From: Sulfuricurvum sp.
GTDB lineage: Bacteria; Campylobacterota; Campylobacteria; Campylobacterales; Sulfurimonadaceae
DNA length: 56,368 nucleotides
Assembly (NCBI GenBank): GCA_030696285.1
Contig: JAUYSQ010000016.1
Location: 1 to 56,368 of the forward strand
Reading direction: 5' to 3'
The notes under the pieces are model-generated. The model had not been told where the DNA came from. It did not search any database and saw only the letters and a program-made list of their open reading frames with translations. The translations under genes were made by a program, and so were the position numbers. Below, piece after piece: positions 1 to 56,368 of the stretch; the stretch's first letter is position 1, and each line of letters opens with the position of its first letter.

Positions 1-7
1 CTGATGC

Positions 8-41
8 AATATCGAATTTCGAATATCAAATTTCGAATATT
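8..41. repeat. Short AT-rich direct repeat: AATTTCGAATAT at 15-26 and 29-40, period 14
   Basis: Read directly: aatatcgaatttcgaatatcaaatttcgaatatt, downstream of the first minus-strand operon. Confidence 0.6.
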
Positions 42-50
42 GAAGAAAAA

Positions 51-81
51 AAAGGCCATAGAATAAGTTTCCATGGCCTTT
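51..81 (-). terminator. Rho-independent terminator of the minus-strand amidohydrolase operon
   Basis: Inverted repeat AAAGGCCAT (51-59) / ATGGCCTTT (73-81); followed on the minus strand by a T-run; directly downstream of the ORF ending at 88. Confidence 0.75.
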
Positions 82-87
82 GTGAGT

Positions 88-1389
88 TTAATTAGCTTTC
101 AAGCCAGGTGATCGCTCAAGAAATTCCTGATACAATCGAATATGTCTGTTTGACATCGGAATCATGTATCCGTCAATAAAGACGTGTAAAATCTGGGACT
201 TGGTCTCCAAGGGATCTCCGGTGGATATAATCAAGTTTGCACGCTTTTCGGCTTCCACTGATCCGTATTGGTCAGCGATACCAAAGATTTCGGCGGGATT
301 GATCGTAATCGCCTTCAGGGCGTCTTCCTTTCCCAGTCCATAAGCAGCAGCAAATGCCGCATGAAATGGCAGATTTCTAACGTTTTCTTCTTCATCTGTA
401 CGCAATGCAACTTTTACCCCAGCTTTAGCCATTTTGCCTGCATTGGCATAAGGTGTGTCATAGCGGTCAGATTGTCGTGTAGGAAGATCCTGCACTGGCC
501 CTGTGATGACAGGAATTCCGGCTTTTGCGATCTCATCCGCCACTCTCCATCCTTCGGCAACACCGGAGAAAATTACCTTGATGTTTTTACCTTCCACCCA
601 CTTGATGGCGTTTTGAATGTCGGAGGCTGCATCCACTACAATCAACAATGGAAGTTCTCCTGATACTGCTTTTGCCAACTGATCCATTTCAGGATAGAAC
701 TGCAACTCAGCACCTGATTTTTTCAGCTCCAGGTACTTGCTTGCATTTCCCCAGATTTCATTGGCTTCTTTTAGTGCTTTTTCGGAATCTTTCTTGACAT
801 CTTCATCCGATCTGCGGTCAAACCTGCCACGACGTCCTGAGCTTGGGAAGTTCATCACTACAGCTTTGAATCCACCATACATTTGATCTGGCGTGTAACC
901 ATTGAGGTTTATCAGGGCTGCTGTTCCCGGGAAAAGTCCACCTGTCGGGACAGTAAGTACAGTTGTTACTCCGGAAACCCGGGTGACTCCAATGGCTTCT
1001 GAGTTTGGATTTACTGTTGTCAGTGCCTGCATATTTGGGGTTACATTGCCCACTTCGGCATAATCAACAGTTTCTGGTACGGAGCTTATTTCCACCAAGC
1101 CGAGGCGGGTTCCGCTGTCGATCATTCCGGGGTATATAAACTTTCCGGTGCAGTCAATTACTTCAGCACCAGCAGCACTGATATTGGTTCCCACCTGGGC
1201 TATTTTTCCGTTCTCGACCAAAACAGAAGTATTGGTCAAGGTTCCTTTGGTGACTGTCACCACGGTGGCATTCTGCAGGAGGAACTTTCCTGTGCGAGGT
1301 TTTACAAATTCCCCGTCGATCTGAGCCATGGCAGCCACTGGAAGCAGGGCTAGCATTGAGGCACAAAGGGTTTTTAAAATTCTGTTCAT
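88..1389 (-). CDS. Secreted amidohydrolase-family protein lacking the HxH motif
   Basis: 433 aa; signal peptide; amidohydrolase frame (DCTGKFIYPGMIDSG..., C-terminal AITINPAEIFGIADQYGSVEAEKRANLIIS). Confidence 0.8.
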   Translation of the reverse strand: MNRILKTLCASMLALLPVAAMAQIDGEFVKPRTGKFLLQNATVVTVTKGTLTNTSVLVENGKIAQVGTNISAAGAEVIDCTGKFIYPGMIDSGTRLGLVEISSVPETVDYAEVGNVTPNMQALTTVNPNSEAIGVTRVSGVTTVLTVPTGGLFPGTAALINLNGYTPDQMYGGFKAVVMNFPSSGRRGRFDRRSDEDVKKDSEKALKEANEIWGNASKYLELKKSGAELQFYPEMDQLAKAVSGELPLLIVVDAASDIQNAIKWVEGKNIKVIFSGVAEGWRVADEIAKAGIPVITGPVQDLPTRQSDRYDTPYANAGKMAKAGVKVALRTDEEENVRNLPFHAAFAAAYGLGKEDALKAITINPAEIFGIADQYGSVEAEKRANLIISTGDPLETKSQILHVFIDGYMIPMSNRHIRLYQEFLERSPGLKAN

Positions 1390-1413
1390 GATATGTCTGA
1401 ATTTTCGGGGTGA

Positions 1414-2802
1414 TTAATGTTTTTCTTCAATGAAAGCTCCCTGAAATGCTTCAAAGTATGCATCCACATCCTGTAGACACTGATGATTTTCATGGGTATG
1501 CAGGAAAATCGGTTCTACCATTTCGGTAGCACTTACAAATTGACGCTGATCATCGGGATCTGCTTTGATGTCAAAATATTTGACTCCATCCACAAAAGTC
1601 ATCTGCGGAACAGTGTAAGACGATAGCGGATGCCCTTCGAAAATCACCAAATCTGCCTGCTTGCCCACTTCGATCGAACCTACTTTGTCGTCAATTCCCA
1701 ATTGCTTGGCGGGATTGATCGTGATCATGGCTAAAGCCTCCTCATCCGTCAATCCACCATAGCGCTGTGTTTTAGCAGCTTCGTGATATAAATGACGAAT
1801 CAGCTCAGCTGAGTCAGAATTTATGGAAGTGATCGCACCATTTCGCTGAAGTATGGCTGCGTTGAATGCAGTGGAATAATAGACTTCCATTTTGTAAGCC
1901 CACCAATCTGCAAATACTGAAGCACCCATGGTGTATTGGGCGATTTCCGGTGCGACTTTGAAGCCCTCATTCGTATGCTGAAATACCAGTTTAGTGATTC
2001 CAAAATCTTTTGCTACGTTGATCAGCATGTAGATTTCGTCGGCACGGTAGGAGTGGCAATGAATGATGATTTTTCCGTCCAGGATGTCAGCCAAAGTTTG
2101 AAGACGCTCATTATAGACAGGAGGCGTTTTGGTATTGCCTTTTTGACCTTTGGCGGTATTGTAAGTTTCCCATCCTTTTTTGTATTGAATGGCCTCATTG
2201 AATCCGTTTCTCAAAACAGCTTCAACACCCATTCGGGTTCTTGGCTGGATTCCGTTTCCACGTCCGTGAACTCGGGTGGGGTTTTCACCCAAAGCAAACT
2301 TGATCGTACGTGGTGCATCCTGCATGATGATATCGGAGGGATCTTTTGCTCCCCAACGATGCTTGAGTGTTGCATTTTGTCCGCCTACCACATTTGCCGA
2401 ACCGTGCATGGCATGGGAGATCGTCACTCCACCGGCAAGGGCGCGGTAAATTCCTATTTCAAAGGGATTGACCACATCTTTCATCCTAACCTCAGAAGTG
2501 ATCGGGGAGGAGGCTTCATTGACCACATCCAGGGCGACATGGGAGTGTGCATCAATAATTCCGGGCATAAGGTATTTTCCGCTGGCATCGATAGTTTCTA
2601 CTCCTGCAGGTGCGGAGAGATTCTTGCCTACCTGACGAATGATTCCATTTTGAACCAGCACGTCTGTGTTTTCCAGATTCCCCTTGGTTACCGTGAGTAC
2701 AGTGGCATTTTTGATTAAAACGTTGCCTTTTTGGGTTTGGGCATTGGAATAATTTAAGCCCAGTCCCAATAAAGCAGCAAGTATTAAATTGAGCTTTTTC
2801 AT
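1414..2802 (-). CDS. Secreted metal-dependent amidohydrolase (imidazolonepropionase-like)
   Basis: 462 aa; PGIIDAHSHVALD (HxH), IIHCHSY, VFQHT, NSDSAELIRH, MITINPAKQLGI. Confidence 0.85.
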   Translation of the reverse strand: MKKLNLILAALLGLGLNYSNAQTQKGNVLIKNATVLTVTKGNLENTDVLVQNGIIRQVGKNLSAPAGVETIDASGKYLMPGIIDAHSHVALDVVNEASSPITSEVRMKDVVNPFEIGIYRALAGGVTISHAMHGSANVVGGQNATLKHRWGAKDPSDIIMQDAPRTIKFALGENPTRVHGRGNGIQPRTRMGVEAVLRNGFNEAIQYKKGWETYNTAKGQKGNTKTPPVYNERLQTLADILDGKIIIHCHSYRADEIYMLINVAKDFGITKLVFQHTNEGFKVAPEIAQYTMGASVFADWWAYKMEVYYSTAFNAAILQRNGAITSINSDSAELIRHLYHEAAKTQRYGGLTDEEALAMITINPAKQLGIDDKVGSIEVGKQADLVIFEGHPLSSYTVPQMTFVDGVKYFDIKADPDDQRQFVSATEMVEPIFLHTHENHQCLQDVDAYFEAFQGAFIEEKH

Positions 2803-2806
2803 CTGT

Positions 2807-2983
2807 TTATAATTTGATTTTTTTGGTCAGATGGAATCTCGCTTGAATCATAATCTCTCCTGAGGGTGTCGATTGTGTCGTGCTCGATTTCATGTGATCA
2901 TATTTTTTTTTAGCTGCCACATGGAATCTCGCTTGAATCATAATCTCTCCTGTGGGTGTCGATTGCGTCGTGCTCGATTTCAT
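2807..2983 (-). CDS. Candidate 58-codon small ORF with an internal in-frame duplication (not in ORF track)
   Basis: Manual minus-strand translation: MKSSTTQSTPTGEIMIQARFHVAAKKKYDHMKSSTTQSTPSGEIMIQARFHLTKKIKL*; ATG lies 3 nt after the upstream gene's stop codon and the stop lies 4 nt before the next gene's start. Confidence 0.45.
   Translation of the reverse strand: MKSSTTQSTPTGEIMIQARFHVAAKKKYDHMKSSTTQSTPSGEIMIQARFHLTKKIKL
2831..2983. repeat. Two 63-nt direct repeats, 61/63 identical (2831-2893 and 2921-2983), period 90 nt
   Basis: atggaatctcgcttgaatcataatctctcctg(a/t)gggtgtcgattg(t/c)gtcgtgctcgatttcat. Confidence 0.95.
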
Positions 2984-2986
2984 AAT

Positions 2987-4681
2987 TTAAAGACTAAGGC
3001 TTGGTGAGTTAAGTTTTGCAGTCAGAGGAAATGATCCAAATTGGCCAACACTCATGGTTCCGTCCATGGCATTTCCCGTGATTTCTCCTGTGATGTCCAC
3101 GGTAAGCGACATTCCACCGGCACTGACATCAAACTGAAATGTGAGCGTCTTACCACTGACTGAAACATTTTTGATTGGGGCAGTAACTTTGCCATTGCCT
3201 GATGGATCGGTATAGGTGATCGTTCCGGTGTATTCAACTCCGTTTTTAGCAATAATCAACTCACCTCCAGATGAGCCTGCGGGAGTTTGAGATGTATAGT
3301 CCCACTGTCCTGTGATAGCAGCCGGTCCATTTTCAGTTTTGCCGTTTCCATTTGCCGATTTTTTCTTCACTTCATAGTCGAAAATATAGCCGTCTACTAC
3401 GACATGCTTGATTTGAGCCTCTTCCTTAAAAATTGAATCAGTGCTGATGACAAAATTTGCCATCTTCCCTTTTTCTATCGTTCCAGCTGTTTTACCAATT
3501 CCGAGGATAGTTGCAGGATTGGTTGTCAATGCCGCCAAAGCAGTTTTTTCGGTCAGACCATTTTTGATCATTGTCCTTAGGGCTTTCATAGCATCACCGG
3601 GCTTGGCATCAAGGGTGGAAAATCCAAAGGGAACACCGGCTTTTTCCAAAAGTGAAGCCTGCTTCAATGCTTTATCGTAGGCTTCTTTCACCCTTGCATA
3701 TTGTGCTTTGGTAGCGGTGGTGACACTGTCTGATTTTTGATTTTTTATGGCTTTATCATCCGGTACCTGAAGTTTGATTAGGACTGCTGTGCCAGAGCTC
3801 TTGATCAGGTCGATAACATTCTCATAGTTATCCAAACCTGCCAATACCAGTTTAAAGCCAAATTCCTTTTGCAAAGCAATAGCTCTCCTGGCTTCCAATT
3901 CTGTTTCGGCTTTGAAAATTACCGGAATTTGACCCTGAACCACTGCTGCCATTGCAGTATGAGTAGGGGTCATTTCAGGTCTTTTCACGCCGGCTGTGGA
4001 GGCAAATAGTCTGGAATGATCCAATGCGAGGGTGGTATTTTGATACACATCGCGAAACTTGGCTATTACACCGGCTGCGGTCGCAGGATACATTCCTCTT
4101 GCTCCTGAAAAATTGGCGGCCAGGGCTGTATTTTCTTGGATTACATTGACCGAACCAGAATTCCCTAAAATCATGATTGCTGCTTTTCCGGGGATCATTC
4201 CCCCATCTGGAAGCACTTGAGAAATCGTGAAACCTGCCTTTCTCCAATCATCCACCTGATTTCCGGTGATTGAAAATTGATCTGTAGCCGATCTCCAAGG
4301 GGTAATGCCAGCAATCTCGTCGGGTGGATTGGAGGATACAAAATCCTTTGGTCTTTCCGGGTCCTTGGGTTTGGTAATTCCTGCAGAGCTTGCTCCGTCA
4401 ATGAATCCCGGATAAATAAATAAAGAATCTCCGGCGATGAGCTGTGCTTCTTTTGGAAGTGATAGATTGGGGCCCATTCCGATAATTACTCCCTCACGGA
4501 ACAGAAGGGTAGCCTTTGTGCCCGGCTGTCCGGGACTTGCAAAAATTGTAGCGTTGGTTATCGCGTAGGTATCGGTAATTCTCCGCTTTCCTGTTGGGTC
4601 ACTTTGGGACCAAGCAGCATGCGAAAGAAAACCTGATATCAGCAATCCAGCGAATCCTGCTTTCAGAAATTGTCTTTTCAT
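2987..4681 (-). CDS. Secreted amidohydrolase-like protein lacking HxH, with an added C-terminal beta-rich domain
   Basis: 564 aa; signal peptide; YPGFIDGASSAG, ALTTNPATILGIGKTAGTIEKGKMANFVIS; C-terminal ITGQWDYTSQTPAGSSGGELII... region. Confidence 0.75.
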   Translation of the reverse strand: MKRQFLKAGFAGLLISGFLSHAAWSQSDPTGKRRITDTYAITNATIFASPGQPGTKATLLFREGVIIGMGPNLSLPKEAQLIAGDSLFIYPGFIDGASSAGITKPKDPERPKDFVSSNPPDEIAGITPWRSATDQFSITGNQVDDWRKAGFTISQVLPDGGMIPGKAAIMILGNSGSVNVIQENTALAANFSGARGMYPATAAGVIAKFRDVYQNTTLALDHSRLFASTAGVKRPEMTPTHTAMAAVVQGQIPVIFKAETELEARRAIALQKEFGFKLVLAGLDNYENVIDLIKSSGTAVLIKLQVPDDKAIKNQKSDSVTTATKAQYARVKEAYDKALKQASLLEKAGVPFGFSTLDAKPGDAMKALRTMIKNGLTEKTALAALTTNPATILGIGKTAGTIEKGKMANFVISTDSIFKEEAQIKHVVVDGYIFDYEVKKKSANGNGKTENGPAAITGQWDYTSQTPAGSSGGELIIAKNGVEYTGTITYTDPSGNGKVTAPIKNVSVSGKTLTFQFDVSAGGMSLTVDITGEITGNAMDGTMSVGQFGSFPLTAKLNSPSLSL

Positions 4682-4908
4682 TCGTTTGATGGTTATTCTT
4701 CAACAAGCAAGCTAGCAAAAGCAATTTCAGCTTCTAGGAGGATTTATTTTTTGAAACTTTTTTTTTGATTAATGGTCTTAAGCCGGTCATGAAATGCGAT
4801 AAAGTGCTTGTTATTTACATCTCTGCGTCAATCCTCTTATTTGAGTGGTGAAAATGAATTGGATATTATTCTTTGATGCTATATTTAAGCTAGGATCACC
4901 CCCCACAC

Positions 4909-5268
4909 ATGAAAAAAATTCTAATAATCGAGGACGACTTGCTTATTTCCAGTTTGGTGCAGTTTAGGCTTAAAAAGGACGGCTACGAAACCCATTTAGT
5001 CTGTGACGGCAATGAAGGAATCAAGGCAATTGACGAACTTAAGCCTGACCTGATCATCACTGATGTGATGATGCCTTTTAGAAGTGGAATTGAAATCATC
5101 CATTATGCCAAGCAAACCCAACCCGATATACCTATTATAGTATTGAGCTCTCTTGGAGAAGAGGAACAAGTGGTTTTAGAAGCATTCAACCTTGGAGTTG
5201 CTGATTTCATACCCAAGCCATTTAATCCCAATGAATTGGCTATCCGTGTCAAACGTGTACTTAAATAG
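4909..5268 (+). CDS. Stand-alone response regulator receiver protein
   Basis: 119 aa REC domain: ILIIEDDLL, DLIITDVMMP, IVLSSLGEE, PKPFNPNEL. Confidence 0.9.
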   Translation: MKKILIIEDDLLISSLVQFRLKKDGYETHLVCDGNEGIKAIDELKPDLIITDVMMPFRSGIEIIHYAKQTQPDIPIIVLSSLGEEEQVVLEAFNLGVADFIPKPFNPNELAIRVKRVLK

Positions 5269-5274
5269 AATCCA

Positions 5275-6852
5275 ATGAAGAGACATGTACGCTGGATTGT
5301 CATAGGTTTATTTTCATTGATCACCGGATTAACTCATGCTCAGGAAAACTTGATTCCGGAGGATTCTATTGGATTTCGTGATTTTTTGATCTTGCAAAAT
5401 GAGATCCCCGGAGTCAGTTTCAGGTTTCAAATTAAGGAGAAGCTAATTTCGGATAGGCTTCTGACTGACAGTCTTTATTTATTTATCAAAACTGACTCGG
5501 GTTTTTTATCCAAGCTTTTTTCAGACTTTGGGCAGATCAGGCAATTGGAAATGCCTCTCCATTATGATAGCCTTCAATACAAACTGCACTATTTGGTTTT
5601 TTCTGAAGTATCAAGTGTTGCTGCCACGCGGGAATACCTATCAAATCGGATACAAAGCGGAGATCTTTTAGTCCAATTTGAGGAAGTTGCTCCGTCTGAT
5701 GATTTGGTTTCTCTGGCATCGTACGCGCCATATTTACCCATGCAACGGTTTAAGTTGAGGTTTATTTCTGATTATAAGCTTTTTATAGTCACTGGGGTTA
5801 TCGCATTTTTCCTGATAATTGCAACTTCTATGATTGTGGCTATGCTTTTTATGAAAGCCAAAATAAATAAGCGGGAAAAGCTCCGCAAGGACTATGATCG
5901 GCTAATTATTGACCCCTTAACTTCCTTATTGTTTGAAAAAGAACAAGAAGAAATAGAGCTAATGAAGTTCGACGATATTTATCAGTATTTTCCTGAAGAG
6001 ATGCTGGCGAAGCCGCTGTATAAGGATGTCCTGATAGATCGGATCATCGGTTTAAATAAAAAAATGAAAGGAGATTTTAAAGAAAAGCTGAAGGCTATCT
6101 TTAAAAAACTAAGCTTAGATAAGATTTCTTTGGATTCACTCAGCAGCTCCGAATGGGATAAGGTAGCAATGGGTTTGGTACAAATTAATGAAATGGATTT
6201 GGTTGAAGCTTTGCCAAAGGTAAAAGTCCACGCCAATTCCTCAAATTTTCATATCAGGTCACAGGCTGTTGCCACCTTACTTAATTTGTCTGAAAAAGTG
6301 GATCTTACATTTTTAAGAGATCAAACTTTTCCGCTATCCCTTTGGCAGCAGATGAATTACCTTCGGATTATCAGATTTGTAAGGCATCAAAAAGATCTCA
6401 AACTCCAAATTTTGTTTGATTCCAAAAATCCAAGCATTCGCATTTTTGGATATAAATTGGTCAGTGTGTTGGGGAGGGTGGATTTGATTGAGCACCTGGC
6501 AGCCCGAACAGGCGAGGTTTCTGACGAAGAGAAAATCGAAATTTTGGAAGTCTATTCCACCTTGGGAGCCCACATGGAGGTGGGTTTTATCAATGATTGC
6601 CTGAAGTCTGAAAATGCAGAATTGTCAATGGCTGCGGCCAATGCTGCCGGATCAATCGGGGATTCAGTTTCAGCAGATATTTTGGTCGGATTGATTGCAG
6701 TTGAGACAGATTTCAGAAGAAAACATGGCTTTTTGAAAAGTCTCTATGACTTGGATAGAGACCGCTTTGAACTAGCTACATCCACAAATCCTGAAACAGA
6801 AACGATAGAAATCCTAAAACACATTTTAGACCCAATGTTGCAGCATGTATAG
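5275..6852 (+). CDS. Membrane-anchored HEAT-repeat-like protein
   Basis: 525 aa; signal peptide, central TM helix (FIVTGVIAFFLIIATSMIVAMLF), C-terminal alpha-helical repeats. Confidence 0.65.
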   Translation: MKRHVRWIVIGLFSLITGLTHAQENLIPEDSIGFRDFLILQNEIPGVSFRFQIKEKLISDRLLTDSLYLFIKTDSGFLSKLFSDFGQIRQLEMPLHYDSLQYKLHYLVFSEVSSVAATREYLSNRIQSGDLLVQFEEVAPSDDLVSLASYAPYLPMQRFKLRFISDYKLFIVTGVIAFFLIIATSMIVAMLFMKAKINKREKLRKDYDRLIIDPLTSLLFEKEQEEIELMKFDDIYQYFPEEMLAKPLYKDVLIDRIIGLNKKMKGDFKEKLKAIFKKLSLDKISLDSLSSSEWDKVAMGLVQINEMDLVEALPKVKVHANSSNFHIRSQAVATLLNLSEKVDLTFLRDQTFPLSLWQQMNYLRIIRFVRHQKDLKLQILFDSKNPSIRIFGYKLVSVLGRVDLIEHLAARTGEVSDEEKIEILEVYSTLGAHMEVGFINDCLKSENAELSMAAANAAGSIGDSVSADILVGLIAVETDFRRKHGFLKSLYDLDRDRFELATSTNPETETIEILKHILDPMLQHV

Positions 6853-8305
6853 CTTTTTGTTTTTTCTCATTTTGGAGATTTTGGGCGTGATATTTTTGGT
6901 CCTTAGTTTCTCCGTCATTTTGATTTATTTGATTTTGATGATCCTGAGTGCTCTGGAAATGCGGGATTACCTTCGTAAAAACAGATTTGCTGATTATGGG
7001 GACATCATCACCTCACCGATTGCACCTGGCGTGTCCATTCTGGCTCCGGCCTATAATGAAGGCCAAAATATCGTTCAAAATGCGCAAAGCCTACTTTCTC
7101 TTCATTATGGAAAATTTGAGGTCATCCTGATAAACGATGGCTCAAAAGATGATACACTTGAAAAACTCATTCATTTTTTTGAGCTGGAGAAGACCCATTA
7201 TGCCTATAACCCTGAGATTGAAACCAAGCCTGTCAGGGGTGTTTACCGCTCCAAAAACATGTCTTTCCGTCGACTCACTGTCATTGATAAGGAAAATGGG
7301 GGAAAAGCTGATGCTTTAAATACAGGAATTAATATTGCCGAACTGGAAATTTTAGCCTGTATCGACGTGGATTGTATTCTCTCAAGCGATTCAATTTCCA
7401 GAATGGTTCGTCCATTTATGGAGGAGACCAACCGAAAAGTAATTGCAGTCGGCGGGGTGATCGGCATTGCAAATAATTGCGATGTGCAGGACGGGACTGT
7501 GACTACCTATCGCATTCCCGAGTCACAACTTGGAAGATTTCAGGTTATCGAATACTTCCGTGCCTTTTTGATGGGTCGGATGGCTTGGTCCCGCATCAAC
7601 GGACTGATGCTGATTTCAGGCGCTTTTGGATTTTTCCGTAAGGATTTGGTCAGAAAAGTGGGGGGATATTTTCCAAAGACGGTAGGGGAAGACATGGAAT
7701 TGATTGTCCGCATGCGAAGGTATATGGAAGAGCAAAAAATACCACATAAAGTCGGCTTTGTACCTGATCCTTTATGCTGGACAGAAGTTCCTGAAAGTGA
7801 GGAGATACTATCCAAACAGCGGAACCGATGGATGAGAGGAACCATAGAGACACTTCAACTTCATCAGGCGCTAAGACTCAATCCGAAATATGGTATACTG
7901 GGAATGATTTCCTACCCTTTTTGGTCGATTTTCGAAAAGTCCGCCCCTATTCTCGAATCTGTTGGGGTACTTTATACGCTAGTTCTGCTGGTGACGGGAG
8001 ATTTTAGTGCAGTCTATTTTTTCGCATTATTAGTGATGATGTATTTATTGTCATTGCTGGTCTCATCTTTCAGTGTACTCTATGAGCAGATTGCTTTCAA
8101 CAATTACAAGGATAAGAAGGATTTGAGAAAATTAATTTGGATGATCATTATTGAGCCTTTTGTAATACATCCGAAAATCGTCCTATGGGGACTTCAGGGT
8201 CATTTTGATTTCATTAAGGGTAAAGGCGGATGGGGGTCTATGATCCGAACCGGCTTCAAAAAGGCAGAGGATAAGAAAAATTTAACACCACAATCCACGG
8301 GCTGA
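6845..8305 (+). CDS. Processive family 2 glycosyltransferase (PgaC/HmsR-like)
   Basis: 486 aa; SILAPAYNEGQNI, ENGGKADALN, DVDCIL, GEDMELIVRM, QRNRW (QxxRW), C-terminal TM helices. Confidence 0.88.
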   Translation: MYSFLFFLILEILGVIFLVLSFSVILIYLILMILSALEMRDYLRKNRFADYGDIITSPIAPGVSILAPAYNEGQNIVQNAQSLLSLHYGKFEVILINDGSKDDTLEKLIHFFELEKTHYAYNPEIETKPVRGVYRSKNMSFRRLTVIDKENGGKADALNTGINIAELEILACIDVDCILSSDSISRMVRPFMEETNRKVIAVGGVIGIANNCDVQDGTVTTYRIPESQLGRFQVIEYFRAFLMGRMAWSRINGLMLISGAFGFFRKDLVRKVGGYFPKTVGEDMELIVRMRRYMEEQKIPHKVGFVPDPLCWTEVPESEEILSKQRNRWMRGTIETLQLHQALRLNPKYGILGMISYPFWSIFEKSAPILESVGVLYTLVLLVTGDFSAVYFFALLVMMYLLSLLVSSFSVLYEQIAFNNYKDKKDLRKLIWMIIIEPFVIHPKIVLWGLQGHFDFIKGKGGWGSMIRTGFKKAEDKKNLTPQSTG

Positions 8306-9534
8306 TGAAAAAATTATTTATCGCTGTATTTTCTCTGCTTGTTTCGACCCACTCCTTGATGGCGCAGGATTCATTTGATCCTGACGAACTATTACTTCAA
8401 GCAAGAGAGTTGATTTTTTCGAAAAAGTATATTGAAGGAAGAAAAATTGCCTATCGAGCTTTGGATAAGTATCCAAACTACGCTGATATATTGATTTTGG
8501 TAGGAAGAAGTTATGCTTGGGAAGGGAAAAATGACTCAGCCAATATTTATCTGGAACGTGCTATAGTGGCCTCTCCAACTTATTCTGACGGGTATGTCGC
8601 CTACTTGGATAATTTATTTTGGTCAGAAAATTACACCAAAGCGGATGAGATTCTTGGCCGGGCAAAATCCAGTTTTGGAACTTCAATTCCGGATGAAATC
8701 ACCTACCGGGAGTCTCGCTTATTTTACTATCGTGAGCTATATAAGGAGGCTTTTGAATTAGTCAATCCCCTCTTTAAAAAGGGCTTCAAAACTGAGGGAA
8801 TGCTGGGCTACATGAAAAACCTCGAACGGTTCAGAAAGGTCAATGCTGTGGGAGCTACCTATGATTACGATACATTTGAGGGAGCCATTGAACCTTGGCA
8901 TACTTGGTCGTTCTACGGAAGAACCCGTACAAAATTGACTGGAGCCCTGATCGCCCGCGTAACTCAGTCAGCCAGATTCGATAATTTTGGGACTTTGGTA
9001 GAATTGGACGCGTATCCTAGCATCGGGAAAAACGGGTACGCCTATCTTAATGTCGGGGGTTCGGGAGCATCCTTTTTTCCAAAATTCAGATTTGGTGGTT
9101 CTTATTTCCATAATTTGGAAAAGGGATGGGAGCTAGAAGGTGGATATCGATATCTCGGCTTTTCGGCTGTCACCCATATCATTACCGGTTCTGTTGGCAA
9201 ATACACCGGAAATTGGTGGTTAAATCTGAGATTAAATGTGATTCCTGATGCAATATTAGGGGCAAGCACCTCCACACAATTTACGGCTCGATATTATTTC
9301 AAGACGGCTGAAGATTTCTTCAGCATTCAGCTCGGTACAGGGGTATCACCGGATGAAGAAACACGGGATCAATCCCAATTGCTCAATTCCTACCGAGCAA
9401 GAATTGGCTATCAACAGCTGATTTCTCCAAAGTTTATGATTTATGGATTCACTGGATACAGTCGCGATGAACTGAGTACAGACAATTTTAGAAATAACCT
9501 TAATTTATCCCTCGGATTCGAGTACCGATTCTAG
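8305..9534 (+). CDS. YaiO-type TPR plus outer-membrane beta-barrel protein
   Basis: 409 aa; signal peptide, N-terminal TPR-like segment, C-terminal barrel strands ending in LGFEYRF. Confidence 0.75.
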   Translation: MKKLFIAVFSLLVSTHSLMAQDSFDPDELLLQARELIFSKKYIEGRKIAYRALDKYPNYADILILVGRSYAWEGKNDSANIYLERAIVASPTYSDGYVAYLDNLFWSENYTKADEILGRAKSSFGTSIPDEITYRESRLFYYRELYKEAFELVNPLFKKGFKTEGMLGYMKNLERFRKVNAVGATYDYDTFEGAIEPWHTWSFYGRTRTKLTGALIARVTQSARFDNFGTLVELDAYPSIGKNGYAYLNVGGSGASFFPKFRFGGSYFHNLEKGWELEGGYRYLGFSAVTHIITGSVGKYTGNWWLNLRLNVIPDAILGASTSTQFTARYYFKTAEDFFSIQLGTGVSPDEETRDQSQLLNSYRARIGYQQLISPKFMIYGFTGYSRDELSTDNFRNNLNLSLGFEYRF

Positions 9535-9545
9535 GCAGAAGCATT

Positions 9546-10715
9546 ATGAAAGAAGAATTAAAGGGTTTCCTTATTCGGCTTTGGCCACTATTCTTATTGT
9601 TTGTGGGTCTTCCACTGTTCAGCTTTGCGATCTGGTATTTATTGCCGGGCAAAAAGCTGGACATTTTGGTCATAGACAAAACTGTGAAAGATCAGAGTTA
9701 CCAAGAGCATGCTGGACTTTTTTGGAGTTTAAATCATTTGAAATACAAAAAATCTGATGGTGAATTTTATCAGATTGACAAGGATTATTTGGGGTTTTTC
9801 CCTACAGGTAAAAAAGATTTTGGCATAAGTAAAGACTTGAAAGGCAAGTCACAGGAGGAAATCCGGAGTATAGTCAGGCAGAAAGATCTTGTTTACATTG
9901 CCGACACCTATGGAGTGTATGAAGGTGATTTTTCAGAAAACAAAAAAGAACAAATCACCAAAAAGATTTATGGAGGATTGGACTTTCCCGAACTTCAAAT
10001 GATTCGGATGGCTAAAGAGGAAGGCAAAGTGGTAGTGGCTGAATACAATTCAATTGCTTCGCCTACGCCAAAAGCAATTCGGACGGAATTTGAAAATCTG
10101 ATGGGAATCAAATGGACGGGATGGATTGGTCGCTACTTCGATGAATTGGATACCATGGTCAATGGAGATATTCCTGGTTGGATGATCCGGCAATACGAAC
10201 GTCAACACGAAATTTGGAATCTAAGCGGCCCGGGATTGATTTTCATTAAAGAAAGCGGTGAAATTGAGGCCTTTGTTCATACTCGGGATTATGAAAACAA
10301 GATTCCACTTATTCGTACTCAGAAAATTAACAAGCATGGATTCAAACTGCCCGAAGTGGTACCGTATCCAGATTGGTTTGATGTGGTGATGATCGAACGG
10401 GACTATCAAGTGATTTCCTATTATGATATTGCTCCCACTTCACAAGGTTTGCAACGGATGAGGAGCATGGGATTACCGAGATTTTTTCCGGCTGCAATCG
10501 TCAGGAATTTTAAAAAAGGCAGTCAATACTATTTTTCCGGTGACTATTCTGATATAAGAGGAGACTTTGGGTCCCATCGTTTCTATGGATTGCCTACGCT
10601 TTGGCGTGGGCTTTATGTTGCCTCAGATTATACGGATCGTCAGAGTTTTTTCTGGAATTACTACCTCCCTTTAGTTACTCAGGTCTTAGACAAAAGCAAA
10701 AAAGAATCCAACTAA
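9546..10715 (+). CDS. Membrane-anchored protein of unknown function, possible GATase/ThuA-like fold
   Basis: 389 aa; one N-terminal TM; alternating beta/alpha pattern (LDILVIDKTVKDQSYQEHAGLFWSLNHL...LVYIADTYGVYEGDF...KVVVAEYNS). Confidence 0.5.
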   Translation: MKEELKGFLIRLWPLFLLFVGLPLFSFAIWYLLPGKKLDILVIDKTVKDQSYQEHAGLFWSLNHLKYKKSDGEFYQIDKDYLGFFPTGKKDFGISKDLKGKSQEEIRSIVRQKDLVYIADTYGVYEGDFSENKKEQITKKIYGGLDFPELQMIRMAKEEGKVVVAEYNSIASPTPKAIRTEFENLMGIKWTGWIGRYFDELDTMVNGDIPGWMIRQYERQHEIWNLSGPGLIFIKESGEIEAFVHTRDYENKIPLIRTQKINKHGFKLPEVVPYPDWFDVVMIERDYQVISYYDIAPTSQGLQRMRSMGLPRFFPAAIVRNFKKGSQYYFSGDYSDIRGDFGSHRFYGLPTLWRGLYVASDYTDRQSFFWNYYLPLVTQVLDKSKKESN

Positions 10716-10730
10716 CAAATTGAAAAACCG

Positions 10731-12734
10731 CTATCGAATTGGCAAAAGCTTTCTGGTTTGGACCATATAGCTGTTTTTGTTTTTAAATTCCTCAAACTCT
10801 CCATTTAGTCTGTTAAGGGCGTCATTGTCTTCAATTGGATCAATATTCATCCCGTCAGAAACAAGGAAAACCTGACCGTCGGAAAGAAAGAACTCTCCGT
10901 GAATGTAATCCAGAAGTTGGTTTTTGTTTCGCATCAAGGGCATTGCCAATAGGGATTGGAAGTTTCTTGCGGTGTCCAATACCTGTCCTTGCCAGATAAC
11001 TTCCTCTGGAAGTGTCACCAAGTTTTGTTTTTCCAGCATGGCCAGGAGCGAAGGGGTAATTTCATAATGACTTGCTACCCCCTTGAAATAATCCCTGCGT
11101 TTCAACAAGGGGGAATAAATAAGCAGCGGCACATGAAACCGATCAATCCTGGAGACCATGGGGATTTCGGGAAGCCGGTGATCGCCCGTAATAATGAAGA
11201 TGGTATTGGAAAACTCAGGACGATTTTTATACGCATTGATGAACAATTTCACTGCATCATCTGCATATAATATGGTCATATAGATGTCCTGATAGGACAT
11301 ATACTCAGAGATTTTTGCATTGCTCAGATTTAGATAATTGCGCAGGTGATTTTGGAGTTTTTCCTGATAAAATTCTCTTTCCGGGACAATGTAAGGATCA
11401 TGAGAGGTTTGCATTTGAAAGATCCGCAATTGAGGGGCTGTTCGTTCGCTGGGCAGTTTTTGAAGTCCATTAAGAAAAAGATCCTTATCGGGATACCCCC
11501 AGGAAAAGCCGCTTTTAGAAGGAGTTTTAGTGAATTGCGGCAGAAAAGTAGATTCATCTTCCAACTGAACTGGCTTTTGGTAGTTTAGGAAATCCGCTAC
11601 CCGGTCAAAATTTTTGTCAGCACCTATAAAATATCGGGTTTCGTAGTCATTATCCCCCAAAACGCTGAGGAGGGATTGATGATGTGGGAATTCCTGATAG
11701 AGTTCGAGGAATCCTTTTTCACCAAAAGGAAGGCCTCCAAATACACCCGGGAGCAGTCCGAAAGTCCGTCCTGTTGAGGACAACGCATTGGTCCAGACAA
11801 GGCTGTGCTGTTCAAGTGAATCGAGGAATGGGGTGAAGCTTCCCAGGTATGCATCTCTTCCGGAGTAGGCTTTTCCAAGACTTTCCACAAAAATAAAAAC
11901 CAAATCAGGAGCCTGGGTCAGACTATCGAAAAATGGGCTTAGAACGTCAGGATAATTGTTCTTATGAAGAAAAGGAAACTCGTCATTGGTAAAATCTTTT
12001 TTCACCAACAGATCATCGTTTGTTCCTCGTAGGTAAAAATCAAAATAAAACTCGCCTCCGTACATCCAGTGGTCAAAGGATTCTTCTGTCAGATATTTGG
12101 ACTTATTCAGTGCAATATTCCGTTTGGTTTCATCGGCATCCAAATTGGAATTTCTGGGAATCAAAGTCATGATCAAAAGTCCGAGAAAAAGAAAGGCGGT
12201 CAATCCTGCGTAGAATTTCAGTCCAAACCTGGAAACTTTGATCCCCAGATAAAGTAGGCCCAAAATCAAAGCAATAGCCAAACTTCCAAAAATCAGATTA
12301 AGTGTATTTAACTGACCTGAAGCGGATACAGTCAAGACAAGGTCATTCCAATTATAGGCAAAAAGATCTTTTCCGAGCGGCACTAGTGTCTTCGTGAAAT
12401 AAAATACCAGGCCCAAGTGAGCAATCAGAAAAATGGTCAGTGTTATCTGAAGTAAGATTCGTGCTAAAAGCGCAGAAATAAGACTTAATATTCCATAAAT
12501 TATAAATAGCAGTCCCAGAAAATAGAACAACCAGCCGGCGTCCTGATATAAACCTGACCAAAGGACTTCAGCGATAGAAAAATTTAAAACATGTGTTTGA
12601 AATACCAGAATAACCTCAGCAATTCGAAATAGAATTATCAATCCGGTAAAAATCAGGGCCATACCCCAAAAATTTCTTAAGATGTTCTGAACACGAAGTG
12701 GGAGTGTGGAGCGGATTTCAGCCTTTTGGGCCAT
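10731..12734 (-). CDS. LTA synthase/sulfatase-family membrane phosphoglycerol transferase-like protein
   Basis: 667 aa; N-terminal TM helices; LVFIFVESLGKAYSG, SSTGRTFGLLPGVFGGLP, FIITGDHRLPE. Confidence 0.85.
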   Translation of the reverse strand: MAQKAEIRSTLPLRVQNILRNFWGMALIFTGLIILFRIAEVILVFQTHVLNFSIAEVLWSGLYQDAGWLFYFLGLLFIIYGILSLISALLARILLQITLTIFLIAHLGLVFYFTKTLVPLGKDLFAYNWNDLVLTVSASGQLNTLNLIFGSLAIALILGLLYLGIKVSRFGLKFYAGLTAFLFLGLLIMTLIPRNSNLDADETKRNIALNKSKYLTEESFDHWMYGGEFYFDFYLRGTNDDLLVKKDFTNDEFPFLHKNNYPDVLSPFFDSLTQAPDLVFIFVESLGKAYSGRDAYLGSFTPFLDSLEQHSLVWTNALSSTGRTFGLLPGVFGGLPFGEKGFLELYQEFPHHQSLLSVLGDNDYETRYFIGADKNFDRVADFLNYQKPVQLEDESTFLPQFTKTPSKSGFSWGYPDKDLFLNGLQKLPSERTAPQLRIFQMQTSHDPYIVPEREFYQEKLQNHLRNYLNLSNAKISEYMSYQDIYMTILYADDAVKLFINAYKNRPEFSNTIFIITGDHRLPEIPMVSRIDRFHVPLLIYSPLLKRRDYFKGVASHYEITPSLLAMLEKQNLVTLPEEVIWQGQVLDTARNFQSLLAMPLMRNKNQLLDYIHGEFFLSDGQVFLVSDGMNIDPIEDNDALNRLNGEFEEFKNKNSYMVQTRKLLPIR

Positions 12735-12811
12735 ATTGTGCGGTTAAGTTTTTTGAATATGAGATTTAATATAGGGCAAAACAGGGTATCTTCAGCCGTT
12801 ATTTCAAATAT

Positions 12812-13354
12812 ATGAGTAAATCAGATTTGTTATTGGAGCTTTACTCCAATTTAAGTACAACAGGAGCACTTACCTTTAGCTCCAAAGCCTTAGTCAATAA
12901 AATGCTTTCATACACAGATATTGCCAATGCCAAGTTGGTGGTAGAACTTGGTGGAGGGGATGGAAGTATCACACAAGGGATCATAGACAGACTTTCACCC
13001 GATGCAGAGCTAATGGTATTTGAAATAAACCGATCTTTTTGTGATGCCATGGAAAAGCAGTTTCCCATGCCGAATGTCCAAATAATTTGTGATTCAGCAG
13101 AGAATTTAGAGCTTTATCTGAAAGGAAGAAAAGTGGATTATGTTTTGTCGTCCCTGCCTTTTAGTTTAATCTCCAAGGAGGCTACAGATCAGATTCTATA
13201 CCATACCAAAAACTCACTCAACGAAAAAGGGAAATTTATCCAGATTTGCTATTCCTATTTGCTAAAAAAACTTTTCGGAAAATACTTTTCAAAAATTGAA
13301 ACTAAGTTCACTATGCGGAATTTGCCACCTGCTTTTGTCATGATTTGTCATTAA
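12812..13354 (+). CDS. SAM-dependent methyltransferase (phospholipid N-methyltransferase/rRNA dimethylase-like)
   Basis: 180 aa; VVELGGGDGSITQGI, VFEINRSF, DYVLSSLPFS. Confidence 0.75.
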   Translation: MSKSDLLLELYSNLSTTGALTFSSKALVNKMLSYTDIANAKLVVELGGGDGSITQGIIDRLSPDAELMVFEINRSFCDAMEKQFPMPNVQIICDSAENLELYLKGRKVDYVLSSLPFSLISKEATDQILYHTKNSLNEKGKFIQICYSYLLKKLFGKYFSKIETKFTMRNLPPAFVMICH

Positions 13355-13358
13355 AAAA

Positions 13359-13613
13359 ATGCCTGTGGAAGTACTCCGAACAGCCATATTTGATTTTTGT
13401 AGAAGGAGAAAGAAGAAAACATTTTGCCCATCCGAGGTAGTTCGGCAGCTATTTCCGCAGGATTGGGAGCTTTTTATGCCTGATATCCACGAGGAGATGA
13501 TGCAGATGTACCGTGAAGGACTGATTGAGGTGACTCAAAAGGGTAATCCCATCGACCCTAACCAGAACCCCAGAGGTCCTGTGAGGATTTCCGGACTTGC
13601 CAAACCAAAGTGA
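13359..13613 (+). CDS. DUF3253-like protein
   Basis: 84 aa; FCPSEVVRQLFPQDWELFMPDIHEEMMQMYREGLIEVTQKGNPIDPNQNPRGPVRI. Confidence 0.7.
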   Translation: MPVEVLRTAIFDFCRRRKKKTFCPSEVVRQLFPQDWELFMPDIHEEMMQMYREGLIEVTQKGNPIDPNQNPRGPVRISGLAKPK

Positions 13614-13646
13614 TTACCCTGGTGTTATCCCCTAAATTTAATCCCC

Positions 13647-14228
13647 ATGAACTTAGAACAAGCACTTCCAAAAACAACTATTGAAATTACCGACGGCTTT
13701 GAGCTGATTACCCTTGGTGCAGGTTGCTTTTGGTGCACCGAAGCTGTTTTCCAGCGATTGGAAGGGGTGGAAAAAGTCATTTCAGGATATGCAGGGGGGA
13801 TTATTCCCAACCCTACGTATAAGCAAATCTGCACCGGGACGACCGGACATGCAGAGGTTATCAATGTTTATTTTGACCCAAAGAAAATCAGCTTGGAGAA
13901 TTTACTTGAAGTTTTTTGGGCAACACATGATCCCACTACACTCAACAGACAGGGAGGAGATGCAGGGCCGCAATACCGCTCGGCTATTTTTTATCATAAT
14001 GAAACTCAAAAGGAAATTGCTTCAAAACATAAAGCTGAACTGAATGGCAGTAAGGTTTTTGACAATCCTATCGTGACTGAGATTACCGCATTCACCAATT
14101 TTTATCCGGCTGAAAATTACCACCAGGACTATTTTAATCTGAACGGAATGCAGCCCTATTGCCAGTTTGTAGTCCGCCCAAAAGTTGAAAAGCTGAAGAA
14201 GTATTTTGGGGAGAAGTTAAAAAAGTGA
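13647..14228 (+). CDS. msrA: Peptide-methionine (S)-S-oxide reductase
   Basis: 193 aa; GAGCFWCTEAVFQRLEGV, GYAGG, NPTYKQICTGTTGHAEV, FYPAENYHQDYF. Confidence 0.95.
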   Translation: MNLEQALPKTTIEITDGFELITLGAGCFWCTEAVFQRLEGVEKVISGYAGGIIPNPTYKQICTGTTGHAEVINVYFDPKKISLENLLEVFWATHDPTTLNRQGGDAGPQYRSAIFYHNETQKEIASKHKAELNGSKVFDNPIVTEITAFTNFYPAENYHQDYFNLNGMQPYCQFVVRPKVEKLKKYFGEKLKK

Positions 14229-14373
14229 GTATAGGGCAGGGAAAGGGTGTCTGGGGTCTGGAGAAAGAATGGAAGTGTTTTTTAAAGATCTGGTTTTAAT
14301 AATATTGGCAATTCAAAAATCCATTCTTTACATTCAATTAACCTAAGGAGGGATTTAGTTCGCCAAAAAGGAC

Positions 14374-14381
14374 TACTTTTG
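14374..14381 (+). promoter_or_regulatory. Bacteroidetes-type -7 element TACTTTTG
   Basis: Matches TAnnTTTG, 29 bp upstream of the ATG at 14410; -33 element not clear. Confidence 0.45.
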
Positions 14382-14409
14382 TAGAATTTAACCTTTTTAA
14401 AAAAATAGA

Positions 14410-16077
14410 ATGAAACGAACCAGAGCACAAGAGTCCAGAGCAGCCATTGAGCGATTGTACATTACGATGCGCCATCTTTTTAACAGAGGTAGCTACAAGC
14501 CATTGGGTGTTTCCGGTGAAGGACTTATCAGTGCACTGATGACTTTAAGTCCGGAGATTTATGGTTTGGTTACCGATTCCGAAAAGTTGGAACTCGATGG
14601 ATTGCTCTATGTGATGGAGCGTCTGCCCAGAGGGATTGAGGAATGCCGCTACGTACGCTTGATTAGTCGTGAGGGGTATGAAACCTCTCATTTGACACCA
14701 CTCATCCCGGCCAAAAGAAAGCGTAATTGCTATCGATTGGATCATCAGATTATGTACGTGGAGATGACCCGTGGTCGGTCTGACATCTACGATATCCTGA
14801 CTCACCTTACATTCCTATACATCGAATCCCAAAAAATTCTGCGAAACAGCACCGACCCAAAAGGTAGACTTTCTTCCAATTGGACCATGCTGGCTGATTT
14901 TGTGAAAAAAGAACAGGATGGGGAGGAGTTTGACAAAGAATCTGCCAGTGCTTATTTGAGTCATTTGATCGGAAGAACTTTTGAGGAGACCCGAGACGCA
15001 GTAGATAAGTTTGAGAGTAGCAGTAATTCAAACAGTCTTTTTTCCATCGTGTATTACCTCGGGAAACTGGCCATGGATGAAGCGACAGAAGGATTGGATC
15101 GTGAGATAAGCTTCTCTGCGACCTTGCGAGAGCGAGTGGGGCATCACGTCTATGGAGAACTTTGGGCAGACCGAATCAAGGAAACACTACTGAATCTGGA
15201 TCTGCTTAAACGTCCGATTCATATCATCTCAGCCAATCTTCACAGCGTCCTGAATACCATCTATGGTCATCAGGCATTGGGATTGAAGTCATATGAGGAA
15301 ATCGAGCAGGTAGTGATGGATATTTCTGTCAAAGCAAAAAATAACCACGGAAAGAAAATTCGTGATTATGCGGAGAAACATGGATTCATCGATCTTCCTG
15401 ACGAGTCAGGTACAAATATCGGAGCACAGATCATTGATACGGCCTGGCTTGAAAAATCGACCTTAATCCCTGGTGTTGCCCTTCCGGAAGAAAAAGAAAA
15501 GCGTCCGGTTTTCGTGGTAATGGATTATGCTTTTGGGGAGCAAGCCTATGAGTGCTTTGACGAATTATTGAAAAAATATAATGTGGGCGAAAAGGAGTAT
15601 TCGCTGAATGTCATTTCGACTTCCATTATGGGGAAAGCAGGAATTTTACACGGCGGAAAAGGAGACTTAATGGTTCCGGATTCACACGTGTTCGAAGGAA
15701 CTGCCGATAATTATCCCTTCAGGAATGAGCTGAAAAAAGCAGACTTCGAAGGATATGGTTTGGGAGTCTATACCGGATCAATGGTAACTGTCTTGGGTAC
15801 ATCCCTGCAAAACCGGGATATCCTCACCTATTTCATGAAGTCCTCTTGGCATGCCGTGGGACTGGAGATGGAAGGGGCGCATTATCAAAAAGCCATCCAA
15901 TCCGCTTCCAAGATCCGAAAAAGCATCCGCTCCAATGTAAAAGTGCTCTATGCCTATTATGCCTCGGACAACCCACTGGAGACGGGAAGTACTTTGGCCT
16001 CGGGAGCTTTGGGAATGGAGGGCGTTCGCCCAACTTACCTGATCACTTATAAAATTTTGGAAAAACTGTTTGGTTAA
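14410..16077 (+). CDS. Uncharacterised Bacteroidetes-type protein with nucleosidase/PNP-like C-terminal motifs
   Basis: 555 aa; C-terminus has GKAGILHGGKGDLMVPDSHVFEGT, VGLEMEGAHYQKAI, YYASDNPLETG. Confidence 0.6.
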   Translation: MKRTRAQESRAAIERLYITMRHLFNRGSYKPLGVSGEGLISALMTLSPEIYGLVTDSEKLELDGLLYVMERLPRGIEECRYVRLISREGYETSHLTPLIPAKRKRNCYRLDHQIMYVEMTRGRSDIYDILTHLTFLYIESQKILRNSTDPKGRLSSNWTMLADFVKKEQDGEEFDKESASAYLSHLIGRTFEETRDAVDKFESSSNSNSLFSIVYYLGKLAMDEATEGLDREISFSATLRERVGHHVYGELWADRIKETLLNLDLLKRPIHIISANLHSVLNTIYGHQALGLKSYEEIEQVVMDISVKAKNNHGKKIRDYAEKHGFIDLPDESGTNIGAQIIDTAWLEKSTLIPGVALPEEKEKRPVFVVMDYAFGEQAYECFDELLKKYNVGEKEYSLNVISTSIMGKAGILHGGKGDLMVPDSHVFEGTADNYPFRNELKKADFEGYGLGVYTGSMVTVLGTSLQNRDILTYFMKSSWHAVGLEMEGAHYQKAIQSASKIRKSIRSNVKVLYAYYASDNPLETGSTLASGALGMEGVRPTYLITYKILEKLFG

Positions 16078-16108
16078 GCCCTTTAAAAGAGAATTCTAAC
16101 TATTTAAA

Positions 16109-16141
16109 AAAGCGGTAGCCAAATTTTGGCTACCGCTTTTT
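16109..16141. terminator. Bidirectional intrinsic terminator between convergent genes
   Basis: AAAAGCGGTAGCCAAAATTTTGGCTACCGCTTTTT perfect hairpin between ORFs ending at 16077 (+) and 16155 (-). Confidence 0.9.
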
Positions 16142-16154
16142 GCTTTCATTAAAC

Positions 16155-16610
16155 TCAAGGCTTTTCCACTCGAGTGGAATGAAGCATATCCAATCGCCAC
16201 CCTGCATTGGTTTTCACTGCTGTGGCACTTTCCAGCCACTTGATTTCACGGATCACTTCTCCATCCCGGGTGATCGTCGCATAATTCCAATAGCCCACCC
16301 AAGCCCGATTTCCTTCTACTTTGGTCTGAATAAATTCAAAACGATTGGTTCGGGTAGGAGGATTGGGATTGGCCTGAGCCCGAGTCAGGTAGTTTTGGAT
16401 AAAAGCCATATCCCAAATTTCCCCCTGCTCGAAGAGTAAGAAATCAGGGGTGTAGAAATTTGGAAGCAAGTCTGAATTGAACTCTGAAAAGATCCCATCA
16501 AAGGAATCCTGAATCAGTTGTTGCACTTGCTTTTCATCGGATGGAATTGCGTTTTGAGCGAAAGCAGCTGTGTTTAGTAGAAGGAAGAGTAGGAGATAGA
16601 CAGTTTTCAT
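16155..16610 (-). CDS. Secreted SnoaL/NTF2-like (DUF4440-type) protein
   Basis: Start placed at MKTVYLLLFLLLNTAAFAQ (signal peptide) rather than the ORF-track start 16664; NTF2-like pattern. Confidence 0.65.
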   Translation of the reverse strand: MKTVYLLLFLLLNTAAFAQNAIPSDEKQVQQLIQDSFDGIFSEFNSDLLPNFYTPDFLLFEQGEIWDMAFIQNYLTRAQANPNPPTRTNRFEFIQTKVEGNRAWVGYWNYATITRDGEVIREIKWLESATAVKTNAGWRLDMLHSTRVEKP

Positions 16611-16664
16611 AGGAAAGGGGATTCGATTAGTAAAAGCTTCAATCTCTTTGGAGGATTTTCCCAA

Positions 16665-18116
16665 TCAATAGCCTGCATTCAAAGGAGGAGGACCATCAGG
16701 AACAATTCCTTTATAGACATAATCTCCTTTTCTGGCTTTGAATTCCGCTTTGATTTCGTTTCGGAGGGTTTCGTTTTGGTAGAGATCAACCATAGTCATG
16801 GCAAGTGCTTTGGCTGCGTAACCCATCCCTTTGTGCCCGATGGACATTCCTCCCGAGGCTACCACCGCCCAGGAATGCCAAGGTGTGCCGTTTGGTGCCG
16901 TGGTCGCGGTCATACGAATCGTGGGTACTACCCAACTCACATCACCGACATCGGTACTTCCTCCCATGCTGTGTTCCAATGTCTCTTCCAGTGGTTTGAT
17001 GACTGATACCAGCCCGATCTGAGGTTTTCCGGTAGCTTCCTGAATCTTTTTGGCGAATGATTGCTCTTCCTCGGTGTAGGTGATTGGCCCAAGTGCTTCC
17101 AGATTGGTTTGCATAGCAACTGATCCGCTTCGGTTTACCAAAATCTCATGCACGCCAGAGACCAAAGTAACCTTGTGGCTGACATTGGCCAAAATTGCTG
17201 CCCCTTCTGCCATTTTCTCCACCTGCTTCCAGACAGGCATTAAGCCTTCTCGACTGGTATCTCTTACCCGTACCCAAAGTCTGCTATAGTCCGGCACCAC
17301 ATTGACTACCTGACCTCCGTCCTGAATGTGGTAGTGCATTCTCACGGTTGGTTTGACGTGTTCGCGGAAATAGTTGATTCCGTTGGTATAAAGTTCCAAT
17401 GCATCAGAAGCAGAACGACCATTCCATGGATCAGCGGAAGCATGAGCGGCTTGACCGTTGAATTCTACTATAAAATCAACCAAAGCCAGACCTTTTTGAA
17501 CGTCGGTTTTGGTTTGATCCTCAGGATGCCAATCCATCATGATATCCACATCATCCATCAGTCCAGCCCGAAGCATCCAGAGTTTGCCAAAGAATTTTTC
17601 CTCAGCAGGAGTTCCATAGAATCGGATGGTCCCTTTGATTTTTCCGTCGGCAATGAGATCCTTTATCGCTCCTGCGGCACTGAGTGAAGCCACACCAAAT
17701 AGATTGTGACCGCAACCGTGCCCGGGGGCATCTTCATGAAGTGGGCTTTTAAAAGGAACTTTGTTCTGTGAAAGACCGGGAAGTCCGTCAAACTCTCCCA
17801 TAATACCGATGATGGGGCTACCCGAGCCGTATTCTGCCACGAATGCCGTTGGGATTTCCCCTACGCCACGAGTCACCTTGAATCCGAGTTCTTCAGCATA
17901 GGCAGAGAGGGCTGCTGAAGACTTGACTTCTTGAAAGGCAATTTCTTCGAAAGCCCAAATTTGATCGCTAAGCTCAGTCATTGCAGCAAATCGGGATTCG
18001 ATGGTGAGCTGGACAGTTTGCTTTAAGGGATTAGGCTTTGTTGTATTTTTTTGGGCAAAAAGGGGAGAAGTAGCGCTGATAAATGCCGCAGCTATTACTA
18101 AATAGCGTTTTTTCAT
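16665..18116 (-). CDS. Secreted M20-family amidohydrolase (AbgB-like)
   Basis: 483 aa; GIMGEFDGLPGLSQ, APGHGCGHNLFG, MMDWHPED, AHASADPWNGRSA, STDVGDVSWVVP. Confidence 0.88.
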   Translation of the reverse strand: MKKRYLVIAAAFISATSPLFAQKNTTKPNPLKQTVQLTIESRFAAMTELSDQIWAFEEIAFQEVKSSAALSAYAEELGFKVTRGVGEIPTAFVAEYGSGSPIIGIMGEFDGLPGLSQNKVPFKSPLHEDAPGHGCGHNLFGVASLSAAGAIKDLIADGKIKGTIRFYGTPAEEKFFGKLWMLRAGLMDDVDIMMDWHPEDQTKTDVQKGLALVDFIVEFNGQAAHASADPWNGRSASDALELYTNGINYFREHVKPTVRMHYHIQDGGQVVNVVPDYSRLWVRVRDTSREGLMPVWKQVEKMAEGAAILANVSHKVTLVSGVHEILVNRSGSVAMQTNLEALGPITYTEEEQSFAKKIQEATGKPQIGLVSVIKPLEETLEHSMGGSTDVGDVSWVVPTIRMTATTAPNGTPWHSWAVVASGGMSIGHKGMGYAAKALAMTMVDLYQNETLRNEIKAEFKARKGDYVYKGIVPDGPPPLNAGY

Positions 18117-18300
18117 GATGATTGGTGGTCTTGTAAGGTTTTATAGGGATAAGATAAGCATGGATTTGGAATCTGAGAAAGTTTTCTGCCAGTCCTGGAG
18201 TCATTCTTTTAGAAATGAAGGTAGTGAGTCATTGGAATAGCTATTTTTACAGCTGAGTGAATGTCAAAGCTCAGGTAATTATAAACCGTAAATCCAACTC

Positions 18301-19008
18301 ATGAACTTCCATTATTTATCCGATTTTTCAGAAATGAGCAGAAAGGGTTTCGAGCTAGTCAAAGCTGAAATCGACAAAAAACCTGATTTGCTTTTCTGCG
18401 TCGCAAGTGGTGGGTCACCTTCCGGACTTTATTCCGAAATGAAAACTTTTCAAGATCAAAATCCCGATTTCTGTTCTAAACTCAGAGTAGTAAAATTGGA
18501 CGAATGGGGAGGTTTGGAGGTAGGGTCGACATTTACTTCTGAGCATGATGTGCAGAGTAAGTTTATCCAGCCATTGGGGATTTCCAAAGATCGGTATTTG
18601 ACCTTTGACCCATTTGCAGCAGATCCTGAGGAAGAATGCAAGCGGATGAAGGGTGAATTACGGCTATCAGAAATTGACATTTGCATCCTTGGAATAGGAG
18701 TAAACGGGCATATTGCACTAAATGAACCAGCTGAAATCCTGCAATCCGGTTTTCATATTGCGCAGTTGGCCGAAAGCACGTTGAATAATGGGATGATTAA
18801 ATCACTAAAGCAGCTGCCGACTTTTGGGATGACGATGGGAGTGGGGGAGATATTGAGGTCTAAAAAAATTCTGCTGTTTATCTCAGGATCGGGAAAGAAA
18901 GCTGCTTTTGAGAAATTGTTGAACGAGGAAGTGAGTACCCAATGTCCGGCATCACTGCTTTGGCTTCATCCGAATGTGGACGTTTTGGTAGATAAGCGTG
19001 TGATTTAA
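18301..19008 (+). CDS. Glucosamine-6-phosphate deaminase/6-phosphogluconolactonase-family protein
   Basis: 235 aa; FCVASGGSPSGLY, VVKLDEWGG, CILGIGVNGHIALNEPAE. Confidence 0.85.
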   Translation: MNFHYLSDFSEMSRKGFELVKAEIDKKPDLLFCVASGGSPSGLYSEMKTFQDQNPDFCSKLRVVKLDEWGGLEVGSTFTSEHDVQSKFIQPLGISKDRYLTFDPFAADPEEECKRMKGELRLSEIDICILGIGVNGHIALNEPAEILQSGFHIAQLAESTLNNGMIKSLKQLPTFGMTMGVGEILRSKKILLFISGSGKKAAFEKLLNEEVSTQCPASLLWLHPNVDVLVDKRVI

Positions 19009-19192
19009 AAATTTTGTTGATGGTGTAATTTTTTGCCAGAATAAAAGGCAAATCAATAGACTTGAGCCAATAATGTCAGACAAAAGCGATCAAAAATCAG
19101 TAAGCGTGATGATTTTTCCTTCATTTTGAAAAATTATTTCTTTGAAATTGAACCAGATAAGGGATGGGTTCCAAAAATATTCAAACCATATA

Positions 19193-19222
19193 TTGCATGG
19201 AAAGAGCAAATACCTACCTTTG
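19193..19222 (+). promoter_or_regulatory. Bacteroidetes promoter (TTG - 19 bp - TAccTTTG) for tRNA-Asp
   Basis: TTG at 19193-19195, 19-bp spacer, TACCTTTG at 19215-19222; 29 nt upstream of the tRNA 5' end. Confidence 0.7.
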
Positions 19223-19251
19223 CATCACTTCAAACGAGAAGGACAAAAAAC

Positions 19252-19328
19252 GGAGTGGTAGTTCAGCTGGTTAGAATGCCTGCCTGTCACGCAGGAGGTC
19301 GCGGGTTCGAGTCCCGTCGACTGCGCCA
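19252..19328 (+). tRNA. tRNA-Asp(GTC), chimeric: 5' acceptor strand does not pair with 3' acceptor strand
   Basis: Anticodon loop CTGTCAC; 5' GGAGTGG needs CCACTCC but 3' strand is CGACTGC (mismatches at acceptor pairs 2 and 6); encoded CCA. Confidence 0.85.
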
Positions 19329-19352
19329 TTAGTTTTATATATTTCGATTTTC

Positions 19353-19428
19353 GGGAGTTTAGCTCAGTTGGTAGAGCGCTACCCTTACAAGGTAGATGTC
19401 ACAAGTTCGAGTCTTGTAATTCCCACCA
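19353..19428 (+). tRNA. tRNA-Val(TAC)
   Basis: GGGAGTT/AATTCCC acceptor, anticodon loop CTTACAA, TTCGAGT T-loop, encoded CCA. Confidence 0.95.
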
Positions 19429-19435
19429 TAGTTGT

Positions 19436-19512
19436 GCAGTCGTAGTTCAGTTGGTTAGAACGCCTGCCTGTCACGCAGGAGGTCGCGGGTTCGAGTCCCG
19501 TCGACTGCGCCA
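19436..19512 (+). tRNA. tRNA-Asp(GTC), intact
   Basis: GCAGTCG/CGACTGC perfect acceptor; anticodon loop CTGTCAC; encoded CCA. Confidence 0.97.
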
Positions 19513-19636
19513 CCCTCACCTTTTATTTATTTTTTCCCTATTCTTATTCTCATTCATCCCTTCAATAATCGACATTTAAAGTTATCAATCCATTCTGCTA
19601 TAATGAACAACCAAGAAATATTTTCGGATTGTATCA

Positions 19637-21055
19637 ATGCAAAAAAATATTACACAAATCACTATTAAAAGATTACTGCCTCTGCTATTAAGTTTGATGC
19701 TATTGAGTATTATCGTTATTGGCTTAAACTTTCGTTCACTCGTTTTGATGAGTATGGAAGAGCATATTCTTTCCATTGCACAGATGACTAAGGCTAGTTT
19801 AACGGCCCATATGAAAGCAGGCATGATGGAAAGACGTGCTTATTTTCTCAATGAAATAGCCGAAGTTCCTCATGTCAAAAGCCTTATGATCATCCGTTCC
19901 AATGAAGTAAATGAACAATTTGGCAATAGCTCTAGTGGTGAAAAAAAAATGGATCCCTACCTAAATGGTATTCTTCAATCCAAGGAACCCTATTTTACTA
20001 TGACAGAGTGGGATGAAAAAGCGACCATGCGTGCTGTAGTCCCTTATATTGCTACGTCTAAAGGAAATCTGAACTGCTTACAATGCCACCATGTCCCGGA
20101 AAATACCGTACTCGGCGCTATCGACATTGAGCTAGACATAACGGAGTATCGAAACGGGGCGTGGACGTATCTGCTGATTCTCTTTGGGATTATCTCTTTC
20201 TTTACCATTGCGATTATCTTCAGTACTTCTCACGTAATTGAGCAATTTGTACGTAAACCGTTACTTGAACTGATACAGCTGGCCAAAGCAGTATTTTTCC
20301 GTACTGATCTCAAGGGACATACAATGTTTCAGAGTGAAGAATTCACCGAGGTGGCTTCACAGTTTCTAAAATTTGGCGAGGAGCTCAAGGAGCGCGAAGC
20401 GAGAATCGAACAAAGAACGATAGAGTTTCAATCATTGAATAACGAGATCGATACTACGCTTAAAGAAACGCTATTCGCAATGGGCGAGGCAGAAGAGAAA
20501 CGTTCCAATGAAACACACAATCATACGAGGCGTGTCGTAGAATATAGCCGTCTACTTGGGGAACTTGTGGGACTGGAAGAGTTGGAGATCGACCTGCTGA
20601 CAACGGCGGCCCCATTGCACGATATCGGCAAAATCGGAATTCCTGATTCTATACTGTTGAAACCAGGAAAGCTGGATAAAGAAGAGCGCGCAATCATCGA
20701 AATGCACGCAACGATAGGGTATGATATTTTAAAACACTCCGAGCGCAATGTATTACAAACTGCTGCAATAATTGCCCATGAACATCATGAAAGATGGGAC
20801 GGTTTAGGTTATCCGATGGGAATAAAAAGGGAAGAGATACATATATTTGGACGCATTGTCGCCATTGCAGATGTGTTTGATGCATTAGGAACAAAACGCG
20901 TTTATAAAGAAGCTTGGCCTCTAGAGGAAGTGCGAGAGTATTTTAAACAAGAACGGGGAAAAGCCTTCGATCCGCAGTTAGTAGATTTACTTGTACAACA
21001 TTATCATCAATTTGAAGCGCTTTACAATATACATTATAATGATGAAATGTTATGA
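19637..21055 (+). CDS. HD-GYP phosphodiesterase with N-terminal periplasmic DUF3365/Tll0287-like c-heme sensor
   Basis: 472 aa; TM - periplasmic - TM; CLQCH heme motif; HDIGKIGIPDSILLKPG, HHERWDGLGYP, ADVFDAL. Confidence 0.88.
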   Translation: MQKNITQITIKRLLPLLLSLMLLSIIVIGLNFRSLVLMSMEEHILSIAQMTKASLTAHMKAGMMERRAYFLNEIAEVPHVKSLMIIRSNEVNEQFGNSSSGEKKMDPYLNGILQSKEPYFTMTEWDEKATMRAVVPYIATSKGNLNCLQCHHVPENTVLGAIDIELDITEYRNGAWTYLLILFGIISFFTIAIIFSTSHVIEQFVRKPLLELIQLAKAVFFRTDLKGHTMFQSEEFTEVASQFLKFGEELKEREARIEQRTIEFQSLNNEIDTTLKETLFAMGEAEEKRSNETHNHTRRVVEYSRLLGELVGLEELEIDLLTTAAPLHDIGKIGIPDSILLKPGKLDKEERAIIEMHATIGYDILKHSERNVLQTAAIIAHEHHERWDGLGYPMGIKREEIHIFGRIVAIADVFDALGTKRVYKEAWPLEEVREYFKQERGKAFDPQLVDLLVQHYHQFEALYNIHYNDEML

Positions 21056-21630
21056 AACTTAACCGCATACTTCTTAGTTTGTATCTTTTAATATGGATTT
21101 TTCTCAGCATTGACCCCTGGTATCGTGAAGACTGGCTATTGGAAAATCTCTTAGTCTTTATTGCACTGCCGATTCTAATCTGGAGTGATCGCCGTTTTGG
21201 TTTTTCAAACACAAGTGTGTGGATGCTCTTCATCTTTTTTGTGTTGCATGGAATCGGTGCGCACTATACCTACAGTGAGATGCCGTGGTTCTCAACGATT
21301 ACAGAGTTTTTCGGGTTTGAACGCAATCATTACGATCGGCTCATCCATTTTTTATACGGATTCTTATTATTTCTTCCGTTCTACGAATTCTTCATCACCT
21401 TTCAAAAATCGAAACGGACTACTCTGCTTTTCACCTTTCTTTTTCTCGTTGCTTCTTCGGGAGTTTATGAAGTGATCGAATGGATAGCAACCGAGATGAC
21501 CCATGCGCAACTCGGTATGGCATTTTTAGGCACGCAGGGAGATGAATGGGATGCTCAAAAAGATATGAGTTGCGGACACTTGGGGAGTTTACTGGGACTT
21601 TTATTCTGGTATCGTAAAAAGCACCTATAA
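21052..21630 (+). CDS. DUF2238 (YjdF-like) inner-membrane protein
   Basis: 192 aa polytopic; HYDRLIHFLYGFL, VYEVIEW, GDEWDAQKDM. Confidence 0.8.
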   Translation: MKLNRILLSLYLLIWIFLSIDPWYREDWLLENLLVFIALPILIWSDRRFGFSNTSVWMLFIFFVLHGIGAHYTYSEMPWFSTITEFFGFERNHYDRLIHFLYGFLLFLPFYEFFITFQKSKRTTLLFTFLFLVASSGVYEVIEWIATEMTHAQLGMAFLGTQGDEWDAQKDMSCGHLGSLLGLLFWYRKKHL

Positions 21631-21653
21631 ATTCTATATTTATCCCTTTTAGG

Positions 21654-22988
21654 TTAAAGCTTTTTAGCAACCGTACCTTTTGGATGATGATACCATCCCG
21701 GATCGGTGTAATCGTCTTTAAGCTGATTACGGCGTACTTTGACGACCGTAAACATCCCCCCCATCTCGATCGGACCGAATGGCCCACGACCCGTCATCAT
21801 CGGCAACGTATTTTCAGGAAGTTTCATCCCCATTTCCACCATATCACTCATCTCCGCCATCCCGTTTTTGCCCATCGGCATGTACATATAGTCCGGCATA
21901 AGGTCACTGATTTTTTCGGTTAGATCGTCTTGTTTCACACCAATCATATTGGGAACACTGTGTCCCATCGGTCCCATTGTATGGTGTGATTTATGACAAT
22001 GAAATGACCAATCTCCCTCTTCGGTCGCGACAAATTCAAATGCCCTCATTTGCCCCACCCCAACATCAACAGTCACTTCAGGCCACCGTGCACTTTTAGG
22101 AACCCATCCCCCATCGGTGCAGGTCACCTCAAACGGATGGCCATGCATATGAATCGGATGGTTTGTCATCGTTAGATTACCGACACGGATACGGACGCGA
22201 TCCCCTACACGTACATTCATCGAATCGATCCCCGGAAAAGTACGTGAATTAAAGGTCCAGAGGTTAAATTCGGTCATTGTCGAGGGATTTGGGGTATACG
22301 TACCGGGGGCTACATCATAGCTCGCTAACAAAAAACAAAAATCACGATCAACACGGTGCTCTTTGGGGGTTTTCGGATGGATAATAAACATCCCCATAGA
22401 GCCCATCGCCATCTGCACCATCTCATCGGCATGTGGATGGTACATAAATGTCCCGCTTTGGCGGAGCGTAAACTCGTACACATAGGTCTCGCCCGGTGCG
22501 ATTTGTGGCTGGGTGAGTCCTCCTACCCCATCCATACCATTGGGCAGGATCAACCCGTGCCAATGTATCGTCGTATGTTCGGGAAGTTTATTGGTCACGA
22601 TGAGTCGTACAAGGTCTCCCTCCACTGCTTCGATAGTCGGCCCTGGGGAAGTGCCGTTGTATCCCCAGCAGTTTACGACCATTCCGGGCGAAAACTCACG
22701 TACGACCGGTTCAGCGATCAAATGGAACTCTTTGACCCCCTCTTTCATCTCGTAAGGAAGACTCCAGCCGTTTAGCGTCACGACAGGATTGTAGTTTTTC
22801 CCCTCTTTAGGGGTGATAAGGGTAGCAGGAGACAATACGCGTTTAGGATTTTTCACGAGAGTGAGCTGCCGTTTTTGAGGCGGTATTTCACAATGACTTT
22901 TTTCTTCCGCATGTATGCTGGAGGTAAGTGCTGCGTGAGCTATCAATGCGGCACCCAAACCTAGAAAATCGCGTCTATCGTGTCCCAT
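21654..22988 (-). CDS. Multicopper oxidase with Tat-type signal
   Basis: 444 aa; DRRDFLGLGAALIAHAA; HWHG, HPHADEM, HPIHMHGHPFEV, HCHKSHHTMGPMG; Met-rich segment near C-terminus. Confidence 0.9.
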   Translation of the reverse strand: MGHDRRDFLGLGAALIAHAALTSSIHAEEKSHCEIPPQKRQLTLVKNPKRVLSPATLITPKEGKNYNPVVTLNGWSLPYEMKEGVKEFHLIAEPVVREFSPGMVVNCWGYNGTSPGPTIEAVEGDLVRLIVTNKLPEHTTIHWHGLILPNGMDGVGGLTQPQIAPGETYVYEFTLRQSGTFMYHPHADEMVQMAMGSMGMFIIHPKTPKEHRVDRDFCFLLASYDVAPGTYTPNPSTMTEFNLWTFNSRTFPGIDSMNVRVGDRVRIRVGNLTMTNHPIHMHGHPFEVTCTDGGWVPKSARWPEVTVDVGVGQMRAFEFVATEEGDWSFHCHKSHHTMGPMGHSVPNMIGVKQDDLTEKISDLMPDYMYMPMGKNGMAEMSDMVEMGMKLPENTLPMMTGRGPFGPIEMGGMFTVVKVRRNQLKDDYTDPGWYHHPKGTVAKKL

Positions 22989-24328
22989 TAGAGTTTCCCT
23001 CCTATCGTATATTCTAAATCGGCTTGAGCCTTTTGATACTCTCCCAGTGCATCGAGGGATTCCATCTTTACCTCACCTGCACGACGCTGATCTTCAAGCA
23101 GCTCATAAATACCATCCAGCATCCCGTTGTAAAAAAGCTGTGTCTCCCCTAAAATCTGCTGATTTGTTTTTACGATCACCTCATCATATTCATGGGCGAT
23201 ATCATAACTATAACGGAGTTGTGCATACCCTTCACGTACCTCGGAGCGGATATTGACCGCCGTTTCATAAAGATGATGAACACTTTGGTTGTAGAGTGTT
23301 TGAGCCTTGCTCACGCGCCCTTGTCCGAAATCAAAAATAGGAATCGGGATTTTGACACCAAACGTATTAAACCGTTTTTCATCGGTTGTTTTTTCACTTT
23401 CCACTGAAAGGTCAACGTCACTGAGCAGCCGTGTATTTTCACTGTATCCGAGTTGCTTAGCAGCGTAATCAACCCCCTTGATAGCAGCAGCCATATCAAG
23501 ACGGTTGGAAATCGCCATTTTTTCCAAACCAACGTCTGAGGTGATAGGGGAATTAAGCTTTAAAGGCTGCGTACTGAGAAAATAGTGTGTTTGTTCCCCA
23601 TATAATCCCAATGTTTTATTCAAAGCTTCACGTGCCGTTGCGTTTTGACGAGCCAGCTTGATCGACTCTATCCGCGTATGTTCATAACTGTCTTGTATTT
23701 TCAACATATTACGTTTCGAGAGATTTCCGGCAGTGTATTGACGCACAGCTAACTGGAGCGTAGCTTCATGTGATTTTAAAATCGAACGGTATAGTGTCAC
23801 TCTCTCTTGGGCTAGACGTGCATCAACATAGCTCTTCTTTGCATCTCTTACCGTACGTAAGACGGTATCACCGACACGTGCTTTTGTCTCTTCGAGTGCC
23901 AATCCCCCCAACTCACGACGTAAAGGAATCCAAAGAAGATCCAAAAATGCCACTTCAATACTCAATGTCGAGGTGGTAACGCCGCTGCTTCGTCCCACAC
24001 TGTAACCTAAAAGCGGATTACGCATCAATCCAGCCTCCAGCAACTCACTCTGAGAAATGCCAATTTCTCCGTAGGTTTGTTGCAATGAACGATTATTGAG
24101 TAATGTAATACGCACAGTATTCTCTTCATTCAACGGTTGAGAAAGAAGTATTTTCACACTCTCATCGACTTTTGCAGCTTCTTGCGGAGTTTTAATCCAT
24201 TGAAGGTTCTGCGCCCCGCGCATTGTCGCCATTTGATTCACCGAGTCAAATACTTCATTCTGAGAAAGTGTCGAACAACCAGAAAAAATGATGAATGAAC
24301 CGAATACTACGCTGAGATTTCTAATCAT
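22988..24328 (-). CDS. TolC/CusC-family outer-membrane lipoprotein
   Basis: Start placed at MIRNLSVVFGSFIIFSGCS (lipobox); coiled-coil efflux OMP pattern. Confidence 0.8.
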   Translation of the reverse strand: MIRNLSVVFGSFIIFSGCSTLSQNEVFDSVNQMATMRGAQNLQWIKTPQEAAKVDESVKILLSQPLNEENTVRITLLNNRSLQQTYGEIGISQSELLEAGLMRNPLLGYSVGRSSGVTTSTLSIEVAFLDLLWIPLRRELGGLALEETKARVGDTVLRTVRDAKKSYVDARLAQERVTLYRSILKSHEATLQLAVRQYTAGNLSKRNMLKIQDSYEHTRIESIKLARQNATAREALNKTLGLYGEQTHYFLSTQPLKLNSPITSDVGLEKMAISNRLDMAAAIKGVDYAAKQLGYSENTRLLSDVDLSVESEKTTDEKRFNTFGVKIPIPIFDFGQGRVSKAQTLYNQSVHHLYETAVNIRSEVREGYAQLRYSYDIAHEYDEVIVKTNQQILGETQLFYNGMLDGIYELLEDQRRAGEVKMESLDALGEYQKAQADLEYTIGGKL

Positions 24329-24522
24329 TGTGCGCGTCCATACCCTGTTGTGTTTTGATCCTCTTTTTGAACACATCCCTCTTCAACGACATCCACTGCA
24401 GGTACCGGCGGAACATAGACGCTTTTGCCCTGCAATGCATCCGGAGAAGTAGGTATCATTTTCACCTCATTCGCATCAAGGCTCATGATCAGTGTTAAAA
24501 AAACCATGATAAAACGGCTCAT
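24325..24522 (-). CDS. Small secreted protein in a copper operon
   Basis: 65 aa; N-terminal hydrophobic signal; 4-nt overlaps with both neighbouring genes. Confidence 0.6.
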   Translation of the reverse strand: MSRFIMVFLTLIMSLDANEVKMIPTSPDALQGKSVYVPPVPAVDVVEEGCVQKEDQNTTGYGRAQ

Positions 24523-24854
24523 TTATTAATCTTCACAATAATATTTTTGCCCTCTTTTTGGACAAATTCAAAATTAACTCTATCGCCAACTTCCAATGGA
24601 TGAGTGAGGTCATGATCAATTACTTCAAATTGCATATTCATAGATGGCCATTTCAAGACAGGAATCGGGTCGTGAAAAATACGTACACTTTCGTGATTAT
24701 CCGCGATTGATTTAACCGTTCCGCTTGCATGAACCGTTTGTTCCGTTACCGTTGCAGGGGAAGAATGGTCATGATGTTCATCTCCCATTGCCGATGATAT
24801 AGTGACAAATACCAAAAGTGCATAGCATACAGTACTCAAAAAATTTCTTTGCAT
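24519..24854 (-). CDS. CusF-domain periplasmic copper-binding protein
   Basis: 111 aa; SVRIFHDPIPVLKWPSMNMQFEVIDH contains the CusF H...W..M.M ligand pattern; HxxxHHDHS N-terminal. Confidence 0.85.
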   Translation of the reverse strand: MQRNFLSTVCYALLVFVTISSAMGDEHHDHSSPATVTEQTVHASGTVKSIADNHESVRIFHDPIPVLKWPSMNMQFEVIDHDLTHPLEVGDRVNFEFVQKEGKNIIVKINK

Positions 24855-24903
24855 AATAAACTCCTCTTTACTTACTTAAAGCAGTTTATCATATACCCCA
24901 TCA

Positions 24904-24925
24904 TTATTATTTAATCAAATAATAA
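24904..24925. promoter_or_regulatory. Inverted repeat TTATTATTT-AATC-AAATAATAA upstream of the cusF-like gene
   Basis: Perfect 9-bp arms with 4-nt spacer (12-bp arms allowing one mismatch). Confidence 0.5.
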
Positions 24926-24943
24926 CGATGTTAATACCAATTC

Positions 24944-25228
24944 TTACGCCTCTGCCGAATAGGCTTTTTGGGCTTGATTGACAATACTGAGTGATTTAAA
25001 AGCCGTTACGCCGCTTTGCGCATTTCCATCCGCCAATGTTCCCAACGAAACTGTTATTCCAGAACCTGTTGTCGGAGCAATTTTTCCTTCAGTCAAACTT
25101 GCTTTTTTATTCTCTACCACTGGAGACTCTTGAGGTTGCTGCTGTTCAACCGCTTTCGATGAAACAAGATGACCGACTTGAACCGGTTGAGAGTAAGGGG
25201 ATTGAAAAATATAAGAACTTATTTGCAT
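24944..25228 (-). CDS. Small hypothetical protein, C-terminal FKSLSIVNQAQKAYSAEA
   Basis: 94 aa ORF; start-codon context plausible; no family recognised. Confidence 0.6.
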   Translation of the reverse strand: MQISSYIFQSPYSQPVQVGHLVSSKAVEQQQPQESPVVENKKASLTEGKIAPTTGSGITVSLGTLADGNAQSGVTAFKSLSIVNQAQKAYSAEA

Positions 25229-25311
25229 CTTACACCTCCATTTTTTATAACTATAATCCTCTCTTTAGAAAACTTCCCTTAAAATAGGGAATTACTTCCA
25301 AAGGAACTCAC

Positions 25312-25869
25312 ATGACTATTCTCCTCATTAGTATCGGGGCACTTGTCCTGATCGCCATTTTGATGTATAACGTCCTCATTGGTAAAAAGAATCAGGTCGA
25401 AAACATCTTTGCCGGTGTGGATACGGTTCTTAAAAAACGGTTTGACCTCATCCCCAACCTCGTTGCATCCATTTCTCAATATATGGAGCATGAAAAATCA
25501 ACCCTCGAAAAAGTGACCGCACTTCGTGCAGAAGCGATGAAACCCGGAATCAGCGACGCTCAAAAAATTTCTCTCGATGCAAAGCTCACTACCGCACTGG
25601 GTGCAATTAATTTGGCTATGGAAGCCTATCCCGACCTCAAAGCCAATGAAAACGTCATGCATTTACAGCGTTCACTCAATGAAGTCGAAGAACAAATATC
25701 CGCTGCACGCCGTGCCTACAACCAAGCGGTTACCGATCTAAACAATGCGATCGAAATGTTCCCGACCAATTTGATGGCGGGATGGATGGATCTAAGCCGC
25801 CGCGAGGTGTTTGAAATAATAGTCACCGAGCGTCAAAACGTTAATGTCAATGATTTATTCAATCGTTAA
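25312..25869 (+). CDS. lemA: LemA family protein
   Basis: 185 aa; N-terminal TM, NQVENIFAGVDTVLKKRFDLIPNLV, YNQAVTDLNNAIEMFPTNLMA. Confidence 0.93.
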   Translation: MTILLISIGALVLIAILMYNVLIGKKNQVENIFAGVDTVLKKRFDLIPNLVASISQYMEHEKSTLEKVTALRAEAMKPGISDAQKISLDAKLTTALGAINLAMEAYPDLKANENVMHLQRSLNEVEEQISAARRAYNQAVTDLNNAIEMFPTNLMAGWMDLSRREVFEIIVTERQNVNVNDLFNR

Positions 25870-25878
25870 TCATATAGT

Positions 25879-26844
25879 ATGAAATCGACCTCGGAACTCA
25901 CCGATTTTTATTACAAAGAGCTCTATCCAAGTCTCAGCGAATTAGAGAAAACGCGTACTCAAATCCTCTCACAGCTCAAATGGTATGGAGGAATGGGCGT
26001 CTTCGTATTTCTTCTCACCGCACTGTGGATGGGAAAAAATTTTGGTCTTCTCCATCCTCTTATGATGGGTATCGTGATCGGTTTTATTACTATTGCAGGA
26101 ATGACCTATCGTTTTATGATAAAAGGCTATGCCGAGGATTTTAAAGAAAAAATCATCACTCCCCTTATCGGTGCGATTGATCCTCACCTCCTCTACAATC
26201 CCAGTTTTATGATTTCACAGCATCTCTTTGAACGATCACAGCTTTTCAACCACTCCGTCGACCGCTACAGCGGCAATGATTATGTCAAAGGTTCCATTGA
26301 TAGTATTCCCATCGAATTCTCTGACGTCCATGCTGAATATCAAACGAAAGATTCAAAAGGACGTACCCAGTGGCATACCCTCTTTCGTGGATTGTTTCTT
26401 GTTGCCGAATTTAACAAACACTTCAAAAGTAAAACAATTGTTCTGCCTGACCAAGCGGAAAAAAGCTTTGGTTCACTTATCGGCGGATGGCTACAATCCA
26501 TCAACTTTTCCCGCGATGATTTAATCCGTCTCGATAACCCCGAATTCGAAAAGCATTTTGTCGTGTACGGCAACGATCCTATCGAAGCACGCTATATTCT
26601 CAGCCATTCGATGATGAAACGAATTTTAGATTTTCAGCGCAAACTGACCCATCCACTCTTCATCTCATTCGTCCATAATCATATTCACGTCGGAATCGGA
26701 ACCAAAAAAGATTTGTTTGAACCCGCAATTCTAACGTCGCTATTGGATTATAAACAAGCGATGGAGTATATCAATACGTTACGTTATACCATTGGAATTA
26801 TCGAAGAGCTGAAACTGAATGAGAAGCTGTGGAGTAAAGAGTAA
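25879..26844 (+). CDS. DUF3137 membrane protein
   Basis: 321 aa; two TM helices, FRGLFLVAEFNKHFKSKTIVLPD, EFEKHFVVYGNDPIEARYILS; next to lemA. Confidence 0.85.
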   Translation: MKSTSELTDFYYKELYPSLSELEKTRTQILSQLKWYGGMGVFVFLLTALWMGKNFGLLHPLMMGIVIGFITIAGMTYRFMIKGYAEDFKEKIITPLIGAIDPHLLYNPSFMISQHLFERSQLFNHSVDRYSGNDYVKGSIDSIPIEFSDVHAEYQTKDSKGRTQWHTLFRGLFLVAEFNKHFKSKTIVLPDQAEKSFGSLIGGWLQSINFSRDDLIRLDNPEFEKHFVVYGNDPIEARYILSHSMMKRILDFQRKLTHPLFISFVHNHIHVGIGTKKDLFEPAILTSLLDYKQAMEYINTLRYTIGIIEELKLNEKLWSKE

Positions 26845-26855
26845 TCAGCGGATTA

Positions 26856-27242
26856 TTATTCGAAAAATGCACCATCAAAATGGGTCAAAATCTTTTCGTC
26901 TTTAGTGAGCAGTGGATAATCCCGCACCATCGCATTCGCAACGATAAGACGGTCAAACGGATCACGAGTCCACTCTAACGATAAACTTTTTTTGATAACA
27001 TCAAACATCTCTACCTCATCAACCCGTAAATCAATCATCGCATTCAAATCACCTAGGATATTATGAGGGGTATCAGTAATTCGACCAATTTCCTGCAAAT
27101 ATTTCAACTCCATCATAACCATCGGTGAAATCAATAAAATAGTAGCATTCTCAATCGCGTCAAGTGCTTTTTTAGAAAACTTCTCCAACTCTTTTTGTCG
27201 AAGCCATACGATGATATGAGTGTCTAAATAAAGGGTTTCCAT
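26856..27242 (-). CDS. PIN-domain toxin (VapC-like)
   Basis: LYLDTHIIVWL, MVMMELKYL, RDPFDRLIVANAMV, LLTKDEKI; start placed at METLYLDTH. Confidence 0.9.
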   Translation of the reverse strand: METLYLDTHIIVWLRQKELEKFSKKALDAIENATILLISPMVMMELKYLQEIGRITDTPHNILGDLNAMIDLRVDEVEMFDVIKKSLSLEWTRDPFDRLIVANAMVRDYPLLTKDEKILTHFDGAFFE

Positions 27243-27451
27243 TCGCCCTCCCATGATGTGTTCATCAGTTCATCATCACTGCATGATATAATTTTTTTGG
27301 GTTGGATTGCTTTGAGACGGCTTTTTTTATGCTCAGGAACAATCATTAAAATCTGTCCATTCCGCTTCACTTCTAACGGTTCTTTGGTTTCAATTACAGA
27401 GTCGAGTAAATTATAGAGATTTTCTCTCAACTTTGAGGGTGTTATTGTCAT
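27224..27451 (-). CDS. Phd/YefM-family antitoxin
   Basis: 75 aa; TPSKLRENLYNLLDSVIETKEPLEVKRNGQILMIVPE; overlaps PIN gene. Confidence 0.88.
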   Translation of the reverse strand: MTITPSKLRENLYNLLDSVIETKEPLEVKRNGQILMIVPEHKKSRLKAIQPKKIISCSDDELMNTSWEGEWKPFI

Positions 27452-27473
27452 GATTAATCTCCTAAATAAAAGT

Positions 27474-27514
27474 ATTATAGCACAAACGTACGTTTAAAAT
27501 TAATATCGTACGAT
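27474..27514 (-). promoter_or_regulatory. Promoter/operator of the antitoxin-toxin operon
   Basis: Minus-strand TATAAT (27474-27479); palindromes AAACGTACGTTT (27484-27495) and ATCGTACGAT (27505-27514), centres 20 bp apart. Confidence 0.7.
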
Positions 27515-27520
27515 AGATAT

Positions 27521-28174
27521 TTAACTTTTCACTACATGGAATTCTATTTTATCCAGTGATATCTCTTTCTTACTGACCATATCAAATACACCATCGATAT
27601 CTCTTTCTTGTACATTATTATATTGACCGATATACCCTTGTAAAACGGTAGTTTCTGTAAAATAATATTTTTTTCCAGCAATAGTCAAATAAGAAGAGGG
27701 GTGCTTCAAAGATATCTCATTTGGGACATGGACAGCAACAAATCCATGATCTTTTGTCGTCACCAATACGCACTTATATTTTTTTTGTAAGAGTAACGTC
27801 GCCAATAAAAATGATTTTTCATCACAATCCCCTCCATTTTGATTGATAACATCCGATGGATTTCGATTATCTCTACTCTCTTTGTAGGGGATTCTAAGAA
27901 CATATTGATAGGCACGATCTATTTCACAATATTCATCACCACTGCAACCTTTTATAAGCATATCTACAATAGGTTTCATTTCATTATGTTCATACACATC
28001 GTATTTAAAAAATCGATCATGAATTTTGACCATTCCACACCTTTTACAATACTCCGCATCTGTTTCTGGTGGTACATTCGCCTTGGCATATAGGGAAAAT
28101 GCAATCATCCCGGCTACTGTGTATAACCCTATACGATAGAGAAGCCGTTTATTGATCATTGCCATATTAAACAC
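27521..28174 (-). CDS. Secreted transglutaminase-like cysteine protease-fold protein
   Basis: 217 aa; signal segment; NQNGGDCDEKSFLLATLLL and KDHGFVAVHVP resemble Cys/His of transglutaminase-like family. Confidence 0.65.
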   Translation of the reverse strand: MFNMAMINKRLLYRIGLYTVAGMIAFSLYAKANVPPETDAEYCKRCGMVKIHDRFFKYDVYEHNEMKPIVDMLIKGCSGDEYCEIDRAYQYVLRIPYKESRDNRNPSDVINQNGGDCDEKSFLLATLLLQKKYKCVLVTTKDHGFVAVHVPNEISLKHPSSYLTIAGKKYYFTETTVLQGYIGQYNNVQERDIDGVFDMVSKKEISLDKIEFHVVKS

Positions 28175-28176
28175 CT

Positions 28177-28758
28177 CTAGTCAGTTTTCTTTTCAACATT
28201 TCTTCCCAGTGCATTGTAAAGTTTTTCGAGCCTCTCCCCTGTCCCCTCGATAGTAAATTCTGCCCCTTTTTCACCAAAATCTTTTGCAACAATCCGAATG
28301 TTCTGCTGTGTACATTCATATTCGACCATGGATACATACGAGTAATTACATTCAATTTTTTGGACAAAGAGCTTTTCATACGGATACAAAACTGCTTGTC
28401 CGTATACCGCATTCGCCGCCTCAGCGTATGCACGTACCAATCCGCCCGGCCCAAGCTTCGTTCCGCCGAAATAGCGTACCGTAATAATTGCAGCATTTAC
28501 GAGATCATGCCCCTGTAATACCGAAAGTGTCGGTTTGCCCGATGTCCCTTTGGGTTCGCCGTCATCACCCGCATATTCGACGATCTGATCAAACTCGTTG
28601 AAATATCGAAAAGCACTGACAAAATGAACTGCTTTGGGGTGTAAACTGCGCAGACGCTTCATCTCCTCTTCATACATGGATATTGGCATACAAAAAGCAA
28701 TAAATTTTGATCCCTTAATCTCTATAGAATCTGTAGATATTTTACTAACACTCACCAT
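28177..28758 (-). CDS. YigZ/IMPACT family protein
   Basis: 193 aa; IKGSKFIAFCMPI, YAGDDGEPKGTSGKPTLSVL, AAIITVRYFGGTKLGPGGLVRAYAEA. Confidence 0.93.
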   Translation of the reverse strand: MVSVSKISTDSIEIKGSKFIAFCMPISMYEEEMKRLRSLHPKAVHFVSAFRYFNEFDQIVEYAGDDGEPKGTSGKPTLSVLQGHDLVNAAIITVRYFGGTKLGPGGLVRAYAEAANAVYGQAVLYPYEKLFVQKIECNYSYVSMVEYECTQQNIRIVAKDFGEKGAEFTIEGTGERLEKLYNALGRNVEKKTD

Positions 28759-28943
28759 AACACACCCTTTTCTGATTCTATTTGTACTCTCAATAGGGTT
28801 AATATCCCCTAAAAATCAAGATTGATTAAATTTTCACCAATGCATCGCTAAAAGATGCGCTAAAATTTTTGAAATGAGACGTTGGAGCTGCTAATGAGAG
28901 CAGGTAATACCAAGGTACTCATTATTTTCGCTACAATTTCCAG

Positions 28944-29918
28944 ATGAAATTTTCCCCCCAACAATCACTGTTCCGATGGTACGAAACGAACGGTCGTCAT
29001 GATCTGCCATGGCGGATGACAAACGATCCTTATCCCATCTATATCAGCGAAGTCATGCTTCAGCAAACGCAAGTCAAAACGGTACTGGAACGATTCTATT
29101 TCCCCTTTTTAGAGAAATTTCCAACACTTAGTGCTTTAGCCGAAGCCGATGTAGATGATGTGCTGAAAATGTGGGAAGGGCTAGGATATTATACTCGTGC
29201 CCGTAACCTCCACGCTGCATCCCGCCTATGCAGCGGAGAACTCCCAAAGAGTGCATCAGAGTTGATGAAACTTCCTGGAATCGGACAAAGCACGGCCCAC
29301 GCCGTTGCCGCCTTTGCTTACCGAGAAGCACTCCCCATTATGGATGCCAATGTAAAGCGGATACTTCACCGCTATTTTGCATTTGAGGAACGTAATGATA
29401 AAAAGCTCTGGGAGTACGCCTATACCCTCTTTGATCCTGCTCATCCGTTTGAATACAATCAAGCAATGATGGATGTGGGCGCAACCATTTGTTATCCAAA
29501 AAAACCGCTTTGTGGACTTTGCCCGTTCGAGGATACATGCCAAGGAAAAAGCTCTCCCCTCACCTATCCTTCGCCCAAAATCAAAAAAATAAAACCGATT
29601 CGAGTCCGAAATATTATCGTGTATCAAAAAGAAAATACCTACGCACTCATCCAACGACAAACACGATTTTTATCGGGGTTATGGGGATTTTATGAAAGTG
29701 AAGAGTTACCCGATACACGACTAAAAGTCTTAGGAGAAGTTACTCAACACTACAGCCACTTCACCCTGCAGGCTGATGTTTTTTTGTGCGATGAGAGCTC
29801 TTTACCCGAAGGATATGAGTGGTTTAGCTTGGAAGAGATGACTACGTTATCCCTCAGCCGAGCAGATCATAAAGTTATAGCGCAAATCGCTCAGGATCAA
29901 AAAACGTCTCATCACTGA
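28944..29918 (+). CDS. mutY: A/G-specific adenine glycosylase
   Basis: 324 aa; DLPWRMTNDPYPIYISEVMLQQTQVKTV, LPGIGQSTAHAVAAFA, 4Fe-4S C..CPLCGLCPFEDTC-type motif. Confidence 0.95.
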   Translation: MKFSPQQSLFRWYETNGRHDLPWRMTNDPYPIYISEVMLQQTQVKTVLERFYFPFLEKFPTLSALAEADVDDVLKMWEGLGYYTRARNLHAASRLCSGELPKSASELMKLPGIGQSTAHAVAAFAYREALPIMDANVKRILHRYFAFEERNDKKLWEYAYTLFDPAHPFEYNQAMMDVGATICYPKKPLCGLCPFEDTCQGKSSPLTYPSPKIKKIKPIRVRNIIVYQKENTYALIQRQTRFLSGLWGFYESEELPDTRLKVLGEVTQHYSHFTLQADVFLCDESSLPEGYEWFSLEEMTTLSLSRADHKVIAQIAQDQKTSHH

Positions 29919-30633
29919 TATGACCGAATGCCGAGTTAATCGAGACAAAAAGGTCAGGGTATTTTTCTTCCATCTCTCCTAACATCACTTTCATAGAAGC
30001 ACGGGCATGAGGCATTTTAACATCAAACCGCATCGACGGACACGCTTCGTCTCCAATGGTCGGCATTTCGTTCTCAATGGCACATGCAGCAAGCTGACGT
30101 TCGCGTAGCTGAATCAATGGACGGATAACGATGAGACCGTTTCCTGCTTTGTATTTCGGTGCAAGGGCACGCAAATGGCCGTTATAGATCATATTCATAA
30201 AAAAGCTCTCTGCCGCATCGTCGAGATGATGTCCAAGGGCTACCTTATTACATCCGTTTTCAAGTGCTGCACTGTAAAGTGCTCCTCGTCGCATACGGGA
30301 AAAAAAACTGCAAAATGACGAATTTTGACGAATTTTTTCTCCCGCAATTTCGTAGGTATTGGTCTCATGGATTTTATGCGGTATCCCATAGGCTGCACAG
30401 TGCGCGACTAACGCAGATAAATCTTCCCCCATCCCATACGTTACCGTCACGGCAATAAGCTCAAATTTAAACGGAGCACGACGTTGTTGTTCCATCAGAG
30501 CATGGATCATTGTAAGCGAATCTTTGCCGCCGCTCAGACCCACGAGGATTTTATCCCCCTCTTCAATCAGATTGAACGCAGCGTTCGTCTGCCCGATTTT
30601 ACGCATAATTTTTTTACTAAGATTAATGGCCAA
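29875..30633 (-). CDS. ttcA: tRNA 2-thiocytidine biosynthesis protein
   Basis: 252 aa; ILVGLSGGKDSLTM PP-loop, CSFFSRMRRGALY, ALGHHLDDAAESFFMN. Confidence 0.9.
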   Translation of the reverse strand: MAINLSKKIMRKIGQTNAAFNLIEEGDKILVGLSGGKDSLTMIHALMEQQRRAPFKFELIAVTVTYGMGEDLSALVAHCAAYGIPHKIHETNTYEIAGEKIRQNSSFCSFFSRMRRGALYSAALENGCNKVALGHHLDDAAESFFMNMIYNGHLRALAPKYKAGNGLIVIRPLIQLRERQLAACAIENEMPTIGDEACPSMRFDVKMPHARASMKVMLGEMEEKYPDLFVSINSAFGHISDETFFDPERFAL

Positions 30634-31315
30634 TGCGTTTTACCATCTCTAAAATAAAGGTAGCACTGACCGCTGCCGAACTTTTCAAGAACGCATCAAA
30701 ATCTTCGCTCGCTCCCCCATCAGCTGTATCGCTGATAGCCCGTAAGACGAAAAACGGAACATCGAAATTCTGACATACACACGCCACACTTGCACCCTCC
30801 ATCTCTAGGGCATCGGCATTAAATGTTTGTTGTATCCACGACTTTCGCTCACTGCTGGCAACGAATTGATCCCCTGTAGCAATAATCCCCTCATACAACT
30901 CAATACCCATGTCGACGGCAACTTCAGAGGCAAGTGATCTAAGCGCCGGATCCGATTCAATCATCAATGTCCCCTCAGGGATAAACCCATACGGATGACC
31001 AAAGGCAACGATATCGACATCGTGCTGACATAATGTACTTGCCATTATCAAATCACCAATGTTCAATTCTTTGGAAATTCCCCCTGCTACTCCGCTAAAA
31101 AGAAGAGCTTGAGCACCGAAACGCTCACACATGACCGATGCTGTGATGGCTGAAAAGACTTTACCGATTTTTGAATAGGCGATAATCAGTTCATGACCTG
31201 CATATGAGCACGTATAAAAAATATTTCCGGCATGCTCAATGGCAGTATACGTACCGACACTTTCTAAAATTGGGTCAATCTCTTCTCGCATAGCACCCAT
31301 GATGGCTATTTTCAT
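30623..31315 (-). CDS. mtn: MTA/SAH (aminodeoxyfutalosine) nucleosidase
   Basis: 230 aa; IGAMREEIDP-like start, LLFSGVAGGI, ALEMEGASVACVCQ, RAISDTADGG. Confidence 0.93.
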   Translation of the reverse strand: MKIAIMGAMREEIDPILESVGTYTAIEHAGNIFYTCSYAGHELIIAYSKIGKVFSAITASVMCERFGAQALLFSGVAGGISKELNIGDLIMASTLCQHDVDIVAFGHPYGFIPEGTLMIESDPALRSLASEVAVDMGIELYEGIIATGDQFVASSERKSWIQQTFNADALEMEGASVACVCQNFDVPFFVLRAISDTADGGASEDFDAFLKSSAAVSATFILEMVKRIGH

Positions 31316-31340
31316 GCTAACTCCTTTTATCTCTCTATAA

Positions 31341-32099
31341 TTACGAATGTTTAGCGATATAACGCTCTAATTTTTGAAGTTTATGATTCAATGAGACACT
31401 TTTTGACTCTTCATCCAAAAGGGAAAGGGTATATTCAACCGATCCGGCAGGGGTAATGACACGGCTTCCACCCCAAAATCCAAGCCCATCTTCAAATCCA
31501 ACGCGATTAACAAAAATTACATACGCTTTGGTTAATAAAGCCAATGATTTTAACAAGGCATCCCATTGGGCTTCAATCAACAATCCTTCACCGCTAAAAT
31601 CGCGTGCAGGTGAAGCGGCTAGTACGTAAATGACATCCGTATCCAATGACGCAAGAGCAGCAAACGTTTGAGCTCTCCACACATCTTCACACACCACCAT
31701 TGCTACGTTTCCATGCGCCGTTTTAAAGCTCTGAATTTTATCGCCGGAGGCAAAATAGCGCCCTTCTTCGAACATTCCATAGGTCGGAAGATGATTCTTA
31801 TGGTGGATATGAAGCAGTTTTCCTTGACTAAAATACAACGCACTGTTGTACACTTTGCCGTCCTCCCAAATCGCAGCACCGATAGCTATATCGCATTTGA
31901 TACTCGCACTTGCAAGCTCATCAAGCTCATCGAGATTCCACGCATCTTCAAAAAGCTTGTCTTGGAGCATATAACCGCTAAGGGCAAGCTCGGGAAACAC
32001 AACGACATCTGCTTCGCAAGAAGCGTCAATGAGCGCCAACGCATCTCCCATATTGGAACGATTCAGTTTGGGCGCACTTTGGATGAGGGCAATTTTCAT
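31341..32099 (-). CDS. Nitrilase/carbon-nitrogen hydrolase
   Basis: 252 aa; VVFPELALSGY, HHKNHLPTYGMFEEGRYF, VAMVVCEDVWR. Confidence 0.9.
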   Translation of the reverse strand: MKIALIQSAPKLNRSNMGDALALIDASCEADVVVFPELALSGYMLQDKLFEDAWNLDELDELASASIKCDIAIGAAIWEDGKVYNSALYFSQGKLLHIHHKNHLPTYGMFEEGRYFASGDKIQSFKTAHGNVAMVVCEDVWRAQTFAALASLDTDVIYVLAASPARDFSGEGLLIEAQWDALLKSLALLTKAYVIFVNRVGFEDGLGFWGGSRVITPAGSVEYTLSLLDEESKSVSLNHKLQKLERYIAKHS

Positions 32100-33034
32100 G
32101 AGAGTGCTTCACATACCTTTTGAAGCGTTTCCATATCGGAAATGCCGTACGTTTCATTATTGGGAGCATTACGCTTGTTAAGCCCTTTGAGAACGGCACC
32201 GTTACCAAACTCGATCATCACATCGATATCGCCTGCAATCGCTTCAATCGACTGTTTGTATCGTACCGGTTTCACCAGCTGATCTTTGAGCAATGCCACC
32301 GCTTCCGATTTGGTCGCATATTTTTGCATCGACACATTTGAAACGACGGGGGCACTGAACGTATCACTCACCATTTTCTCCATCTCAAGGGCCAAAGGAT
32401 CTTGCGCGGATGCAAGAAGCGGACAGTGGCTTGCAATCGACATATTCAGCAATAAGGCTCGTTTGGCACCTGCTTCTTTAAAGACGGCTTCCATGGATTG
32501 CAAATCGGCTTTTAACCCTGCGACAACCAATTGACCGTTTTGGTTAAAATTGGCCGGCCAGACTTGTTTTCCCTCATCATTTGCTTTGGCACAAATTTCT
32601 TCGACTACGGCATCATCCAGACCTAAAATTGCCATCATACCGGCTTCAATCTCTTCGCATGCACTTTGCATCAATGCCCCGCGCTTATGAACCAATTCAA
32701 CGGCATCCACATAATCAATCGCCCCGCTCGCACAAAGAGCACTAAACTCACCCAGCGAATGGCCCAAAAATAGAACCGCTTTTGTCGGATGTACTTCTTG
32801 AAATAGCTTGTATGCGATCATTGAGACAAGTAAAATAGCGGGTTGAGTATACGCTGTTTCGTTGATTTGCTCATTGGTTTCAAATAACAATTTTGTAAAA
32901 TCGACACTGATCCGCTCACCCGCTTTTTCAAACATTTCACGGGCCAATGGGCTATTTTCATAAAAAGATTTTCCCATACCGATACTTTGAGACCCTTGAC
33001 CAGGGAAAATCATCGCTATTTTTTGTCCATTCAT
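32096..33034 (-). CDS. fabD: Malonyl CoA-acyl carrier protein transacylase
   Basis: 312 aa; IFPGQGSQSIGMGKSF, LFLGHSLGEFSALCASGAI. Confidence 0.95.
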   Translation of the reverse strand: MNGQKIAMIFPGQGSQSIGMGKSFYENSPLAREMFEKAGERISVDFTKLLFETNEQINETAYTQPAILLVSMIAYKLFQEVHPTKAVLFLGHSLGEFSALCASGAIDYVDAVELVHKRGALMQSACEEIEAGMMAILGLDDAVVEEICAKANDEGKQVWPANFNQNGQLVVAGLKADLQSMEAVFKEAGAKRALLLNMSIASHCPLLASAQDPLALEMEKMVSDTFSAPVVSNVSMQKYATKSEAVALLKDQLVKPVRYKQSIEAIAGDIDVMIEFGNGAVLKGLNKRNAPNNETYGISDMETLQKVCEALS

Positions 33035-33843
33035 TCTGCATCCTTCATTTCAAGTTGATAGTGCGCATGTTCTGCAATTTTTTTACGTAATGTATTACGA
33101 TTTAATCCCAATTTATCCGAAAGCTGCAGTTGTGATTTAAACCGCTTGATTCCTGCTCGTATCAACGGAACTTCATAAAGATGCAAAAATGCTCTGTAAT
33201 CGTTGTTACTACCCAGTCTTTGTATCAGGAATTGCTCCATAATGTCCATCAAATTATTTTCATCGACGCTGTGCAGCAAACACTGTAAATAGACTTGGCG
33301 ACGCAAAGAAAGGGCATTTTCACTTACATCAGGAACAAAGTCATTCCTATTGAAAAGCTCCGATTTACCAAACGTTTCCTGAGCTTCTTGAACAAAAGTA
33401 TCCGTCAATAAGTCAATATCTTCAGGACGTTCACGCAAGGAAGGAATCAAAAGGCGAATTGAGAAGATATTCTCTAGCTGTTCCCCCGTAAAACGAAATC
33501 CACCTGTCGCAATAATGCGTGTTTTCGTCTTACTTACCGTTTCTTCAAGTCGTTTAAGATTGGCAATACCATCAAGCCTGTGAACTATAATCTCTCTATG
33601 GGTTTCCAGTGCACTTAAAAGCTCATCAAAATTATGGCCATCAATAACAGGAGCAGAGGGTAAAATATAGCGCGCAAGTGTGAGTTTTCCCGTCCCACGT
33701 TCGCCCATAATCATGGCATTAACGGAAAGACCCTTTAACAGATTGGCAGTCTTAAACGCCTCAAGCGAGGCGCTTGAAGCGGTTAAAAAATTAGTGACAT
33801 CCACAGCCGTGGTTACCACCACTTCCACAACATCCGCTATCAT
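33031..33843 (-). CDS. Fis-family regulator with degenerate NtrC-like AAA+ domain (start uncertain)
   Basis: 270 aa; GERGTGKLTLARYIL Walker A, RLLIPSLRERPEDIDLL, C-terminal LSDKLGLNRNTLRKKIAEH; no GAFTGA seen. Confidence 0.8.
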   Translation of the reverse strand: MIADVVEVVVTTAVDVTNFLTASSASLEAFKTANLLKGLSVNAMIMGERGTGKLTLARYILPSAPVIDGHNFDELLSALETHREIIVHRLDGIANLKRLEETVSKTKTRIIATGGFRFTGEQLENIFSIRLLIPSLRERPEDIDLLTDTFVQEAQETFGKSELFNRNDFVPDVSENALSLRRQVYLQCLLHSVDENNLMDIMEQFLIQRLGSNNDYRAFLHLYEVPLIRAGIKRFKSQLQLSDKLGLNRNTLRKKIAEHAHYQLEMKDAE

Positions 33844-34312
33844 CGACAGCGTTTTCAGCAGGAATACCTGTCATGGCTTCTTCAGCAGATGCATCACGAA
33901 CACTATTGACAGTGACGGTAAACATCAAATCTTTGCCAGCTAAAGGATGATTAAAGTCAATAATAACGTTATCGTCTTTAACCTCTTTAACGGTTACTTG
34001 AACCGTACCGCCATCTTCGCCTTGACCGTACAATGTCATACCAGGATTTAAATCGATACCTGCAAATTGCTCACGTGGAAGCTCTTGCTGTGCATCTTCA
34101 TTATAATCGCCATACGCATCAGCTGCCTTCACCATGACATCACCTTTTTCACCCATGTTCATATGCGCAATCCCGCTTTCTAAACCAGGGATGATCTGCC
34201 CTTTTCCAAACATGAATACCAGTGGTTGACCACCGATATTACTGTCTACGATGCTTGCGCCATCACGTACTTCATATTCGATCGAAACGATCTGATTTGC
34301 TTCAATTGCCAT
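33791..34312 (-). CDS. slyD: FKBP-type peptidyl-prolyl isomerase, SlyD-like
   Basis: Start placed at MAIEANQIVSIEYEV; PLVFMFGKGQIIPGLE, DFNHPLAGKDL, metal-binding tail CCGSGGNHGCGCH. Confidence 0.93.
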   Translation of the reverse strand: MAIEANQIVSIEYEVRDGASIVDSNIGGQPLVFMFGKGQIIPGLESGIAHMNMGEKGDVMVKAADAYGDYNEDAQQELPREQFAGIDLNPGMTLYGQGEDGGTVQVTVKEVKDDNVIIDFNHPLAGKDLMFTVTVNSVRDASAEEAMTGIPAENAVDDSGCCGSGGNHGCGCH

Positions 34313-34412
34313 TGATTTTGCCTTACAAATTTTAAGATAATGCGATTTTAGCACATTTAGCTATAGATAGGCTGAAAACACTCATATACCTATTAGACAT
34401 CAAAAAGGAATT

Positions 34413-35288
34413 CTATTTTAACTTTGACAATCTCTCTTTAGCCTCTTCAGCTGCTCCGGAACCCGCAAATTTTGAGATGGTCGCTCCGTAAAATGCTTTA
34501 GCATTCGCAGTGTCACCATTTTTTTCCATCGAAATACCCGTATGCAACAATAATGTTGGCATATACGAAGCTTTCTCATTGACTGAAGCACTTTGCTTGT
34601 AATACGGTACTGCTTCTTTGTATTTTTTACGTTCAAAGAATGTTTCGGCTATCCAAAAATTGGCTTCGGAAACTTTATATTTCTTTTGAGCCATCATCTC
34701 AAAATGAGTTTGGGCCTCATCGTATTTTTTTTGCTCAAAAAGTTTTTTTGCCTCTTTTTCAAGAGTTGCATTATCCATTTTTTTTGAGGTTGAAACGGCA
34801 GCAACAGGAAGAGCTAGTTTGAGTTGTTTAATTAAGGCGCTGAATTCTTCTTTAGTAACATACGAAGCATTGATGCTATCAACCGTTCGTGAGAGTTCCT
34901 CAACTAATGATTTAAGCTGAGTGATATTTTCACTGTTAGCATCGCTTTGCTTGCTTAAAGAGTCCATAACCCCTGAACGATTTTGATCTGATTCTACCGA
35001 CTCTTTTATTTTTTGGAGGGCTATTTTTTGATCATTTAGTGATTGTCCAAGTCCCTCGATAATCGCTTGCATCCCATCTAACCGTTCACTTACAGACTCA
35101 ACTTTGGCATTTTGTAAATTATTTTTATGCGCAATACCTTGAATCTCTTTTTTATTTTCTAAAATCAATTTTTCTTCGTTAGTAAGACCATAGGGATTAG
35201 GATTATTAAGATCTCCTGCACCAAAAACCGATGGTTCCGATGCAAGGAGAAAGGAGGTAAAGAGGGTAAAAACGATTAATAAACGCAT
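34413..35288 (-). CDS. ybgF: Tol-Pal system protein YbgF/CpoB-like
   Basis: 291 aa; signal peptide, coiled coil, C-terminal TPRs; downstream of pal. Confidence 0.85.
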   Translation of the reverse strand: MRLLIVFTLFTSFLLASEPSVFGAGDLNNPNPYGLTNEEKLILENKKEIQGIAHKNNLQNAKVESVSERLDGMQAIIEGLGQSLNDQKIALQKIKESVESDQNRSGVMDSLSKQSDANSENITQLKSLVEELSRTVDSINASYVTKEEFSALIKQLKLALPVAAVSTSKKMDNATLEKEAKKLFEQKKYDEAQTHFEMMAQKKYKVSEANFWIAETFFERKKYKEAVPYYKQSASVNEKASYMPTLLLHTGISMEKNGDTANAKAFYGATISKFAGSGAAEEAKERLSKLK

Positions 35289-35855
35289 TTACGGAAGTTT
35301 AAAGTCAACACGACGATTTTTTGCCCAGCACTCTGGAGTTTTTTCTAAACAAACAGGATTACCCTCACCAAAACTGACCATAGCAATAGAATCTGCACTG
35401 ATTCCATCATTGACCAATGCTGTTTTTACTGCATTCGCACGTTTAAGCCCCAATGCAAAATTGTATTCATCGCTGCCAAATTCGTCACAATTACCTTCAA
35501 GCTTAAATGTTTTACCCTTAAGCAATCCGCTATTCACATTTATTGCTGCTTGCATATCTTCACGAATGTCAAATTTATCATAATCAAATAAAACACTTGT
35601 TATTGCTTGTCCATTAGCACCTGTAGCACTATTGTTGCCACCAGCTACACTCGTATCTGCAGAACTCGCATTGGTAATCGGAGAAATAACCGCTGCATTA
35701 TCACTTAAACCCGTTTGTGAACCATTTGTTACTCCAGCAGTCTTAGATGTATTTCCAGCTGCATTCTCCGTAGCATCAATCGCAGGTTCCTTCGTTGAAC
35801 ATCCGCTAAACACCAAAAGTGCGAGTACTGCACTCATATACGCTATCCGTTTCAT
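35289..35855 (-). CDS. pal: Peptidoglycan-associated lipoprotein
   Basis: 188 aa; lipobox VFSGCS, LEGNCDEFGSDEYNFALGLKRANAVK. Confidence 0.93.
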   Translation of the reverse strand: MKRIAYMSAVLALLVFSGCSTKEPAIDATENAAGNTSKTAGVTNGSQTGLSDNAAVISPITNASSADTSVAGGNNSATGANGQAITSVLFDYDKFDIREDMQAAINVNSGLLKGKTFKLEGNCDEFGSDEYNFALGLKRANAVKTALVNDGISADSIAMVSFGEGNPVCLEKTPECWAKNRRVDFKLP

Positions 35856-35906
35856 TAAAAAACTCCTCTTTATTTCATAAGCTTAAGTATACCAAAAAAA
35901 AGTTAA

Positions 35907-37139
35907 TCACCAATCAATGGATTGAATTCGTCCGATATGCAGCGGAAACGCGAAACTCTTATTCAAACCAAGTCGGATGATCCCCAGTGAACTGCGTGGA
36001 CCTTCTTGTTTAATATGCAAAATCGCTTCACCATCGTATGAAAATCGTGGATAGTCGTTCTCTCCACTGCTGGTCAACCGTCGAACTCCATTACTATTCA
36101 GAGAAATCAAATGAAGATCAAAACCTTTTCCATCACGTGTTTTATAAACCAATAAATTGCGATACGTGCTGCAGGATGAGTTGTTTTTCCCCTCAAAAAC
36201 TAGCTGATTAATGGCACTGCTGTCTATTTTTTTGGAAAAAATATTTGGATTTCCGAGACGATTAGAGACGAAGGCAATGGTATCATTTCCCATAAATTGC
36301 CCATTGACATCAATACCGGAATAATCGGTAACCCTTTTTTTCTCTTTCGTTACAGTATCAAACCAATAAATATCAGGTTGTCCATTAGGGGCCAGTGTCA
36401 GTAATAGTTTTGTCCCGTCTTCACTCACATCCGAACATACTGCCATCCCATCCGATGAAACTATAGCTTTTTTATCTCCCGATGCCAAATTGGCTTTGTA
36501 AATGGTAGGTCGAAAGTCGCTGAGAGAGGTATAATAAAAGTCCGTTTGCTCACGATTCGCCCATTTCGCAAAACCGTACATTCCTCCGCTTAAAATCACT
36601 TTTTGATACGAGAGGGTATAGTCAGCCGCAATAATATCGGAACGTTTAGCTCCCGTGAGACGAACCAGTAACACTTTGCGTTTCATCCATTCCAATGGGG
36701 CACCGCCCATTTTTGCATTAATGTCATACGCAATAGAGTGCGCCAAAAATACAACCATTTCACTTTGTTTTAAATAATACGTTTTCGTAAAAAGGACCAA
36801 TGTATTTTGAACTAATTTAATATCGGCTTTAAACCCGTCCTTTCCATCCGAGACCAAACGATAACGAAGAACGTAAGCCGCATCTTTATGCTCCAAAGAA
36901 GGTTGCGTACTCTCATAATTTTGAGCTGCATAGCTCTCATCCACGTCAAATAACGATACCACTTTCATATCGGCACTCAACATTTTGTGAAACTTTTGTG
37001 TTGCTTCTATTTTTGTTTCACTGCCGTCTTCGATCACAAATTTAGAAAGTCCCCCTACGTTTTTTGTAACTTCAAGGGTCGCATCGGCACCCCAAAGCGA
37101 TATACTCCCTAAAAACAAAAAAATCCAAACCATCCTCAT
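35907..37139 (-). CDS. tolB: Tol-Pal translocation protein TolB
   Basis: 410 aa; beta-propeller pattern, IFSKKIDSSAINQLV, DYPRFSYDGEAILHI; between tolA and pal. Confidence 0.9.
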   Translation of the reverse strand: MRMVWIFLFLGSISLWGADATLEVTKNVGGLSKFVIEDGSETKIEATQKFHKMLSADMKVVSLFDVDESYAAQNYESTQPSLEHKDAAYVLRYRLVSDGKDGFKADIKLVQNTLVLFTKTYYLKQSEMVVFLAHSIAYDINAKMGGAPLEWMKRKVLLVRLTGAKRSDIIAADYTLSYQKVILSGGMYGFAKWANREQTDFYYTSLSDFRPTIYKANLASGDKKAIVSSDGMAVCSDVSEDGTKLLLTLAPNGQPDIYWFDTVTKEKKRVTDYSGIDVNGQFMGNDTIAFVSNRLGNPNIFSKKIDSSAINQLVFEGKNNSSCSTYRNLLVYKTRDGKGFDLHLISLNSNGVRRLTSSGENDYPRFSYDGEAILHIKQEGPRSSLGIIRLGLNKSFAFPLHIGRIQSIDW

Positions 37140-37141
37140 TC

Positions 37142-37894
37142 TTATTCCTTAGCTGTCAATATAATCTCAAATATTGCTTCATTACCGTTAGGATAGGAAG
37201 GAAACGCTACTTGAGTTAGTCTTTCTTTTAACCAATCCACTTCCGCATTAAACACACTGCTTCGTGAATAACTTATCACACGAAAAGAGGCAAGTTTTCC
37301 ATCCGTATTCAAGACAATACGAACACGTGCAGTAAACCCCTCTGTTCCTGATGCTGGATGAAAATGGGTGTAAATAATCCCTTGAATTTTAGCGTTATAT
37401 TCGTTTACTACAGGACCGCTCGATTCCGCAGCCGCAACAACTTTTACTCCTGCCTTCGCCAAATCAAGCGTTTTAGCCTTTTCAAAAAGCTTGGAATCAC
37501 GCTTGGAGGTGAGGACTTTCTCTTCCAATGCATTCAGTTCAGAGAGCTGCTTCTTATCCTCTTTCGTTTTTTGAGGAGAGTTATTGGTTTTAACCGTCGA
37601 AAACAGATCGGATATGGCTACCTCTTCAACTTTTGGCTCAGTTTTTTGCGGTATTATTTTCTCTACCGCCGACTTAGAATCAGGTTGAGGCATCAAAGGT
37701 TCACGGATAGATTCCTGCGCGTTTGAGAGGGAGGGGACAAGCGAAATAGAGATAACATCGCTTTTGTTCAATGCAAAAGCATTTGGCTTCTGTGCGACAA
37801 GGAATTGCCATCCAATAACCGCTAAAATCAAAGCGAACAAAGAAAATGAGAGGAGACCGCTTACAATAAAAAAACGGTTAGTGTCTAAATGCAT
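37142..37894 (-). CDS. tolA: TolA/TonB C-terminal domain protein
   Basis: 250 aa; N-terminal TM, charged middle, C-terminal domain GFTARVRIVLNTDGKLASFRVI. Confidence 0.8.
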   Translation of the reverse strand: MHLDTNRFFIVSGLLSFSLFALILAVIGWQFLVAQKPNAFALNKSDVISISLVPSLSNAQESIREPLMPQPDSKSAVEKIIPQKTEPKVEEVAISDLFSTVKTNNSPQKTKEDKKQLSELNALEEKVLTSKRDSKLFEKAKTLDLAKAGVKVVAAAESSGPVVNEYNAKIQGIIYTHFHPASGTEGFTARVRIVLNTDGKLASFRVISYSRSSVFNAEVDWLKERLTQVAFPSYPNGNEAIFEIILTAKE

Positions 37895-37931
37895 AGTAAA
37901 AAATACCGATCAGATGTTTTTTAACATGGAT

Positions 37932-38321
37932 TTAACTGCTTGTAGCAAGTGAAATATTCGTTAAACCTGCTCTCTTGACACTGCTCATAATACCCATTAC
38001 GTCACCATAGTCAAGCGTATGGTCGGCACTGATTCGCACGACACTATCAGGAGGAAATTGATTCGAAAAAAGCAAAAAGTTATCATTAAACGTCGCCAGT
38101 TCAAACGGTTCTTTATTGACCGTGATCTGCTTTGAGGCTGTAATAACGATTTCGATCTCTTTTTTCTCTTTTACTTCCGTTTGTGCTGAACCTTTTGGAA
38201 GATTAATCAGCTCTTCGTAAACAATATTCGGAGAGATAACCATTAAAATAGCGAGCAAAACCAGCATTACGTCCACAAGTGGGGTAATGTTCAGTTCTGG
38301 CTTCTCATCCCAATCAAACAT
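37932..38321 (-). CDS. tolR: ExbD/TolR family protein
   Basis: 129 aa; PELNITPLVDVMLVLLAILMVISP. Confidence 0.93.
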   Translation of the reverse strand: MFDWDEKPELNITPLVDVMLVLLAILMVISPNIVYEELINLPKGSAQTEVKEKKEIEIVITASKQITVNKEPFELATFNDNFLLFSNQFPPDSVVRISADHTLDYGDVMGIMSSVKRAGLTNISLATSS

Positions 38322-38323
38322 AC

Positions 38324-38890
38324 TTATTCAGCTTTCGATAGCAAGGAATCGCTTTGCATTCGGATAAGACCAACAAGCTCAAAAGATTGGCGTTTAAGAA
38401 TTTGATGATAAGTGTACGCAAAAATAGCCACAAATATCCCCGATGCCGTTGCAACAAGGGCATCGGAAACTCCTGATGCGATAATACTCATCGTACCATT
38501 AGACCCACCGATATGTTTAAACGTATCCAATATCGAAATGACCGTTCCAAATAATCCAATAAACGGGGTAGTAGACGCAACAACTGAAAGAACCGTTAAT
38601 CCTTTGGTCGCATCTTTAGTACACGCATAATGGGCTAAATCAAAAAGTGCTTTTGACAAAGGATTGCCATTTTTGACAAAAGGGGATAAAAAAGAGTTAG
38701 TATTGATACGTGCAGCACCCATTAAAAGTGATTCTAAAGAGTCGTTTTCAATGTTAATCCACTGATTAAGAGAGAACCAACGATAGAAAAAAATCCAATT
38801 GATTACAATAAAATAAAGGGAGAGAACCAGTAACACACCAAGTGTTACCGGATGACTTTTTACTATAAAATCAGAAAAAAGCTCAAACAT
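38324..38890 (-). CDS. tolQ: MotA/TolQ/ExbB proton channel
   Basis: 188 aa; TPFIGLFGTVISILDTFK, SDALVATASGIFVAIFAY. Confidence 0.93.
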   Translation of the reverse strand: MFELFSDFIVKSHPVTLGVLLVLSLYFIVINWIFFYRWFSLNQWINIENDSLESLLMGAARINTNSFLSPFVKNGNPLSKALFDLAHYACTKDATKGLTVLSVVASTTPFIGLFGTVISILDTFKHIGGSNGTMSIIASGVSDALVATASGIFVAIFAYTYHQILKRQSFELVGLIRMQSDSLLSKAE

Positions 38891-38895
38891 GAGCG

Positions 38896-39291
38896 TTAGA
38901 AAAGATGAGAATGTGCGGCAGACTCAATACGAGCTGAAACAGAAGCAATCAGTGCTGATGAATCTGCAACACTGTCAATCAGTGCCTTAGCTTCATCAAG
39001 TGCTTTTGCCATCTCACCTTCGCTGTCACCACGAATAGCAACAGCACCATCTACAAGAACCGTTACTACATTGTTAGCAATTTGAACCACACCCCAGTTT
39101 ACAACGATGGATTCTTTTTGACCATTCTCTTGAATAATATCAATAACACCTGCTTTAAGAAGTGTTGTCAATGCTACGTGCTGAGAAAGAACACCAAATT
39201 CTCCCTCTTCTCCTGGAACCGTTACGCTTTGAACGGGACCATTAAAGATAGAGCCATTTGGGGTTAGCACTTCTAAATTTAGAGTATGCAT
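38896..39291 (-). CDS. atpC: F0F1 ATP synthase subunit epsilon
   Basis: 131 aa; VTVPGEEGEFGVLSQHV; atp operon context. Confidence 0.95.
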   Translation of the reverse strand: MHTLNLEVLTPNGSIFNGPVQSVTVPGEEGEFGVLSQHVALTTLLKAGVIDIIQENGQKESIVVNWGVVQIANNVVTVLVDGAVAIRGDSEGEMAKALDEAKALIDSVADSSALIASVSARIESAAHSHLF

Positions 39292-39311
39292 ATCATTCCT
39301 TTAAAAAGCAA

Positions 39312-41614
<2,303 letters not shown>

Positions 41615-41622
41615 AAAGATCC

Positions 41623-43140
41623 TTATGCTTGAACGAAAGTTGTTTTGAACTCTTCGATCGCTTTTTTCATCATTCCCATCGTTTCGTCATCAATTTTAGA
41701 TGTTGAACGGATATTTTCAAGAATTTGTGGATAACTTGCATCGATGAATGGATAAAGATCCGCTTCAAATTTAACAACAGCGGATGCTGGAAGGCTATCA
41801 AGATATCCCTCGTTACCTGCAAAAATGATTAATGCTTGCTTTTCAGCAGGAATTGGAGAATACGGAGGCTGCTTTAACACTTCCACCATACGTTGACCAC
41901 GTTCAAGCTGTTTACGGCTTACTTCATCCAAATCAGACGCAAACTGTGCAAACGCTTGAAGCTCACGGTATTGTGCCAAATCAAGACGCAATGTTCCTGC
42001 TACTTGCTTAGTAGCTTTGATTTGCGCAGCACCACCAACACGTGATACAGAGAGACCGACGTTAATTGCCGGACGGATACCTGCATTGAACAAGTCAGTT
42101 TCCAAGAAAATCTGACCATCTGTGATCGAAATAACGTTGGTAGGGATATACGCCGCAACGTCACCCGCTTGGGTTTCAATAATTGGAAGAGCGGTCAATG
42201 AACCTGCGCCCAACTCATCATTGAGTTTTGCTGCACGCTCTAAAAGACGTGAGTGGATATAGAAAACATCCCCTGGATACGCTTCACGGCCCGGAGGGCG
42301 ACGAAGGATCAAAGACATTTCACGATACGCAACCGCGTGCTTAGAGAGATCATCATAAACGATCAAACCGTGGCGAGCTGAATCACGGAAAAATTCACCC
42401 ATCGTTACACCGGTATACGGTGCAAGGAATTGTAATGCTGCAGCTTCAGAAGCCGATGCAGAAACGATAATCGTATACTCCATCGCGCCAGCTTCTTCAA
42501 GACGACGAATAACTTGAGCTACAGTCGATTGTTTTTGACCAATTGCAACATAGATACAAACAACGCCGTTGCCTTTTTGGTTCATAATAGCGTCAAGGGC
42601 AACCGTAGTTTTACCTGTTTGACGGTCACCAATAATCAACTCACGTTGACCACGTCCGATCGGAACAAGACAATCGATTGATTTGATACCTGTTGCCATT
42701 GGCTCATGTACTGATTTACGAGCCATGATCCCTGGAGCTTTTTCTTCGATAAAACGACTTTCAGTCGTTTCGATTGGCCCTTTTCCATCAATAGGCTCAC
42801 CAAGAGCATTGACAACACGCCCAAGAAGCGCATCACCAACAGGTACTTTCAATAAACGTCCAAGACGCTTAACGCTCATACCCTCACGAAGTGCTTTGGC
42901 GTTGCCTAGAACAACGATACCAACACTGCTCTCTTCGAGATTCATAACAAGACCTTCAGTCCCGTCTTCGAATTCAACCATTTCACCGGCCATAATATTA
43001 TTCAAGCCGTATACTTGGGCAATGCCATCTCCATATGAGACGATTTTACCGGTTTCATTAATATCTACGTTCAGTTCGAAATTCTCAATTCGTTCTTTTA
43101 TGATTGAACTGATTTCATCTGCTTGTATTTTTGCTACCAC
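41623..43140 (-). CDS. atpA: F0F1 ATP synthase subunit alpha
   Basis: 505 aa; [43 protein letters not shown]. Confidence 0.97.
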
Positions 43141-43161
43141 TAGTTTCTCCTTTCGCGGGGG

Positions 43162-43698
43162 TTAAATTGCTTTTAAAATGTGCTCAGTAATTTGAGCATT
43201 AAGGCGGCTTTTTGAAAAATCGATCTCAATATTGAGACCCTCTACCGCGACACGTACACCATCACAATCTGAAGGGACAAATTCTAATGAGATACTAGCT
43301 CCCATTTTATTTCCCAAATCGTGAGCTATCGCATCGACAGAACTTTGATCCAATGCTGAAACCGCATAAATACGGCCATTATAAACACGTTTCGTCGATC
43401 CAATTTCTCTTTTCAACTCTTTTGCAACTGCAGGGATTAAAGACAAACGTCCATTTTCACCTAAAAGTTTAATCAGATTATTGATTTCCAAACTGTTTAC
43501 CGTTTTCACCATGTCAAGAATCAAAGATGTTTTTGCAGCAACAGGAATATCATTGCTGTTCATAATTTGAAGAAATTTTGGGTCATTAAAAGCCGTCGCC
43601 AAAACATTAAAAATCTCAGCTGAGTTATCCAATGATTCTGTATCCAAAACGGATACCAGCGATTGAACGTAGCGTTTAGCAATCATCTCTTGCTTCAT
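43162..43698 (-). CDS. atpH: F0F1 ATP synthase subunit delta
   Basis: 178 aa; position between atpF and atpA, delta/OSCP pattern. Confidence 0.93.
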   Translation of the reverse strand: MKQEMIAKRYVQSLVSVLDTESLDNSAEIFNVLATAFNDPKFLQIMNSNDIPVAAKTSLILDMVKTVNSLEINNLIKLLGENGRLSLIPAVAKELKREIGSTKRVYNGRIYAVSALDQSSVDAIAHDLGNKMGASISLEFVPSDCDGVRVAVEGLNIEIDFSKSRLNAQITEHILKAI

Positions 43699-43699
43699 A

Positions 43700-44215
43700 T
43701 TAAGCCACCTTCTTTTTCAAAATATCTACCATAGCATCGCTACCCATAGCCGCATCGCTCGCAGACATAACTTCGCTCATAACATCATTGACTACATTAC
43801 GTACCATTTGACGCTGTTCAAGCTCCATCAGGGCATTGTTTTGCTTTTGCATGACTTCGATATCTTGATCACATTGAGCAGTAATTTTATCACTCAAAAT
43901 TTTGCATTCTCTTTTTGTGATTTCACCAAGCTCGCTTACGAATCGGTTAGCTTCATCGATTTTCAGCTCTGCTGATTCTTTAAGACGTTTTGACTCACGA
44001 AGACGCTCTTGAACTTTTTCAAGCTCTCCTGCAATTCCTGCGCTTCTCCCACCAAAATAATTTTTAATCGGTTCTGCCAAAAGGTAATAAAGAATACCTG
44101 CAAATATAAGGAAGTTAACGGTTCTTTGAACAATATCCGTTGAACCTTCAGCTGCAGCCTCAGAACCAAAAAGATAAACACCGAGCATTAATACGGTTAT
44201 TACTATTTTACCCAT
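43700..44215 (-). CDS. atpF: F0F1 ATP synthase subunit b
   Basis: 171 aa; N-terminal signal-like plus TM, long helix; operon position. Confidence 0.92.
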   Translation of the reverse strand: MGKIVITVLMLGVYLFGSEAAAEGSTDIVQRTVNFLIFAGILYYLLAEPIKNYFGGRSAGIAGELEKVQERLRESKRLKESAELKIDEANRFVSELGEITKRECKILSDKITAQCDQDIEVMQKQNNALMELEQRQMVRNVVNDVMSEVMSASDAAMGSDAMVDILKKKVA

Positions 44216-44224
44216 ATACTCTCC

Positions 44225-44647
44225 TTAAATCTGATTGAGTTTCGCAGAAACTGCTGCTTGAAAACTAGGAACCTCTATACGTAGGACACCACTTAAACGT
44301 GAACGCTCTTCTAACATTGCCTCTTCGAACTGTGCATACTCTCGCGCCAGTTCAGCACGCTTTGCCTCAAGCTTGCTGTTTGCCGCGCTCTTGGCCTCAG
44401 CAACAACTTTTTCTCTCATTGCATGCGCCTGTAGTTTGCCGTCATTAATAATCTTTTCAGCGGTTGCGTGAAATGCAGCAATCTCGGCATCGTTGTTTCC
44501 AACTTGTTCAAGATCTTTTTTAATATCCGCATCCCGTTTTTCCATGTAAGTGAAAAGAGGTTTGTAAAGCAAACTATTCAGAGCGGCAATAAGGACAAGG
44601 AAGACAATCAGCGTGCTGACTAACAGCATCGGACTTATATCTAACAT
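44225..44647 (-). CDS. atpF': F0F1 ATP synthase subunit b'
   Basis: 140 aa; LNSLLYKPLFTYMEKRDADI; operon position. Confidence 0.92.
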   Translation of the reverse strand: MLDISPMLLVSTLIVFLVLIAALNSLLYKPLFTYMEKRDADIKKDLEQVGNNDAEIAAFHATAEKIINDGKLQAHAMREKVVAEAKSAANSKLEAKRAELAREYAQFEEAMLEERSRLSGVLRIEVPSFQAAVSAKLNQI

Positions 44648-44657
44648 ACCACCTCCT

Positions 44658-44675
44658 AAAAGTTGCGAGATTATA
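44658..44675 (-). promoter_or_regulatory. -10 region and shared downstream box for atp operon
   Basis: Minus strand TATAATCTCGCAACTTTT upstream of atpF'; same box precedes rplU. Confidence 0.5.
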
Positions 44676-44712
44676 CAACTCTTAAATTGAAGGGACAGTT
44701 AAACGAAGTGTT

Positions 44713-45561
44713 TTATGAGGAAAGAGTGGCTAAAAATGTACCAATTTGTCCATTGCTTTCAAAATCGATGGTTAATTTCGATCCTTTTTTAGATGATTTT
44801 AAACCCATTTGCTCTAAAAGTGATTGCAATTGTTTAAAATCAAGCTCAGGAAATTTGCCAATTTGCGGAGCGAGAATAGAATCATGGCTCTTAATTTTTT
44901 TCACCATTTGCTCTACATCGCGGACGCTTAATTTTTGCCCGATGATGGAATCGATAATAAGAGATTGTTCACTTGGCTCCAAACCAATAATTACTTTGGC
45001 ATGTCCTGCACTTATTTTTCCGTCAATAAGTGCTTTTTTACCTTTTTCATTCAACTGCAATAAACGAAGCGTATTCGTAATTTGTGCACGGCTTTTATGA
45101 ACGGTTTGGGATAACTGATCGTGCGTTAGTTCATGAATCTCAATGAGCTCTTGATACGCTTGTGCCAAATCAATCGCATTAAGCTCATCTCGCTGAATAT
45201 TTTCAATCAGCGCATGCTCACGCATCTGCTCATCACTCACCGAAACAATAATTGCTTTAATGGTTTTTAATTTTGCGAGTTTACTCGCACGTAAACGTCG
45301 CTCACCTGCGATGAGGATATACCCGTCAATGTCTTCTTTGACCACAATCGGCTGTAAAAGTCCGTGTGTTTTAATCGATTCGGCAAGTTCAGCCAACGAT
45401 TCCGGATCAAAATGTTTTCGAGGCTGATAAGGATTAGGGCGAACTTTTGAAACTGCAATCTCTTCTATCCCATTTTTTTTAGGGAGTTCATTGTCGTATG
45501 CCTCTTCGATTTCACTGAGCAACGCCCCTAAACCGCGCCCTAATGCGGATGCTTTTGCCAT
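44713..45561 (-). CDS. parB: Chromosome partitioning protein ParB
   Basis: 282 aa; GLGALLSEIE, VRPNPYQPRKHFD, IAGERRLRASKLA, ALIENIQRDELN. Confidence 0.95.
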   Translation of the reverse strand: MAKASALGRGLGALLSEIEEAYDNELPKKNGIEEIAVSKVRPNPYQPRKHFDPESLAELAESIKTHGLLQPIVVKEDIDGYILIAGERRLRASKLAKLKTIKAIIVSVSDEQMREHALIENIQRDELNAIDLAQAYQELIEIHELTHDQLSQTVHKSRAQITNTLRLLQLNEKGKKALIDGKISAGHAKVIIGLEPSEQSLIIDSIIGQKLSVRDVEQMVKKIKSHDSILAPQIGKFPELDFKQLQSLLEQMGLKSSKKGSKLTIDFESNGQIGTFLATLSS

Positions 45562-45570
45562 AGATTCTCC

Positions 45571-46353
45571 TTATGCGATAATAGCGTTAGCTAAATCTTG
45601 ATACGCTAGAGAGCCGCTTGATTTTACATCGTATAAAATAGCAGGCTTACCAAAACTTGGAGACTCTGCCAATTTTACATTACGAGGAATAACAATAAAA
45701 TCGTCCTCACCCAATTTAAAGAGTTTACTTTGAAAATGTTGGCGTAAATCGGCAAATACTTGACGAGAGAGATTATTCTGTGAACTGTACATCGTTGGTA
45801 AAAAACCTTTGATCGTGAGCTTTGGATTAATCGTTTTTCGGACTAATTTCACGGTATTAAGCAACTGGGCTAACCCCTCCAGCGCAAAAAACTCACACTG
45901 AATGGGGATAATCACCGAATTGGACGCGGAAAGGGCATTGATAGTCATCGGTCCAAGGGCAGGAGGTGAATCAATAATGATATAGTCATACTCATCTTTC
46001 ACCTGTGCGATTGCCCGTTTAAGAATCAACTCGCGCCCTTTTGAGTTTTCAGCATCATAATACTCTTTTTCAATCCCAACCAAACCAATATTTGAAGGGG
46101 CAATAAAAAGTTTCGGAAGCGCTGTTTTTAAAATGATTTCACGCAATTTTTTTGCCCCGATAAGGACATGATAAATGTTGAATTCATAATTATTACGATG
46201 ATACCCCAACGAGGTCGTCGCATTGGCCTGCGGATCGGCATCGATCAACAGTACTCTTTTTTCGGCAACCGCCAAGGATGCGGCTAAGTTAACAGCGGTT
46301 GTTGTTTTACCAACACCCCCTTTTTGGTTTGCAATAACAATTACTTCGCTCAT
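45571..46353 (-). CDS. parA: Chromosome partitioning ATPase ParA/Soj
   Basis: 260 aa; [37 protein letters not shown]. Confidence 0.96.
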
Positions 46354-46985
46354 CGTAAACTATACATCCTTTGTCCATTGCATTCAAGGGAACCGTCTTC
46401 ACATAAAACGGCATCTTTCAATTCAATTATTGTATTCTTAGAGTGGGTTGAAAAGGCTTTGCTTCGTTCAAATTCTAACGCGAACTTACTAAAAATCTGC
46501 TTCCATGATGGAAATGTTTTCAGCTTCTCGATATAAGCATCTCTTAACTCTCTCGCCTCTATTTTTATATCCATAACAGCAAAACTTTCAGGTGAGCGTT
46601 TAAGATTTAATCCTATCCCGCACACAAGGCAATCACCGGCAAGATTCGTAATCAATCCCCCTAGCTTTTGTTCCCCCAAATAAAAATCATTCGGCCATTT
46701 AAGCCAAACATGTGAGCCCATCTCTGCCAATACCTCTTTGAGAATATAGGCAAAATAAATCGAAGAGGACTCGAGCTTCAAATCACAGGGGAGAACATCA
46801 CGTCCAATAGCAAAAGAGATGAAAAAATTTCCCTCTTCACCAATCCAATGATTTCCACGGGAACCTCTCCCTTGTGTTTGCATCGTCGTGCCAATGCAGA
46901 CAGGCGCTTTTAGCGTTTGATGCTTGAGTGCATCCAGAAGGTAGCGCTGCGTCGAATCTACTTCCTCAAGCCAATGTATTTCCAC
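46350..46985 (-). CDS. birA: Biotin-[acetyl-CoA-carboxylase] ligase
   Basis: 211 aa; [32 protein letters not shown]. Confidence 0.92.
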
Positions 46986-47877
46986 ACACCAATCGCTTTC
47001 CGTTCAAATACGCTACTGCTAAAGTTTCTTGCTTGGATGGGGCTTGTAACGCAGCAATACGCAAAGATCCTTGGGCGCACTGAACCACGATACTATTGGT
47101 ATCAATAGCAATAATTTCCCCACCATTTCCAACGCTCTCCACTTCTTCAAGAGTAAGAGATTTAATCTTTAATCCTGATTCGGTAAATATGCTCGGCCAC
47201 GGCGTAAAAGCACGATAACGGTTATGGATCTCCGCAGCATCGTCAAAAGCAATCAAACCGTCTGTTTTAGAAATTTTCTTACAATGGGTAGCTTTTACAT
47301 CCTCTTGTGCCGTAGCGCTTCTACGATCCCACGTACGAATCACGTCCAATGTCAAAGTACACGCGGCAGCAGTCAGCCGTTTATACAGAGAGTCTAGCAT
47401 TTCATCGGGTGCAATCTCAAGCATTGAAATCTTGATAATGGCACCTGTATCCAACCCCTCGTCCATCCACATCGCCGTAACACCGCTTTGCTTGTCATTA
47501 TTAAGTAGGCTTTGCTGTATCGGACTGGCTCCGCGATACTGTGGTAAAATCGACGCGTGCAGATTAATACACGGAACATACTCTAAAATTGCCTTGGGTA
47601 ATATCTGTCCGTATGCTGCAACAATAATTAAATCACACTCTATTTGAAGCAACTCATTGACAACCTCTTCATCTCTCAAACGATTGGGTTGAAAAACAGG
47701 GAGTAAAAATTGTTCCGCCAGCACTTTTACGCTCGGTGGAGTAAGAACTGCTTTTCGTCCTACGGGTTTATCGGGTTGTGTATAAACCGCTACAACTTCT
47801 ACATCATTGGCATTGATAAGCGTTTGAAGAATTTCGGCAGCATAATCAGGTGTCCCCATAAAAATAAGACGGGTCAT
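46966..47877 (-). CDS. fmt: Methionyl-tRNA formyltransferase
   Basis: 303 aa; RLIFMGTPDYAAEIL, NLHASILPQYRGASPIQQSLL. Confidence 0.95.
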   Translation of the reverse strand: MTRLIFMGTPDYAAEILQTLINANDVEVVAVYTQPDKPVGRKAVLTPPSVKVLAEQFLLPVFQPNRLRDEEVVNELLQIECDLIIVAAYGQILPKAILEYVPCINLHASILPQYRGASPIQQSLLNNDKQSGVTAMWMDEGLDTGAIIKISMLEIAPDEMLDSLYKRLTAAACTLTLDVIRTWDRRSATAQEDVKATHCKKISKTDGLIAFDDAAEIHNRYRAFTPWPSIFTESGLKIKSLTLEEVESVGNGGEIIAIDTNSIVVQCAQGSLRIAALQAPSKQETLAVAYLNGKRLVCGNTLA

Positions 47878-48644
47878 TACAGTTCACCTGCTTTGAATAA
47901 ACTTCCGCCTTTATGCGTATCGTGAAGTAAAAATGATGCCGCATCACTCAAATCAAACCCGCTTGCCAAAAACATTGCACCGCCGCGCTTCAATAAAAAA
48001 TTGGCTGCTTTGAGTTTTGTTACGATACCGCCCGTTGCAAAATTATGATTTGGGGTAACTTCCATAATGAGCTCTTCATCCGTGATAAATTCAATATGTG
48101 AGCGTACACACGCATCCGTATGGGTTCTTGGATCTTTATCATAATAAGCATCAATATCGGAGAGAATAATAAGCATATCTGCTCCAAAATGGTATGCTGC
48201 ATACGCAGAGAGCTGATCGTTATCGCCTAATACTAACTCCTCCGTTGCCGTTGCATCGTTCTCGTTAATAATAGGAACAACATTGTGTGCGAGAAGTGTT
48301 TCGATAGTATCTTTGGCTTTTTGTGATTCTTCTGCGGTGTTAAAGTTGGCAGCAGTGACCAAAATCTGTGATGGGATAAGGTTATGATGTTCAAACATTT
48401 TACGGTATTTGTTCATCAATATCGGCTGACCGATGGAGGCAAGAGCTTGCTTGTTTGAGAGAACTTTTTTATCGAGTTTTAATTCCGTATACCCAGCGGC
48501 TACTGCACCGGAAGAGACAAGGATTACTTCATAGCGGGTTTTAAGCTCGGCGATAAAATCAACCAACGCCTGCATTCTGTCTTTGGCGATACGGTTTTGT
48601 TCACTTAGCACCGCACTGCCGACTTTTACCACTAACCGTTTCAT
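47877..48644 (-). CDS. proB: Glutamate 5-kinase, short form without PUA domain
   Basis: 255 aa; VVKVGSAVLSEQNRI, VSSGAVAAGY, NENDATATEELVLGDND, GTGG-like FATGGIVTKLKAA. Confidence 0.93.
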   Translation of the reverse strand: MKRLVVKVGSAVLSEQNRIAKDRMQALVDFIAELKTRYEVILVSSGAVAAGYTELKLDKKVLSNKQALASIGQPILMNKYRKMFEHHNLIPSQILVTAANFNTAEESQKAKDTIETLLAHNVVPIINENDATATEELVLGDNDQLSAYAAYHFGADMLIILSDIDAYYDKDPRTHTDACVRSHIEFITDEELIMEVTPNHNFATGGIVTKLKAANFLLKRGGAMFLASGFDLSDAASFLLHDTHKGGSLFKAGEL

Positions 48645-49735
48645 TTTCGCTCCGACACAACCATTTGATAAAGTGCGTAGGTCAACGGTTTGATGTTCAA
48701 AGCTATCGCCGAAGAGATAGGAACGATAAACGCAGGGAGCATTTTATCGTAGAATCCTGCATCAAAACTCTCTTGTTCATAAACAGGATATTCACTGCTA
48801 AATCCGAAACGGCTTTTAGTTACCGCATCCAAACCAACAAGCTTCAAAAACGAATTGCTTTTTTCAATCGCTTCTTCAGTACTCATAGCATCGGCGCGTG
48901 TCAGAGCAATGGCGTAATTACGCTCGGCAAGCAATGGTGAAAATGCTGCCAATTCTTTTTTTAGGGTTTCATACTGATATTCTAACTCATGATACGATGC
49001 TAAATCAATCATAAAAAGCAGGGTCTTCGTCCGCTCGATATGACGCAAGAATTTTAGACCCAACCCTTTGCCCTCAGATGCTCCACCAATAATTCCTGGG
49101 ATATCTGCCATAATATAGGAATCATAATCAATAGTGATTTGACCCAGCTTCGGAGTAAGTGTCGTAAACTCGTAGTTCGCTACCTCAGGACGGGCATTCG
49201 ATACCGTCGAAATCAATGTCGATTTTCCTACGTTCGGAAATCCGACCAATCCTACGTCGGCAATAAGCTTGAGATCAAGCTTGACAACCCGAACTGTTTC
49301 AGGCTCTCCCGGTTGTGCATACATCGGTTTTTGGTTCGTAGAGGATTTGAAATGGACGTTTCCAAGACCACCGCGTCCCCCTTCTAAAAAGAGATATTCT
49401 TTTCCATCTTCGAGTAAATCAAGGAGAAGTTCACCCGTCTCTACATCCGTAACCTGTGTTCCAGGAGGAACAACGACAACAAGCCGTTGACCCATTCTTC
49501 CTGACATGTTCGAACCGCTTCCCGGTTTTCCCTTCTCGGCTTTGAGGTTTTTATTTCCCTGAAAATGAGCAAGAGTATGAGTATTGTTATCCACTTTAAA
49601 ATAGACATCGCCGCCACGACCGCCATCGCCGCCGTTTGGACCGCCCTGAAGGACGTATTTCTCACGTCTGAATGCGACACACCCTGCCCCGCCTTTACCC
49701 GATGAAAGAGTTAGTTCTACACTATCAGTAAACAT
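48641..49735 (-). CDS. obgE: GTPase Obg/CgtA
   Basis: 364 aa; GKGGAGCVAFRREKYV, GFPNVGKSTLI, ADIPGIIGGASEGKGLG. Confidence 0.96.
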   Translation of the reverse strand: MFTDSVELTLSSGKGGAGCVAFRREKYVLQGGPNGGDGGRGGDVYFKVDNNTHTLAHFQGNKNLKAEKGKPGSGSNMSGRMGQRLVVVVPPGTQVTDVETGELLLDLLEDGKEYLFLEGGRGGLGNVHFKSSTNQKPMYAQPGEPETVRVVKLDLKLIADVGLVGFPNVGKSTLISTVSNARPEVANYEFTTLTPKLGQITIDYDSYIMADIPGIIGGASEGKGLGLKFLRHIERTKTLLFMIDLASYHELEYQYETLKKELAAFSPLLAERNYAIALTRADAMSTEEAIEKSNSFLKLVGLDAVTKSRFGFSSEYPVYEQESFDAGFYDKMLPAFIVPISSAIALNIKPLTYALYQMVVSERK

Positions 49736-49756
49736 TGAAATCCTTTTTAAAAACCA

Positions 49757-49773
49757 TGTCTCAAAATGAGACA
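49757..49773. other. Hairpin TGTCTCA-AAA-TGAGACA in the rpmA-obgE intergenic region
   Basis: Perfect 7-bp arms. Confidence 0.6.
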
Positions 49774-49866
49774 GAAATTATTGTCTTAAAGCTATACTTT
49801 TACTTACTGAAATTTTAGCTGAAAATACACCATTAAGAGAATAGATTACGTGGAGATAAGCTTGGA

Positions 49867-49889
49867 TATCGAGCATAAAGTGCTCGATA
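49867..49889. other. Hairpin TATCGAGCA-TAAAG-TGCTCGATA just downstream of rpmA
   Basis: Perfect 9-bp arms; no following T-run on the minus strand. Confidence 0.65.
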
Positions 49890-49899
49890 GAGTGAGAAT

Positions 49900-50157
49900 T
49901 TATGCAGCAGGTACGACTGAAACTTGTTTGCGCTTTTTGTCTTTACGTGCAAACAAAACAACACCGTCAACCAATGCATACAAGGTGTGGTCTTTACCCA
50001 TACCGATATTTTTACCTGGGTGAACTTTAGTTCCGCGTTGACGAATAATGATATTACCCGCACGTACTACTTCACCACCATATTTTTTAACACCGAGTCT
50101 ACGTCCCGCTGAATCGCGGTTATTTTGTGTACTACCCTGACCTTTTTTGTGAGCCAT
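49900..50157 (-). CDS. rpmA: 50S ribosomal protein L27
   Basis: 85 aa; [31 protein letters not shown]. Confidence 0.97.
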
Positions 50158-50174
50158 GCTATTCTCCTACTGTA

Positions 50175-50483
50175 TTACGCGTTGATCGCAGTGATACGAA
50201 CACGTGTGTGATCTCTACGGAAACCACGTTTTACTTTACTGTCTTTACGACGACGTTTTTTGAAAATTACGACTTTACGGTCACGACCTTCATTGATTAC
50301 TTCAGCCATAACAACAGCACCCTCTACGAATGGAGTACCTGTGCGAAGTTCGCCGCTATTAACAGCTAAAACTTCTTTGATTTCGATGGCAGTTTTAGGA
50401 TCTAGTCCCATTTTATCGAACAAGAGGATATCGCCCACTTGAACTTTGTACTGTTTACCACCATTTTTAATGATTGCGTACAT
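50175..50483 (-). CDS. rplU: 50S ribosomal protein L21
   Basis: [20 protein letters not shown]...; start placed at third codon of the ORF-track entry. Confidence 0.96.
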
Positions 50484-50508
50484 TAGCATTCCTTACCTAT
50501 AAGTCTAC

Positions 50509-50526
50509 AAAAAGTTGCGAATTATA
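50509..50526 (-). promoter_or_regulatory. -10 region and shared downstream box for rplU-rpmA
   Basis: Minus strand TATAATTCGCAACTTTTT upstream of rplU. Confidence 0.5.
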
Positions 50527-50584
50527 GCCAAACAATTTTTAAGCTTGGATTAAAGCAGTTATTAACATCATTAAAACTCTTCTC

Positions 50585-50613
50585 TTGACATTTTATCCCC
50601 CCAAAGCTACAAT
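50585..50613 (+). promoter_or_regulatory. Sigma-70 promoter TTGACA - 17 bp - TACAAT for marR-RND operon
   Basis: Near-consensus -35/-10 upstream of the ATG at 50652. Confidence 0.75.
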
Positions 50614-50651
50614 TCGATCAATTAGTTGCATAAACAACCATAGGAGATATT

Positions 50652-51122
50652 ATGAACCGATGCGAATGTCCGATTGCACACTCGTTAGGATGCTTAACCA
50701 ACCAAGCTGCCATTGTTGCACGCACTTTTTTTTCACGCCGTCTTGAACTGCACGGAATCGATATGACGATCGAGCAGTTTAAGGTGATGGTCGTATTATG
50801 GAAAGAGAAGTGCTCGACACAACAAAGCATTGCTGATTTTGTCGGTAAAGACAAGGCCAGTGTCGCCCGTCTGATCGCAGGACTCGAAAAGCGTTCCCTT
50901 ATTGCACGAAATACGGATAAAAACGATAAGCGGTGCAATCTCGTCACCCTCACCCCTCAAGGTGAAATTTTGGAGAAACCGACGATGGACGTTCTCAGTG
51001 AGGCAATCGACTTTCTTCATAAAGATATCGACCCCAAAGAACTTGAAATTACCATGCGTGTTTTAACCCACATGTGCCAAACCCTCAATACTCCCCAAAC
51101 CTCATCAAAGGAATCCGAATGA
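50652..51122 (+). CDS. MarR family transcriptional regulator
   Basis: 156 aa; EKCSTQQSIADFVGKDKASVARLIAGLEKRSLIARNTDKNDKRCNLVTLTPQG. Confidence 0.92.
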   Translation: MNRCECPIAHSLGCLTNQAAIVARTFFSRRLELHGIDMTIEQFKVMVVLWKEKCSTQQSIADFVGKDKASVARLIAGLEKRSLIARNTDKNDKRCNLVTLTPQGEILEKPTMDVLSEAIDFLHKDIDPKELEITMRVLTHMCQTLNTPQTSSKESE

Positions 51123-52249
51123 ACCGTCTCTCTACTCTCACCCTCTCGTCTGTTTTACTGCTCGCCCTGGCAGGATGCGAACGTCCTAAAGCTGCCGGAA
51201 TGGAAAAGCCCCCTGAAGGTCCCGTTCCCGTCACGGTCACTGAAGTCAAATCGGGAAATTTTCCTGCACTTCTTGAAGCAACGGGTCAGACACAAGCGTT
51301 TAATACCGTACAGGTATATGCCCGCGTCTCCGGATATTTGCTCAAACGTGCTTATACCGAGGGACAATTTATGACCAAGGGACAAACGCTTTTTAGTATT
51401 GATCCTGCTGATTTGAAAAATTCTCTTGAAAGTGCAAAAGCATCCTATCAATTGGCAAATGCCAATCATATCAATGCAACCGCCGTTTTGAATCGGATCA
51501 AACCGTTGGCTCAAGCCAATGCCGCCAGCCAACAAGACCTCGACACTGCAACCGCCAATGAACGTAATACCGCTGCCGCACTGATGGGGGCAAAAGCATT
51601 ATTGGAACAAGCCAATCTAAATCTCAGCTACACCACAATCAAAGCGCCTATCAGCGGATTTGTCGATAAATCGAAAATGGACGTCGGAACCTACATCGCC
51701 GCAGGTGCAAACAGCCTTCTGACGACAATGTATCAAAACGATCCGATTTATGTGAATTTTACCTTTAGTGAAAATCAAAAGATTGCCCGACAAAATGCGA
51801 TTGCCAGCGGTAAACTCATCGCACCGAAAAATGGAGATTACGATGTCGAACTCACACTCGGAGATGGAACAACTCTTGAGCGCAAAGGAAAAATCAATTT
51901 CGTAGCCCCGTTTATCGATCCGACGACCGGGACAATCAGTTACCGCGCCCTTATCGATAACCGTGACCATAAATTGCTTCCAGGGCAGTTCGTCCATGTC
52001 AAAGTCAAAGGGATGGAGTGGAAAAATACCCTCTACATTTCTCAAAAAAATCTGATGACAGGTGAAAAAGGGAAATTTGTTTACGCCATTGAAGCCAACA
52101 ATACCGTCACCGCCAAACCTGTTATGGCAACAGAGTGGATCGGAGAAAATGTTTTGATCGAGAGCGGCGTAAACGCAGGGGATAAAATCGCTGCAGATGG
52201 CTTGGCGAAACTCAAACCGGGAGCGGATATTATTCCGAACGTCAAATAA
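51119..52249 (+). CDS. RND efflux periplasmic adaptor (AcrA/MexA-like lipoprotein)
   Basis: Start placed at MNRLSTLTLSSVLLLALAGC (lipobox); VYARVSGYLLKRAYTEGQFMTKGQTLFSIDP. Confidence 0.92.
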   Translation: MNRLSTLTLSSVLLLALAGCERPKAAGMEKPPEGPVPVTVTEVKSGNFPALLEATGQTQAFNTVQVYARVSGYLLKRAYTEGQFMTKGQTLFSIDPADLKNSLESAKASYQLANANHINATAVLNRIKPLAQANAASQQDLDTATANERNTAAALMGAKALLEQANLNLSYTTIKAPISGFVDKSKMDVGTYIAAGANSLLTTMYQNDPIYVNFTFSENQKIARQNAIASGKLIAPKNGDYDVELTLGDGTTLERKGKINFVAPFIDPTTGTISYRALIDNRDHKLLPGQFVHVKVKGMEWKNTLYISQKNLMTGEKGKFVYAIEANNTVTAKPVMATEWIGENVLIESGVNAGDKIAADGLAKLKPGADIIPNVK

Positions 52250-52251
52250 TT

Positions 52252-55200
52252 ATGTTTAGTAAATACTTCATTAACCGACCTGTTTTATCCGCCGTCATCG
52301 CCTTGATGATTATGATATTGGGCTTCGCGGCGATTAAAAGCCTCCCTATTTCCCAACTTCCTAATATTACACCCCCTACGGTTGTCGTAACGGCTCAATA
52401 CCCCGGTGCCGATGCACAAACCATCGCCAATACTATCCTCACTCCACTGGAATCTCAGATTTCAGGAGCGGATGGACTGATGTACATGAGTTCCAAAGCT
52501 GCTGCCCTACCGGGAAGTGCCACGATCACCTGTACGTTTAACATTGGTGTCAATCAGGATATGGCCGCTGTGGATGTCCAAAATAGAATCAACTCTGTTC
52601 TCGCTCTACTTCCTCAAAGTACCCGCGATCTAGGAGTAAGCGTACAGAAAAAAACTTCTGACATTCTCCTTATTGTAGCAATTACTTCTCCGGATGGGAG
52701 TCATGATGCAACCCAGATCAGTAATTATATCTCTTCCACTCTTCTCGATGAGATTAAAAAAATCCCCGGTGCAGGACGGTCACAAATCTTCGGACAGCGT
52801 GATTATGCAATGCGCGTTTGGCTCAATCCCGACCGTATGGCATCATTGGGGGTGAGCACGACCGAAATCGCCGCTGCAATAAAAGATCAGAATCTTCAAG
52901 TATCTCCCGGACGTTTGGGGCAAGGTTCTACGGATACCCAACAGATGTGGACGATGCAGCTGACGAGCCAAGGGCGATTTTCAACTCCTGAAGAGTTTCA
53001 AAATATCATCATTCGTGCCAAACCTGACGGTTCGGCATTGCGTCTCAAAGATGTTGCCCGTGTCGAACTGGGAGCGCAAAACTATGAATTCTTCGGACGG
53101 GTCAACGGAAAACCTGCCGCGATGATCGGAATTTTTGCTGATACCAATGCTAATGCTCTCGATACGTCCGCTGCCGTCAGTGCTAAAATGGAACAGCTTG
53201 CCAAAAAATTTCCTCAGGGAATCACCTACGCAATCCCTTACGATACGACTGATTTCGTCAAAATTTCCATCGAAGAGGTCATCTTTACCCTTTTCGCCTC
53301 AATCATTTTGGTCAGCCTTGTTATCTATCTCTTTTTGCAAAGCTCCCGCGCCGCCATGATCCCGATCCTCTCCATCCCGATCTCTCTTACGGGTGCTTTT
53401 ATCGGGATGTACTTGCTTGGGTATTCGATCAATACTCTCACTCTCTTCGGACTAGTGTTGGCAATCGGTATCGTCGTCGATGATGCCATCGTCGTTATCG
53501 AAAATATGGAGCGAATTTTACAGAGCGAAAAACTCTCTCCTCGTGCGGCAGCTATAAAAGCCATGACTCAGATTTCAGGGCCTGTAGTGGCTATCGTCCT
53601 TGTTATGTGTGCGGTGTTTATCCCTGCGACCTTTATGGGAGGAATGACAGGACAGCTGTACAAACAGTTTGCTGCAACCATCGCCATTTCTGTTGTATTC
53701 TCAGGTTTTATGGCACTTACGTTCGCCCCTTCCATCGGTGCGCTGATTCTCAGACATCACGAGAATGAACCCGCACGATTTTTCCGCTGGTTTAACCGTG
53801 TCTTTGGAAAAATGACTGATAGTTATGTCCGCCGTTCAGGATTTATGATCCGTAAATCGTTTATCTTTTTGCTCATTTATCTCTCAACGTACTTTTTTAT
53901 CGCCTTTTTTCACAAAACACTCCCCAGTGCCTTTTTGCCGATGGAAGATCAGGGATATTTTATTACCTCTGTCAATCTTCCTGATGGAGCAACCGCCAAC
54001 CGTACTCTTGAAGTCGTCAAACAAGTCGAAACGATTTTAGGTGCACAAGAGGGAGTTTCTAAATTTACCGCGATTACAGGTCTGAATATTCTCACTTTTT
54101 CTCAAGAACCCAACTCAGCTGTTATTTTTACACGTCTTAAATCATGGGATGAACGCACGACGAAAGAACTCTCTACTTTTGGTATTTTAGGTTCGCTTGC
54201 ACCCAAACTGGGGAGTATCAAAGAAGCCAAAGTATTCGCCATGCCTCCGCCTCCGATCCGCGGTATGGGACCCTCAGATATGTTTAGTTTTCGACTGCTT
54301 CAGCCAGGAGATAATAACGTCAGCCGTCTTGCTGAAACGACCAATACTTTTTTAGGGCAATTGCGTACAGAACAAAGTATCAAAAATCCGTTTACAACGA
54401 TGAATATGTCCACGCCGACCCTCTCCGTCGAAGTGGATCGTGAAAAAGCCAAAATGCTGGGGCTCTCTATCGCTGAGATTTTCCAAACACTCCAAGCGAC
54501 GATCGGCTATATGAACATCAACCAATTCGACAAAAACGGTAAAACGTACTGGGTGCAGGTCCAATCCGACGCAGCGTATCGCTCAACCCCTAAAGATATC
54601 GGCAGAGGATGGGTTCGCTCCTCTAGCGGAAAACTAATACCGCTCTCCAGCGTTATCAAAGTCACCATGTCAAGTGCTCCAAGCTCAATCGAACACTTCA
54701 ACGGTGTATTAAGCGCTACTGTCATGGGTTCACCAGCCCCAGGGAGCAGTTCCGGCGATATCATCAAAGTGATCGAGAATGCAGGGGATACTCTACTCCC
54801 GAGTTCAGCTGCCTACGATTGGGACGGCTTGTATCTGCAAGAGAAACTCGTCGGTTCCAAAGCGCTGATCATTATGGCTTTTGCCCTCATCATGGTATAT
54901 CTAATTTTAGCGGCATTGTATGAGCGCTGGACATTGCCAATCTCAATTATGCTTGCGGTTCCTTATGGAATTATGGGCGCATACGCTGTCGTATGGGTGA
55001 TTCCTTGGTTGAACAATAACGTCTTTTTCCAAATCGGCTTACTTACGCTCATCGCCCTCTCAGCGAAAAATGCAATTTTGGTCGTCGAGTTTGCCGAAGA
55101 GCAGCGCCAAATGGGTAAAAGTATTTATGATTCGGCAATGGAAGCGGCACGTCTTCGTTACCGTCCGATGATGATGACCTCTTTCGCGTTTTTGGCAGGG

Positions 55201-55383
55201 ATGTTACCGCTCATTTTCAGCTCAGGCGCCGGAGCAGCAGGACGATTTTCTATCGGGGTTGCCATGTTTGGAGGGATGCTGGCGGCGACGTTTATCGAAC
55301 GGTATTTTATTCCCTTCCTGTATTACTGGGTTTCTACCATTAAAGAGAAAATTTCCCCTGAAAAAGGTCTGCCCCATGAATAA
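52252..55383 (+). CDS. RND multidrug efflux permease (HAE1/AcrB-like)
   Basis: 1043 aa; FINRPVLSAVIALMIMILG, GIVVDDAIVVIENMER, FMGGMTGQLYKQFA, 12-TM pattern. Confidence 0.95.
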   Translation: MFSKYFINRPVLSAVIALMIMILGFAAIKSLPISQLPNITPPTVVVTAQYPGADAQTIANTILTPLESQISGADGLMYMSSKAAALPGSATITCTFNIGVNQDMAAVDVQNRINSVLALLPQSTRDLGVSVQKKTSDILLIVAITSPDGSHDATQISNYISSTLLDEIKKIPGAGRSQIFGQRDYAMRVWLNPDRMASLGVSTTEIAAAIKDQNLQVSPGRLGQGSTDTQQMWTMQLTSQGRFSTPEEFQNIIIRAKPDGSALRLKDVARVELGAQNYEFFGRVNGKPAAMIGIFADTNANALDTSAAVSAKMEQLAKKFPQGITYAIPYDTTDFVKISIEEVIFTLFASIILVSLVIYLFLQSSRAAMIPILSIPISLTGAFIGMYLLGYSINTLTLFGLVLAIGIVVDDAIVVIENMERILQSEKLSPRAAAIKAMTQISGPVVAIVLVMCAVFIPATFMGGMTGQLYKQFAATIAISVVFSGFMALTFAPSIGALILRHHENEPARFFRWFNRVFGKMTDSYVRRSGFMIRKSFIFLLIYLSTYFFIAFFHKTLPSAFLPMEDQGYFITSVNLPDGATANRTLEVVKQVETILGAQEGVSKFTAITGLNILTFSQEPNSAVIFTRLKSWDERTTKELSTFGILGSLAPKLGSIKEAKVFAMPPPPIRGMGPSDMFSFRLLQPGDNNVSRLAETTNTFLGQLRTEQSIKNPFTTMNMSTPTLSVEVDREKAKMLGLSIAEIFQTLQATIGYMNINQFDKNGKTYWVQVQSDAAYRSTPKDIGRGWVRSSSGKLIPLSSVIKVTMSSAPSSIEHFNGVLSATVMGSPAPGSSSGDIIKVIENAGDTLLPSSAAYDWDGLYLQEKLVGSKALIIMAFALIMVYLILAALYERWTLPISIMLAVPYGIMGAYAVVWVIPWLNNNVFFQIGLLTLIALSAKNAILVVEFAEEQRQMGKSIYDSAMEAARLRYRPMMMTSFAFLAGMLPLIFSSGAGAAGRFSIGVAMFGGMLAATFIERYFIPFLYYWVSTIKEKISPEKGLPHE

Positions 55384-56368
55384 ATATTCACTCTATGGCG
55401 CATTTGCTATCGCTCTCTTGATAAGCGGATGTACTGCTATCGGCCCCGATTATGCCAAGCCCTCTTTAGCGTCTCCGGAGAGCTTCCGATATGCAGATAC
55501 CAATAAAAGCACCACAGACACAACCACGAAAGAGTGGTGGAAAAGTTTTGGAGATGAACGTCTCTCCCAAAGTATTCAACGCGCACTTATTAACAATCAC
55601 GATCTCCAAGCTTCGGGTGCATCCGTCGAAGCACTGCTGGGTAAGTTTGATCAAGCCAAATCGACTCTGTATCCACAGATCAATGGCAACGCTTCATTGA
55701 ATCAAAAAGGGGTTGATAATGCATCCATCGGGGGAGCACAGCTAAAAGAAGGTATCACCTCGACATACGCTGCATCTCTCTCACTTACGAGCTATGAGAT
55801 CGATCTCTTCGGAAAAGTTCGCCGCGCCAATGAAGGGGCACGTGCTCTGCTGCTTTCCAGTGAATACGCACGTCAAACCCTACGCGTCTCGATTGCGTCG
55901 AGTGTCGCCGCATCGTATATCAAACTTTCCTCCCTAGAAGGACAAATTGTCTTGGCCCGCGAAAATCTTAAAGCCTCTGACGAAATTGAACAACAAAGCG
56001 CACTTAAATACCGTTATGGCTCTATCAACGAAAGCATCTATCTCCAAGCGCAATCCGAACTGCAAAGCGCCAAAGCAACGTTATCACAACTTCAAGGCGC
56101 AAAAATTTCCGAAGAGTCGACATTCAATCTTCTTTTAGGGCAAAATCCGCAAGAGGTCAAAACAACGCCTATCAATTCGATTACTCTCCCCGAGCTTCCC
56201 TCTGCACTTCCAAGCAGCGTGCTGGCAAACCGCCCTGATATTGCGGCAGCAGAACAAAACCTCATCGCCGCCAACGCTCAAATCGGTATTGCCCGAGCTG
56301 CGTATTATCCCAGTATCAAGCTGACAGGAATGCTCGGTATCCAAAGCTTGGAACTTAGTGATTTTGTC
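55376..56368 (+). CDS. NodT-family outer-membrane efflux lipoprotein, truncated at window end (not in ORF track)
   Basis: ATG at 55376 overlaps the permease stop region; MNKYSLYGAFAIALLISGCTAIGPDYAKP...EWWKSFGDERL...; open to the last base. Confidence 0.92.
   Translation, partial: MNKYSLYGAFAIALLISGCTAIGPDYAKPSLASPESFRYADTNKSTTDTTTKEWWKSFGDERLSQSIQRALINNHDLQASGASVEALLGKFDQAKSTLYPQINGNASLNQKGVDNASIGGAQLKEGITSTYAASLSLTSYEIDLFGKVRRANEGARALLLSSEYARQTLRVSIASSVAASYIKLSSLEGQIVLARENLKASDEIEQQSALKYRYGSINESIYLQAQSELQSAKATLSQLQGAKISEESTFNLLLGQNPQEVKTTPINSITLPELPSALPSSVLANRPDIAAAEQNLIAANAQIGIARAAYYPSIKLTGMLGIQSLELSDFV

Follow-up and report, generated by a model that had tools for sequence, protein, structure and literature searches.

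The stretch of DNA analysed here (the window) is the whole of contig C288, 56,368 bp long, from an assembly whose 295 contigs total 2.39 Mb. ARAGORN places three tRNA genes on its forward strand: a tRNA-Asp at 19252–19328, a tRNA-Val(TAC) at 19353–19428, and a second tRNA-Asp(GTC) at 19436–19512. To the left, positions 1–19251 carry genes for amidohydrolases, a response regulator, a glycosyltransferase, a YaiO barrel protein, a sulfatase, a methyltransferase, msrA, a DUF6909 protein, an M20 peptidase, and a nagB-like protein. To the right, positions 19513–56368 carry genes for an HD-GYP protein, a DUF2238 protein, a copper oxidase and efflux protein, mutY-like and ttcA-like genes, fabD, tol-pal, the atp operon, parAB, fmt, a proB-like gene, obg, and an RND pump.

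The two tRNA-Asp genes differ in their acceptor stems. All seven pairs form in the second copy, while the first has G-G oppositions at pair 2 and at pair 6 and lacks the seven-pair stem of a functional tRNA-Asp. Rfam scores are 54.8 bits for the first copy, 74.3 bits for the second, and 67.9 bits for the tRNA-Asp genes of Algoriphagus. Compared with shuffled sequence, the second copy folds better (z −2.01) but the first does not (z 0.46); the Algoriphagus tRNA has an intermediate value (z −1.63). Among 40 copies of tRNA-Asp in the host’s genus and order, there is no identical match to the first copy. A previous sequence-only reading had proposed that the contig is joined from two genomes within this gene, on the grounds of mismatches at pairs 2 and 6, perfect pairing of the same 3′ strand in the second gene, an identity of 51 nt between the copies (19278–19328), and a Bacteroidetes-type promoter. 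Both mismatches and the seven pairs of the second copy were confirmed, the 51-nt identity is exact, and the promoter (TTGC ... TACCTTTGC) is present and common to Algoriphagus loci.

The left side of the window can be traced to Algoriphagus. When genomes were scanned for matches to the DUF6909 protein (14410–16077), A. alkaliphilus DSM 22703 came first, with a protein identity of 99%, ahead of other members of Algoriphagus and of Cyclobacteriaceae. At the DNA level, A. alkaliphilus matches the window at ~96% identity over 49–2893, 2919–6500, 6411–16115, and 16791–19326, and at 85% over 16133–16619, so that 49–19318 is covered apart from short gaps and with gene order kept. The public A. alkaliphilus assembly covers this stretch with two contigs and breaks between ~16.1 and 16.8 kb of the window. 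Fourteen of the 15 left-hand proteins match the Algoriphagus-group loci that were fetched, and the DNA of the remaining one (5275–6852) matches A. alkaliphilus. Against host-genus loci, none of the 15 was matched, and none lies near the tRNA array in relatives; the nagB-like protein had weak matches alone (25–27% identity), in two of 40 relatives. The DUF6909 family (PF21850), a protein of unknown function, is strongly conserved across Bacteroidota, at 56–99% identity in 80 loci. Copies of a ~130-bp region that surrounds the start of the 1414–2802 gene (2797–2927) occur at dozens of sites in A. alkaliphilus, with ~70–100% identity, which suggests a dispersed short repeat of Algoriphagus. Positions 1–48, unlike the rest of the left side, have no match in A. 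alkaliphilus and are AT-rich with near-repeats.

The right side belongs to the host. An array of the form Lys-Glu-(Val-Asp)n, whole or partial, was found in all 22 genus loci retrieved; relatives have the order cinA-Lys-Glu-(Val-Asp)1–3, with cinA upstream of tRNA-Lys in 21 loci (64–90% identity) and the remaining locus cut by a contig end. The array tRNA-Glu of several relatives (L012:1205–1280, L020:1222–1297, and L029:2079–2154) has an unusually low Rfam score, 42–44 bits vs. ~69–75 for its neighbours. The tRNA-Val of the window is a member of this array, and the intact second tRNA-Asp has identical counterparts in L010, L011, and L012. Downstream, the assignment of 19513–56368 to the host chromosome rests on synteny with six genus loci over ~21–34 kb, on protein families, and on composition. 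The DUF2238 gene (21052–21630) and the genes at 25.3–33.8 kb have syntenic matches in most of these six longer loci, right-side genes with matches share genus synteny at ~67–95% protein identity, and none of the right-hand genes matched the Algoriphagus loci. The best PDB matches of Soj (ParA) and ParB are 6IUB and 4UMK, which we take to be Helicobacter pylori proteins, and the order fmt-parA-parB-atp-tol-pal presumably points to Campylobacterota; because of these matches and this order, the host is assigned to that phylum.

The host’s own upstream region is found on another contig of the same assembly, C225 (3,218 bp; G000:C225:1–3218, loci L122 and L002), which carries cinA, tRNA-Lys, and tRNA-Glu and breaks off 54 nt into a tRNA-Val, these 54 nt being the same as 19353–19406. 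C225 is likely the true left neighbour of the window from 19319 onward; the natural order would run from C225 through the rest of tRNA-Val and a tRNA-Asp to 19319.

Composition follows the same division. In 3-kb windows, the log-likelihood of tetranucleotides under Algoriphagus vs. the host genus, trained on sequences from other genomes with the window excluded and A. alkaliphilus included, ranges from +43 to +81 per kb as far as 19 kb. From 19–22 kb onward it is −62 to −135 per kb, so that zero is crossed at the join. This comparison had been proposed along with the suggestion of Bacteroidetes genes on the left and core Campylobacterota genes on the right, and both suggestions agree with what we find. 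Matches of one side to the other side’s relatives were absent, and judging from sequence it is almost certain that the left 19 kb and the right 37 kb of C288 come from different organisms.

The point of change can be placed closely. An A. alkaliphilus locus (L139) agrees base for base with the window in the 60 nt that precede the tRNA and in the first 67 nt of the gene (19252–19318 of the window, L139:2463–2529). The match to Algoriphagus includes the nagB-like gene and the promoter of the tRNA, continues through 67 nt of tRNA-Asp, and stops at 19319. Algoriphagus continues as CATTCCGC-TTATAG vs. CGACTGCGCCA in the window; reading from tRNA position 67, with the first C as the last shared base, the A. 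alkaliphilus locus compares with the window as CATTCCGC-TTATAGCC vs. CGACTGCGCCA-TTAGTTTT, and its tRNA continues unlike the window. Six other Algoriphagus tRNA-Asp copies (L045, L049, L050) equal 19252–19318 of the window and have the same CATTCCGC end, which is without an encoded CCA. The window’s end is that of the host’s second tRNA-Asp and of the copies in L010–L012, so 19319–19352 can be read as the 3′ end of the host’s first tRNA-Asp, with its encoded CCA, and the spacer to tRNA-Val. Since the Algoriphagus match ends at 19318 and the 3′ end is the host’s, the join lies at or left of 19318, a firm right limit from the sequence comparison. The left limit depends on the host’s missing first copy. 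If it resembled the second copy, whose longest exact match to Algoriphagus is 41 nt, the limit would be 19278. Many relatives have a T at position 26 of tRNA-Asp, however, and the commonest copy of the genus has 52 nt in common with Algoriphagus, 51 of them lying no further right than the tRNA position that corresponds to 19318; if the host’s first copy were of this type, it would share 51 nt (19268–19318) and the limit could shift to 19268. The sequence-only reading had put the crossover between 19278 and about 19318. The right end of this interval agrees with A. alkaliphilus, whose tRNA shows no difference from the window until after 19318; the left end holds if the host’s first copy equals the second and moves to 19268 for a genus-type copy.

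We hold with great confidence, from these comparisons, that C288 is a chimera of an Algoriphagus strain near A. alkaliphilus and the host species, joined inside tRNA-Asp. The proposed breakpoint thus stands, with both parents traced and the host’s true upstream sequence located on C225, and the switch is sharp and falls within sequence common to both parents (41–51 nt of tRNA-Asp). The first tRNA-Asp is an artefact of known kind, not a real feature, and the chimeric gene is probably absent from every cell. As to how the join arose, the assembler would have entered the host copy from that of Algoriphagus via the common word of 41–51 nt; the tandem Val-Asp-Val-Asp repeat of the host may have aided this misjoin, its upstream part (cinA-Lys-Glu-Val) being split off as C225, and 19 kb of Bacteroidota genes would have been brought into the bin. 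The 54-nt overlap with C225 has the length expected of a de Bruijn graph with k = 55 and hints at that value for this assembly; a search for shared contig ends that could corroborate it gave no overlaps among the 58 unmasked ends, many short contigs being masked. The earlier suggestion that 51 nt is about one assembly k-mer is plausible.

Some points count against this explanation. First, a common word of 41 nt is shorter than 55, and many assemblies finish with longer k-mers than that; a crossing by the assembler would then call for a stage at smaller k, for overlapping tips to be joined, or for a host copy sharing 51 nt, and a chimeric fragment is another possible mechanism. Second, the assembly is rated 100% complete with 4.26% contamination, though 19 kb that lack marker genes would have little effect on these ratings. 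In three narrow checks for wider contamination, ribosomal protein S9 is single copy, the T9SS tail family TIGR04183 had no match in the assembly, and, in favour of the chimera, the A. alkaliphilus locus L042 as query gave no strong match in the assembly outside C288; together they leave room for other foreign contigs.

A variant of the chimera explanation is that the join was made during library preparation, by template switching within the shared tRNA sequence. The shared word would permit this and the join would look alike, yet chimeric fragments are usually rare, the assembler would have to favour one over the true paths, and the broken tandem repeat at C225 points instead to ambiguity in the graph, so we regard this origin as unlikely. 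Assembler error and chimeric library fragment leave the same trace, and the feature is an artefact either way.

A genuine horizontal transfer would mean that a piece of the Algoriphagus chromosome, 19 kb or more in length, entered the host’s first tRNA-Asp by recombination or integration and left a hybrid gene. In its favour, tRNA genes are common integration sites, the boundary in C288 lies inside one, the common 41–51 nt resembles an attachment core of tens of bases such as genomic islands have, and the left end of C288 is open, leaving a second junction out of sight. Normally, integration at a tRNA keeps the 5′ part of the host gene and restores an intact 3′ end, with the foreign DNA downstream. 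In C288 the polarity is wrong, as the foreign DNA and a foreign promoter stand 5′ of the gene and the product is an unrestored tRNA with two acceptor mismatches. Integrase, recombinase, transposase, and relaxase families were not found among the left-hand proteins searched, the far end of a supposed island being outside the contig. Moreover, the cargo is a normal stretch of Algoriphagus chromosome whose order is kept and whose 96% identity extends to the intergenic DNA, and it retains its foreign composition in full. The polarity, the missing integrase, and the ordinary chromosomal synteny led us to reject a tRNA-integrated island, and we consider transfer of any kind very improbable. A natural variant of the host tRNA-Asp with a foreign-looking 5′ half, as from gene conversion, can be practically dismissed: the gene does occupy the array position of the first Asp in the Val-Asp-Val-Asp of relatives, but two of its seven acceptor pairs are broken, the host’s cinA-Lys-Glu-Val sits elsewhere (on C225), and all 19 kb upstream of the tRNA are also Algoriphagus, which already contradicts this reading.

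Contigs that join different organisms are a well-known class of error in metagenome assemblies, and GUNC is directed at them (PMC8201837). C288 is like such chimeras in carrying two lineages with a sharp switch in sequence conserved between both. It is unlike them in that the missing host end is identified (C225) and in that knowledge of both parent sequences places the breakpoint within ~50 nt. Compared with the A. alkaliphilus chromosome, which the left side resembles in identity and gene order, one difference lies in the tRNA-Asp, which in A. alkaliphilus has the matching 3′ half. The value of the finding is practical only: gene-neighbourhood or transfer claims across 19.3 kb would be false, the left 19 kb are to be dropped from the genome bin, and the contig is to be split at 19252–19319. 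A mismatched acceptor stem can flag a join between phyla to within ~50 bases, even in a well-rated assembly.

Within the host part of the window, the HD-GYP gene separates the tRNA array from the DUF2238 gene, and the copper oxidase/efflux pair follows DUF2238 (19637–24376). Neither the HD-GYP gene nor the copper pair is present at the corresponding place in the six relatives. The copper oxidase is ~71% identical to Burkholderia plasmid proteins, so this may be an acquired accessory region of the host.
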